Positions 1 to 43,607 of a DNA stretch of 43,607 nucleotides are shown in pieces. This DNA is from a virus: the IMG/VR virus record IMGVR_UViG_3300021976_000033, positions 1 through 43,607 of that record; one strand, 5' to 3'. The notes under the pieces were generated by a model, which was given only the letters and a program-made list of their open reading frames with translations, ran no database searches and was not told the DNA's origin. How positions within the stretch are numbered: position 1 is the first letter of the stretch; each line of letters begins with the position of its first letter. Made by a program: the position numbers and the translations under genes.

Positions 1-91
1 ATGCATAGGGGGGGTATGATTCGCGAGACCCCCCTCCCCCCTTTAGAAAGAGAAGGATCTCACGGAACCATCATGGCGTCCCCTCCATGAA
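1..91. other. Left terminal non-coding stretch with G/C tracts
   Basis: No gene is visible here. It carries seven G at 8-14, six C at 29-34 and six C at 36-41, so on either strand a hairpin of about six G:C pairs with a 14-nt loop can form. The first six bases are the palindrome ATGCAT. It lies after the last gene of the leftward transcription unit, so it could be a terminator (no T-run is seen) or part of a genome end. The edge of the window limits what can be said. Confidence 0.4.
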
Positions 92-331
92 CTAAAAATC
101 TTTTGTAACTTTCTTATAAATACCTAAAACATTCTCTCTTACTATCTCGTCTATCGCTTGCTCATTAGCAAGTTCTTGATCAGCATCCGACAGCTGGTCA
201 GAGTCGGTCAAGATGCGTGCTAAGAAGTCAGGCGTATGGTAACCAGACGACGTGTCATATGCAAACCATGCAGGGTACTCATCGAAAGGATCATGTGGAT
301 TGTCAACTGTTGTTAGTCTTGAACGTAACAC
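92..331 (-). CDS. Hypothetical acidic protein, 79 aa
   Basis: Last gene of the leftward run, 16 nt after the stop of the RNA-polymerase-like gene. I chose the GTG at 331 because an AGAAAGGA ribosome binding site lies 7 nt upstream, overlapping that stop; a TTG at 391 would lie inside the polymerase gene and lacks a site. The product is acidic, rich in Asp/Glu, with no membrane segment and no motif I recognise. Translation is probably coupled to the polymerase gene, which hints at a related role, but function is unknown. Confidence 0.6.
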   Translation of the reverse strand: MLRSRLTTVDNPHDPFDEYPAWFAYDTSSGYHTPDFLARILTDSDQLSDADQELANEQAIDEIVRENVLGIYKKVTKDF

Positions 332-347
332 ATCTTGATCCTTTCTA

Positions 348-3011
348 TTAAGCAGTGGTTGCAGTGTCAAGAGTAGTAAGAGATACGCCAAGTGCAGAAG
401 CTACCTCAGCTCTAGTGTAACCAGAAGCCAGCATTGCTTGTGCTCTATTAGTCTTAGTAGGAGTCATGAGCTTAACGCTCTTAGGTGCAGCAAGATCCTT
501 AACTACATCCATGTCGGCGTTGTTAAGGATGTCACCAAGCTTGGACGCACTAACAGCGTTAGCTTGAATGGCTTCCCATTCATCAGATGTGATCTTGATT
601 CTCTGCTTGCCTGCACCTGTACGAACACGAGCATCAGCAAGGGCCTGGAACTTAAGCTTCTTAAGAGTTTCTGAATCCATGTTAGGATTGTAGTCTCTCT
701 TAGCCTTGATAGAAGCATTGGCTATTAGCTGGGCCTGGCGTTCAAGGGGCCGGTTCTTTACGGCGAGGGCTAGTTTAGCTTCAAGAGATTTAACTTGAAC
801 ACCATACGTTTTCCTAGCAGAGGGCGATTGTTTTGGGGCGGGGGTTCTTAAAGCATCTAGTCTTGCCTGGTTAGCTAGCCCCTTCAACCTATTAGAATGA
901 TGGGCATAGATGCGTTCCACTGGTGTACCAGATGACAGGACGTTAGCATCTGTTACTTCTGCTAGCTTAGTACTACGAGTAGTAGCACTCTTACCTGTCC
1001 TGAAATTGACACGATTGGTAGGCTCAAACCTAAGCACACCAGTGTTGGGATCAACAGGCCCACCCTTACCTACAGTACGGGGCTTACGCTCAGGTACGTC
1101 TACTCTAGACTTAGCTCTAGAGATGAGGGTGGATGCGCCACCACTCTGATACTTCTGCTTGAGCTGCTTGATTCCATTGTCATTGTAAGACTGCTTATGA
1201 TTAAGTCCATGCTTCTCTGCATCAATGACTACCATAGAATGCTTAACAGCACGAGCAAGCTCCGCTGGCGGGGCCTGACGAAGAGACATGTCCGTGATAA
1301 GGTTCGACACCTTACCCATCTCTGTCTGAGTATTCGTCATCTTCTTCATACCTGAGTATCCTGGATAGGATGACCTAGGATCGAAGCCTTTTAGATCAGC
1401 GAGAGCAGGATCTGAGCGTACTCTACGTTGATTGTTGGGGATGACGAGGACCGTATCTCCATCAAAATCTGCACCAGATAAACGTTCAGCAACAGTGTGA
1501 TGAATCCCAATAGCATCACGAGAATTTCCAAGAAGTTTTCTTCCTTCTGCATTTCTGTTATTGACCACCAGTTCAGGAATTTCAAATGGGCCACCATGTG
1601 GGTGTCGAATCAGTACGACGCGAGATCCATTGGTATAATTAGGTGCATAGATTTGTGTTGGTTCGATCTTGGAGATGGGAAGGATAACATGGGTAGCTTG
1701 CTTTGGTAAAGCGGCTGCCTTGAGATGAACAGACGCAGCATCGGTACCAGCAGCGAAGTCCTCAAGCAAACGCTTACGAACAACAGGGTTAGTTAGCGCC
1801 TTGATCTCATCATGTTGTGCCTTTCGCTGCTCATAGGTCAGATCGAGCTGTGATCTAACGAGAGCAGGACTCTGCTTGGACAACATTTGAGAAGAAAGAG
1901 TTTTACTCCATTGCTCCCAGTTACCTTCATCATAAACGATGTTCATGGACGAAGTAACCTTACCGTTTGGTGTACCGATGTTGTCACCAATCTGACGGAC
2001 AATGGTACCAAAGGGAAGTTCAGGATTCTCTTTATCCAAAGGCTTCAACGCGTCTAATTTATTTCCAGTGTTAGCTTTTTTCGTATTGAACTGAAGGTCT
2101 ACACCATCAGGTAGATCATCCTTGTAGATGGCCATGCCTTTGATGTAGTGATCCTCGCCAACCTTGATGCGAACCTGCGCATACTTTGCTCCACCAAGAG
2201 AGACGTCTTTTACCCCTGGTCGAACAAAGACTACGCCATCCGCTTGCGCGCCACCATCTTCTTTGTACTTGATGTCAAGACGCTTTGGGTTGATACCGAT
2301 AGGATCCTGAGCCCTACCGTAAGCTCTACCTCCATCATCAGAGAACCTACCAATAAACTGGATCTTATCTCGGTTAAGAAACACATCTCTCTGGGTGACA
2401 CCGGGCGCGGCAAGCACCTTTACAGTGGTCTCCAACCCAGTACCGACCTGTGTGTACTTAACTGTGTGGTAAGAATATCCTTCTTCTCGAAGCATTGCTA
2501 CAGCATTGGCCAGGCGGGTGGCAGAGACACCGTTACGACCAGCTACATTGATGTAGCTTTCAACACCAGTACCAACATCAAGGTAACCCTTGTCGGCTAC
2601 CTCAGCCTTAAGCATGTCGGCAGTACTCTTAAGTACATCCGCTTTGTCCTTGGCTCCAGGAGCAAGCAGAGATCTGACTGTAGATTCGTTCTTGCCCATA
2701 CGTTCACCAATGGCGACGTTAGACATACCTTTATCCTTCAAACGCTGAGCCATAGCAATATCGGCTTGACGTTGTCCGTTTGTGGCAATGGACTTGGCTG
2801 CCCTAAGTTCTGAGATAGAGACGTCCATGCCTCGAGCGATCTCGGATTCGCTGAGCCCATTCCCCTTCAAGTCATTAACAAAATCTATAAACTGCTTGTT
2901 ACGCTTGTTAGGACTCGTGCTAACATTTTCAGGACCACCAGAGCCCCATGGATAACGACCAGACCTACGAAGGATTCCATAGTGGAGTAGGTCGTCTTCT
3001 TGCAACTGCAT
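348..3011 (-). CDS. Single-chain DFDGD RNA-polymerase-like protein (YonO-type) with HTH domains
   Basis: An 887-residue protein. Residues 514-519 read ADFDGD, the metal-binding motif of the beta-prime double-psi beta barrel, and residues 469-471 read RHP, about 45 residues upstream, matching the R-x-P to DFDGD spacing of cellular beta-prime. A lysine-rich stretch at about 296-325 could belong to the partner barrel. Two helix-turn-helix-like segments lie near 38-76 and 84-115 and a third at the C-terminus (855-885). Residues 10-25 carry HYG and RYPWGSG. Known relatives are the single-subunit RNAP YonO of phage SPbeta and crAss-like phage virion RNAPs; many Gram-positive phages carry close homologues. 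I infer DNA-dependent transcription of phage genes. ATG with a GGGGG-type RBS 12 nt after the preceding stop. Confidence 0.8.
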   Translation of the reverse strand: MQLQEDDLLHYGILRRSGRYPWGSGGPENVSTSPNKRNKQFIDFVNDLKGNGLSESEIARGMDVSISELRAAKSIATNGQRQADIAMAQRLKDKGMSNVAIGERMGKNESTVRSLLAPGAKDKADVLKSTADMLKAEVADKGYLDVGTGVESYINVAGRNGVSATRLANAVAMLREEGYSYHTVKYTQVGTGLETTVKVLAAPGVTQRDVFLNRDKIQFIGRFSDDGGRAYGRAQDPIGINPKRLDIKYKEDGGAQADGVVFVRPGVKDVSLGGAKYAQVRIKVGEDHYIKGMAIYKDDLPDGVDLQFNTKKANTGNKLDALKPLDKENPELPFGTIVRQIGDNIGTPNGKVTSSMNIVYDEGNWEQWSKTLSSQMLSKQSPALVRSQLDLTYEQRKAQHDEIKALTNPVVRKRLLEDFAAGTDAASVHLKAAALPKQATHVILPISKIEPTQIYAPNYTNGSRVVLIRHPHGGPFEIPELVVNNRNAEGRKLLGNSRDAIGIHHTVAERLSGADFDGDTVLVIPNNQRRVRSDPALADLKGFDPRSSYPGYSGMKKMTNTQTEMGKVSNLITDMSLRQAPPAELARAVKHSMVVIDAEKHGLNHKQSYNDNGIKQLKQKYQSGGASTLISRAKSRVDVPERKPRTVGKGGPVDPNTGVLRFEPTNRVNFRTGKSATTRSTKLAEVTDANVLSSGTPVERIYAHHSNRLKGLANQARLDALRTPAPKQSPSARKTYGVQVKSLEAKLALAVKNRPLERQAQLIANASIKAKRDYNPNMDSETLKKLKFQALADARVRTGAGKQRIKITSDEWEAIQANAVSASKLGDILNNADMDVVKDLAAPKSVKLMTPTKTNRAQAMLASGYTRAEVASALGVSLTTLDTATTA

Positions 3012-3023
3012 CAGATCTACCCC

Positions 3024-3584
3024 CTAATATCGCTCGGAAGCTTTCATTGCCTCTACCTGTTGGTCGAAATGAATAATAGTATCCATGACTTCAAGAATTG
3101 TCTCAACGAATGGAACGTGCACTCGAACCTCATCGCGTTGATAGATACGAAGCTCTATCTCAATGGATGTTGGGTCAACGGCATACTCTAGGCAGAATAT
3201 CGCTGCGTATACCTCGAGTTGATGAAATGATGTAGCGACGATTCCTGTTTTGAGATCGTGGATTCGAAGTTTATTCCTACGAAAACCGATGGTATCGGCG
3301 GTTCCGAAACAATTATCCGAGTAATACAGTGATTGCTCGCACACCATCTTGTACCCGAGAGCGTCCTTGACATATACGGACAATGCCTTGTGCGAAGAGG
3401 ACAATTTGATACCAAGGCGTATTGCTTCGTGGGCAAGACTGTGTAGATCAGTACCTCTCCGCGCTGACTGGTAGGATGCATAGCGTGCCTCCAGTTTTTG
3501 ATCTGTATAATTAAGCCAATGATAATTACTAGGGCTAAGGAACGCGTGCTTACCCTGAAGACTCGAATGTTGATTGAAGATCAT
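3024..3584 (-). CDS. RecB-like PD-(D/E)XK exonuclease
   Basis: A 186-residue nuclease of the PD-(D/E)XK superfamily (RecB/Cas4/lambda-exonuclease type, like phage DUF2800 proteins). Visible motifs in order: RGTDLH near 43-48, E83, GTAD with D97, the catalytic pair D110 and K112 in HDLKTG, and Q122-x3-Y126 in HQLEVYA. It probably resects DNA ends for recombination or digests host DNA. It overlaps the VRR-NUC nuclease gene by 35 nt, and its ATG follows a strong GAGGAGG site inside that gene, so the two nucleases are co-translated. Confidence 0.85.
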   Translation of the reverse strand: MIFNQHSSLQGKHAFLSPSNYHWLNYTDQKLEARYASYQSARRGTDLHSLAHEAIRLGIKLSSSHKALSVYVKDALGYKMVCEQSLYYSDNCFGTADTIGFRRNKLRIHDLKTGIVATSFHQLEVYAAIFCLEYAVDPTSIEIELRIYQRDEVRVHVPFVETILEVMDTIIHFDQQVEAMKASERY

Positions 3585-3846
3585 TTAGAACATCCTCCTC
3601 ATTATCAGGATTAATGAAAGAGGCAAACGACATCTCATTAAACTTATCAACAAAATATCCTTGATTAGGCCTCGCAGATGCCGTGCGGCTCCTCTTCACT
3701 TCAAGCATGGCCCATCTATCACCATACAGAATAATTAGATCTGGAATGCCCGGCATCCAAGATGGATCAGTACGTATGATTGTACAACCAGGAAAAAGGT
3801 CTCGAAGACGTTTGACAAGATCAAGACGATACGCTGATTCGAGCAT
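3550..3846 (-). CDS. VRR-NUC type endonuclease
   Basis: A 98-residue single-domain nuclease. The VRR-NUC signature is clear: PGIPD (D36), then LEVK (E49 and K51), then a conserved Q62 after ARPNQ. Stand-alone phage VRR-NUC proteins form dimers and cleave branched DNA such as Holliday junctions, so processing of replication or recombination intermediates is likely. Its ATG overlaps the TAA of the preceding membrane-protein gene (TAATG), and it runs into the RecB-like nuclease gene. Length is typical for the stand-alone form. Confidence 0.85.
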   Translation of the reverse strand: MLESAYRLDLVKRLRDLFPGCTIIRTDPSWMPGIPDLIILYGDRWAMLEVKRSRTASARPNQGYFVDKFNEMSFASFINPDNEEDVLNDLQSTFESSG

Positions 3847-4208
3847 TAGCAGCTCCTTAGTCTCAAAACCTCAGGCTCATTCTGTTGATTATAAATGTCG
3901 AGGTATTCTTGAAATATGCCTTCGGGTGCATCAGTCACGATCACAAGCGTGGCACCGATAGACGCCGCGTTTGAATCGAGAGAACTCTGAATGTCTTGAC
4001 GAAGATCGTTACCGCGTTCACAAGACAATTGTTTTTCGTCCAAGTAATATTTAACACCAACACCAAGCATCACAACAACGACGGCAAGTAACACATATTG
4101 AATGGCCGTATTAATGCGATTCCACCTTATTTGGTTTATCGCTGCTTCGAACGACTCACGAGTCTTAGTGAGTTCTGTGAGAATCCGTTCAACTTGCTCG
4201 TCGTTCAC
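3846..4208 (-). CDS. Small bitopic membrane protein, 120 aa
   Basis: GTG start with a GGAGG site 6 nt upstream. A charged N-terminal region of about 30 residues that may form a coiled coil is followed by one hydrophobic segment (about 35-55) and a polar C-terminal domain of about 65 residues with two cysteines. It follows two other small genes, one with a membrane segment and one coiled coil. That trio resembles the accessory genes next to phage holins, so a lysis or membrane-remodelling role is possible, but no family is recognised. Confidence 0.65.
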   Translation of the reverse strand: MNDEQVERILTELTKTRESFEAAINQIRWNRINTAIQYVLLAVVVVMLGVGVKYYLDEKQLSCERGNDLRQDIQSSLDSNAASIGATLVIVTDAPEGIFQEYLDIYNQQNEPEVLRLRSC

Positions 4209-4219
4209 CTTAATCCTCC

Positions 4220-4393
4220 TTACTTGCGATCGTCTGTTCGTATACCACTGAGATCTTCTTTGGCTTGGATAACTTGATCCTCTACTCTATCCAATATTTC
4301 TGTCATTTTAAGGACGGCTAAATCAATTTGAAGACGAGCAGATTTGACTTGGGCTTCGGACTCTCTTCTACGTCGATGCCTTAAGAGGGGCAT
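4220..4393 (-). CDS. Small basic coiled-coil protein, 57 aa
   Basis: Starts at the ATG two bases after the upstream stop (TGATATG), implying translational coupling; upstream TTG/GTG codons at 4408-4411 would overlap that gene. The product begins with an Arg-rich cluster (RHRRRRE) followed by a heptad-like helix. Small RRRRE coiled-coil proteins often sit just after holin genes in actinophages, so a lysis accessory role is an inference from position. Confidence 0.6.
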   Translation of the reverse strand: MPLLRHRRRRESEAQVKSARLQIDLAVLKMTEILDRVEDQVIQAKEDLSGIRTDDRK

Positions 4394-4394
4394 A

Positions 4395-4751
4395 TCATGT
4401 ACCACCAACACGGTTGTTCCCTTGCCCGCCGTGTCTCAACGCGTAACGAACTTCATCAAACGCTTTAGTATTAGTCTCTAATTGTTTATTAGATTCTTTA
4501 ACCGCCGTAATAAGCTCCCGATCTAAGTCTTGCCGACCTTCAAGTACATCTGTGTTCCGAGAGATAGCGGGGAGTACTTTTGTGAACACGTCTTGGATCA
4601 TAACGTCACGATCAGCAATAGCTTTATCTCTGTCCTTCAAAATGATAATAAACATCTTGTAAGCGAGATAAGCTAAAGCAACAACCCCAACACCAAGGGG
4701 ACCGTATCCATACAGAACTTCTTCTGGAGTTGCTGCAAACATCGAATTCAC
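4395..4751 (-). CDS. Holin-like single-span membrane protein, 118 aa
   Basis: One hydrophobic segment at about 14-37, preceded by TPEEVLYGYGPLG and followed by a charged coiled-coil tail. This layout is common in phage proteins called holins or holin-like. The gene lies directly behind promoter copy P1. The start is uncertain: GTG at 4751 would lie only about 5 nt from the predicted transcription start, almost leaderless, while an ATG at 4742 leaves about 14 nt. An r1t holin is present elsewhere (22728-23120), so this may be a second holin, an antiholin or a membrane anchor. Confidence 0.6.
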   Translation of the reverse strand: MNSMFAATPEEVLYGYGPLGVGVVALAYLAYKMFIIILKDRDKAIADRDVMIQDVFTKVLPAISRNTDVLEGRQDLDRELITAVKESNKQLETNTKAFDEVRYALRHGGQGNNRVGGT

Positions 4752-4759
4752 ACTCTCCC

Positions 4760-4786
4760 TTCATTATACAACATGTACGAGGCGCG
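4760..4786 (-). promoter_or_regulatory. Conserved 27-nt promoter-like element P1
   Basis: Reading the minus strand: CGC, 7 nt, ACATG, 2 nt, GTATAATGAA. The -10 hexamer is a perfect TATAAT. Spacing from CGC to the -10 is identical to the other eight copies. It sits just upstream of the holin-like gene. The first bases after the -10 (GAAGGGAGAGTGTG) nearly match those of P2. Confidence 0.75.
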
Positions 4787-4800
4787 GACTTGTATATACT

Positions 4801-5289
4801 TTAGATAAATTTGAACTCGCCACCTATAGGGAAGACTCTTGTGTGATTCATAAGTGAGTTCCTAACATCGGTCGCCAAACTCCCTGTGGCAATAGCTGCT
4901 TCTATAATGTTTTCGTGAACGATTTCAGTCATTATGTTTAAAACAGGGCCAGCGTACCACCATGATTCTTCACGACTAAATTGTTGCATGTATTTCCAAG
5001 CGAACCATCGAGGACGCCACACAATGTTGTCGGCATGAAGATTATCTCGATCCCCATCCATGATAATCGGTGTATTAAATATCTCAGTTTTACCTTCTAC
5101 AAATTCTCGAGCAACCAGTCCTCGGACAGCGCGACGATGTTGACGACCATCTTGCCATAACCCAACCGTTAGTTCTCCAGTCGCGTTATGCGATAACCCC
5201 ATCTCTGTGTCTCGTTGGAGATTCATCACTCTACCATGATTTGACACAGCATACATTCGAAACTCTGAAATGACACGAAATTCTTCCAT
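4801..5289 (-). CDS. NUMOD4/HNH-family-like DNA-binding protein, 162 aa
   Basis: The N-terminal part (EFRMYAVSNHGRVMNL) is the NUMOD4-type module of HNH homing enzymes. The middle segment (NTPIIMDGDRDNLHADNIVW) resembles the end of such proteins, but the paired catalytic histidines of a working HNH site are not visible. It may therefore be a DNA-binding regulator or a decayed homing endonuclease. I chose the ATG at 5289 after GGAGGAG. It directly follows the AT-rich repeat region at 5302-5519, which contains repeats that could be its binding sites. Confidence 0.65.
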   Translation of the reverse strand: MEEFRVISEFRMYAVSNHGRVMNLQRDTEMGLSHNATGELTVGLWQDGRQHRRAVRGLVAREFVEGKTEIFNTPIIMDGDRDNLHADNIVWRPRWFAWKYMQQFSREESWWYAGPVLNIMTEIVHENIIEAAIATGSLATDVRNSLMNHTRVFPIGGEFKFI

Positions 5290-5301
5290 TTCTCCTCCAA
5301 A

Positions 5302-5519
5302 CGGCAAAAACCGTACAAATGTACACTTTTTAGGGTATAAAAAACTTTGTATAGAATTTGCGCTTTGTATATAGTATTAGCTCTATTTATACATATTCTA
5401 TATACATACCTATTATATAATACTATAGTAAGTAATATATATAGCTATTTGTACAAGAACGGTTGTTTTCCCAGGTCAGAGCCCGGCAAACTACCGTACA
5501 AATCGAAAACAAAGTGTAC
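5302..5519. repeat. AT-rich region flanked by direct and inverted repeats; candidate origin or operator
   Basis: A non-coding stretch, by far the most AT-rich part of the window (about 5330-5460). CGGCAAA-AA-CCGTACAAAT at 5302-5320 is repeated directly as CGGCAAA-CTA-CCGTACAAAT at 5484-5503. Inside these, GTACACTT (5321-5328) and AAGTGTAC (5512-5519) form an inverted pair, and other TTGTAC/GTACAA words occur near 5450. It lies between the SF2 helicase gene and the NUMOD4-like gene. Repeats around a meltable core suit an origin or a repressor operator; neither can be proved from sequence. Confidence 0.55.
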
Positions 5520-5529
5520 AAAACGCATA

Positions 5530-6717
5530 TTATTTGCCGGAAAGCTCGTTTTCAACCCACTTCTCGAGCTCTTTTCGCTCATTAAAACTCTTCTTTGACG
5601 ACAAATAATATCTAATTGTACGGTCGACATAAGACCCCGATTGGAGCACATAATAGTACAGATTCGTGTAAGATGTGTTCAATCTGTCGATGCGTCCTTG
5701 GGCTTGGACGAAGTTTTTGTAAGAGTATGTGAGAGAATAGAACGCCATTGCGTCAGTAGCTGTGCAATTCCATCCTTCAGATCCGGCGGTATATTGCACG
5801 AGGTACACCCATGACATCGATGTGGGAACCTCTTCGTGTTTGTGTCCGTTCCATTCGTAAACATCAAAATCCTCCTTCAAAGTCCGTAGAATTTCTAACT
5901 CATAGTCGAAGTTGTAGAACACAATCAACCGCGGATGGAACTTCAGAAGCAGTCTGATCGCCTCAATACGAGATCGATGAGAGTTCACAACCATCCGCAT
6001 GTATCGCCACAATTCCGCAATATCCTTGAAAGGACGGTTCTCGCTATGATTCCAACGCTCCTTCTGTATAGATCTCTCAAGTCCCTTGTAGTATCCCACC
6101 TCAAGCCAATTCACTATCCTCTCTGTGTGTTTGATGTATGGCATCTCCACAAGGACCTCATTGCGTAACCGCTCAAGTCTTTGCTCACCGATGTACCCAA
6201 TGATCTTAGGGAACTTTATATAAGGAGCATAGACAACATGTCGACGTTTGAAGTCGGTGACATTCTTATACCACCCATTAGCAATGAATACGGGGGCGTA
6301 GTCGAGCCATGTGTCTCCAGGAGTTGCGCTAAGGAGTATCCATCGGTTGTCCCTAGCAATTCTGAGAAAAGATTTAACCCACGCGCCATGTCCGACAAGC
6401 CTCTGTTCGTCAAAGATAAAGAACGAATCTCTAATGTTTTCGTATCGTCCAATATTATTCCATGAATCAATAGTAAGTATTCCCCCAACTGTACTATCCC
6501 TACTACACCCAATCCCGAAGTGACTGGCCTCACCCAACCACTCGAGACTATCGCGTTTTTTAGCCGTTGTGATAACATAGACATCCTTAGGCTTCTCATA
6601 CTTCATATAGTATGCCATTGCGGTAGCAGATTTACCACTACCTACGCCACCATACAAGATTCGTCCATTACCAAGACTATCCAGAGCCTCGATCTGGTGA
6701 GGCATTAGTTCGATCAT
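5530..6717 (-). CDS. SF2/SNF2-type DNA helicase
   Basis: A 395-residue helicase. Walker A GGVGSGKS (23-30), motif II DEQR (103-106), motif III SATPGDTW (130-137), motif V QYTAGSEGWN (308-317) and motif VI QAQGRIDRL (338-346) are all present in order. This is the compact SNF2-like form common in Gram-positive phages, where it travels with the primase, VRR-NUC and polymerase genes. It probably remodels or unwinds DNA during phage replication or recombination. ATG follows a GGAGG site. The gene ends 10 nt before the AT-rich repeat region. Confidence 0.85.
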   Translation of the reverse strand: MIELMPHQIEALDSLGNGRILYGGVGSGKSATAMAYYMKYEKPKDVYVITTAKKRDSLEWLGEASHFGIGCSRDSTVGGILTIDSWNNIGRYENIRDSFFIFDEQRLVGHGAWVKSFLRIARDNRWILLSATPGDTWLDYAPVFIANGWYKNVTDFKRRHVVYAPYIKFPKIIGYIGEQRLERLRNEVLVEMPYIKHTERIVNWLEVGYYKGLERSIQKERWNHSENRPFKDIAELWRYMRMVVNSHRSRIEAIRLLLKFHPRLIVFYNFDYELEILRTLKEDFDVYEWNGHKHEEVPTSMSWVYLVQYTAGSEGWNCTATDAMAFYSLTYSYKNFVQAQGRIDRLNTSYTNLYYYVLQSGSYVDRTIRYYLSSKKSFNERKELEKWVENELSGK

Positions 6718-6750
6718 TATCTGCCTCCTCCAAAACTATATACAAGGGTC

Positions 6751-6803
6751 AAAAAAGATATTGAATGTAGGAGCCCCCGGCGAGGACCCCTACAACATTC
6801 AAT
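6751..6803 (-). terminator. Intrinsic terminator after the secreted-protein gene
   Basis: On the minus strand ATTGAATG and a TAGG block pair with their complements across a GC-rich loop (one arm has a 3-nt bulge), followed directly by ATCTTTTTT. The stem begins inside the last codons of the secreted-protein gene. Stem plus T-run is a textbook rho-independent terminator, separating that gene from the helicase gene. Confidence 0.75.
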
Positions 6804-7131
6804 GCCCGCAGATGATGAACCCGTACGGAACGCAATGCTGGCGCTCGTAGGGAACCCAGCTGTTGTTGCTACCTGGAGGACTGACAGCCACCCAATACTG
6901 GAAGCTGTTTCCGAAGAAGTCCTCGCGACAGTAGTAACCGATGATCCCAGGCCAAACGCCGTAGACGTTCGAGTGGGTAATCGTCATGCCGGTGCTCTGG
7001 CGATGCTTCGAGCAGTACCAGTACGACTCATTCGACTCATTGTGAGCCGCCGCGGGAGTTGCCTGCACGACAAGCAGACCAGAGAAGGTCATGCCCAGTG
7101 CAAGCAGGATTGCAACAATACGCTTACGCAT
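6799..7131 (-). CDS. Secreted small Cys-containing protein, 110 aa
   Basis: The ATG at 7131 opens a classical signal peptide: MRKR, a hydrophobic core LALGMTFSGLLVV, and a likely cleavage site after QATPAAA. The mature part (about 80 residues) is rich in Tyr, Ser and Asn and has four cysteines that could form disulfides. A reading frame extends upstream to 7230, but only the 7131 start gives a signal peptide at the N-terminus. The gene has its own terminator and a long non-coding leader, so it looks like an independent unit. No family is recognised; extracellular action on the host surface or superinfection exclusion is possible. Confidence 0.7.
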   Translation of the reverse strand: MRKRIVAILLALGMTFSGLLVVQATPAAAHNESNESYWYCSKHRQSTGMTITHSNVYGVWPGIIGYYCREDFFGNSFQYWVAVSPPGSNNSWVPYERQHCVPYGFIICGH

Positions 7132-7608
7132 GTTGTGTGTTTCTTTCTGTTGGAGAACCTGTGGGATGTGGAGGCCCTGGGCGCCCAGTGATCGCTGGAC
7201 TCTAAGATCCCCTGACCCCCACCTTCCCAAAGAAATACGTAACCGTGCTTAGGTACGCTGTCTTAGGTTTATTGCGCAGTATGCAGGCTGAAGTTTCACT
7301 ACTTCATTTAATCTCTCAACTATAGAAGAACCTGCATACTCCGTCACATCGTAGCCCGGAATCTCACCTCCAAGCTTTGCTACCAAGCTGAGTACCTGGC
7401 ATACTTCGATCCCATCTCACAAAGTGAGGGGGGTAGTCACGATGCCGATTTTTTGTCCCTCCTTGAAGCTTGCAACACTTCAAAGTTTCGGAGTACCTTC
7501 TCCGCTTACGTAGCAGGCTGGTAGGTGCTAACCCCCATTTACCCAACAGACCACGGCACCTGCTACCGCTCTGAGCCTAAAAACTATTTAACGTCGCTCA
7601 GACGACGT
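7132..7608. other. Long intergenic region with several inverted repeats
   Basis: Nearly 480 bases with no well-supported gene. It contains the perfect palindrome CTGGGCGCCCAG (7177-7188), a 10-bp inverted repeat AGTATGCAGG/CCTGCATACT (7279-7288 and 7331-7340) enclosing GAAGT...ACTTC, and GTAGCAGG/CCTGCTAC (7510-7517 and 7559-7566). Together with CTGAGC...GCTCAG near 7571-7600 these suggest structured leader RNAs, a small RNA or terminators on the minus strand. I looked for cloverleaf tRNAs and saw none. A short open frame inside it is listed separately. Confidence 0.5.
7249..7386 (-). CDS. Doubtful short open frame, about 45 aa
   Basis: Inside the long intergenic region a frame with protein-like composition (SIVERLNEVVKLQPAYCA) runs to the stop at 7249. 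Possible starts are TTG at 7386 or GTG at 7347; neither has a good RBS. In the same frame an in-frame TGA at 7417-7419 separates it from a short upstream stretch beginning GTG ACT ACC. It could be a small gene, or the remnant of one, and it overlaps the 10-bp inverted repeat. Low certainty. Confidence 0.25.
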   Translation of the reverse strand: MVAKLGGEIPGYDVTEYAGSSIVERLNEVVKLQPAYCAINLRQRT

Positions 7609-7821
7609 CTAGTTGGTCCGCGTCTTCATCGAACCAGGACGAGTGCACTTCTGCTTCTTGTCCAGAGACAGCGCGTCGTATGCAGCTTGACGCTTCTCCA
7701 GACGAAGATGCGCCTTACGCAACGACTTGGAAGGCACAAGACCGTTCGTAGCCCGAGAACCATCACGACGTCCACGAGAGCGCTTGGCGCCTGTTCCGGT
7801 GTTAACTCGCTTAACTTTCAT
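7609..7821 (-). CDS. Small basic protein, 70 aa
   Basis: ATG overlapping the end of the upstream gene by 11 nt, with GAGAGG upstream. About a third of residues are Lys or Arg (KRSRGRRDGSR, LRLEKRQ), suggesting nucleic acid or ribosome binding. No family recognised. Last gene of the cluster that starts behind P2. Confidence 0.6.
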   Translation of the reverse strand: MKVKRVNTGTGAKRSRGRRDGSRATNGLVPSKSLRKAHLRLEKRQAAYDALSLDKKQKCTRPGSMKTRTN

Positions 7822-8275
7822 GCACGAACGCCTCTCTGCTCAGAGGATCAACGGATCGAAGATCCTGTACACCTTCGATGAGTTCCAAGCTCTTGATGTT
7901 GGCAGGGTTCACCGCGAAGACCATCTGACGGGAAGTGCCGGTACCCTTGTAGAACTTGATCAGGACGTCGTCAGCAGAAGGAGTGGTGACATAGTCGCAC
8001 TCGACCTCCTCTTCACCCCCGACAAGTCCGCTGTACTTGATTCGATACTTCTGCAACTTGGCCTCCAAAACTGGTTTTGCACCATCTGTATAATGGCTGT
8101 GACTGATATGATCTGGTCTGTGATCCCACACGATGTTAGCAACTTCTTGATCACCGATTGAATCGACAAACACAACCGTTGCAGGCCGCCAATAGATGTC
8201 GTTATCTCCAACATCTCCCGTAACGCGCCACTCTCCATCAGGATCGAAGAAACGTCTACGATCTCCGAGCTTCAT
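7811..8275 (-). CDS. Hypothetical protein, 154 aa
   Basis: Start placed at the ATG that overlaps the upstream TGA (ATGA at 8272-8275); earlier in-frame starts lie inside the upstream gene and their product is low-complexity His/Arg/Ser. The product is mixed alpha/beta, soluble and has no motif I recognise. It lies in a run of small genes between P2 and the secreted-protein gene. Confidence 0.65.
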   Translation of the reverse strand: MKLGDRRRFFDPDGEWRVTGDVGDNDIYWRPATVVFVDSIGDQEVANIVWDHRPDHISHSHYTDGAKPVLEAKLQKYRIKYSGLVGGEEEVECDYVTTPSADDVLIKFYKGTGTSRQMVFAVNPANIKSLELIEGVQDLRSVDPLSREAFVHES

Positions 8276-8508
8276 GCCGGAACCCAGGTGAATGCGATGT
8301 GTGCGTTGGCGACAGGACCGGGAAGGTTCTCTCGAATCCAACGCTGTGCGAGCTTGGGCGTAGGTGCAGGAGTGTGAGGAATCGTTCCCCGAACGCCTGC
8401 GGTGATGGTGTCTCGAACCAGCTTCGCGTGACTCATGATCGTGCATGTGTCGAAAACAAAATGCCCTGCCTTGGAGGTCAGAGTGAAACCCTTATCGTCG
8501 TTCTGCAT
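8272..8508 (-). CDS. Hypothetical protein, 78 aa
   Basis: Start placed at the ATG at 8508 because it follows GAGGGAG at good distance; an ATG at 8547 lacks a site. The product is soluble, with Cys at residue 22 and a C-terminal half rich in Pro and Ala. First gene after P2, behind an untranslated leader of about 220 nt. Function unknown. Confidence 0.6.
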   Translation of the reverse strand: MQNDDKGFTLTSKAGHFVFDTCTIMSHAKLVRDTITAGVRGTIPHTPAPTPKLAQRWIRENLPGPVANAHIAFTWVPA

Positions 8509-8765
8509 TAAGACTCCCTCAAGGTTCGTTGTGAGAAATGGACTCATCAGAATGGCCTGACAGAACCGATAGCGAGGGGCAAATCGATTCCCGCAGACAG
8601 TAAGAATCCTCCACGGCGGGCAGAGTTCTTAGCATCCTGACGAAGGTTTCTGTTCCGGGATAGCCACCGTTCCAAGGGTCTATCTACCAAAACAGAAAGA
8701 GAAGGAAAGGTGTCGTTCGCGGCGACACACTCTCCTTCATTATACTACATGTTTTTGTCGCGAGG
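8509..8765 (-). other. Leader region downstream of P2
   Basis: Contains P2, then a hairpin right at the transcript 5-prime end (GTGTCG...CGACAC, near 8712-8730), then about 200 nt before the next well-supported start. A frame encoding about 43 residues (from a TTG near 8674, ending FLLSAGIDLPLAIGSVRPF) is open on the minus strand but has no ribosome binding site. The leader may be regulatory or hold an unusual small gene. Confidence 0.4.
8736..8762 (-). promoter_or_regulatory. Conserved 27-nt promoter-like element P2
   Basis: Minus strand: CGC, 7 nt, ACATG, 2 nt, GTATAATGAA, with a perfect TATAAT. It starts 3 nt after the stop of the gene at 8766-8957. The initial transcribed bases (AGGAGAGTGTG) almost match those after P1. 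Confidence 0.75.
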
Positions 8766-8957
8766 TTAGTTCATACTCGGGTCAACCTCACCGTCAACGT
8801 CGTCAACCCCATCGACCATCTCCACTATACAAACATGTTTGTCATGTTCAGAAGTCAGAGTACAACGAACCTCAACAGGACCACGACCGAAGTCAACCTC
8901 AGCCCACAGATCACAGTTCAGATCCTCAGGCTCAGTAGCTTCGAATTCGTACGGCAT
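8766..8957 (-). CDS. Small acidic protein, 63 aa
   Basis: ATG overlapping the upstream stop at 8957. Strongly acidic, with a C-terminal run of Asp/Val (VDGVDDVDGEVD). One Cys-x-Trp (CDLW) and two further Cys. Last gene of the replication-region operon before P2. No family recognised; acidic mimicry of DNA is conceivable but unsupported. Confidence 0.6.
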   Translation of the reverse strand: MPYEFEATEPEDLNCDLWAEVDFGRGPVEVRCTLTSEHDKHVCIVEMVDGVDDVDGEVDPSMN

Positions 8958-9256
8958 CAGCCACCACCCTCAAGGAAATCAAGCCAAGGCTGGATGGTCT
9001 CGTCCTTCTCCATGAACTGATCTGTGAAGACCTTGCGCGAGTAGCAGCGGATGTTCTCGCCCATCTTGGTCATGAAGAAGCCGGGGTAGACGCGGAACAC
9101 GTTCGGGACCAGGCGTCGATCCACGAGGATGTAAGGGGTACCATCCTCCTTCTCCTTCAGATCGCCAACATGCTTGGCCACCTCCTCAATGTTCTCAGTA
9201 GTAATCTCGATAGCCTCCACAACGAAAGGCTTACGAACAAAAGTGGTGGTTTCCAT
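8957..9256 (-). CDS. Conserved phage protein, 99 aa
   Basis: ATG at 9256 overlaps the upstream TAA (TAATG). The sequence (VRKPFVVEAIEIT, then VVRVYPGFF-like and MGENIRCYSRKVF blocks) belongs to a small protein often seen in actinophages near replication genes, with an N-terminal beta strand and a C-terminal CYSR motif. I know no function for it. Soluble, about the usual length of the family. Confidence 0.65.
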   Translation of the reverse strand: METTTFVRKPFVVEAIEITTENIEEVAKHVGDLKEKEDGTPYILVDRRLVPNVFRVYPGFFMTKMGENIRCYSRKVFTDQFMEKDETIQPWLDFLEGGG

Positions 9257-9444
9257 TACTTCTCCTCGTCTTCGAGCAGCCAGTCGGCAACTCGCATAAT
9301 TTGATCGATGTGCTGGTCCACTGCTGAGAACCACGCGTTTGCTACTAGCACGTTACCGGTGGCTCGATCCTTAAGACCGTGCTGCTCGATAACAGGCTTC
9401 ACTGCCGCAGCTGCGGCATACCACGCGTCAAGACGTTTATCCAT
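9256..9444 (-). CDS. Hypothetical small helical protein, 62 aa
   Basis: ATG with an upstream AAGGAG. Mostly alpha-helical, with an Ala-rich N-terminal helix and an acidic end. Stop overlaps the start of the next gene (TAATG), so the two are coupled. No recognised family. Confidence 0.6.
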   Translation of the reverse strand: MDKRLDAWYAAAAAVKPVIEQHGLKDRATGNVLVANAWFSAVDQHIDQIMRVADWLLEDEEK

Positions 9445-9457
9445 TAGTGCTCCTTAA

Positions 9458-9685
9458 TTAAGAGAGGTTCTTTGGGTGACGAAGTTCCCGAAGGATCTCT
9501 TCAAGAGGCGTCGCAGGAACGTTCGCACTATTCCTCGTTGCATGACCGATCTCTTGAAGCGTCACAAAGTACCTGATTCGCAAAGGCAGCTTCGATGCGA
9601 TGACAGTAGCAGCCCAATCTCGAGTTCTCCTGAGACGTTCCCCAAGACTCATAGCCGGAATGGTCCAAATGGTAAAGAACTTCAT
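9458..9685 (-). CDS. Hypothetical small basic protein, 75 aa
   Basis: ATG overlaps the upstream TAA (TAATG at 9685) and follows AAGGAGAG. Basic and soluble with several Arg pairs; no motif recognised. Part of the tightly packed operon between the polymerase gene and P2. Confidence 0.6.
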   Translation of the reverse strand: MKFFTIWTIPAMSLGERLRRTRDWAATVIASKLPLRIRYFVTLQEIGHATRNSANVPATPLEEILRELRHPKNLS

Positions 9686-9852
9686 TAACTCTCCTTAGGT
9701 TGGCTAATTCCTTGTGCTATCTCAAAGACATCAACCACATGCTCAGGATGAGAGGCGCCTAGAACATTCCATCCGCATATGCAACCACTTGTGCTTGTGG
9801 CTTGATGATAGGTGAGAACTAACACAAGGAGATCTCGATGATAATGGACCAT
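9685..9852 (-). CDS. Small putative zinc-binding protein, 55 aa
   Basis: Starts at the ATG overlapping the TGA of the SSB-like gene (TGATG) and ends in TAATG with the next gene, so it sits exactly in the operon rhythm. It has a Cys-x-Cys-Gly-Trp core (CICGW, 24-28) followed by His35 and His38 in SHPEH, a plausible metal site. Similar tiny CxCGW...H proteins are common in actinophage early regions. Function unknown. Confidence 0.7.
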   Translation of the reverse strand: MVHYHRDLLVLVLTYHQATSTSGCICGWNVLGASHPEHVVDVFEIAQGISQPKES

Positions 9853-10316
9853 CAGATTGAAGGATCGTTGATCTGATACTTACGCTCGAGTGCGTCCTCC
9901 TCAATGGTCACGAACAAAGACTGAATATACGCCTTCGTACCGGACTTGTCACCGACCATCCAGTCGTATCCTCGACAGATGAGGTCCACTGTCTTGATGT
10001 CCGCGTAGTCCAGAACCTCTACCGAATCTTCGTTGAGTTGTGTTCGGCTGGTAGACGTGAGAAGCACCACACGGGGAGGACGGTTCTTAAAATTAACAGC
10101 AACAGAGATGTAAGGAGTATCAGTATCTCCCTCATCCCGAGCATCCAGATATTTAACGTTCCATCCATCCTCGAGCATTTGGACAGCCACGTCATCCGAT
10201 AGAACCACCGCGAAGTTGCGATCACCCTCTCGATTATACTGACCTTCCTTACCGGCGAAGTTTCGAAAAATGATTCGCGCGTCCTCCACCATGAATGTCT
10301 TTGCTTCGTCAGCCAT
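9852..10316 (-). CDS. Single-stranded DNA-binding-protein-like, 154 aa
   Basis: Recognised by pattern: RIIFRNFAGKE, then DRNFAV, then GWNVKYL, a YISVAVNFKNRPP block and the end SLFVTIEEDALERKY. Many Gram-positive phages carry this protein next to their polymerase and helicase genes, where it is regarded as an ssDNA-binding protein. The beta-rich character fits an OB fold. ATG overlaps the upstream TGA (TGATG). It would coat template DNA for the helicase-primase-polymerase encoded upstream. Confidence 0.7.
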   Translation of the reverse strand: MADEAKTFMVEDARIIFRNFAGKEGQYNREGDRNFAVVLSDDVAVQMLEDGWNVKYLDARDEGDTDTPYISVAVNFKNRPPRVVLLTSTSRTQLNEDSVEVLDYADIKTVDLICRGYDWMVGDKSGTKAYIQSLFVTIEEDALERKYQINDPSI

Positions 10317-10483
10317 CAGTCCACCTTCCTCAAAGAAATAATGTTATTGAAATTAAAGATGTGCCCGTAGGGACCCTCTAGAAATAAAACGCGTCCTTCT
10401 CGATCGGTGATGGAGCGCTTAACATCGATCTTTGCGACGGAATCATTTACAAACCGTATTTCATACAGACCTTTATCAAACAT
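10316..10483 (-). CDS. Hypothetical protein, 55 aa
   Basis: ATG after GAAGGAGAA, overlapping the upstream gene by 8 nt; stop overlaps the SSB-like start (TGATG). The product (MFDKGLYEIRFVND...) is a small beta-rich soluble protein with no known motif. The ribosome binding site and exact operon fit support it as a real gene. Confidence 0.7.
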   Translation of the reverse strand: MFDKGLYEIRFVNDSVAKIDVKRSITDREGRVLFLEGPYGHIFNFNNIISLRKVD

Positions 10484-10916
10484 AATTCTCCTTCAGCAGC
10501 CAATACTTGTCCTGATTCATCTTCACGCGACTATACCAATCGACTTCCTTTTCCCATCCTTCTCGACAGAACAGGATCTCTCCGCGGTCGTGAATGGCAA
10601 TGACCATACCTTCATTATCGAAGAGCACGTGGTCCCAAAGCCAATTGCGAATGTTGCCTTTGTCCATCTCTTTATTGTATGGATCGAACGACCTGCGAAT
10701 AACGATCGTGGCCATGTCAGGAGGAAGAGTGTTCCAAAGGATCAGCCCGCAATTCTTCTTATAACCAGACTGAGGGTTCTGCTGATGTCCCTTGGCATAC
10801 ACGTCCGAAGCAAGCTCCATCCCCCAATGAATCTGGTTCATGGAACGCATGGGTTCGGTACGAATAAGAAGTCGATCAGACATAATTCTAAGTCGCCGAC
10901 TTATTCTGTTAAACAT
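10476..10916 (-). CDS. Hypothetical protein, 146 aa
   Basis: ATG at 10916 is 2 nt after the upstream stop and follows a strong GGAGG; an inner ATG at 10883 lacks one. Soluble, with many Trp and charged residues. A central stretch (YKKNCGLILWNTLPPDM, then IRRSF) has no match I know. Conserved position between an early gene and the SSB-like gene suggests an accessory replication role. Confidence 0.65.
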   Translation of the reverse strand: MFNRISRRLRIMSDRLLIRTEPMRSMNQIHWGMELASDVYAKGHQQNPQSGYKKNCGLILWNTLPPDMATIVIRRSFDPYNKEMDKGNIRNWLWDHVLFDNEGMVIAIHDRGEILFCREGWEKEVDWYSRVKMNQDKYWLLKENYV

Positions 10917-10918
10917 GA

Positions 10919-11212
10919 TTAATCCTCCCGCTTTCCGGCCGGCTTAACATTCTTACCAAATGTCAGCAGACAGTCAAGTTGGAGATCAGCACTGGCCGCG
11001 ATGTATTCAGCATGGGTTTCGGTCTGGATGTATATCGTCCCATCAGCGGGATCTCGATGACGACAGATTACTTCGTCACGAACAATATCTCTGCTGGGAC
11101 CACCCCGAGAGAATGACTTCCAATTATAGTCGACATTGGTGTATACGATTACCACGTCTCCGTGGGTAATTTGCTCCGCGGGAACGCTGATAACTCTATG
11201 ATAATCTGACAT
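10919..11212 (-). CDS. Hypothetical protein, 97 aa
   Basis: ATG with AGGAG upstream, 10 nt after the polymerase gene. A beta-rich small protein (HGDVVIVYTNVDYNW, GTIYIQTETHAEY) with no recognised motif. It is transcribed with the replication genes. Confidence 0.65.
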   Translation of the reverse strand: MSDYHRVISVPAEQITHGDVVIVYTNVDYNWKSFSRGGPSRDIVRDEVICRHRDPADGTIYIQTETHAEYIAASADLQLDCLLTFGKNVKPAGKRED

Positions 11213-11222
11213 TAGTCCTCCA

Positions 11223-14200
11223 TTAAGTTATGAATTCGTCGAACGGCACATATCGTTCAATCGCAGCAATAGCTTCGTTCTTCAAATCCTCGAAATAATC
11301 CATATCTGTGAACAGGTCACCAATGGGATCCCTGTACAAAGCCATGTCTCTATCGATCCAAGAATGACCTGTGGTGCCTGTCACGTGGTACTTCTGGCCA
11401 TCCTTGATACGCCAGAGAGTTCCACCATCATAAGTAACAGGCATAAAACTACCAGTACGACCTACATGCCGCATTCCGGACACGTCTCCATCACCGGCCA
11501 TATCGAGATAGATGCGACCCTGGATGACGTTCTTCGTCTCACACAAATCGTCAAAGTCAACGGACTCGTGCGAGAACAATTCCTTATAAACGTACGGATG
11601 TTGGAATTGCGCTCCGACAGCTGTCCACTTGCCCTCGCTACGAGCAATATATACCGCGTCATTGATAAGACAGAACTTATCATATGTCGTCTCGTGTTCG
11701 AACTCGTATCCATATTTCCTCCCGAACTCCATCACGAACTCAATAATTTCCGGGGTAGCGTTAGGGATCTTGATCGAGTCGGTTTTGATGTGGACGACTT
11801 GATGAACCTGATCCTGTACAGCATGTTTCAGGTCAATCATAAACAAGGCTCCGCGCTTGGCAACGATATTGTCGACATTACGGTTATCCTTGAACATGTT
11901 GGGGAATCTCGCGCTTGTCAGTCCGTAGACAATGTTGATAACAATTTTGAGCGCAAAACTAAGATCCTCTGCGTCATCCACAGAACCGACAACAAATTTA
12001 GCGAGCTTACCGTCAAGTAAAAGAGCGGCTGCCTCGTAGTCCTTACGTTTAATTGCCAGACGGGCTTCTTTGAGCTCGGAATATTTGGCAGTGTAAGGTC
12101 CGAAGAGAGTGAGCTGTTCAATACTAGTTGGATGCATGGACGCAACGTCCAGAACGGCCACATCTGTATAGTATCCCGGCTCAGAATAGACATATCCACC
12201 CTCACCAGGCTCCTCTTCGTGATAAGTACTTGACTTACCATCAAAACGGTAACCGGGAAAATCCACAGAAAGATCTGTGTAAACGAATTGTCGTTGAGGA
12301 TGTTTATCGTCGCCAAAGATAATACGAGCAGTATGCTGCTGAGTCGTATGGTTAACTGACAAACCAGAGAGCTCTGCAAGAATCTGCCTAGCGACGAAGT
12401 CCTGCTTACGAGCGTTGAAGACAGCCTCTGTAGAAATAACATCATTGACACAATACTCCTCCACTTTGGACCACAGCTCTTCATCCACAGGTTCGTCCCA
12501 AGGAATATCCAACTCGACATGGAAGATACCTAGTTCGATTTGGAATTTCTTGAGCCCCTGCTTCTTAGAACTGAAGTCATAAATATCAGCATAAGAAAGG
12601 TTGTACGCTTCGCCAAACATATGATTGAAATTGTCCTTTGAGATGAGCTTTTGACTCAGTTCAAACAGCTGCTCAAGAGTATGCCCAAGGTATCTGGCGT
12701 ACAGAATATGATTGTCGTATCGACGGTTGTTGAAGCCCACAAGTTTCTGTGAGAGAAGAGGTTCAATATCCGACGCGCTAGGATTAATCATTCTTACGAC
12801 GGTGGCAACATCTGCAGTCTTCCAACAAACGACAAAGAGGTTTGGATAAACCTCAACGTCGAAGAACACGATTGGAGAATCGTCCTCAGCCGGCTCAGGC
12901 ATGCTGTCCTTGCCGACGAACTTCATCGACTGCACAGTCTTGATACAAGCACCGGCTTGATTCGTACTCCTTGCAGCAAACGACAAAATCACAGGCTTGA
13001 GGTCTTCGACATTATAATTAAGATTATCTCTATAAGCTTCCTCCAAGATATGATGAATGAAGTCGATCGATGGCTTCGTGCCAGGATGAATCTCCTTACG
13101 AAGATTACGATCGATCAGGTCCCTGAGACCCTTCTCCGTCTTTACACTGTTGGTATCAAGCACAGGCTTCTCTTTTCTTGGCAGTCCTCCGCTTATCGTA
13201 GATATACCCAAGTTATTACACTTTGTGAGCTTACGGCGAAGAGAACTGTCACCCAAGAGCGATTTGATCTCGATGCCCACGTCCAGAACGTTAGAAAGTT
13301 CATGCACGTCGCCGCGATAAATATAATGAAGATGAAGTCCTTGTCCACTTTTACTCACCTCCGCGTATGTGGGTGGCAACTCTGAAGCTGCCGCAATATT
13401 CAACTCAAGGTCCTTTTCGCCATCCTCATCAACCAAGTCAAAGTCTATGACGATATGTTCTTCTGGGACCTTGACGAAGTGGAGTTGTTTGGTATCCAAC
13501 GCACTCAAGGTCGTTGATACATCAGTCCACTTCCTGGCCGGAGCTCCCCCAGGCCGTGCATACTGAGCGGGCGCCGAGGGGTAAGCAACATCAAACGCCG
13601 AATCGTTGCTTCCGATCTCAACGACATAGGAAGTATCCGGGACAAAGCTCGGGAGTCCCTGTCCAGGGAGGCCTTTGAAATCAAGGTAAACGCTTCGGAT
13701 TTCCCTCTCACCGATATGATGACGCTCCTTGAAGTCTCCGAAATAACTGTGAAGTTCGTCACGGATCTCGTGATATTGGAGTCGTTTGACAATGTTCATC
13801 TCCTCACAATATTCTTTGTACATCTCCCAGATTTGCTTGAGGCGAATGCCGTCAGTGCTCTTGAAGATATCAAAGTTGGCTTCGATGAAGTTATAGAAAG
13901 TATCAGTCAACATCATCATCTTTGTCGGGACATAATTCTCGTAGTAAAATTTGCCCATCTCGTTGTAGCGATTCAAGCACTTCTGTGCAATCGCGCCCAA
14001 CTCAAAGTTGATGTTCTCGACAAGGATATGATACCTCGCAGGAGACACGGTGACGCCCGTGGGATGAACGTCAATCAAGCGTCTCGTGTTACCAGCCTTC
14101 GCGTCCGTGATCTTTACCGGCTTGTTTGTACCGACGATCAGAAATGCATTGGGCCTGACTGTGAACGCGGACCGATACTTAGCGTTGATGAGCATCGAAT

Positions 14201-14951
14201 CATGTCCGACAATGGAGTTCAACCGAGTATTGTCTTCAATCCGAGATAGATCAGCATCATGCTGAATAGCAACAAGCGGATTGTGCTCGAATGGTTCCAT
14301 GGCAAACGTGCCGTTGTTACTAGTAAGAGTCTTAGCCTCAAAAGTAGCAACGTAGCCGGCGAACAATCGTTCGATAATACCAATAATAGTCGATTTACCA
14401 GATCCTGGTGGGCCATAGAAGACCAAGAATTTCTGGATCCACTTAGAAGCTCCAGATACAATTGCTCCAATCGCCCACTCGATCTTATCTCGTTCTGCTG
14501 GAGAATATAGAACGTTGACAAGCTCATCCCAAGCATCGGTCTTACCCTCCTCCAAAGAATAAGGGAGTCGCTTACTAACGTAATCTTTCTTGCTGACTTC
14601 TGTGTTGGCAAACGTCAGTGTCTCATCAAGTTGACGAAACTTCGACGCGTCAGGAAGGTTTCGAACATATCGATTGAAGCTCTCCCAGCTACCCGTACTG
14701 AAGTTTCTTGTGAGAAGGGGCTCAATGATAACACCCTTCTTCTCTGCTTCTCCCACGAATTCTACCAAGTCATTATCCACGATACGCTGAATATGGTATT
14801 CGTTTGTAGACCAGGTGCTACGTTCTTCATCCCAGACCGCGTAGAAACTCCCACCACGGACCATTAGATCTTCGTAGTGATCGACAATCCAATCAGGGTA
14901 AGCCTGCTGAAAGCCTTTGGCTTCTTTAGTCCTTATTTTATAGAAGTCCAT
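11223..14951 (-). CDS. Fused SF3 helicase - PrimPol primase - family B DNA polymerase
   Basis: One 1242-residue polypeptide with three replication activities. Helicase (about 100-400): Walker A GPPGSGKST 181-189, Walker B-like IQHDAD 229-234, sensor IVGTNKP 272-278, arginines in NTRRLIDV near 288. Archaeo-eukaryotic primase/PrimPol (about 450-620): IDFDLVD 502-508, SGQGLHLHY 535-543, GIEIKS 559-564. Polymerase: Exo I FDVEV 697-701, Exo II FNNRRYDN 740-747, Exo III YCVND 833-837, motif A LDVASMHPTSI 934-944, motif B KIVINIVYG 1002-1010, motif C KTDS 1056-1059, where the usual first Asp of DTDS is Lys. I infer a self-contained replisome. Start at the ATG at 14951, after the upstream stop. Confidence 0.8.
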   Translation of the reverse strand: MDFYKIRTKEAKGFQQAYPDWIVDHYEDLMVRGGSFYAVWDEERSTWSTNEYHIQRIVDNDLVEFVGEAEKKGVIIEPLLTRNFSTGSWESFNRYVRNLPDASKFRQLDETLTFANTEVSKKDYVSKRLPYSLEEGKTDAWDELVNVLYSPAERDKIEWAIGAIVSGASKWIQKFLVFYGPPGSGKSTIIGIIERLFAGYVATFEAKTLTSNNGTFAMEPFEHNPLVAIQHDADLSRIEDNTRLNSIVGHDSMLINAKYRSAFTVRPNAFLIVGTNKPVKITDAKAGNTRRLIDVHPTGVTVSPARYHILVENINFELGAIAQKCLNRYNEMGKFYYENYVPTKMMMLTDTFYNFIEANFDIFKSTDGIRLKQIWEMYKEYCEEMNIVKRLQYHEIRDELHSYFGDFKERHHIGEREIRSVYLDFKGLPGQGLPSFVPDTSYVVEIGSNDSAFDVAYPSAPAQYARPGGAPARKWTDVSTTLSALDTKQLHFVKVPEEHIVIDFDLVDEDGEKDLELNIAAASELPPTYAEVSKSGQGLHLHYIYRGDVHELSNVLDVGIEIKSLLGDSSLRRKLTKCNNLGISTISGGLPRKEKPVLDTNSVKTEKGLRDLIDRNLRKEIHPGTKPSIDFIHHILEEAYRDNLNYNVEDLKPVILSFAARSTNQAGACIKTVQSMKFVGKDSMPEPAEDDSPIVFFDVEVYPNLFVVCWKTADVATVVRMINPSASDIEPLLSQKLVGFNNRRYDNHILYARYLGHTLEQLFELSQKLISKDNFNHMFGEAYNLSYADIYDFSSKKQGLKKFQIELGIFHVELDIPWDEPVDEELWSKVEEYCVNDVISTEAVFNARKQDFVARQILAELSGLSVNHTTQQHTARIIFGDDKHPQRQFVYTDLSVDFPGYRFDGKSSTYHEEEPGEGGYVYSEPGYYTDVAVLDVASMHPTSIEQLTLFGPYTAKYSELKEARLAIKRKDYEAAALLLDGKLAKFVVGSVDDAEDLSFALKIVINIVYGLTSARFPNMFKDNRNVDNIVAKRGALFMIDLKHAVQDQVHQVVHIKTDSIKIPNATPEIIEFVMEFGRKYGYEFEHETTYDKFCLINDAVYIARSEGKWTAVGAQFQHPYVYKELFSHESVDFDDLCETKNVIQGRIYLDMAGDGDVSGMRHVGRTGSFMPVTYDGGTLWRIKDGQKYHVTGTTGHSWIDRDMALYRDPIGDLFTDMDYFEDLKNEAIAAIERYVPFDEFIT

Positions 14952-14961
14952 GGCCTCCCCT

Positions 14962-15498
14962 TTACGGCAATCGATTTTGGTCCACAAGATAGTCGCAGAA
15001 TTGCTGCCAAATTTCTTGTTCGGTCTGATCAGTTTGTGGCTCCCTCAAGGGGAATAGCCCACCATCACCATCGTCTCTATAAGTCCTCCAAAGAAGCATC
15101 TCAATAGTATCTTCGATTTCTCCAGGTTCAACACCCGACGCGTCATTAGCCTCTGCAAGGTTTAAGTTAGTCAAGAATTCCCAGAACCATTGCCTAGCTG
15201 GGACCCCTGTATTTTTCTCAGCTCTCCTGGAAAACGCAATAAGCATCTCGAATACGGAGCAAGGAATCTGCGTCCTCCATTCTACATCGTCAGGGATCTC
15301 TCCCATGATGAGAAATTCTCTACGCAATTCTTTACCGTCTTCGGCCCTATTATCATCCCCAGACAAAAACCATACAAACTCTAAATTATGAAGCGTCTTA
15401 AACAACGTGTCAAAAGTTAATGACGGCGTCGGGCGTCGAATATGTAGGACTTTTGCATAGAGCCAGTTGAAATATAGGTTTTCAAGAGGCTCACTCAT
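14962..15498 (-). CDS. Conserved phage protein, 178 aa
   Basis: ATG after the upstream gene with a modest RBS. The sequence (LEFVWFLSGDDNRAEDG, then CSVFEMLIAFSRRAE, then WFWEFL) resembles a protein widely found in Gram-positive phages just before replication genes. Mostly helical, acidic, with many Trp. No known activity. It lies 10 nt ahead of the helicase-primase-polymerase gene. Confidence 0.65.
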   Translation of the reverse strand: MSEPLENLYFNWLYAKVLHIRRPTPSLTFDTLFKTLHNLEFVWFLSGDDNRAEDGKELRREFLIMGEIPDDVEWRTQIPCSVFEMLIAFSRRAEKNTGVPARQWFWEFLTNLNLAEANDASGVEPGEIEDTIEMLLWRTYRDDGDGGLFPLREPQTDQTEQEIWQQFCDYLVDQNRLP

Positions 15499-15506
15499 AA
15501 CGGCCT

Positions 15507-15782
15507 CTAATCCGGAATCTTACTTGGTTTATTCGACCAACCTACAGCCAAGTCGGCCGCGCCGTCGGCGATTTCCTCTAAATAATCTCTCTGCTGCCTG
15601 GTCAGTTCACGACCCGTCGTCGGATCAATGTTCCAGTCAAGGATCTGAAGAGCATTGGAGACATAGCTTCGAAGCGTCATCGCCCCAAGAAGATCACCTT
15701 CACGGAGAACGAAGAACGATCCTTCTGAAAGTTTTACGCCCTTACCGCGTCCGTAAACAGAGTACTTATGTTCAGTCAGCAT
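15507..15782 (-). CDS. Hypothetical protein, 91 aa
   Basis: ATG after GGGAGG, overlapping the upstream gene by 11 nt. The N-terminal half is beta-rich (YSVYGRGKGVKLSEGSFFVLREGDLLGA) and the C-terminal half helical. It travels with the neighbours on both sides in related phages, as far as I recall. Function unknown. Confidence 0.6.
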   Translation of the reverse strand: MLTEHKYSVYGRGKGVKLSEGSFFVLREGDLLGAMTLRSYVSNALQILDWNIDPTTGRELTRQQRDYLEEIADGAADLAVGWSNKPSKIPD

Positions 15783-16551
15783 CTGGGCCTCCCATCCGGA
15801 ATTTGGGCATAGAATGCTTCAAGTCACCTTCCTCGAACTCTTCCTCCGCCTCAATCCCAAGAACCTCGACCTGATAACTGCCTTCATTTCGAGTGATTTC
15901 ATACTCAGCCTTCAGAGATTCGTTTCGGATGTATACGACGTCCGAGTCTCCCGAACCACGCCCAAATTCCAGACGCCCGACGATCTTCTCTGGGGCGTAG
16001 ATGGGAACCCGCGCCTCATCACAAAGGACGTTATCAGCCGCAAAGTACTCCAAACAACTCTGCTGATAATTAGTCTCCCCTGCATGAAATTCCTCCTTAT
16101 GAATCACATATGGAGCATCCGGCCCGCGGTCAAGCTCTTCCTCTCCCTGATTCCAGTCGTCCTCAAACGCTTCGAGCTCTGACTCAGGATCTTCGAGTGT
16201 TTGGAAATACTCGCTTTTGATGGGTCGAAACGGCTCTGGCTCAGGATCATGGGGTTCCCCCACAGCACTAGTCTTGACTTCTAGTTCATTGCCAACCAGT
16301 TTAGTGGATAGCACATAAGGCGTACTAGGCCGGCTAATCTGCTCTTCAGCAGCGCGGGCGAAGTCAAGCGCAAGTTGAGCCTTGCTTTCAACACCTCTTT
16401 CAATATCGATAACAAGGGTCTCTTCGATCTCGGTAGTGGTTACCTTCACCCTCCTTGAGCAGATAAGATAGCCAACACCAACACCGGTGACGAAAGAGAG
16501 AGCCCCAACCGCAGCTGGGACCCTCAATTCGTCTCTAAGGTAGAATTGCAT
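15772..16551 (-). CDS. Membrane-anchored acidic protein, 259 aa
   Basis: One N-terminal hydrophobic segment (about 12-31, AAVGALSFVTGVGVGYLI) followed by a long, strongly acidic, Glu-rich soluble domain. ATG with a GGAGATC site, 9 nt after the DUF6353-like gene. The membrane anchor and its partnership with two other conserved genes suggest a membrane-bound complex. The soluble part may be cytoplasmic or external; the sequence does not settle this. Confidence 0.6.
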   Translation of the reverse strand: MQFYLRDELRVPAAVGALSFVTGVGVGYLICSRRVKVTTTEIEETLVIDIERGVESKAQLALDFARAAEEQISRPSTPYVLSTKLVGNELEVKTSAVGEPHDPEPEPFRPIKSEYFQTLEDPESELEAFEDDWNQGEEELDRGPDAPYVIHKEEFHAGETNYQQSCLEYFAADNVLCDEARVPIYAPEKIVGRLEFGRGSGDSDVVYIRNESLKAEYEITRNEGSYQVEVLGIEAEEEFEEGDLKHSMPKFRMGGPDAD

Positions 16552-16560
16552 CTTGATCTC

Positions 16561-17487
16561 CTAGATCTTGTCGTAAATGACTCCATCAACGTTGAAATCT
16601 AGGAGGATGCTCCTCTCCCAACCATTGATGAACTGAGAATTCACTGCTTCGTACATACCAAAGTCGATGTAGTTGTCACCGTTCTTTCCGATGACCCATC
16701 CGACCACGGCTCCTGCTTGGCTACGATCAATACCAAGCATGTCGTACACCTCGTTAAGAAACAGATGACCCTGGGCTCTCAGCTTCTCGTTGGCGTAGTT
16801 CTGCTGGCATTGGACGTACAGACGGTTGAACTCGGCGTTCTTCTCCCAGTGAGGACTTGCCTCATCGAAGAAGCGCGCGTACGCCGACCACTTGTTAGGA
16901 TCTGCAACTTCGGATGTCTCACCGGTCGTAGCGTCGATGGCATTGACCTTAGCGTGATAAATAGCAAGCTCTCGCTCTGCGCCAAGTTCCTGCACGACGC
17001 GCTCACGGTAGTCGTCATACGCCTTGGCAACCGCGGCGTATGCAGCCATCAGAGCCGTATTACGACGACTCAGATTGACATGAGAGCTGGTAAGCGCTGT
17101 GACGGAAAGAATACCAAGCCCAATAGCCGGAGCATACAACCGAACAACCTTATATCCGGCTTTGACGTAGACGTACGCGGTATCTCCGTCCAACTCCGAC
17201 TGCTTGTACTGTTGGATGCTGTCGGGGCCGTCTTCTTCCTTCCACGTCTTGTAGTTGGCTCGAAGCTTCTTGATGTCAGATATGTCGCCTTCAATCACCT
17301 CAAGCGTCTCTGGCAGCTTCAAAGTGGCTCGGCATGCCAGAACAGTGCTGGTCACCGATCCCGCAAGTCCAAAGCCGAACATGATATGAGGAGACTGCTT
17401 CTTCAGAATCAGCTTTCTACGATTGACTCGATGGCCAAGAGTAGGTGCTGCCTTCTTGACTAGCATTGCAAGTACTGCATTATTCAT
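16561..17487 (-). CDS. DUF6353-like membrane protein, 308 aa
   Basis: ATG at 17487 overlaps the upstream TGA (TGATG) after GGAGG. Two hydrophobic segments (about 33-55 and 112-135) bracket a soluble loop, then a large soluble domain begins with the block ALMAAYAAVAKAYDDYRERV. A second gene at 18986-19678 has the same plan (two membrane segments, then ALAVSQRAYENYRAEVVEEFG), so the two are paralogues. I recall this pattern as DUF6353 from Gram-positive phages. No function known. Confidence 0.65.
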   Translation of the reverse strand: MNNAVLAMLVKKAAPTLGHRVNRRKLILKKQSPHIMFGFGLAGSVTSTVLACRATLKLPETLEVIEGDISDIKKLRANYKTWKEEDGPDSIQQYKQSELDGDTAYVYVKAGYKVVRLYAPAIGLGILSVTALTSSHVNLSRRNTALMAAYAAVAKAYDDYRERVVQELGAERELAIYHAKVNAIDATTGETSEVADPNKWSAYARFFDEASPHWEKNAEFNRLYVQCQQNYANEKLRAQGHLFLNEVYDMLGIDRSQAGAVVGWVIGKNGDNYIDFGMYEAVNSQFINGWERSILLDFNVDGVIYDKI

Positions 17488-18116
17488 CAGATTTCCTCCA
17501 GAGGTGGGAATGAAATTCGCCAACCTTCTCGGACCTGTCGAACTTCGATAGATGAAAGATTCGTCCATCCCCACTTGTTATCGACATGAGAAGAAGGAAG
17601 TCCGAGCAGTTCATTAAGCTCTGAAACAGACACAACTTCATACATGTCCACAATATCGGTGAGACGTTCAACGACTGTATCGGCGTCTGACCTAGACTCT
17701 ACGATGACATCCTCAAAGGACTTTCGACTCTGAGTCCATCGATCAATAGGTCTCTGATCAGGCAAAGACCGGCTTTGAGAAGATATACCTCGATTGATAG
17801 GGTTGTTGTATTGGACTCTAGGGGAGTAACTATTCGTTGGGCGACGACGATGCACAGAATCACCGTAGATAAGTCTATCGGTTCCCCTAGAAATAGTTTC
17901 CACAACGAGATTCCTCAGCGCGGGTAGAAGAACCTCTGAAACAACATACTGTCCCGCTGTGTTGATATCCCCACCAAAGAATATAGCCTTGACCCTGCTA
18001 CTAATTGTCTTGGGCTTAGTGATGACATCGCCAGTAACAACCTTCTCAAGGTCCTTCGGTGGTAGAGCTTTATCCGATTTATCTTTATTAGAATTCCCTT
18101 GATAATCAGGCATCAT
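17487..18116 (-). CDS. Conserved phage protein, 209 aa
   Basis: Two ATGs in a row (18116, 18113) follow GAGGAG; the second has better spacing. The protein is basic in the middle (Arg/Ser/Asn linker of about 90-130) with a conserved C-terminal domain (VVSVSELNELLGLPS, then KWGW). It resembles a protein that in other Gram-positive phages accompanies the DUF6353-like and 149-aa genes beside it. Function unknown. Confidence 0.6.
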   Translation of the reverse strand: MMPDYQGNSNKDKSDKALPPKDLEKVVTGDVITKPKTISSRVKAIFFGGDINTAGQYVVSEVLLPALRNLVVETISRGTDRLIYGDSVHRRRPTNSYSPRVQYNNPINRGISSQSRSLPDQRPIDRWTQSRKSFEDVIVESRSDADTVVERLTDIVDMYEVVSVSELNELLGLPSSHVDNKWGWTNLSSIEVRQVREGWRISFPPLEEI

Positions 18117-18121
18117 GCTCC

Positions 18122-18571
18122 TCAGAGAACGGGCGGCTTCGGCGGGCGCATAGGCAGAGGCGGAAGACCCTTAGGCTTGTCCTGCGGACTAAGATTGTTC
18201 AGCTCAGCAGCCAGTTCCGTCGGGAGAATGCCCATGATAAAGTTGGCCGCAGACGTCTCGTTCGTACACAGCTCCATGAACAGGACATCATACGCAGCCG
18301 ACTGAGCAAACTCATCACGAAGCTGTTCGGTCTTGATAAATCGCTTACCGTCCTCAGACTTGACGCCATAGGAGTCCAGAACAATTTTCTTGAACTCTCT
18401 GATCAGGCTCTTCATGTCCTTCGAGGCGATGATCTTCTCGACCGCAGCCTTAAGGCCATCGACTTCGGACACCTCCATCTCAATCAGCTCCGCGCGGGAG
18501 ATGTTGAAATAGAATTCTTCAGTGACCTTAACATCATTGAAGTCCGTAAAAGTAATATTACGCTTGAGCAT
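18122..18571 (-). CDS. Tail-assembly-chaperone-like conserved phage protein, 149 aa
   Basis: ATG after AAGGA. The N-terminal pattern (MLKRNITFTDFNDVKVTEEF, then FNISRAELIEME) and the middle (SYGVKSEDGKRFIKTEQL, then AYDVLFMELCTN) match a family in Gram-positive phages sometimes annotated as a tail assembly chaperone. Here it is far from the tail genes, and a different chaperone-like gene lies at 31699-32241. It is therefore either a second chaperone or misnamed. Pro-rich C-terminal tail. Confidence 0.55.
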   Translation of the reverse strand: MLKRNITFTDFNDVKVTEEFYFNISRAELIEMEVSEVDGLKAAVEKIIASKDMKSLIREFKKIVLDSYGVKSEDGKRFIKTEQLRDEFAQSAAYDVLFMELCTNETSAANFIMGILPTELAAELNNLSPQDKPKGLPPLPMRPPKPPVL

Positions 18572-18592
18572 GTTTTTCCTTAAAGTTGAAGA

Positions 18593-18617
18593 CAAAAGAG
18601 AAAACCCTTGTTAGGGT
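18593..18617 (-). terminator. Small intrinsic terminator
   Basis: Minus strand: ACCCT-AACA-AGGGT stem-loop followed by TTTCTCTTTT. It follows the 55-residue membrane protein gene and precedes the 149-residue gene, so it ends or attenuates the P3 transcript. Confidence 0.65.
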
Positions 18618-18642
18618 CCTCCCTTTGTAGAAGTTGTTTTTA

Positions 18643-18810
18643 CTAAGACTTCCGGGCTCGATAGGCGCGAACAGCGCCGTCGTAGACGCGGTCAGCCAGC
18701 TTGTTAGCTGCGAAGGCAGCAACGCTGCCAAACATGAGCTTTCCAAACTGATGCACGACCGGCAGGTCTTCGACTGCGGGGGTGTCCGTGCTCTCATCGT
18801 TCTCGGTCAT
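18643..18810 (-). CDS. Small membrane protein, 55 aa
   Basis: ATG at 18810 after GAAAGGA, first gene behind promoter P3. The N-terminal 18 residues are acidic; a weakly hydrophobic helix (KLMFGSVAAFAANKLADRVY, 24-43) and a basic tail YRARKS follow, a topology expected with the tail in the cytoplasm. No family recognised. Confidence 0.65.
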   Translation of the reverse strand: MTENDESTDTPAVEDLPVVHQFGKLMFGSVAAFAANKLADRVYDGAVRAYRARKS

Positions 18811-18832
18811 TCTAGTTCCTTTCGGTAGACTT

Positions 18833-18859
18833 CTCACTATAGCGTGTGTAAAAACTGCG
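18833..18859 (-). promoter_or_regulatory. Conserved 27-nt promoter-like element P3
   Basis: Minus strand: TTCGC, 4 nt, TTTACA, then CTATAGTGAG; the -10 hexamer is TATAGT. Same spacing as the other copies. It lies just past the stop of the 35-residue gene and drives the gene at 18643-18810. Confidence 0.7.
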
Positions 18860-18861
18860 AA

Positions 18862-18969
18862 TTACTTCAAGTATTCCCAACTCAAAGCATCGAACATAGC
18901 GCCCCAATCATTTTGAGTGGCAGCGTGAGTAGCGACCCATCCGACTTCTGACAGAAAGAATTCGTACAT
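18862..18969 (-). CDS. Very small protein, 35 aa
   Basis: ATG after AAGGAGACAGAG, a good ribosome binding site, and an open frame to the TAA at 18862. Product MYEFFLSEVGWVATHAATQN and onward, with several Trp and acidic residues. Too short for a family call; it ends where promoter P3 begins. Confidence 0.55.
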   Translation of the reverse strand: MYEFFLSEVGWVATHAATQNDWGAMFDALSWEYLK

Positions 18970-18985
18970 AACTCTGTCTCCTTAA

Positions 18986-19678
18986 TTAGAAGCCCTTCAC
19001 ATAGTTGTAGTTGAACGCAAGACAAGGCTTTTCATCATGCAGAACCGTGGAGAACTCAAGTTCCATCAGCTTTAAAGATTCCCATCCAGATTGCCCAGAA
19101 CTCATGGTGTTTTCCAAGCCAATGATGTAATAGAAATCGTCCAGAGTCGCGTAGTCATGCTTCAACATTCTGGCGTTTATCTCATTCATGGCCCTGTTCA
19201 AAGACGCCATGTCACTGTTGAAATATCGACCAGTGAACAACTCGCAGCACAAGACCGTTCCAGAACCTGCGATAATCGCTGTAGGAGGATTGTCTTTAAC
19301 CCGCTTTTCAGCAATCTTGGCTAGGAGCGTCTTGTCTTTGCGTTCTCCGAATTCTTCGACAACTTCAGCTCTGTAGTTCTCATAAGCTCGCTGTGATACT
19401 GCGAGAGCCGTCTGAGCCGCCAAAGTTTTTCTTGCATCGACATGCTTGATGCCTGCAATGAATATAATCGTAGTTGCCGCGGATGCCGCACTTGGTATGT
19501 ATAGCTTCCAGACAAGTAGTGCCCTCTCTTTCAACTCCATTGCTGGGTCTTCGCTCTCAAGTCTGTGAGCGGCTCGGTACCCCGCTTGACTTGCCAAATA
19601 TGCGGTTGAGAGAACACCAACACTGGCTCCGATTGAAAGCAATATCGATGAGTTATCTTTTACGAAGCCTTTGATCAT
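18986..19678 (-). CDS. DUF6353-like membrane protein, paralogue, 230 aa
   Basis: ATG at 19678 overlaps the upstream TAA (TAATG) after AGGAGG. Hydrophobic segments at about 9-29 and 58-80, then a helical block (ALAVSQRAYENYRAEVVEEFG) like that of the gene at 16561-17487. Shorter than its paralogue, lacking most of the linker between the membrane segments. Two diverged copies this close suggest an old duplication or a hetero-complex. Confidence 0.6.
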   Translation of the reverse strand: MIKGFVKDNSSILLSIGASVGVLSTAYLASQAGYRAAHRLESEDPAMELKERALLVWKLYIPSAASAATTIIFIAGIKHVDARKTLAAQTALAVSQRAYENYRAEVVEEFGERKDKTLLAKIAEKRVKDNPPTAIIAGSGTVLCCELFTGRYFNSDMASLNRAMNEINARMLKHDYATLDDFYYIIGLENTMSSGQSGWESLKLMELEFSTVLHDEKPCLAFNYNYVKGF

Positions 19679-19971
19679 TAACCCTCCTCGATTGGAGCTC
19701 TCCACATTTCCCACTTCAAGGCGCGATATCTGCTATCGTCAAATAGGAGTGCAAGCAGCCATCGTACTTCACCGTAATCCTTGTGGAAACTGTTATTAAT
19801 ACCGATATTTCGATCAAGCCATTGAAGATTGTGTATCTCGTCAATACGCTTTCTATAATCGGGCACATCCATGCAATCTAGAAGTACCCGAAGTCTAGTA
19901 GCGACCTGCCAAGCTTGAACGAAATATAGAAAATCCTGAACTCCGGATAACCACGACATTTTCAATAACAT
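19678..19971 (-). CDS. Hypothetical protein, 97 aa
   Basis: ATG at 19971 overlaps the upstream TGA (TGATG), indicating coupling. The product is rich in aromatic residues and Arg (FLYFVQAWQVATRLRVL, RYRALKWEMW) with a hydrophobic N-terminal third that could associate with the membrane. No family recognised. Confidence 0.6.
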   Translation of the reverse strand: MLLKMSWLSGVQDFLYFVQAWQVATRLRVLLDCMDVPDYRKRIDEIHNLQWLDRNIGINNSFHKDYGEVRWLLALLFDDSRYRALKWEMWRAPIEEG

Positions 19972-20084
19972 CAGGGTGCCGCCCACATGAATATGCGCAA
20001 ACTTGCCCCAAAGATCAGGGAAAAGAGAGGCATACAAACCAATACCAACAGGAAGGCCACAAAATCTTGAGCCAACTTATCCAT
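19971..20084 (-). CDS. Tiny membrane protein, 37 aa
   Basis: ATG after AAGGAGTGAG, stop overlapping the next start. Nearly the whole protein from residue 7 on is a hydrophobic helix (FVAFLLVLVCMPLFSLIFG). One of at least six very short membrane proteins in this region. Confidence 0.65.
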   Translation of the reverse strand: MDKLAQDFVAFLLVLVCMPLFSLIFGASLRIFMWAAP

Positions 20085-20085
20085 C

Positions 20086-20334
20086 TCACTCCTTAGCGTC
20101 GCGTTCGATTCGAGCAACGATTTGTCCCGAGAGGTACCATCGGTCGCTATCAGGGAGCCGTATCGCGCCTTGGATCGACAATTCATGATAAACAGACATA
20201 ATTGCTTTGCCTTGTGTCTCAGTCGGGAATTCCTTGTGAGGCCATCCGAAGAGGACAGTTCTCTCAAGCTCTCGGAAAACTTCGCCAATTGTCGTGAAAT
20301 CCTCACGAAGCTTTTGGAAATCAATTTCAGCCAT
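20086..20334 (-). CDS. Hypothetical protein, 82 aa
   Basis: ATG at 20334 after GGAGGTGTA. Soluble and helical with a middle segment GWPHKEFPTETQGKA; no recognised motif. Lies inside the operon that begins with the SGNH hydrolase. Confidence 0.6.
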   Translation of the reverse strand: MAEIDFQKLREDFTTIGEVFRELERTVLFGWPHKEFPTETQGKAIMSVYHELSIQGAIRLPDSDRWYLSGQIVARIERDAKE

Positions 20335-20344
20335 TACACCTCCA

Positions 20345-20461
20345 TTATTTATACAGCCACACAGCTTGTGCACGGTATAAGACGTACAAGTACAGAACGA
20401 ATGCAATCACACACCAGATAGCAAGCGCGATTGCGACGTAATTCCAACCTCTCTCACCCAC
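20345..20461 (-). CDS. Tiny membrane protein, 38 aa
   Basis: GTG start overlapping the SGNH hydrolase stop by 8 nt, with AAGGA 11 nt upstream. One strongly hydrophobic helix (YVAIALAIWCVIAFVLYLYV, 8-27). The overlap suggests co-translation with the lipoprotein, so it could be a membrane partner for it. Confidence 0.6.
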   Translation of the reverse strand: MGERGWNYVAIALAIWCVIAFVLYLYVLYRAQAVWLYK

Positions 20462-21107
20462 AGCGCGTCAGTCCTTCTCGCATCATGGCGTCCCGAGCCT
20501 CTGCGGCACCTGTGTCAGGATCGAGATGGACTCCGTCGATGGCGGAGTACTGAGGACTCGCTTCGAGGATCGGCTTCCAGTCCACCAGGACGACATTCGA
20601 GTTGTCCGAAGCGAACTTGTCGATCCAAGAACGGAGTGCGTTCATAGAAGCCAGAGGACGGACAATATAGTTTGCCGGAAGCACCCACGGCTTGACGATG
20701 ACGACACATGACTCATCGGGGACCTTGTTTTGCAGAAGGTCGGTCCAGATCAATTGATCCTTGACCGTCCACAGATGATCCGCAGCCCGATAGATCTCGT
20801 TCAGACCCAAAGCCCAAACAAGATTGTCAACCGTACCGTCGGCGAGAGCCTCAGGGACGCGGTCGATTGCGGCCTCTCCATACGGGTTGTAGTCCGCGGA
20901 GGAACCCGGATCGAAATTGCCGTATGTGTGGAACGTAGAAATACCAGTCATCCAGTAGGTGTTGAACGTAACGGAGTCACCTTCGAGATGAATGGTCCCC
21001 TCCGTCTGAGGGGGGTAGTTGGGAGTGACGATCGGAGCCGGCTCACAAGCCGTACAAGCAACCGCCACCATTGCTGTCAGAGCTACGACGATACGTCGAA
21101 CCCACAT
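20454..21107 (-). CDS. Secreted SGNH-family hydrolase, probable lipoprotein, 217 aa
   Basis: ATG after AGGAG. The N-terminus is a signal peptide (MWVRR, hydrophobic core VVALTAMVAVA, then Cys18 and Cys21); the Cys position suggests lipidation, though the residue three before Cys18 is Ala rather than the usual Leu. Block I is GDSVT (Ser45), block III GLN (Asn103), block V DGVH (Asp191, His194), the catalytic set of SGNH/GDSL esterases. It would act outside the membrane on an ester or acetyl group of the host envelope. First gene after promoter P4 and about 130 nt of leader. Could alter receptors, exclude superinfecting phage or aid lysis. Confidence 0.75.
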   Translation of the reverse strand: MWVRRIVVALTAMVAVACTACEPAPIVTPNYPPQTEGTIHLEGDSVTFNTYWMTGISTFHTYGNFDPGSSADYNPYGEAAIDRVPEALADGTVDNLVWALGLNEIYRAADHLWTVKDQLIWTDLLQNKVPDESCVVIVKPWVLPANYIVRPLASMNALRSWIDKFASDNSNVVLVDWKPILEASPQYSAIDGVHLDPDTGAAEARDAMMREGLTRCG

Positions 21108-21242
21108 TTGTTTCTCCTAAGTAGTGTCCAAAAATGAAATGAGAGGTCTAGGGTTAACGGCCCAACGAAAACCGTTATTCAGTGACTTTTGTCACTACCA
21201 GGTGGGTGGGGTTTAATCCACACATTCGTGTCTCACCTTCCT
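21108..21242 (-). other. Leader of the SGNH hydrolase transcript with short ORF and hairpins
   Basis: Between P4 and the hydrolase start are a 16-codon open frame (MCGLNPTHLVVTKVTE, from about 21229) preceded by GGAAGG, a GTGAC-AAAA-GTCAC hairpin at its end, and an AACGG...CCGTT stem after it. This resembles a leader peptide with an attenuator or a translational control leader; alternatively the ORF is chance. Confidence 0.4.
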
Positions 21243-21269
21243 CTCACTATATGCCATGTAAAGCTTGCG
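21243..21269 (-). promoter_or_regulatory. Conserved 27-nt promoter-like element P4
   Basis: Minus strand: TTTTCGC, 4 nt, TTTACATG, then ATATAGTGAG; -10 hexamer TATAGT. It drives the SGNH hydrolase operon. The T-run of the preceding terminator hairpin runs into its TTTTCGC. Confidence 0.75.
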
Positions 21270-21290
21270 AAAAGGAAAGCCTCTGTGGCT
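21268..21290 (-). terminator. Short terminator hairpin before P4
   Basis: Minus strand: AGCC-ACAGA-GGCT then TTCCTTTTCG. The 4-bp stem is weak alone, but the same design (AGCC-ACAA-GGCT plus T-run) recurs before P5. It ends the 39-residue gene transcript. Confidence 0.5.
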
Positions 21291-21307
21291 ATCCTCTTTG
21301 AACTTCA

Positions 21308-21427
21308 TTATCGGTTTCGCATCTCTCGTGCGAAGATCCAGATGAGGAAGAATCCGCCGGTCAGCACCGTCAGGGTGACATCGACGAGAAATCTTCCAAA
21401 TCCGTACTTCTTCTTGCATTCAGACAT
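21308..21427 (-). CDS. Tiny membrane protein, 39 aa
   Basis: ATG after GGAGGACGCA, behind promoter P5. A short basic N-terminus (MSECKKKYGFGRF) is followed by one hydrophobic helix (VTLTVLTGGFFLIWIF, 17-32) and a basic tail REMRNR. A single-gene transcription unit with its own promoter and hairpin. Confidence 0.75.
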   Translation of the reverse strand: MSECKKKYGFGRFLVDVTLTVLTGGFFLIWIFAREMRNR

Positions 21428-21450
21428 TGCGTCCTCCAAAGATAGTAGTT

Positions 21451-21477
21451 CTCATTATACGCCATGTAAACCTTGCG
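21451..21477 (-). promoter_or_regulatory. Conserved 27-nt promoter-like element P5
   Basis: Minus strand: TTTTTCGC, 4 nt, TTTACATG, then GTATAATGAG. Closest to the consensus. It differs from P4 by only a few bases. Confidence 0.8.
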
Positions 21478-21503
21478 AAAAAGAGAAAGCCCTTGTGGCT
21501 CTC
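21478..21503 (-). terminator. Terminator hairpin before P5
   Basis: Minus strand: GAG-AGCC-ACAAG-GGCT-TT-CTC with a 2-nt bulge, followed by TTTTTCGC, whose last bases are the start of P5. It ends the 45-residue gene. Confidence 0.6.
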
Positions 21504-21529
21504 CCTTGAGATTCTTTGGATCAGATCGA

Positions 21530-21667
21530 CTACTTGATCTTGTTGACGATACCTCGAATGACTCGGTATCCGGTGTAGGCCATGGATGCGATTGCAACCT
21601 TGCCAACAACCTGGATATACAACTTGCCATTGAGGACATCATCAGCAATTTCTTCGTTTGTCTTCAT
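21530..21667 (-). CDS. Tiny membrane-associated protein, 45 aa
   Basis: ATG after AAGGAGACAAG, behind promoter P6. Acidic first 10 residues (MKTNEEIADD), a moderately hydrophobic helix (YIQVVGKVAIASMAYTGYRV, 17-36) and a basic end NKIK. Similar plan to the 55-residue protein at 18643-18810. Single-gene unit. Confidence 0.7.
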   Translation of the reverse strand: MKTNEEIADDVLNGKLYIQVVGKVAIASMAYTGYRVIRGIVNKIK

Positions 21668-21686
21668 CTTGTCTCCTTGTAGAGTT

Positions 21687-21713
21687 CTCATTATAGAGCA
21701 TGTAAAACGTGCG
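21687..21713 (-). promoter_or_regulatory. Conserved 27-nt promoter-like element P6
   Basis: Minus strand: TTTTCGC, 4 nt, TTTACATG, then CTATAATGAG with a perfect TATAAT. Drives the 45-residue gene. Confidence 0.8.
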
Positions 21714-21742
21714 AAAACCTAAACCCCTTGTGGGGATCTAGG
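21714..21742 (-). terminator. Terminator hairpin before P6
   Basis: Minus strand: CCTA-GAT-CCCC-ACAA-GGGG-TT-TAGG followed by TTTTCGC. An eight-pair stem with an internal loop and a T-run that merges into P6. It ends the 70-residue gene transcript. Confidence 0.65.
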
Positions 21743-21750
21743 CCTGAACT

Positions 21751-21963
21751 TCACTTGGACAGTCTGTTTACAGCGATCTTGCGGACGGTGTCGAACAACA
21801 TGTATGATCCCACGACTGTGATAGTCAGGAAGCACAGGGTGTTCGCAGTTTGGTCCACCCTCTCGGTGATCTCTTCTGCGCTGTAGCCTGCCTCTTCCAT
21901 GGCGTCTTCGCGGTTCTTCTTGCTCTTCTTCACCAGGCCAACTTCGATCGTTCGATTGAACAT
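21751..21963 (-). CDS. Small membrane protein, 70 aa
   Basis: ATG at 21963 after AGGAGCCAAG, behind promoter P7; the frame is open upstream to 22131 but that part covers P7 and lacks support. N-terminal basic cluster (KKSKKNRED), an acidic amphipathic middle and one membrane helix near the end (TLCFLTITVVGSYMLF, 41-56), then a basic tail. Single-gene unit. Confidence 0.7.
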   Translation of the reverse strand: MFNRTIEVGLVKKSKKNREDAMEEAGYSAEEITERVDQTANTLCFLTITVVGSYMLFDTVRKIAVNRLSK

Positions 21964-21985
21964 CTTGGCTCCTTTGTGATAAGTT

Positions 21986-22012
21986 CTCATTATATAGGCT
22001 GTAAATATAGCG
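21986..22012 (-). promoter_or_regulatory. Conserved 27-nt promoter-like element P7
   Basis: Minus strand: TTCGC, 4 nt, TTTACAG, then ATATAATGAG. Perfect TATAAT; drives the 70-residue gene. Confidence 0.75.
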
Positions 22013-22042
22013 AATTGTTTACCGAAACCTTCCCCCCGGGTA

Positions 22043-22058
22043 TTTTTCACGTGAAAAA
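22043..22058. repeat. Perfect 16-bp palindrome TTTTTCACGTGAAAAA
   Basis: Self-complementary with a CACGTG core, typical in size for the operator of a dimeric regulator. It lies about 30 bp upstream of P7 on the transcription side. Confidence 0.6.
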
Positions 22059-22192
22059 CGACCATTTCGTCTGAGAGGCCTCTATTTTGCGTTCTAAGCC
22101 ATTTCATACGATTCCGGGTATAAGCACCCATTTAACCCATCTGGAGGCCCTTACACAGCAACACAGAGGGTGGTTTTTTCGGAAAATCGCAA

Positions 22193-22219
22193 AAATTTAG
22201 ATCGAGTGTAAATATTGCG
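22193..22219 (-). promoter_or_regulatory. Degenerate copy of the promoter-like element
   Basis: Minus strand: CCGC, 4 nt, TTTACAC, then TCTAAA in place of TATAAT. The upstream half matches the consensus with correct spacing but the -10 is poor. It could be a decayed promoter or a binding site without promoter activity. Confidence 0.35.
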
Positions 22220-22312
22220 GCAAAAATGAGAAGGAGTGGTATTTCACACAGACCCGATCGTAAAATCGGCGGAATCTTTCTCAAACGCTCTTAGGCGTCG
22301 CGTCCTGCTCTT

Positions 22313-22339
22313 CTCATTATACCGAATGTAAATCCCGCG
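22313..22339 (-). promoter_or_regulatory. Conserved 27-nt promoter-like element P8
   Basis: Minus strand: TTTCGC, 4 nt, TTTACAT, then GTATAATGAG. Perfect TATAAT. Its upstream edge overlaps one arm of the 15-bp inverted repeat. Confidence 0.75.
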
Positions 22340-22396
22340 AAAGTATAGAAACCCCGCAAGACTATTATTACGTCTCACAGAGTTTCTATACTTTCG
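22338..22396 (-). terminator. 15-bp perfect inverted repeat hairpin
   Basis: CGAAAGTATAGAAAC at 22338-22352 and its exact complement at 22382-22396, with a 29-nt loop. It follows the 94-residue gene (stop at 22420) and precedes P8, the same position as the terminator hairpins before P4-P6, but it is longer and lacks a clear T-run. It could terminate transcription, protect a transcript end or bind a regulator. Confidence 0.55.
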
Positions 22397-22419
22397 TTCA
22401 TATCGGGGACTATTTATGG

Positions 22420-22704
22420 TTATTTATTCCGTCGAAATCTCCCAAGCGCCTTCGACACCATGACGTGCTTCTGCTCGTAAACGACTATGAGCAAGACTTC
22501 CAGAAGACTTCCTGCCACGTTGATCACCGTATCTGGGCTGAATGGGCTGCTTTGCTCTTGGCTTTGCAATTCCATCAGCTTGTCCAGGGTGGTCAGTAGC
22601 TTCTTGTACTCCTCGGAGTCAGGCTCAAGGCCTTTCATTCGAGTCAGAACCCTATCAATGGGTTCGTCGAGCTTGGACGGGTTCTTCTGGAAAATATTTG
22701 CCAT
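22420..22704 (-). CDS. Small membrane protein, 94 aa
   Basis: ATG after AGAGGATGCCTG, behind P9. A charged helical N-terminus (about 55 residues) precedes one hydrophobic helix (VINVAGSLLEVLLIVVYE, 60-77) and a basic tail GRFRRNK. Placed right after the r1t holin gene, the usual position of a second lysis membrane protein in related phages, so a holin partner is possible. Confidence 0.65.
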   Translation of the reverse strand: MANIFQKNPSKLDEPIDRVLTRMKGLEPDSEEYKKLLTTLDKLMELQSQEQSSPFSPDTVINVAGSLLEVLLIVVYEQKHVMVSKALGRFRRNK

Positions 22705-22723
22705 CAGGCATCCTCTCTATGCT

Positions 22724-22750
22724 CTCATTATAGAGGATGTTTATTACGCG
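22724..22750 (-). promoter_or_regulatory. Conserved 27-nt promoter-like element P9
   Basis: Minus strand: CCGC, 7 nt, ACATC, 2 nt, CTATAATGAG. It overlaps the last codons of the holin gene, so it lies inside coding sequence yet keeps the spacing. It drives the 94-residue gene. Confidence 0.7.
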
Positions 22751-23120
22751 GAACCGGATCAAATGGCCGATCCCAGAATTCCTTGTCCTTATCGACGACC
22801 TTGAACACAACCCTTTGTTGCTTGTCGAGCTCGTCAGGATCTCCGTCCAACTGAAGAGCGAAGACCTTCTTTCCTTCAATTCGTTCGATAACGATTTCAC
22901 CATTGACATCCGCGTTGGAGTTGTTGTAAGCCTTTGTACTGACGCCAAGTACTACACCCAGGAACGTCGTGAGAAGCGCAATGCTACCCACAACCTCTTC
23001 ACCCGCTGGAAGGTCCCAAATGGCCGAAAGACCGAAATATAGAGACCCAAGTGCTGGAAGACCAACCTGTGTAACGCGCTTGACGTTGTCATATGCTGGA
23101 TTACTCAAAGTTACAGACAT
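22728..23120 (-). CDS. Holin, r1t family
   Basis: A 130-residue protein starting MSVTLSNPAYDNVKRVTQVG, the typical start of phage r1t-type holins (PF16945) in actinophages. Two hydrophobic segments (about 19-38 and 43-62) are joined by a short turn with DLPAGEEVV, followed by a charged cytoplasmic tail of about 65 residues. Holins pierce the membrane at lysis time so the endolysin can reach the wall. The endolysin is 17 kb away, not next to it. ATG with GGAGAG site, 1 nt after the Gp37-like gene. Confidence 0.8.
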   Translation of the reverse strand: MSVTLSNPAYDNVKRVTQVGLPALGSLYFGLSAIWDLPAGEEVVGSIALLTTFLGVVLGVSTKAYNNSNADVNGEIVIERIEGKKVFALQLDGDPDELDKQQRVVFKVVDKDKEFWDRPFDPVPRNKHPL

Positions 23121-23121
23121 A

Positions 23122-24216
23122 TTAATACTCTCCTGGAATAGCTAGTGTCGGATGTCCGCTTGCGCCTGATTCATCTTCTGCTTCCGCGTATTCCACAACG
23201 CGCATAACTGTAGATGATCCAAAATCTCCATCAACAGTGATAAGATCGCCGATGTTGTAATCTCGACGATATCGCAAATTCGCATTATCTGATACATCTG
23301 CTTGTGTAATGGAAATTCTTGGTTGTGCCGCTAACGCTTGTCTTCCCCTAGTCGCCATTTTGTTAATAATGGCCGTAAGAGTGCCACCAGCAGGATATGC
23401 GGTTAATTGTTCGTCCAGATCATTTGCTTCAACAACCATTGTACGACGATCGTAGTTATCCGCGCCAGTTGGGTTAACAACCTCTTGTACCCATCGCCCA
23501 ATAACACGCGCCTGCGTCTTTAGTTTCTTATTGCTAAAGAAATACTCCACATTATCAAGATCACCCCTCATCCACGAGAAACGAACCTTGGTCGACACAT
23601 CGTTGCCCCGATAAACGGTAAAATATGTAATGGGATCCGTTGGGGTTGGGCGAACTGACTTTATGCCAAGATCGTCAACCTTTAGAATCTCCAAAACCGT
23701 CTCATGGACACCATTATGTTTTGCGTTGCGTGCTTCAACAGTGGATGCGCCACTACACGTATGATTAACGTCAACGCCAATAAGCGCGTCATCGGTATCA
23801 ACAGGACTGATTAAGTGTCCTTCTAGGATTGTGACAATCTGATCCCATGTTTGATCAGAGAGCACAACCCATTCACCCACTTGATTCGTGAGGAACGCTT
23901 GCTGATCTCCGATAGTTCGATTCTCCATGAAACAAGTAAAACATCTACCTGTGATTGAAAGCGAGGGATCAGCGTCCTTAGGCTGCTTGATCTCGTGGTT
24001 TTCCACCATCATCACTACAGATGTCTCGAGATGAGTGAGAAACGACCCAATTGGCAAGGAGTCCACAAGACCGCTGCTAAGAGGCGCCTCAATCTTGAAA
24101 TCACCTGGGGTTTGATAACGTTCTACCCACAGTACGCTTGTATAATCGTCAATTATTTCACCAACACTAAGCTCTGTTGGATTAGCCGTTACAGAGGACA
24201 GTTTGATTAAGTCCAT
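23122..24216 (-). CDS. Tail protein, siphovirus Gp37-like
   Basis: ATG at 24216 just after the upstream stop, with GGGGGA. The 364-residue product starts MDLIKLSSV and has SVLWVERYQTPGDFKIEAPL, the hallmark of the ReqiPepy6 Gp37-like tail protein family, found after the distal tail protein in actinophages. It probably forms the tail hub or baseplate, as tail-associated-lysin proteins do in other siphoviruses. No catalytic motif seen. Confidence 0.65.
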   Translation of the reverse strand: MDLIKLSSVTANPTELSVGEIIDDYTSVLWVERYQTPGDFKIEAPLSSGLVDSLPIGSFLTHLETSVVMMVENHEIKQPKDADPSLSITGRCFTCFMENRTIGDQQAFLTNQVGEWVVLSDQTWDQIVTILEGHLISPVDTDDALIGVDVNHTCSGASTVEARNAKHNGVHETVLEILKVDDLGIKSVRPTPTDPITYFTVYRGNDVSTKVRFSWMRGDLDNVEYFFSNKKLKTQARVIGRWVQEVVNPTGADNYDRRTMVVEANDLDEQLTAYPAGGTLTAIINKMATRGRQALAAQPRISITQADVSDNANLRYRRDYNIGDLITVDGDFGSSTVMRVVEYAEAEDESGASGHPTLAIPGEY

Positions 24217-24218
24217 GA

Positions 24219-25070
24219 TTAAATCCCCCAATAGGCCGAATAATGTTTCACTTCCAACCAATCGAAGTTGGCAATCTGCAGGAAATATAGATCGTTTAGG
24301 CCCGGGAAGACCTGTGGCCAAACAGAATCAGAAGTAACCTTATCCATCAATTCAATATCGGTACCTACGGCCTTGTTCCAGAAAACCCTCTTATTGCCGA
24401 ATTCACTAGAGAAGTGAAGTTCGTCATTAGTAAGGAAAGAGGTAGATGGAGTAACCTGGAACTTCCAATCAGGCGTAGTCGGATCATCTTGAATAACGAA
24501 AGTAGTAGTAGTCGCCGTGAATTTGACCTTGAAGGTAAACCCGTGAGGCGCGGTTGAAGACTGATCCGTGAGTTTAACTGGATTAGTACTGGGGAGTTCC
24601 GCCGGAGGAATATTTATAGGCTGAATTGATCTAAAAATCGGATCAGGACAATTAATCGTCACTTGAAGTTCCGGTGTCTTTGTAAAATATGGAACTTCCA
24701 TCTTCGTGATGGAACCCTTGATAGCCGAAACTATGGACGAACCGTCCTTGAATTGCAGAGTAAGTTCGCCAAATCTATTAGCCGAAATAAGACGATAAAT
24801 AGCATCTCTAATTTCGCTAACACTTTCGTTAACGTGAAACACCGGATTCAAAGAAACCCGCATGACAATGTCAATGGGCTTCTTTGTGTATTCATACATC
24901 TTCTTGCCTGAGGTTGCACCAAACCCATAGAATTTGGGAATGATGTCTTCAGCGTCAATACCAACCATCGCTCGAATCAAATATCGATGCAGAGGATCTT
25001 GTTCTTGAACAGCGAATGTGATCTCTTCGGACAGATCAGAAGTAGATAGAACTACCGACGAAAGTCTCAT
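24219..25070 (-). CDS. Distal tail protein (Dit-like)
   Basis: A 283-residue, beta-rich protein directly after the tape measure gene (ATGA overlap at 25067-25070), the standard place of the distal tail protein that forms the ring at the tail tip. A central Gly-rich strand FYGFGATSGKK and a C-terminal beta-sandwich (about 175-280) fit a Dit with a galectin-like domain. Position is the main evidence. Confidence 0.7.
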   Translation of the reverse strand: MRLSSVVLSTSDLSEEITFAVQEQDPLHRYLIRAMVGIDAEDIIPKFYGFGATSGKKMYEYTKKPIDIVMRVSLNPVFHVNESVSEIRDAIYRLISANRFGELTLQFKDGSSIVSAIKGSITKMEVPYFTKTPELQVTINCPDPIFRSIQPINIPPAELPSTNPVKLTDQSSTAPHGFTFKVKFTATTTTFVIQDDPTTPDWKFQVTPSTSFLTNDELHFSSEFGNKRVFWNKAVGTDIELMDKVTSDSVWPQVFPGLNDLYFLQIANFDWLEVKHYSAYWGI

Positions 25071-28000
25071 GCCACATTCAACTCCTCTTTAGCAATTGTG
25101 ATCTGATTACGAGTTTGCTTATAAATATCGCTAGTTGACAATTGCTTAGGTGCGTAAATATTCTGCTCAAAGCTTACGCTAGATCCACCACTTAGACCAG
25201 CCGCAGAATTGTCATCATCGTCTGGAACGTTGGTAGACGCAATGATATTCGCTTGTCGACGAGAGGTGTCTGGCGCGAACGTAGGTTCGTCGCCCATAAG
25301 ACCACTAATCGTCTTCGCTCCATTGCGAATACGAGTCAAGTCAAGTACAGGCGTAATAACCGGATTGAACTCTGGCATAGCGTCCACAGAATTAACAGCC
25401 TTAGAAATACTTCGATTGACAGCCTCTGTGGTCCTCTTAGCCAAGGAAATAGCGCTACGAACAACTCCTCTATCCTGGTTAAGACCAATAGCCATACCCT
25501 CCGCCATGAAACGACCAATCTTCATGAACTCCTTGGAAGGAGAACTGATTCCTAGAACGTTTCCGACAGAGTTAAGTGCTCCCTTAGCCACATCAATCGC
25601 GCCTTGAGCAACATCGCCAGCCTTAGAAGCCAGGCCTGCGGTCATACCATCAATGATAGCACCAGCGATATTACGACCAGCAGCTCGAAGCTCGCCAGAC
25701 TTTCGACGAATAACATCGGCCAAAGCATTAAGGAAGTCGATGAGAATATCCGCAGCAGCGGTAGCCAGTCTGATCGTGTTGCTAGAAACTCCCCTGAGGA
25801 AGGTAATAACAACATCAACACCAGCCTTGATGACCTTACCTGCGTTCTGACCAAGTCCAGTAACGAACTTGATAACGGCGTTAGAGCCAGAAGTAATAAT
25901 GCGGCTTGAGTTATTCGAGACGGTGTTAATCAGTGTCGTAATAAGATTTGTAATTGCAACGATAATCTTACTCGAGTTATTGGTCATACCATTGATGAAG
26001 TTAACAAGCGCGTTGGTGCCAGCGTTGGAGATACGAATAGCAAGGCCTGCTACAGCGTTGATGAATGTCGTAATAAGCGTTCCCACAGCCGTGATAATCT
26101 TACTGACGTTATTCGTCATGCCGCTAAGCATGTTGACTAGAACTTGAACACCCGCGTTGACGACAGTTTGTTGAAGTCCAAGAACCGACACAATAAACGT
26201 TGTTATCAAAGTACCAACTGCGTCTGTAATATCGTCGATGCTATCGGTAATACCTGAGATAAACGCAACTATAATATCGACACCAGCATCAATGATTTGT
26301 TCGATGTTATCCGCTATAGCACTAAGGAACCTCTCAACGATCTCAAGGACAAGATCTGTAACCTGATAAATATTGTTCCTGATACCAGTAAGAAGTGCAA
26401 GTATTAGTTCTATAGCAACCGTTATGATTTGTGGAACCGCTTCTCTAAGTATCTGAAGAATGGCCTCAATCAACGCCAAGAAGAAATCGCCAATCAGAGG
26501 CACAAGATCAGTTAGAGTGGTTATAATATGCCCAACAAGAACGCCGAATCCCTTAGCGATAACTGGTGCAGCATCGACAAGAACGTCGATCAAGGCAAGA
26601 ATGCCTTCACCAAAGCCGGTCAATAGAGCTGGTAGAGCCTTACCTATGGCCTTTAGAGCATCTGTTAGTGCATCGGCCGCCTCAGGTCCAGCTTCACCAA
26701 GAAGCTTGAACGCCTTAGCTACGGCCAGTGCGCCTAGACCGAATGCAGCGAAAGCTACACCCAGTAGCAACATAGCCACACCAAGCCCCAAGAGGGCCGC
26801 AGTAGCTCCAGTGTTTTGAAGCAGAACAGCCGCAAGTCCGAAGACAGCCAGAGCAAGCGCGATTGCACCGATAGCCTTGGCCAAATCCCCGAATGGGACC
26901 TTGGCAAGAGATATAAGTACTCCTGCTAGAACAGCTAGCGCGGCTGAGACAATCAGCATGGCCGCTGCGCCGGCAAGAGCTCCGGACATGGTGTTTACCG
27001 CGACGACTAATATGAGAAGAGCTGTGCTCATGGCGAGCAAACCCCTGCCCATCTCTTCCCATGACATGGTGCCAAATATCTTTAGTGCGGCGGCAATGAG
27101 ATTTAGTGCTACACCGACTGCGATCAGACCCACCGAAGTAAGAATCATCTTCGGACCGGGAGGCATTCTCTTCATTGCAAAAGCGATAAGAAGCAATCCA
27201 CCAGCAATACCGAGGAAGCCCTTACCCATAGTCTCCCATTCCATGGTGCCAAATATAGCTACAGCACCTGCAAGAATGTTTAACGCGGTAGCAATGAGAA
27301 TAAGACTAGCGCCTTGTAGCACCATATTCGCGGGCATTAAATGCATTGCACCTGCCATGATAAGCAGACCTGCGGCGACACCGGCGAATCCCTTGACTAG
27401 GGTGTCCCACTCCATAGTAGCAAAGAGGGCAACCGCGCCGGCAAGGATGCTGATAGCCGTGGACATCGCGACAAGCCCAATGCTGGCGAGAATGATGCTT
27501 CCCGCGTTCTTGGACAAGAGGATGGCTGAAGTAGTTAGTACCGCAAGCAATATTGTAACGCCGACAAGACCCTTAGCAAGGTCCTCCCAACTCATAGTCC
27601 CTAGTACTGCTACAGCACCAGAGAGAATAAGAATCGCCGTACTTAGAAGTATCATGCCTCCGGCAATGGCTGAGAACGTTGCCCCATTCAGAAGCCCAAC
27701 GTCCATAGTATTAATGATGGCAAATGATGCCATAAGCTGGGCGAAACCTACAGCCATGGCGGTAAGTGCCTTGGTCAGATCTCCGGAATCAATAAGTGAC
27801 AGAGCCACAACAGACGCAGTAAGCAGAGCCACTGCGCCAGCGATCTTAAGCAACGCATCAGCGCGGATGCTGGTTTGCATTGCGTCCAAGACACCGGTAA
27901 GCTCTTCGAACGCGTTACTGATGTTACCAAATATGCCACCGCCAAAGTCGAAGTTGATTCCGCCGGACAAGAACTTGGCAATAAGAAGACCGATACCGCC

Positions 28001-29887
28001 GAGAAGAGAGACGTTCAGCGCGTCAAGGACAGCGTCGAAATCCCCGGGGGCCATAGAATCAGCAAGCTTTTGGCCCAGTTCTTGGAACCAGTTACCAATA
28101 ACTTCCCCGACATTATCGAGAATATCGCCTACGCGATCGGCAAAGTTCTTAATAGGCTCCCAAAGATCCCCAAGTCTCTTGAACAGATCAGCCAACGGGC
28201 TAAATCGTTGCTCAACACGACCCGCTGCTTCGCCCATTCCATCAAACGCGTCAACGTCAAACCCATCAAAGAACTCGATAACCGAGGCCTTAAGTTCCTT
28301 GAAGAACTGGATAACGCCTGGAATAGATTCTGTCAGATGATCAAAGAACGCCTCAATATCCTTACCTTGGTCAAGACCTTCACGAAGACGCGTGAAGAAA
28401 TCGGCGACGTCCGCGGTGAATTCGACCAGTTTACCCGATCCAAGACCGGTAACTTGAAGAACTAGATCCTTAATAAATCCGACACCATTCTTAATGATCT
28501 CCCAACCAATATCCAAGGCTGAGAACAGACCTGTAAAGATCCTCTTAATGTTCTCGATCGTCGTTTCGCTGGGCTTTAAACTCTTCGTGAATTCAGCGAA
28601 CGATTCTGTGATTTCGAAAAGGCGCTTGGACGTAGTCGCTGGGAAAATATCTCGGAAAGCTTCCTTGACCGGTGCAAGAATATCGCCAAGCGATTTGAAC
28701 GCGTCAGACAGGCTCTTAATCAGAACGTCTCTGCCTCCGAGCTCCTTCCAACCTGAAAGAAGTTCGTTACGCGCGTCTGCATTTCCCTTGACGAACCCGC
28801 TGATGGAATCGTTGATATTAGTAAAGAGAACAGTAGCTTCTTCAAAGTTACCAAATATAGTTCGGAAAGTTTCTGACCAACCTGAACCAATGGTCTCCTT
28901 CACGGTACTTAGAAGCTGGCTAAACGTTCGGATCTTCGTAGCAGCTTCGACACCGCTTTGACCTAGTTCTAGGATCTCTGCGGCCTGCTGCTTCGTGTAC
29001 CCAATGGACAGAAGCTGGGCCTCTGTCATCTCTCCTGTGAAACCTTTAAGAGTGTTGGTCAGAACCTCTCCGGTCAACCAACCTTCCTGAAGAGAATCTC
29101 GGAAACTATTACCCTTGGACGTCCACTCTTCGAACGTCGTCCCAACCGGCGCGTCCGTGATCGTGCCCATAGCGACACCGGTCTCGAACAGAGCCTTTTG
29201 GAAGACCTCACCACCCATACCCGCGTTGACAACCGAGTTCCAGTCCATAAGTCTCAGAGTGCCAGTTGACACGGCCTGAGACAGCTGGTACATGGCTGTA
29301 GCAGCCTGATCCGCGCTAGAACCAGAGATAGCTGCGAGGTTGGAAATACCTTTAATAGCGGAAACTGAAGTATCCAAATCAACGCCCGCGGCGGTGAACG
29401 TACCAATATTCTTGGTCATCTGACCGAAGTTATAAATGGTCTTGTCAGAATATTCGTTCAGCGTATCAAGAGCATCATTGACTTCAGCAAGCCCGGTACC
29501 ATCAGCTCTCGTGTTGGCCAGAATAGTCTGAATAGAACCGATGTTAAGTTCGTATTCTTTGAAACCGTCAAGAACTGGAGCCAGGCTCAACGCCTGTACG
29601 ATACGGGCACCTGCAGTGATTGCCGCGTGTGTTATGGTAGCAAGTGCAGTGACTGCGATGGTGCTAAGCGCTAAGAATCCCGAACTAACGGTTTGCACCG
29701 CATTGCTCATGGGATTGAGGTCGACCTTCTTAGCAGCCGCGCTAACATCGGCCAGACCCTTATGGGCACCAGTAAACTTAAGGGCCTTGTCCAAATCAGC
29801 CAGGGCCTTAAGAGTGCTTTGGAGCTTCTTTTCGAATGCGGCGTTATCGAACTCCATCCGCACTACTCTGTTGTCGACGCTAGCCAT
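25067..29887 (-). CDS. Tape measure protein, 1606 aa
   Basis: The longest gene; it sets tail length. Residues 1-40 are a coiled-coil region (KLQSTLKALADLDKALKF), and a typical tape measure patch (YNFGQMTKNIGTF, MYQLSQAVSTGTLRLMDW) lies near 150-220. Residues about 640-1100 are very hydrophobic with a repeat of about 60 residues marked by GTMSWED/GTMEWET near 762, 822, 882 and 942. A second repeat of about 41 residues (GMTNNxSKII, LITTxIN) runs about 1190-1400. At 0.15 nm per residue it predicts a tail of roughly 240 nm. ATG overlaps the preceding gene by 8 nt. Confidence 0.9.
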   Translation of the reverse strand: MASVDNRVVRMEFDNAAFEKKLQSTLKALADLDKALKFTGAHKGLADVSAAAKKVDLNPMSNAVQTVSSGFLALSTIAVTALATITHAAITAGARIVQALSLAPVLDGFKEYELNIGSIQTILANTRADGTGLAEVNDALDTLNEYSDKTIYNFGQMTKNIGTFTAAGVDLDTSVSAIKGISNLAAISGSSADQAATAMYQLSQAVSTGTLRLMDWNSVVNAGMGGEVFQKALFETGVAMGTITDAPVGTTFEEWTSKGNSFRDSLQEGWLTGEVLTNTLKGFTGEMTEAQLLSIGYTKQQAAEILELGQSGVEAATKIRTFSQLLSTVKETIGSGWSETFRTIFGNFEEATVLFTNINDSISGFVKGNADARNELLSGWKELGGRDVLIKSLSDAFKSLGDILAPVKEAFRDIFPATTSKRLFEITESFAEFTKSLKPSETTIENIKRIFTGLFSALDIGWEIIKNGVGFIKDLVLQVTGLGSGKLVEFTADVADFFTRLREGLDQGKDIEAFFDHLTESIPGVIQFFKELKASVIEFFDGFDVDAFDGMGEAAGRVEQRFSPLADLFKRLGDLWEPIKNFADRVGDILDNVGEVIGNWFQELGQKLADSMAPGDFDAVLDALNVSLLGGIGLLIAKFLSGGINFDFGGGIFGNISNAFEELTGVLDAMQTSIRADALLKIAGAVALLTASVVALSLIDSGDLTKALTAMAVGFAQLMASFAIINTMDVGLLNGATFSAIAGGMILLSTAILILSGAVAVLGTMSWEDLAKGLVGVTILLAVLTTSAILLSKNAGSIILASIGLVAMSTAISILAGAVALFATMEWDTLVKGFAGVAAGLLIMAGAMHLMPANMVLQGASLILIATALNILAGAVAIFGTMEWETMGKGFLGIAGGLLLIAFAMKRMPPGPKMILTSVGLIAVGVALNLIAAALKIFGTMSWEEMGRGLLAMSTALLILVVAVNTMSGALAGAAAMLIVSAALAVLAGVLISLAKVPFGDLAKAIGAIALALAVFGLAAVLLQNTGATAALLGLGVAMLLLGVAFAAFGLGALAVAKAFKLLGEAGPEAADALTDALKAIGKALPALLTGFGEGILALIDVLVDAAPVIAKGFGVLVGHIITTLTDLVPLIGDFFLALIEAILQILREAVPQIITVAIELILALLTGIRNNIYQVTDLVLEIVERFLSAIADNIEQIIDAGVDIIVAFISGITDSIDDITDAVGTLITTFIVSVLGLQQTVVNAGVQVLVNMLSGMTNNVSKIITAVGTLITTFINAVAGLAIRISNAGTNALVNFINGMTNNSSKIIVAITNLITTLINTVSNNSSRIITSGSNAVIKFVTGLGQNAGKVIKAGVDVVITFLRGVSSNTIRLATAAADILIDFLNALADVIRRKSGELRAAGRNIAGAIIDGMTAGLASKAGDVAQGAIDVAKGALNSVGNVLGISSPSKEFMKIGRFMAEGMAIGLNQDRGVVRSAISLAKRTTEAVNRSISKAVNSVDAMPEFNPVITPVLDLTRIRNGAKTISGLMGDEPTFAPDTSRRQANIIASTNVPDDDDNSAAGLSGGSSVSFEQNIYAPKQLSTSDIYKQTRNQITIAKEELNVA

Positions 29888-30257
29888 TTGTCACCTGCCT
29901 CCAAACATCCTCTAGGATCTGATCAAATATAGGGCGCATCGCTGGATTAATATAATCTCGGCCCTGAACATACCCACCAGTTCCTGTGCCGTGCCCATAC
30001 TGAATTATTACTGCAACATTAACGCCATCGTCTTCGTTCGTGTTGAACCAAATAATAGAATATCGGCCTTTTGTACGAAGAATCTTATAACCCCATGAAC
30101 TGGCGGTTTCACCGGTCTCACTGGGAGTAGCACTAGAAAGGGCGGCAACACCAACGCGTCCATGACGTTCCAAAGAAGCAAATATTTTTTGAGGTTTAAG
30201 ATTCTCCAAAAACCCTAACGTCTTTGCGAAGTTGCCAACGGACGTGGTGCTGATCAT
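29880..30257 (-). CDS. HK97 gp10-like tail protein, 125 aa
   Basis: The block ASSWGYKI, then IQYGHGTGTGGYVQGRDYIN, then PAMRPIFDQI is the pattern of HK97 gp10-like neck or tail-completion proteins. It is normally found among head-tail joining genes, but here it directly precedes the tape measure gene and overlaps it by 8 nt. ATG 3 nt after the collagen-like gene. Confidence 0.7.
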   Translation of the reverse strand: MISTTSVGNFAKTLGFLENLKPQKIFASLERHGRVGVAALSSATPSETGETASSWGYKILRTKGRYSIIWFNTNEDDGVNVAVIIQYGHGTGTGGYVQGRDYINPAMRPIFDQILEDVWRQVTNG

Positions 30258-30260
30258 GAT

Positions 30261-30884
30261 TTAGGTAACCACCCCATAGTCAACGATCCAAAGCTTGCGC
30301 TTGAGAGTGCTCGAACCAGAAGGAGTGATGTTTGATCCAGTTGTGACCTTACCCGCAAACACATCAAAGTCATCGGTTGCCTGCGTCGTTGGAGCAACCC
30401 AGAAAACTTGACCCTTAACCGGTTGATAACTAACGCCAGTAACACCCGGGTGAATCGAAGTAAACCTATCGAGATTGGTACCGTTCAATCTGCACCAAAA
30501 ATCCCATTCAGCATCAACGTCAACACTAGCAAGTTCTACTAGAAAATCAACGTTAATACCATAGGTACGACCAGCAACAACAGAGACGTTATTCTTAACC
30601 AGACCCGGGATGGCGCCACTAACTGACATAAGCGATCCAGCAGTAGTAACTTGTACTGGAACACCTCTCATGGTGGTCGGACCAGCAGGACCAGTTGGTC
30701 CGGTAGCACCGTTGGTACCATTAGTACCAGCAGCACCGGTTGGGCCAACAACCTGACCAACATTGATTTCATCTGTACCGACAGTGGTGAAAACGAGTTC
30801 GCCATCAACGATTTCCGCGGAAGCGATAGTATCGTTTAGAATTTCATCCATGTGCTCTTTTGTGTACGACTGTACTATGGCCAT
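30261..30884 (-). CDS. Collagen-like minor structural protein, 207 aa
   Basis: An N-terminal domain of about 45 residues, a collagen-like Gly-x-y run (GPTGAAGTNGTNGATGPTGP, about 47-69), and a beta-rich C-terminal domain. Such proteins are trimeric fibres on phage tails or heads. It sits between the second tail-tube-like gene (10-nt overlap) and the gp10-like gene, so it is likely a tail decoration. Confidence 0.7.
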   Translation of the reverse strand: MAIVQSYTKEHMDEILNDTIASAEIVDGELVFTTVGTDEINVGQVVGPTGAAGTNGTNGATGPTGPAGPTTMRGVPVQVTTAGSLMSVSGAIPGLVKNNVSVVAGRTYGINVDFLVELASVDVDAEWDFWCRLNGTNLDRFTSIHPGVTGVSYQPVKGQVFWVAPTTQATDDFDVFAGKVTTGSNITPSGSSTLKRKLWIVDYGVVT

Positions 30885-31687
30885 ATGTCCCCCGTATCGA
30901 CGGCGCTACTTTCGATTTCGTAAGTGAACGGGTTAAGATACGTCGCTGTAGGCGTATCAATTTCAAATGTAATGGGGTCAATCATGGTAATAATACCTTC
31001 CAGCGGAGTTTCAGCAGTCCAACTACCATCCCCATTATCGGTGATAATGAACCGAGCCCATCTTTGAACGAAAGTAACAAGACCATTCAAATCTGGCAGA
31101 AGCGGATCTGCTTCAACAGTTCCATAAATAATGTCTTCAATATCAGACAACATCATAGGATCGATTTTTCGACTATCGATCACGACATGTGCCGTTGGAC
31201 GGAATTTGTCTACGTGCTCTGGTATCGCCGAAATATCCCACTCAAAATCAACAGGATCCGTATCCAAAGACATAGTTTGGTAGACTTTGGAGGAAGGAAT
31301 AGCGATTAGATTGTAAAGAAGATGGATCTTGTATCCCATTTGTGCAGTGTCATTATTGATTTCGGTCCTATACGACAGACCAAACCTTGCCTTGGGTTGA
31401 TTTGCCAGATAGAATCCGGCTTTTCTTACATCCAAACCCTCATACAAAAGGAATTCGTCTGGATAAGTAAACGCTTTCAATTTACCGGAGAAATCTCCAA
31501 GAGTTACAAGTTCTGCGTATTTATAACCATCGAAATAGAGGGGTTCGACTGAATCATCATTAGATTCCTCGACCGAAGTCAAGCCGTTCCAAACGATTCC
31601 CTTGCTATCAGATCCATAGAACACACCTCGGCTAACACCATTCTCATAGAAGCGTTCGCCTGCTTGGTCCCAAACAAGTGTTGTCAT
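30875..31687 (-). CDS. Second major-tail-protein-like protein, 270 aa
   Basis: Its start (WDQAGERFYENGVSRGVFY) is clearly related to that of the gene at 32264-32917 (WDQIGERLFETGVDHGVLY), and both share FGLSYRT and YKxHLxY blocks. It is longer by about 50 residues through a C-terminal extension (GDGSWTAETPLEG). Two tube-like proteins in one phage suggest a second tube component or a specialised copy at the tail end. ATG after GGAGG. Confidence 0.75.
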   Translation of the reverse strand: MTTLVWDQAGERFYENGVSRGVFYGSDSKGIVWNGLTSVEESNDDSVEPLYFDGYKYAELVTLGDFSGKLKAFTYPDEFLLYEGLDVRKAGFYLANQPKARFGLSYRTEINNDTAQMGYKIHLLYNLIAIPSSKVYQTMSLDTDPVDFEWDISAIPEHVDKFRPTAHVVIDSRKIDPMMLSDIEDIIYGTVEADPLLPDLNGLVTFVQRWARFIITDNGDGSWTAETPLEGIITMIDPITFEIDTPTATYLNPFTYEIESSAVDTGDIWP

Positions 31688-31698
31688 TTAACCTCCAA

Positions 31699-32241
31699 TC
31701 ATCCACTGGTGTTTAGTTCTGCTCGTCGCTTCTCGTTTAAAGCGTGATTTCGAGCAGCCAACTCGTGCCGAGACATCTGCTTTGGTTTGGAATTCTTAAG
31801 ATTACAAATACGAATTAACGAGAATAGTCTATTTAAGTGCCACGTCTGACACTCAAATGGAACGTTAAACGCGACCATCCAATAATAAATAAGCTCCGAG
31901 GTGATAGTTTCACCCCGACCTTTGGTATCTGGCATAGTACCAAACGTAGTTGCAGACTCAGACGAATCAATGTATGCGTTAATAGCCATCATGTTTTCTT
32001 GTGAAAGTCTGGATACAACATCTGGTGGATAATTATGAGAAATAATCATAGCCTCTACGTATAGCCTGATCTCATGAGGAGACTTCTCATCTTTAGACAA
32101 GAAAGGTTTCTTTACCACAGACTCCCATTTTGACAATGAGACCAGAGAATGCTCTAGCGTCAATTCAACGTCGCCAACAGTCTGAAACGTCTCTGTTGTT
32201 TCGTCGTAGAATTCATCACCTTGGATTAGTAGATTAAGCAT
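31699..32241 (-). CDS. Tail assembly chaperone-like protein, 180 aa
   Basis: ATG at 32241 after AGGAGG; earlier in-frame codons lie inside the upstream gene. The region SELIYYWMVAFNVPFECQTW and the HLNRLFSLIRICN block match a tail chaperone family of Gram-positive phages. It lies between tube genes and the tape measure, as expected. Such genes often produce a frameshifted longer form; I see no slippery site or long overlapping frame that would show this here. Confidence 0.6.
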   Translation of the reverse strand: MLNLLIQGDEFYDETTETFQTVGDVELTLEHSLVSLSKWESVVKKPFLSKDEKSPHEIRLYVEAMIISHNYPPDVVSRLSQENMMAINAYIDSSESATTFGTMPDTKGRGETITSELIYYWMVAFNVPFECQTWHLNRLFSLIRICNLKNSKPKQMSRHELAARNHALNEKRRAELNTSG

Positions 32242-32263
32242 TCTCCAGCCTCCTATGTCAGAA

Positions 32264-32917
32264 TTACGGAGCGAACAGCGCGATAACCGCATCCGGCGTA
32301 GGAAGCGCGGGCTCTGTAGCAACAGCACCGTAGAGCAGCGTCTCGAGAGCCGTCAGGTCAGCCGGAGCAACCGTCGTTGAGTCGATGGTGATGAGTGAGG
32401 TAGGTCGAAGACCGGTCACCGGGACAGGGGTGGTCGTCACTTCCCAACTGAAGGTGATGGCCTCTGGGGAATCGTTGACCGTGTTGTAAGCCTTCTCGGA
32501 AGGGGTAGCGCTACAACCGTAAACGAGATGCAACTTGTACCCAAGAGCATCGCCCTCGAGGTCGTTGCCAAGACGAGTCCGATAAGACAGGCCGAAGATT
32601 CCGCGACTCTGCTGACCAACGGTCACACCAGGCTGAGGAACGGAAAGACCGTCAAACTCAGCGAATTCGGGCGGATAGGTATACGCCTCGATGGTCGCAC
32701 CGAACTCCTCCAACGAAATCAAGTTCAAATACTTGATGTTGTCAGCGTAAGTCGGGTTGGCCTCGGCACCAGTTGGCGTCTCCTGAATGCTAATGAGACC
32801 GTTCCAAGCGAAACCTGTGTCATACTCACCCGTCACATCAGGAACGTAAAGGACGCCGTGGTCGACGCCGGTCTCAAAGAGACGCTCGCCAATCTGGTCC
32901 CACAAAAGAACTGCCAT
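32264..32917 (-). CDS. Major tail (tube) protein, 217 aa
   Basis: Placed directly after the head-tail joining genes with a strong AGGAGG site. A beta-rich protein of normal tube-protein length with blocks FGLSYRTRLGND and GYKLHLVYG. It is the more conserved of two related tube genes, judged by length and position. It would polymerise around the tape measure to form the tail tube. Higher GC and strong RBS fit high expression. Confidence 0.8.
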   Translation of the reverse strand: MAVLLWDQIGERLFETGVDHGVLYVPDVTGEYDTGFAWNGLISIQETPTGAEANPTYADNIKYLNLISLEEFGATIEAYTYPPEFAEFDGLSVPQPGVTVGQQSRGIFGLSYRTRLGNDLEGDALGYKLHLVYGCSATPSEKAYNTVNDSPEAITFSWEVTTTPVPVTGLRPTSLITIDSTTVAPADLTALETLLYGAVATEPALPTPDAVIALFAP

Positions 32918-32926
32918 GATCTCCTC

Positions 32927-33232
32927 CTAGAAGAACAGTTTGAAAACGTTATGGTTCAGGTTGTCGGCTGTGAAAAAGCGATCGTGTACACACTTAGGTA
33001 AAGCCGCTATCTTGTCTGGGACTTCGCTCTCTGGATCGCGATCAATTACGGTCACCAGATAGCGATTATCCAACGAATACGGCTTATTCTCAGCCCAAGT
33101 AGGAACAATAAGTTCCCGATTATAAACAATGCACGGATATTGTATCGTCACATTGTTTGGTGGCTGAAAATATACATGATCGCTGTCAAGAATCTCAACT
33201 AATAGGTCTTGAAGGTCACGGCGTAGGCCCAT
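32927..33232 (-). CDS. Tail terminator / neck protein, 101 aa
   Basis: ATG at 33232 after AGGAGG. A mixed alpha/beta protein with the pattern NVTIQYPCIVYNREL and RYLVTVIDRDPES, typical of tail terminator (gpU-like) proteins that cap the tube. It lies between a head-tail connector gene and the tube protein gene. Family call rests on position and pattern. Confidence 0.65.
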   Translation of the reverse strand: MGLRRDLQDLLVEILDSDHVYFQPPNNVTIQYPCIVYNRELIVPTWAENKPYSLDNRYLVTVIDRDPESEVPDKIAALPKCVHDRFFTADNLNHNVFKLFF

Positions 33233-33542
33233 TATAAACACCTCCTAAAGTAAACAGGAGGCGAGGGGGTTTGACTTCGATTGAATCAACGGTCCATTTA
33301 ACCCCCTGCCACACTACATATTTAATGCTATAAAAGTGTTTATTAAGGTTTTCATCAGCGACAATGCTGATAGAATTGTTAACGCTAAGGTCGTTATTAA
33401 CGTTATCACCTGACTCTGTTTTCATAGTATCACGAAGAACATCGCCAGTATAATCGACCTCAGTAATAACATCTACCCAAACGCCAGAACCTGGAAGGGT
33501 TTCTTGGGATTCTCCGTAGCCAACTACTCCAAAGAATCTCAT
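33216..33542 (-). CDS. Head-tail joining (head closure) protein, 108 aa
   Basis: ATG after GGGAG. Small beta-rich protein following the capsid gene, with patterns FGVVGYGESQET, HFYSIKYVVWQGVKW and VDSIEVKPPRL typical of actinophage head-closure/stopper proteins. It overlaps the next gene by about 17 nt. It would seal the portal and provide the tail docking site. Confidence 0.65.
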   Translation of the reverse strand: MRFFGVVGYGESQETLPGSGVWVDVITEVDYTGDVLRDTMKTESGDNVNNDLSVNNSISIVADENLNKHFYSIKYVVWQGVKWTVDSIEVKPPRLLFTLGGVYNGPTP

Positions 33543-33563
33543 TCGAACTCCCAGTTAGAAATG

Positions 33564-35525
33564 TTAGGCCACCGGACGCGTGAAGGTCCAGCTCTTGTCC
33601 TCGCTCGTAGCGAAGTAGAAACCGGCGTTCGGAGTAGCCACAACCTCGAGGCTTGCGCCCTCGGCCAGAGCAGCCTGAGCACCAGTCGCCAGAGTAGCGT
33701 CAGTGACACCATTCTTGTAGGTCACACCAGTGGTGGCCACGATGGTAACAACACCGGTCGCAGGAACGAAGGTAGGCGCGTTCGGAAGAACGGCCACGTC
33801 ATCGCTCTCAACCTTCTTCACAACCATGGCCGACTTCAGCTTGGTCAGAGCGCCGGAAATGCGCGTCTCGATCAGGTACTTATACTGGTTGAAGTCGATG
33901 TCGAAGTCGTCGAAATTGGTGACCTGTCCACCCTTGTCCGCGCCGATGCTGTAGTCCGACATGTTGACCAACACGGCCACAATATCGGGCTCGGTCTCAA
34001 GGACCTCGACCGGAACAATAGAAGTCACGCGGAGCTCGGTAGCAAGCTCATCAAGAGTCCGATAGATCCGACGTCCAAGCGTGTCCTTCAGGAGCAGGAA
34101 CTGGGCGATGTAGAGTTCCGTGGTGTACATGGTTGGCTGACCACTGCCACGATAGTGCTGACGGTTGGAAACGATCGCATCGATCATCTCCTGAACGCTC
34201 GAACTGGCATCGTCAAGGTTGACATTGACGACAACTGTGAAGAGCTCATCGTCAGTTGCGATGGGGCGGATGTTCCCCTCGGGGATCTTGTCTTCATCAT
34301 CAATGGCGCGTCCGTCGCCCATCAGGATAGCACGGGCGATTTCCTCGTCAAGCATCAGACGCATCTCGCCTCGCATCCACTGCACCACATCGAAATCAGT
34401 AATGTCGATGATGTCGTCGCGGTCAAGCTTCTGCTTCTTGTAGATGGTCGCAGGAGTGGTGGTCCGACTCGCGGTACCGAAGAACTCTTCCTTCTTCATG
34501 GCACCCTTGATGTAACCCTTGGCCCGCGCCTCGTCGAAGTTGAGGTCAGCCCAATGGGTCTTGATGCGGGAGAACGGAGTCTTGCGCGCCCCGCTGAGAA
34601 CACCATTCACCCACTCGGTCCGACGAGCAAAGAACTCCGGAGCGGAGGTAAGGGCCTTCGCCTCGGGAAACAGGGTATCAATGTCGTTAATGCCGTGAGC
34701 AAGGGTGTAGTTCTCGAGGGCCGCCTTCAGCGAACCACCCTTGATGGCATCAGCCATAATGCCCTTGACGTCCTCATGGGACAGAACATGGGCCGAGCCC
34801 TCACCGGCATCCTTGCCCTGCTCGAAAACGTTCTTAGTCACGCCAGTACCTTCCTGATTGGTGTTGTTATTGTCGACGTTGCCGTGTTCTGCGGAATTAG
34901 TGTTGTCATCCGCGCTGTTCTTAGCGGCGAGAGCCTGTCCCACCATGTAATGAACGACATCCTTCTGCTTGTCGCTGAGCGACTCGTAGATGTCTTCGAC
35001 GGTCTCATCTGAGGAGTTATCCGTGGAGGAATCGTTCTTATCTTCGGTCTTGGTAGCGTCCGCATGCTCCAACTCAAGGCCGCTGTAAATAATGGCCTCA
35101 TCATCTAGAACATCATCTCCATCAGAGTGACTGACAGTGACGTTCTCAATAAGCGCGCCAGGGTTGGCGCCGGAAAGAACCAGACTAACCTCGCGGATGT
35201 TCCCGTGAACAACTCGAGCAGCGCGCTCGATAAGTTGGTTGGCCCAAATCGAAAGCATGTTGATATCGCCATGCTCGAGAAGACCCTTGGAATGCTTAGC
35301 CTTCGTCGATTTGTTGAAGAATCCGTAGGCGTAAACACCGTCCTTGCGATCTTCAAGGATGGCATGCCCAAGAACATTCTCGGGATCACTGTGACCGTGC
35401 TGCCAGACGAGCGGAACTCGAACCTTGTCCTGATGACGGAACGCCCCAGGCATAATCGTTCGACCGTCGGAGCACTTGACTCCGGCCTTGGTCGCGTAAC
35501 CGCTGAAATCAGCTTCAGCTTCCAT
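33564..35525 (-). CDS. Fused prohead protease, scaffold and major capsid protein, 653 aa
   Basis: The N-terminal 130 residues are an HK97-type S78 prohead protease: VWQHGH (catalytic His near 43-45) and REVSLVLSGANPGA (Ser114). Residues about 130-260 are acidic, helical and of low complexity, like an internal scaffold. From about 270 to 580 is an HK97-fold capsid domain with the arm near 340-370. Residues about 583-653 form a beta-rich Ig-like end with NAPTFVPATGVVTI. Fusion of protease and capsid in one chain means self-cleavage is needed to release the capsid subunit. ATG at 35525 overlaps the portal gene. Confidence 0.85.
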   Translation of the reverse strand: MEAEADFSGYATKAGVKCSDGRTIMPGAFRHQDKVRVPLVWQHGHSDPENVLGHAILEDRKDGVYAYGFFNKSTKAKHSKGLLEHGDINMLSIWANQLIERAARVVHGNIREVSLVLSGANPGALIENVTVSHSDGDDVLDDEAIIYSGLELEHADATKTEDKNDSSTDNSSDETVEDIYESLSDKQKDVVHYMVGQALAAKNSADDNTNSAEHGNVDNNNTNQEGTGVTKNVFEQGKDAGEGSAHVLSHEDVKGIMADAIKGGSLKAALENYTLAHGINDIDTLFPEAKALTSAPEFFARRTEWVNGVLSGARKTPFSRIKTHWADLNFDEARAKGYIKGAMKKEEFFGTASRTTTPATIYKKQKLDRDDIIDITDFDVVQWMRGEMRLMLDEEIARAILMGDGRAIDDEDKIPEGNIRPIATDDELFTVVVNVNLDDASSSVQEMIDAIVSNRQHYRGSGQPTMYTTELYIAQFLLLKDTLGRRIYRTLDELATELRVTSIVPVEVLETEPDIVAVLVNMSDYSIGADKGGQVTNFDDFDIDFNQYKYLIETRISGALTKLKSAMVVKKVESDDVAVLPNAPTFVPATGVVTIVATTGVTYKNGVTDATLATGAQAALAEGASLEVVATPNAGFYFATSEDKSWTFTRPVA

Positions 35526-36744
35526 TTTGACGGATCCTTTCCAAGATTTTATCAGGTTCTGTTTGAGGCATGTTGCTGTTGACCAACTTGTCTGCCTTAG
35601 GATCTGAGGAAGGAGCAATTCCGATGAACCCTCTGATCTCATTTGACGTTAGGATCTCGTTCCTAGTAAACTTGTCCGCAATCTCTGCAATGTCTTTAAG
35701 CGGAATGAGTTTGAACGGATCTCTGAAATACTTAATGTGTTGATTCGATGCTGCGCCTGCAGAACCTAAGAAAGTCCTTTGCATAGACTCAATGATCGCA
35801 TCGAGAATGGGTTTGACCGTGCGGTTGAAGTAATTGATCATAGCCGCTTCATCAGCCGTGCCATTCATCACTTCTTCTGTAAGACCTAGCTGGTTATAAA
35901 GCAAGTTAGTGAGATACTCAACCTGCTTCAAGAGATTGTTCTCGGCGGGTCTATTAAGCTGAGTAATCTTCTCGGTGCCATCGATGTACGCAATTCCGTA
36001 CTGACTACCCCGCAACTGAAACTCGATGTCTTCTTTTCGAGCTTCGGCCTGTTGTTTACGAGCCTCAGACTTGATGACATAAGGAAGTTGGATAATAACG
36101 TCCAGTCTCCCAGAACTCGACTGTTCATCAACGGCATCAAGGAGACCGAGCTTCCTGATCAATCGCTGAAGAGTAGAGTTTTGCTCGTTCATAACCGCGT
36201 ACAACGGGTTTTCAACGATGGCTACATTGCGCTTCTCTAGAAGAATCTCTTCTCGCTGGCCTTTAGCTTCATTATAAACATTAATTCGGACATGGGTAGG
36301 ATACCAAGCCGTGATTTCGCCAACTCGCATTGTATAGATGTCAAAGTTGCCAGTCTTACTTGGGTTCACCGAAGTGTCGACAGGAACAATAGCAACGACA
36401 CCTTGATCGAACAGTGACAACGCTATGTCTTGTCTAAACGCTCTAGGACCTTGGTCGATGTTTGGTTCCAAAGTAAGACATTTATTCAGAGGACTTTCAA
36501 CATCATTCGTATAACGATCTTGATCATCCAACTGAACGTGTTTAATCAAGATTTCCGCAACATCAATGCTTAGTTTCGTATAAATAGAAGAGATAATGGA
36601 CCGCTCATTATAGATACGCAACGGCGATCGAGATGGAGAAGTCCCGCCAAAATACGACGTTGTCCCATACGCTAAATTTTCAGTCTCAAGCTTAATGTTT
36701 CGGAAGGCGTTCCAACTTCGCTTGATTCGATCCAGAATAGGCAA
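35515..36744 (-). CDS. Portal protein, 409 aa
   Basis: TTG start after GGGAGG, the only start with a site. HK97-type portal of normal length: MPILDRIKRSWNAF start, then INVYNEAKGQREEI, the helical region LLKQVEYLTNLLYNQLGL and the end EIADKFTRNEILTSNEIRG, typical for siphovirus portals. It follows the large terminase gene and precedes the protease/capsid fusion. It forms the twelve-membered gate for DNA at one capsid vertex. Confidence 0.85.
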   Translation of the reverse strand: MPILDRIKRSWNAFRNIKLETENLAYGTTSYFGGTSPSRSPLRIYNERSIISSIYTKLSIDVAEILIKHVQLDDQDRYTNDVESPLNKCLTLEPNIDQGPRAFRQDIALSLFDQGVVAIVPVDTSVNPSKTGNFDIYTMRVGEITAWYPTHVRINVYNEAKGQREEILLEKRNVAIVENPLYAVMNEQNSTLQRLIRKLGLLDAVDEQSSSGRLDVIIQLPYVIKSEARKQQAEARKEDIEFQLRGSQYGIAYIDGTEKITQLNRPAENNLLKQVEYLTNLLYNQLGLTEEVMNGTADEAAMINYFNRTVKPILDAIIESMQRTFLGSAGAASNQHIKYFRDPFKLIPLKDIAEIADKFTRNEILTSNEIRGFIGIAPSSDPKADKLVNSNMPQTEPDKILERIRQNGS

Positions 36745-36779
36745 GTTTCACCTCCCTCTTACTTGGTTATGGACAAACA

Positions 36780-38525
36780 TCACTCGAACGCCTCCTTATT
36801 GGCTTTGTAAGCCACATAAGCGTCCATCATGGCTGAAACATTATCGATCTTTTCTTCGGCTCGTTTCTTTAAGAGCTTTCGGTTACCGTTTGTATCCTCC
36901 AAAGTAACCGCATTACCCATAGCAAAGGACATGAGAACTTGGTCGAAGATAAGTTTCTTCTGTTCGGCAAGGATTTTAAGCTCCCCAAGAGGAACCGATT
37001 CAGTCCTTGCGCCCTGAATAACCTTCTCAATTCCGTAAGGGCCGTTCTCAACTTCCCACCTGGCAACAAATTCTTTAGCGTTATATGGGTCAAAACCTAG
37101 ACATCTTACATCGTATTCGTTGGCAGTGATGAACGATTCCAGGTCTTCATAGACCTCCGTCATGTCCAAAACGGTGCCTTCTAGTACATGAAGGCTCCCT
37201 TCGGAGATGAATTCTTCGTATTTGATTCTCATAGCTGCTGGAAGTTTCATTAATGTCAAAGAAGTTATGTAACTTCTGGTTTTAACGCCGAATGCGTAAT
37301 CACCAATAGGAAATAGAAGGGTAAACGCGCAGAAATCGTCTCCCTGAGACAAGTCCGCACCTAACGAACACGGCATCCCCCAGAATTCCCTAGCTCTGTG
37401 CGGCAAAGTCTCTTCATAAGTGAAGAAGTAAGTATAACCTTCCATTGGTATCCCAAAACGCTTCGCCAGGATATCGTTTCTAGAAGCAGGAGCTTTCTCA
37501 GCTCGTTCAACATCTAAATGATACGTATCGTAGGTAACCGTCTTGCCCAAGTTAGGATTAGCCTTGACCCAGGTGGCAGGATCGGCTACTTCGGCAATGT
37601 CGTCAAGTTTGTAATGCCAAATCGAAACATGCGGCGCTTGATACTCACCTCTAAGTATGTCTGCGAGTTCCATTTTGACGTTGTCACCAGAACCGTTCCG
37701 AACTGTTCCTTCAGAACTGATAGCAACGATCAAATAGTCCTCCATCTTGGAGGCACCCTGTTCGATTGCGCCAACAACGTCCTCTCTTAGATCACCAGAC
37801 AACCACTCATCCACCGTTGAAACTTTAGGTCTCAGACCCTGAAGTTTGTTGATCGTCATGGGTCGAACTTCAAGCAAAGATCCAGTAAGAAAGTTCTCAA
37901 TGCCCTTCTTAGTGGAAGCCAACTTCTGACGTTGAGCTCTGGATCCAGTTGTGTTTTGAAGAGAACCCTCTGTCAAGAACTTGAACAGTGGGCCCCTACT
38001 TCTGATGATGGATGTCCTAAATGGAGACATGACCTCATCAGCCTGTTTCATCGTTGGTGAGGTCGTAATCTGGTGTGTGGTTGCAGTATCAACATTAAGG
38101 AAGTATGCTTGAATGCAGTATGCATACATCGACTTGGCTGAACCTCTAGCGACAATCAAGAACTGCTTAGTGGTGAGTCTCTTCTTAACCAGCTTGTTGA
38201 CATAATGCCCACCATGACCATCCTCGTTTGGAGTGTACACGCTTCTTTCTACGAAGAAGTACCACCCAAAGATTTGTTCAGCCCAAAGTTTGAACGTATC
38301 CAGAAGATGAAGGTCGGTGCCATCTGTCAACGTTAGTTCGAACTCGCAATACTTGATGAATCCATCGATAGCCCTATCGTCGTAGTAGACGTTTGGGTTA
38401 GCGATGAGAGCATCAACGCGATTCATCTCTAGAGAGATCTCTCTGTTTACAAGAATGTCTCCCCTGAGAACAGACTCTCTAAACACCCCATAGTAGTAAG
38501 GAGTTTCGGTATTAGATAATGCCAT
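36780..38525 (-). CDS. Large terminase subunit, 581 aa
   Basis: Walker A-like ARGSAKS (127-132, with Ser130-Ala-Lys131), Walker B VSTVDEW (235-241), and nuclease acidic residues in LGADLSQGDD (Asp391) and GFDPYN (Asp479). This is the packaging motor and DNA cutter, of normal length. ATG after AGGAGG. Neighbours (HNH nuclease upstream, portal downstream) fit a cos-type packaging module. Confidence 0.9.
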   Translation of the reverse strand: MALSNTETPYYYGVFRESVLRGDILVNREISLEMNRVDALIANPNVYYDDRAIDGFIKYCEFELTLTDGTDLHLLDTFKLWAEQIFGWYFFVERSVYTPNEDGHGGHYVNKLVKKRLTTKQFLIVARGSAKSMYAYCIQAYFLNVDTATTHQITTSPTMKQADEVMSPFRTSIIRSRGPLFKFLTEGSLQNTTGSRAQRQKLASTKKGIENFLTGSLLEVRPMTINKLQGLRPKVSTVDEWLSGDLREDVVGAIEQGASKMEDYLIVAISSEGTVRNGSGDNVKMELADILRGEYQAPHVSIWHYKLDDIAEVADPATWVKANPNLGKTVTYDTYHLDVERAEKAPASRNDILAKRFGIPMEGYTYFFTYEETLPHRAREFWGMPCSLGADLSQGDDFCAFTLLFPIGDYAFGVKTRSYITSLTLMKLPAAMRIKYEEFISEGSLHVLEGTVLDMTEVYEDLESFITANEYDVRCLGFDPYNAKEFVARWEVENGPYGIEKVIQGARTESVPLGELKILAEQKKLIFDQVLMSFAMGNAVTLEDTNGNRKLLKKRAEEKIDNVSAMMDAYVAYKANKEAFE

Positions 38526-38533
38526 CGCTCCTC

Positions 38534-38899
38534 CTACTTAAGCCGTCTAGTTGCCGCCTCACCTACACCTTCGCCAAACTTAGACGTAAGAGCTGCTCTT
38601 ACCGCGAGAAGACCTGCCCCGGTAAGAACCGTCTTAGCAACTCTACTACCCGAACTAGTCAGGATGTCGGCGACAAGCTTCTTTCCCTCTGAAACATCTT
38701 TGCGATTAAGTTGATTGTACTTCTTCTCGGTTTCCATTCGCTTAATGCGTTTTCCGAGCTCTATATCGCTAAGTTTCTTAGGAGCCTTGGTAAACGTGGT
38801 TCGCTGGGAACTGGACCCACCAGAAGAAGCTTTACGAACACCCCACTTCATTCCCTTTTTACCGTAGTGACTTAGAACGTCCTCTACGGGATTACTCAC
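38534..38899 (-). CDS. HYG-KGMKWG motif phage protein, 121 aa
   Basis: GTG start overlapping the upstream stop (GTGA). The N-terminus holds HYGKKGMKWGVR (11-22), a short motif found at the ends of many virion-associated proteins of Gram-positive phages. The rest is basic and helical with a hydrophobic stretch near the end (VLTGAGLLAVRAAL). The position before the terminase suggests a head protein. The RNA-polymerase-like protein at 348-3011 carries a similar motif. Confidence 0.65.
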   Translation of the reverse strand: MSNPVEDVLSHYGKKGMKWGVRKASSGGSSSQRTTFTKAPKKLSDIELGKRIKRMETEKKYNQLNRKDVSEGKKLVADILTSSGSRVAKTVLTGAGLLAVRAALTSKFGEGVGEAATRRLK

Positions 38900-39258
38900 G
38901 GAGCCACCTCCTCAGGGTCTGGGAGGAGCACTTCACGAAACATGTTCAGTCTCCACTCCAATTGTGCGATTTGGTCGTTCATCGCTTGGATTAGAAACGA
39001 TGTTCCAGGGGGATCGAACAACATTCGAACTCTCAGATAAATATACGTCTTGGTCAGATGAAGTTGATTAGGAGGAACTTCGAAAGCATCCCACTCTTCT
39101 GTAGAATCTTCGATGAAGAAGCCCTCTTCTGGACCAACACCCAACTGATTAATAGTAGAGAAAGCGGCATTAATGTGAGTTATAATATCCAAGTCAAACA
39201 CGGTATAAGCCGCGTCCACACCTAGAATCTTCTTAGTGTCTGTTAGGATGCTAGCCAC
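38896..39258 (-). CDS. Head-tail connector, gp6-like, 120 aa
   Basis: GTG start with AAGGAGG 12 nt upstream. The patterns SILTDTKKILGVDAAYTVFD, ILN-type helix INQLGVGPEEGF, and the end YIYLRVRMLFDPP with EWRLN fit the helical gp6-like connector family that docks under the portal. It lies ahead of the terminase rather than after the capsid, an arrangement seen in other Gram-positive phages. Confidence 0.75.
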   Translation of the reverse strand: MASILTDTKKILGVDAAYTVFDLDIITHINAAFSTINQLGVGPEEGFFIEDSTEEWDAFEVPPNQLHLTKTYIYLRVRMLFDPPGTSFLIQAMNDQIAQLEWRLNMFREVLLPDPEEVAP

Positions 39259-39282
39259 TGTGATTTCTCACCTCCTTAGAAA

Positions 39283-39519
39283 CTACGTCCTACCATTCGC
39301 AACACGAATGATCTCTTCCTTGATGTTGTTGGGATCATAACCCGCGGCAGCAAGAGCGCGACGACGCTCAATACCGAGTCCCCACTTACCAGCAAGAACT
39401 TCCCTGGCTACATCGGTGAGACTCTTAGTTTCCTGGAACTCCTTCTCGACATCGAGTTCCTGACCGTCGGTTACAACCGCGTCTGGACCTGTGATGCTCG
39501 AATCTGTTTCGTCATCCAT
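39283..39519 (-). CDS. Small protein with a CW_7 (Cpl-7-like) motif, 78 aa
   Basis: ATG at 39519 after AAAGGAGGAACGATCG. The first half is acidic and disordered. The second half (VAREVLAGKWGLGIERRRA, then LAAAGYDPNNI, near 40-74) closely follows the CW_7 repeat of the Cpl-7 lysozyme, where it binds cell-wall muropeptide. There is no catalytic domain in this gene. It could be a virion or lysis factor that binds the wall, or a separate use of the fold. Confidence 0.65.
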   Translation of the reverse strand: MDDETDSSITGPDAVVTDGQELDVEKEFQETKSLTDVAREVLAGKWGLGIERRRALAAAGYDPNNIKEEIIRVANGRT

Positions 39520-39538
39520 CGATCGTTCCTCCTTTAGA

Positions 39539-39952
39539 CTACCAAAGTTTCGTATCACCTTGTTTTCTTGCAACAACAACCTTCGGAAGTTGTAAATTAT
39601 TACCATAATGTATGGCATTATGAGTCCTTTTGGTTGTTGTTATAAGGTATTCTGGGTTCGTCATCCAGTCTTCGCCATTGCGAATATCGTCTACAGTCAT
39701 GGGATTCATGTGATGAACAAGAATCTCTAGATGAATTTCATGCCCAGAAATACCCAAATCGCAGCCATTATCTCGCACAATTACGGCTTGTCGGACATGT
39801 TTCCATGTCCAAGATGTATAAAACTGTTGATTAACCCAACGATCGAAGCCGAATGTTGATCGCCCAACAGATCCACCCAGCTTCAAATATTCGAATCTAT
39901 CTTCGAAGGTGTGAAAGAACTCAAGTTCGGAATATGTTCTAATCTTCGTCAT
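39539..39952 (-). CDS. HNH endonuclease of the packaging module, 137 aa
   Basis: ATG at 39952, overlapping the upstream gene by 14 nt. HNH signature: ILVHHMNP (His pair), then NPEYLITTTKRTHNAIHYG with the Asn and final His. HNH proteins beside terminases work with the large subunit in cos cleavage. The position next to a small-terminase-like gene and upstream of the large subunit supports that role. Confidence 0.8.
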   Translation of the reverse strand: MTKIRTYSELEFFHTFEDRFEYLKLGGSVGRSTFGFDRWVNQQFYTSWTWKHVRQAVIVRDNGCDLGISGHEIHLEILVHHMNPMTVDDIRNGEDWMTNPEYLITTTKRTHNAIHYGNNLQLPKVVVARKQGDTKLW

Positions 39953-40265
39953 CGACCTGAGGTTCCTCCTGTCCCGCGTAAGATCGCATCGCATTCAGAG
40001 CATCTGCGTAAAGTTCTTCAACCTTCTTACCTGATTCCATGGCTTCTACCTTGGAAACAAGGAGTTGGTTCTCTCGACCCAGACGCTCTTGTTCCAATTT
40101 CTCTCTGGTAGAACCAAGTTTAAGATAATGCGTGATAACCTGAGACGATGCAGTACCATCGATAAGTTGTTTCTCGACCAGATCAATAGCTAAAGAGACC
40201 AGTTGATTCTCTCTACCTTCTTCGGTAGTAGCGGGCCTCCGTCTGGGCCTACGGTTACCCGGCAT
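39939..40265 (-). CDS. Putative small terminase / packaging protein, 108 aa
   Basis: ATG after AGAAAGGAG. A basic N-terminus (RRPRRRPATTEEG) followed by helices with the conserved block DGTASSQVITHYLKLGSTRE, found in many Gram-positive phages right before the HNH and terminase genes. The coiled-coil tail and acidic end suit an oligomeric DNA-recognition subunit. The small-terminase label is inferred from position; it has no clear match to known TerS folds. Confidence 0.6.
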   Translation of the reverse strand: MPGNRRPRRRPATTEEGRENQLVSLAIDLVEKQLIDGTASSQVITHYLKLGSTREKLEQERLGRENQLLVSKVEAMESGKKVEELYADALNAMRSYAGQEEPQVDDED

Positions 40266-40284
40266 TTGGTCTCCTTTCTATCAA

Positions 40285-41067
40285 TCAACCGATAACAAGC
40301 TTGTGCCAGGTATGGGGTCCAGCAACTCCATCAGGCGTTAGACCGTTCTTCTTCTGGAAATCGATCACGACATGATTAGTCGCGGGCCCAAAGGAACCGT
40401 CAACCGTGAGGTTATAACCCTTACGATTGAACTGCTGCTGCCAAAGCTCGACCGCGTGACCAGTAGAACCCAGCTTGACAGTTCCTGGGTATTCGGGAAT
40501 ACCGACCGCCGGAGGACACTGAGCGCCCTTGACTCCGAAGAGATCCACAACCGTAGCAGCGATAGCGATCGCAACACGGTCAGGACCCTTTGGGGAAGCA
40601 AGAAGCTGGGAATCCTCCATCTGAGGATCAGGATCCGGGACATTCGAATGGAACCCTCCCTCAGTGATGATGGCAAAGTCATTGCCTTGTGCAAGGGCAC
40701 GACGAACACCGTAATACCCAGCCAGCGCGGCGGTGTAGTTGTCCGGACGGAATCCGTTAGTCCAGCCGTTACGCTGGTAATGAGCCTTCCAAAGACGACC
40801 CGCCTGACCACCTCGGGCGTTCTGATAACCCACCGAAGCACCCTGAGCACCAGGAGACCGAGACGAGTCGTAGTGGATGGCAAAGAACGCGTCGCCATGG
40901 TACAGGGTGTCAGGTACATCGGCGTCAATGATACGAACCGCATGGCCGACACCGTTGATACGAACGCGACAACGCTCAGCTGCCTCGATCGCGAACTTCT
41001 GCTCACCAGGGGCGCCAGTCGCGCCAGTCTTTCGAGGAACGTGTCCCCTCTGAATCACGATCAACAT
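40285..41067 (-). CDS. Endolysin: N-acetylmuramoyl-L-alanine amidase with peptidoglycan-binding domain
   Basis: A 260-residue lysin. The amidase_3-type zinc site is visible: RGH (His9), Glu22, AIHYDS (His65) and catalytic ITEGGFHSN (Glu136). Residues about 196-258 form a PG_binding_1 domain (LGSTGHAVELWQQQFNRKGY, then GxFGPAT, then FQKKNGLTPDGVAG). It cleaves the amide between the glycan and stem peptide of the host wall. No signal peptide, so it needs a holin. It is placed upstream of the terminase genes rather than by the holin. ATG after AAGGAGGACGTC. Confidence 0.88.
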   Translation of the reverse strand: MLIVIQRGHVPRKTGATGAPGEQKFAIEAAERCRVRINGVGHAVRIIDADVPDTLYHGDAFFAIHYDSSRSPGAQGASVGYQNARGGQAGRLWKAHYQRNGWTNGFRPDNYTAALAGYYGVRRALAQGNDFAIITEGGFHSNVPDPDPQMEDSQLLASPKGPDRVAIAIAATVVDLFGVKGAQCPPAVGIPEYPGTVKLGSTGHAVELWQQQFNRKGYNLTVDGSFGPATNHVVIDFQKKNGLTPDGVAGPHTWHKLVIG

Positions 41068-41090
41068 GACGTCCTCCTTCTTTCATCAGG

Positions 41091-42317
41091 TCAAAGTTTG
41101 CGTGCGGAGAAATATCCGTATTCGAAGTACCTTGTGTTACGGATGTGATTACCGACCAACCCACAATAACCTGGTTCGTCTGGATACATAGCTCCAGGCG
41201 CAGGATCATTTGCAGCGGCGGCAGCAAAATCATAATTGTTTACTGCTTGTGGATCGCTCCAATCAGGCTCGGGATCGAACTGACGCCAGGCCTTTACTGA
41301 AAGCTTACTACCAATAAGTCTAGACTTGAGCCAGTATGGCCACCAACGACGAGCTGACTCTGACGGAGGAGAGATTATACCGAACTCGGGCTTAGCCGTA
41401 ACGTTTGCACCGGCTTCTGCATCAATCATTTGTATAAGACCAGAGCCAACGTTGGCTATAGCCTGAGCCGTAGCAATATCAAACGTTGAGTCAAGTAAAG
41501 TATCGACAATAGCTGGCGTACCAATCTCAAGCCCATTAAGATTAGCAGGAGTCACATAATACGTATTAATAACACCAAAGAAGTTTACTCGTGCGACTCC
41601 ATAGATGTTAGCAACACGAAGTAGACGAGCCTCAGAATATGACTTAGCACCACCGTTGGTGCCAAGATCAAGGGTATCTTCCGGTGCTTCTGTCGGATCC
41701 ATGTTCCACACATTGGCGTTGATGACGTTAACATCGCTTAAAAAGATGTTGTTGCTAACGGCGATCGCGCGCCAACGACCATCCACGTCATAATATCCTC
41801 GATGGAAGTGACCACCTTGCGGAATGGCTGGGTTAGTACCGGTAGTACTGAACACATCAGAACCATATACTAAAGTGGTGATCTCCGAATCCATCCAGAG
41901 AGTGTCATCTCTGGGATACGCCTTACGCAGGCTGGCTTGCGCGGCGGTGTTTGTGATTCTACCTCTACCGGCAACCACAGACACGGTTTGGTCAGCTTCA
42001 TCGCCAAGAGGAAAGTCATCATTAAGCAGGACTTCGGTAAAAGGAGTCCAACCATCAGTGGACCAATCGTGAATGATCTCTTCTGGCATAAACGCTAGTG
42101 TAATGTCGCCGCCGGGATCATCATAGCCAATGCTAATGTTGTCGCCAGCAATTAGTGAGGTGGCAACAGCATCAATGGCTTCTTCTTCGGTCAAACCACC
42201 AGGAGATCCTGGAACACCCGGAGGGCCTTGTGGGCCTGAATTGATTACCGATACCGCCCGAGATGTCGGATTAACAATAATCCTTTGAGTACGAGAAAGG
42301 ACGTTGATCTCGCTCAT
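41091..42317 (-). CDS. Collagen-repeat tail fibre / minor tail protein, 408 aa
   Basis: An N-terminal adaptor of about 27 residues, a short collagen run (GPQGPPGVPGSPGG, 28-41), a helix EEEAIDAVATSLI, then a large beta-rich C-terminal region of about 320 residues that could be a receptor-binding or sugar-binding domain (concanavalin-like jelly roll). ATG overlaps the upstream stop (ATGA). It is the best receptor-binding candidate in the window. It lies in an adsorption/lysis cluster away from the tail operon. Confidence 0.65.
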   Translation of the reverse strand: MSEINVLSRTQRIIVNPTSRAVSVINSGPQGPPGVPGSPGGLTEEEAIDAVATSLIAGDNISIGYDDPGGDITLAFMPEEIIHDWSTDGWTPFTEVLLNDDFPLGDEADQTVSVVAGRGRITNTAAQASLRKAYPRDDTLWMDSEITTLVYGSDVFSTTGTNPAIPQGGHFHRGYYDVDGRWRAIAVSNNIFLSDVNVINANVWNMDPTEAPEDTLDLGTNGGAKSYSEARLLRVANIYGVARVNFFGVINTYYVTPANLNGLEIGTPAIVDTLLDSTFDIATAQAIANVGSGLIQMIDAEAGANVTAKPEFGIISPPSESARRWWPYWLKSRLIGSKLSVKAWRQFDPEPDWSDPQAVNNYDFAAAAANDPAPGAMYPDEPGYCGLVGNHIRNTRYFEYGYFSARKL

Positions 42318-42631
42318 GCTGTCACCGTCCCCTGGAAGCTTACCTCTAATGGTCTGTCAAACACGGCCAAAGGTTCTCCCGCGGAGACTCTCTTAAGATC
42401 CATGTAACCACTATCAACCGTAACTCCTGTGACAGAGTTATCAAGAAGCAATTCCAAAAGACCGTCTACACCATCGGTAACAAAACTCACAGTCCAAGTA
42501 GCAATAAGAGCGGAGGTAGGATCTTGTTCGGCCCTGATCTGACTTGTGATGACGTCGGTTGAGACGTCCATCCCGAGATCGACGATGATTGTGTTCGTTC
42601 GGTTCTTGTGGACGATCACCTTGTTAGACAT
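42314..42631 (-). CDS. LtfC-like beta-sandwich structural protein, 105 aa
   Basis: ATG at 42631 overlaps the 2H phosphoesterase gene by 8 nt; longer frames upstream lie inside it. Beta-rich, with patterns VHKNRTNTIIVDLGMDVSTD and a segment on differences in expected tail domains (SQIRAEQDPTSALIATWTV). This matches the LtfC/BppU-type N-terminal domain that attaches fibres or baseplate pieces. It precedes the fibre gene and probably anchors it. Confidence 0.55.
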   Translation of the reverse strand: MSNKVIVHKNRTNTIIVDLGMDVSTDVITSQIRAEQDPTSALIATWTVSFVTDGVDGLLELLLDNSVTGVTVDSGYMDLKRVSAGEPLAVFDRPLEVSFQGTVTA

Positions 42632-43094
42632 AGTCCCGACCATCCCTATAATGTGCCAATTGGAATGCCTGACATTCATCACCGGTACAGATCGCCACCT
42701 TGTCAAAGGCAACCATCACTGGGGAAGAATCGGCATTCCAAGTACCTTCAGGACCCACGGTCAAATGAGGAATGAAAGGGAAATCGCTAGCGTCCCAATC
42801 CTGAATAAGTGAGCGCATCTTAATGAGCTCGAGATTCGGGTGGAACCGAAGTACGTCTACCTTTGGATTGTCGTCTGTGCCCTCTCCGAACACATCCTTG
42901 ACCAAGGTCCTGAGAGTGATCGGAGCGCACAACGTTGCGATTGAAAGGGCGGCCTTACTCAAACCGTCCATATCAGACGCGGACAGATCAGTCTTCTTAC
43001 CCGCATAAACCAAAGTTAAATGAGGGAGTTGAATGTTGGCCCAATCCGAAATAATCGGAAGAAGAGCCACCATAACCTTGTCGTCGTTTTCCAC
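42624..43094 (-). CDS. 2H phosphoesterase (LigT-like), candidate anti-CBASS protein
   Basis: GTG after GAAGGAGAGCTGC. A 156-residue protein with the two HxT motifs that define the family: PHLTLV (His25, Thr27) and PHLTVG (His110, Thr112), spaced 85 residues apart. These enzymes hydrolyse 2-prime,3-prime or cyclic phosphodiesters. T4 Acb1, a 2H enzyme of similar length, destroys CBASS cyclic nucleotide signals, so an immune-evasion role is possible. RNA repair is the alternative. It is located in the late cluster rather than the early region. Confidence 0.75.
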   Translation of the reverse strand: MENDDKVMVALLPIISDWANIQLPHLTLVYAGKKTDLSASDMDGLSKAALSIATLCAPITLRTLVKDVFGEGTDDNPKVDVLRFHPNLELIKMRSLIQDWDASDFPFIPHLTVGPEGTWNADSSPVMVAFDKVAICTGDECQAFQLAHYRDGRDYV

Positions 43095-43114
43095 GCAGCT
43101 CTCCTTCTAAAGGA

Positions 43115-43405
43115 CTAGGTATCGATGACGCCCGCGGTGCGAAGCTTGCCGAGAAGGCTGTTCAAAACCGTGCGAGTCGCAAGAGCATCAACGCGAAGCG
43201 CATCATACTCAGCCTTGGTGGGCGCAGCACCAGCGGCAACCACGGAGGTAACAGCACCAACGTCAGCCTGAGCAGCAGCTTGTGCGGCAACAACATGCTC
43301 GGTGCCGTCCACGTTGAAGAGAGCAAACTGCTCAACGGTCTGATGCGGATTGATTGCACTCTGAGGGACCACAACGGCCTGCGTGGTCTTCTGATGTTCT
43401 CCCAC
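43115..43405 (-). CDS. Head-fibre-like small structural protein, 96 aa
   Basis: The GTG at 43405 follows AAGGAGAATCAA, the only good site; the frame is open to 43531 but without one. Patterns NPHQTVEQFALFNVDGT, then Ala/Val-rich helix and the end VLNSLLGKLRTAGVIDT resemble small fibre or head decoration proteins of phages. It overlaps the Cys-rich gene upstream by 74 nt. Function inferred only loosely. Confidence 0.5.
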   Translation of the reverse strand: MGEHQKTTQAVVVPQSAINPHQTVEQFALFNVDGTEHVVAAQAAAQADVGAVTSVVAAGAAPTKAEYDALRVDALATRTVLNSLLGKLRTAGVIDT

Positions 43406-43541
43406 TTGATTCTCCTTGAGTTTGAACGTTGGTCTTATGACAATTACATTGACACTCAGCGTTACAATACTTGCACTGTCTTCGACAAAGATCACGAAGC
43501 CCGTGTTGACAAGCGGTGGAAACATAAACATGATCTGTCAT
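43332..43541 (-). CDS. Small Cys-rich protein, first gene, 69 aa
   Basis: ATG after CTGGAGATCAC. The first half holds ACQHGLRDLCRRQCKYCNAE, then CQCNCH, a dense set of Cys and His typical of a zinc-binding protein; such Cys-rich proteins often open actinophage genomes. The second half is polar and overlaps the next gene by 74 nt in another frame, so it may be under less constraint. Function unknown. Confidence 0.6.
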   Translation of the reverse strand: MTDHVYVSTACQHGLRDLCRRQCKYCNAECQCNCHKTNVQTQGESSGRTSEDHAGRCGPSECNQSASDR

Positions 43542-43607
43542 GTGATCTCCAGGGGATGACACGGGCAAAAACTTTCTCAGAAATGTCCCCCCGGGGATTT
43601 TTTGGGG
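43542..43607. other. Right terminal non-coding stretch; possible genome end
   Basis: No gene. The last bases are TCCCCCCGGGG-ATTTTTT-GGGG. The block TCCCCCCGGG-N-ATTTTT recurs once inside the genome (22031-22047). Being next to the first gene and the HNH-terminase module, it may be a cos end, but the window edge prevents proof. Confidence 0.4.

Follow-up and report, generated by a model that had tools for sequence, protein, structure and literature searches.

Among the relatives of cellular RNA polymerase, single-chain two-barrel enzymes are the simplest, and to our knowledge few of them have a known promoter. YonO of phage SPbeta is a DNA-dependent RNA polymerase (RNAP) that serves late genes (PMC5467207). 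The phage P23-45 proteins gp64 and gp96 are RNAPs with demonstrated activity; gp64 is a non-virion protein, and gp96 resides in the virion, fused to the tape measure (PMC10770324). Gp66 of the crAss-like phage phi14:2 is cited in PMC10770324 as a two-barrel RNAP found in the virion. The window analysed here, i.e. the whole stretch of 43,607 nt of viral record IMGVR_UViG_3300021976_000033, encodes a protein that is best explained (rough probability 0.78) as a DNA-dependent single-chain two-barrel phage RNAP with built-in DNA-binding domains, which transcribes early genes and its own operon and is perhaps delivered by the virion. Both its activity and its packaging are inferred.

The polymerase ORF begins with ATG and encodes 887 aa. 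Its catalytic and helix-turn-helix (HTH) elements are as follows.

348..3011, minus strand: predicted single-chain two-barrel RNA polymerase, 887 aa (phrog_4291 E=0; AlphaFold pLDDT 88.8; Foldseek QDE-1 2.9e-9)
2796..2891, minus strand: N-terminal HTH 1, residues 41-72 (model helices; HTH_23)
2661..2780, minus strand: N-terminal HTH 2, residues 78-117, sigma-70 region 4-like (Pfam HTH_23 and Sigma70_r4_2 above cut-off)
1929..2279, minus strand: beta-rich block of the model, residues 245-361, interpreted as barrel B; contains the invariant R281, K291 and G292 (barrel assignment inferred from fold match)
1431..1706, minus strand: beta block of the model, residues 436-527, interpreted as barrel A (models and fold match)
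1599..1607, minus strand: R469-H470-P471 motif, invariant; pairs with the R-x-P of P23-45 gp64 and gp96
1455..1469, minus strand: DFDGD metal-binding triad (D515, D517, D519), invariant in 130 sequences
354..461, minus strand: C-terminal HTH 3, residues 851-886 (Pfam HTH_7; helices in model)

The first-pass annotation had drawn attention to ADFDGD at residues 514-519 with an R-x-P motif upstream, and this is borne out by the alignment. R469-x-P471 sits 46 residues ahead of D515, and D515, F516, D517, G518, D519, R469, P471 and H472 are invariant in 130/130 non-redundant relatives, so that neither motif can be a product of chance. R281, K291, G292, K379 and Q380 are invariant across the same number of aligned relatives; R281, K291 and K379 are candidate basic residues of the second barrel, although they were not superposed on a solved active site. 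The three HTH segments that had been predicted, two before the core and one C-terminal, are all recovered both as Pfam matches and as AlphaFold helices. HTH_23 covers two stretches (E=2.4e-6, best at 86-115), Sigma70_r4_2 at residues 94-117 is just over its Pfam cut-off, and HTH_7 at residues 853-881 (E=9e-4) remains below its own. Two further statements need correction: with current tools the gene would not be labelled hypothetical, as it matches phrog_4291 ("RNA-dependent RNA polymerase") over its full length, and it is not the end of the transcription unit but its second-to-last gene, being followed by a conserved gene of 79 aa.

Homologues were found by tblastn in 250 records of phages, most of which infect Arthrobacter, Gordonia or Streptomyces, and at 37-42% identity in Lactococcus phages 1706, P118 and CHPC971 and in Faecalibacterium phage FP_oengus. 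Relatives are also encoded on more than 500 viral stretches and on 138 stretches of bacterial genome contigs; none was found in the plasmids searched. The names in these records vary (HTH protein, RNA-dependent RNA polymerase, putative RNA polymerase, hypothetical), and NCBIfam holds no model for the family.

Judged by the fold matches of the predicted models, two adjacent double-psi barrels are present in the expected order (mean pLDDT of the full-length AlphaFold model 88.8); a fold lacking them, which would have refuted the first-pass reading, was not what the prediction gave. In a Foldseek search of the PDB the full model had 13 hits at E<=1e-3, all 13 of them two-barrel RNAPs, with QDE-1 (2.9e-9), RDR2 and gp62 of Thermus phage P74-26 (3.6e-7) as the best matches. 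A separate core model (residues 236-640) gave 24 hits at the same threshold, again exclusively two-barrel RNAPs (24/24), and gp64 and P74 gp62 of Thermus phages were among its best fold matches. TM-scores of the core model were 0.51-0.58 to QDE-1 and 0.44-0.58 across QDE-1, RDR2 and gp62/gp64. All of this rests on predicted models, without residue-level superposition.

A search of PDB sequences with the single polymerase sequence found no relative, and a PDB profile search returned only HTH, designed and chance matches plus a weak match to P23-45 gp96 (8h2n, E=0.61), which falls at the correct place. In profile comparison the R-x-P and DxDGD motifs of P23-45 gp96 and gp64 pair with those of the polymerase family. 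The kinship with two-barrel RNAPs proposed in the first-pass annotation stands, but membership of the YonO family does not: the protein matches phrog_4291 at E=0, whereas the YonO profile phrog_8308 reaches only E=0.0079, over residues 447-527 (the DFDGD barrel), and hhalign of the polymerase family against YonO gave no match. We consider it very likely that the gene product is an active two-barrel RNAP, RNA synthesis being an inference from fold and conservation.

The polymerase has a gene of its own within the replication module, neither fused to nor beside giant virion or tail proteins. Its neighbours are:

92..331, minus strand: 79-aa protein after the polymerase (phrog_4303), in the same place in 1706, Bilo, Pepy6, Mudcat and FP_oengus
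3024..3584, minus strand: exonuclease (phrog_3953) of the polymerase operon (profile match)
3550..3846, minus strand: endonuclease of the polymerase operon, VRR-Nuc type in relatives (profile match)

The phrog_4303 protein lies directly 3' of the polymerase in 6/6 records examined, has 12 invariant residues and is a possible partner. Three other observations concern the rest of the window. A Pistol ribozyme (RF02679, 50.4 bits against a gathering threshold of 34.5) is located at 7537-7607 (minus strand), inside a 580-nt intergenic gap of the replication region. A very AT-rich gap of 222 nt (5308-5529) with short TATATA-like stretches follows the helicase gene and precedes an HNH endonuclease gene; it is a possible origin or regulatory region. 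Two genes of one unknown family, phrog_2152, are found at 18986-19714 and 16561-17574 (minus strand).

A repeat search of the window identified a family of 35-nt repeats before small genes at 18.8-22.7 kb. The repeat core, TTTACATNNNNTATARTGAGA, occurs in 7 copies, against 0.25 expected from shuffles. Aligned sites gave the consensus TCGCA-N3-WWWACA-N5-TATARTGAGA (about 29 bp), and the position weight matrix (PWM) built for the motif holds about 34 bits over 36 modelled columns. The sites in the window are:

4759..4787, minus strand: promoter motif upstream of the polymerase operon, a weak copy (PWM 13.8)
8735..8763, minus strand: promoter motif (PWM 27.6)
18832..18860, minus strand: promoter motif (PWM 36.8)
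21242..21270, minus strand: promoter motif (PWM 38.0)
21450..21478, minus strand: promoter motif (PWM 40.1)
21686..21714, minus strand: promoter motif (PWM 39.6)
21985..22013, minus strand: promoter motif (PWM 30.2)
22312..22340, minus strand: promoter motif (PWM 35.3)
22723..22751, minus strand: promoter motif (PWM 32.5)

A sigma-70 layout (TTGACA, 16-18 nt, TATAAT) was considered for these repeats and rejected, the conserved blocks being TCGCA-N3-WWWACA-N5-TATAAT. A scan of the promoter region for sigma-70 promoters found 6 against 6.7 expected, which is the level of chance.

The motif is also present before early or non-structural genes in phages of Streptomyces, Arthrobacter and Rhodococcus, with variants in Lactococcus phages and in Clostridia. 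At <=3 mismatches it occurs on the gene strand in 18/20 family genomes, and in all 20 genomes with PWM sites these are confined to the gene strand, with 0 on the opposite one. The median distance from motif to annotated start codon is 24 nt (30/39 within 80 nt), and a Shine-Dalgarno-like GAAAGGA usually lies between the two. In Poco6, 11 sites were found in the 50 kb scanned, the first of them at 40,920, past the tail genes; none lies in its left, structural part or in the left 24 kb of 1706. From its position before non-structural genes and its absence from these structural modules, the motif appears to mark early or non-structural genes, where "early" is inferred from gene order and size in the absence of expression data. 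Outside the family, PWM scans of phages sk1 and phiC31 found no motif, and it was absent from the stretches of SPbeta and P23-45 that were scanned.

Some features of individual copies may be recorded here. Between 13404 and 15790 of ReqiPepy6, several annotated start codons fall inside or right at the motif, and translation there probably begins some 15-30 nt further downstream. At 14373 and 14496 in ReqiPepy6 and at 42665 and 43095 in ReqiPoco6, one copy directly precedes a tRNA gene, and the next is followed by 276 nt without an annotated gene that hold GAGACGCGAATGCG and may represent a small RNA. Motif copies in the window (about 21240) and in a further genome (G001) are followed by GTGAGACACGAA stretches of a similar kind. 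In FP_oengus, a repeated hairpin-like element, CTGTGGAGAAATCTGCGGCTCTTTTT, stands before many small genes at 4.9-22.9 kb and likely represents terminators.

The link between motif and polymerase was examined without protein information, by scanning 2.9 million viral contigs for the exact motif pattern. Among the 26 motif-found contigs of at least 38 kb, which were those tested, 24 encode the polymerase and the other 2 end before the gene's place. Because the phages that carry the motif form a related lineage, its co-occurrence with the polymerase is not enough to identify the polymerase as its reader. The variant forms are CGCGAAAAATACAGCCTCCTTTATGG in FP_oengus, CGCR-N6-ACA-N5-CTTTTATGAAGAGAG in the clostridial prophages and TTTTACATACACTATAGTAGAA in 1706. 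For FP_oengus, the de novo search rated the reverse complement as equally likely, which is inevitable when the same sites are turned, and strand counts (9 to 0) were used instead. In the clostridial prophages, 67 sites lie upstream of the polymerase gene and 3 downstream, with 0 on the reverse strand; most are about 900-950 nt upstream, at the start of the nuclease-exonuclease-polymerase operon. On a tree of 75 polymerases, from which the HTH columns were left out, the downstream types TATART and TTTTATG require 1 change, while shuffles need 23 (0/500 as low). This agreement is strong but not proof, since shared descent of whole phages could give the same pattern.

We infer that the polymerase probably reads a promoter of the motif class. 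The earlier proposal of a phage that uses its own polymerase to transcribe part of the genome gains support from this cognate promoter class in the window and in relatives, RNA synthesis itself being inferred. According to the mechanism that we propose, the HTH domains at both chain ends would read the motif in place of a sigma factor, contacting an upstream half (CGCR-N6-ACA) and a downstream half (TATARTGAGA or TTTTATGAAGAG). Transcription would start at or near GAGA, about 24 nt ahead of the start codons. The polymerase would thereby drive the small early genes as a block, the genes that come next, and its own nuclease-exonuclease-polymerase operon, creating positive feedback. More tentatively, an N-terminal HYG...GRYPWGSG tag may load the polymerase into the virion, from which it would be ejected with the DNA, allowing early transcription to begin before any phage protein is made. 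Virion loading would also solve the problem of how a self-driven polymerase operon is started.

Two features bear on this last step.

2937..2990, minus strand: N-terminal peptide LxHYGxxRxSGRYPWGSG, residues 8-25, near invariant and predicted disordered; candidate packaging tag
38534..38899, minus strand: head-module protein with N-terminal DUF7211 tag (LSHYGKKGMKWGVRK), adjoining the terminase gene (PF23847 E=4.2e-12)

Whether the polymerase is delivered by the virion is, in our judgement, evenly balanced; packaging is inferred and no virion proteome is at hand. It might instead be made early from host-read promoters and stay out of virions, as do P23-45 gp64 and YonO, the N-terminal peptide then serving folding or promoter binding; we rate this a little short of even odds. 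Such an enzyme would fit a gene in the replication module beside nucleases with its own upstream promoter, as well as the size of the protein, since a folded protein of about 97 kDa would not pass the tube of a siphovirus tail without unfolding. Against it stands the near invariance of residues 8-25, which are among the best conserved although AlphaFold predicts residues 1-38 to be disordered. The peptide also resembles the 25-aa DUF7211 tag LxHYGxKGMKWGxR (PF23847; HYGxKGMKWG) of head-module proteins, and this likeness suggests a loading tag. It is only a resemblance: the polymerase does not match the DUF7211 Pfam profile even at E<=10, and the profile comparison of the two used sequences chosen for HYG. 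In addition, the original GenBank record of 1706 names the homologue orf75 "structural protein" (RefSeq later renamed it), and the record of Pepy6 gp106 notes "similar to 1706_gp75, structural protein". In a replication region, where similarity is unlikely to have given this name, it suggests proteomics as the source; the phage 1706 paper is said to report mass spectrometry of virions.

DUF7211 itself, whose function is unknown, has the look of a mobile cargo tag and is found at the N-terminus of varied proteins near terminase and portal. It occurs on six consecutive ReqiPoco6 genes (17635-21957), twice around a GNAT acetyltransferase in Bilo gp6 (2269-3171), and twice in 1706 gp07 (2501-3889), which is itself named "structural protein". 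A literature search for the GMKWG peptide together with "phage" and "motif" gave no match. Tentatively, and with slightly less than even support, a widespread siphovirus lineage of Actinobacteria and Firmicutes may combine a QDE-1-like polymerase, packaged by a DUF7211-like tag that it shares with other cargo (the acetyltransferase and others), with a sigma-independent 29-bp promoter that is read by built-in HTH domains and from which infection is started.

It is unlikely, though possible, that host RNAP reads the motif, with sigma-A on TATAAT and a phage activator on the TCGCA/WWWACA half, while the two-barrel protein does something else or serves late genes only. T4 MotA with AsiA is an example of a phage activator that works with host RNAP, and several conserved phage proteins of unknown function exist. 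One point against our preferred reading lies here: host sigma factors also recognise TATAAT, which is contained in the actinobacterial form, and the TATARTG of actinophages looks like a -10 box. Across the variants, however, it is the upstream half and the spacing that are kept and the -10-box-like half that is not: in Clostridia and FP_oengus TATAAT is replaced by TTTTATG or CTTTATGG, neither of which is a -10 box. The motif subtype goes with the clade of the polymerase, and this holds also for TATART-type members whose contigs were binned to Firmicutes. Furthermore, sigma promoters usually show less than the approximately 34 bits seen over 29 bp here, where TGAGA is also conserved, and early genes need transcription before a phage activator exists.

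Transcription from DNA by the polymerase is also to be set against the name RNA-dependent RNA polymerase, which RefSeq and PHROGs use and which most likely derives from a QDE-1-like match. QDE-1 and plant RDR2 are indeed the closest folds, but a dsDNA phage has no known need to copy RNA, the family has a specific DNA promoter, YonO and the P23-45 RNAPs, which share this fold, depend on DNA templates (PMC5467207, PMC10770324), and QDE-1 has also been solved with DNA templates (7y7r, 7y7s); an RNA-copying role is thus very improbable. SEA-PHAGES annotators, and with them many records, name the family "helix-turn-helix DNA binding domain protein", which would fit a catalytically dead relative that merely binds DNA through its HTH domains. 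This is less plausible still: the full triad, R-x-P and the other residues presumed to form the active site do not vary in 130 divergent sequences, a constraint that a dead enzyme would not maintain.

The polymerase thus belongs to a known family, phrog_4291, for which "HTH protein" and "RNA-dependent RNA polymerase", the names in public records, probably both mislead. With hundreds of members, tractable hosts (Streptomyces, Arthrobacter, Lactococcus) and a candidate promoter that is sharply defined, the family allows sigma-free promoter recognition to be tested directly and supplies a new pair of polymerase and promoter. Should the tag result prove true, DUF7211, a Pfam peptide of unknown function, would become a candidate capsid-loading signal. 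No description of a promoter, tag or activity of the polymerase was found for these phages in the literature searched, and within these sources the promoter class and the tag link appear to be new.

Compared with known systems, the nearest solved folds, QDE-1 and RDR2, are eukaryotic RNAi enzymes of fungal and plant gene silencing that have neither promoter nor HTH. DUF7211 (PF23847) is an N-terminal L-x-H-Y-G ... W-G peptide on phage proteins; the polymerase has a similar one, with SGRYPWGSG where DUF7211 has GMKWGVR. Packaging of crAss gp66 is reported to rest on experiment, whereas that of the window polymerase is inferred; gp66 was not among the fold hits listed for the polymerase models. 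YonO (phrog_8308; PMC5467207) is likewise a phage-encoded single-chain two-barrel RNAP with a catalytic Asp triad, but it represents a separate family and serves late genes, while the likely targets here are early or non-structural genes. P23-45 gp64 and gp96 (PMC10770324) are single-chain two-barrel phage RNAPs with family-specific promoters, as proposed here, but they form separate sequence families, and gp96 is a tape-measure fusion rather than a separate gene product with HTH domains at both ends. Closest of all are the phrog_4291 members (1706 orf75, Mudcat gp94, Bilo gp57, Pepy6 gp106 and the "putative RNA polymerase" of FP_oengus), which match over the full length, belong to the same family and occupy the same place beside the exonuclease, in most cases near the genome end.
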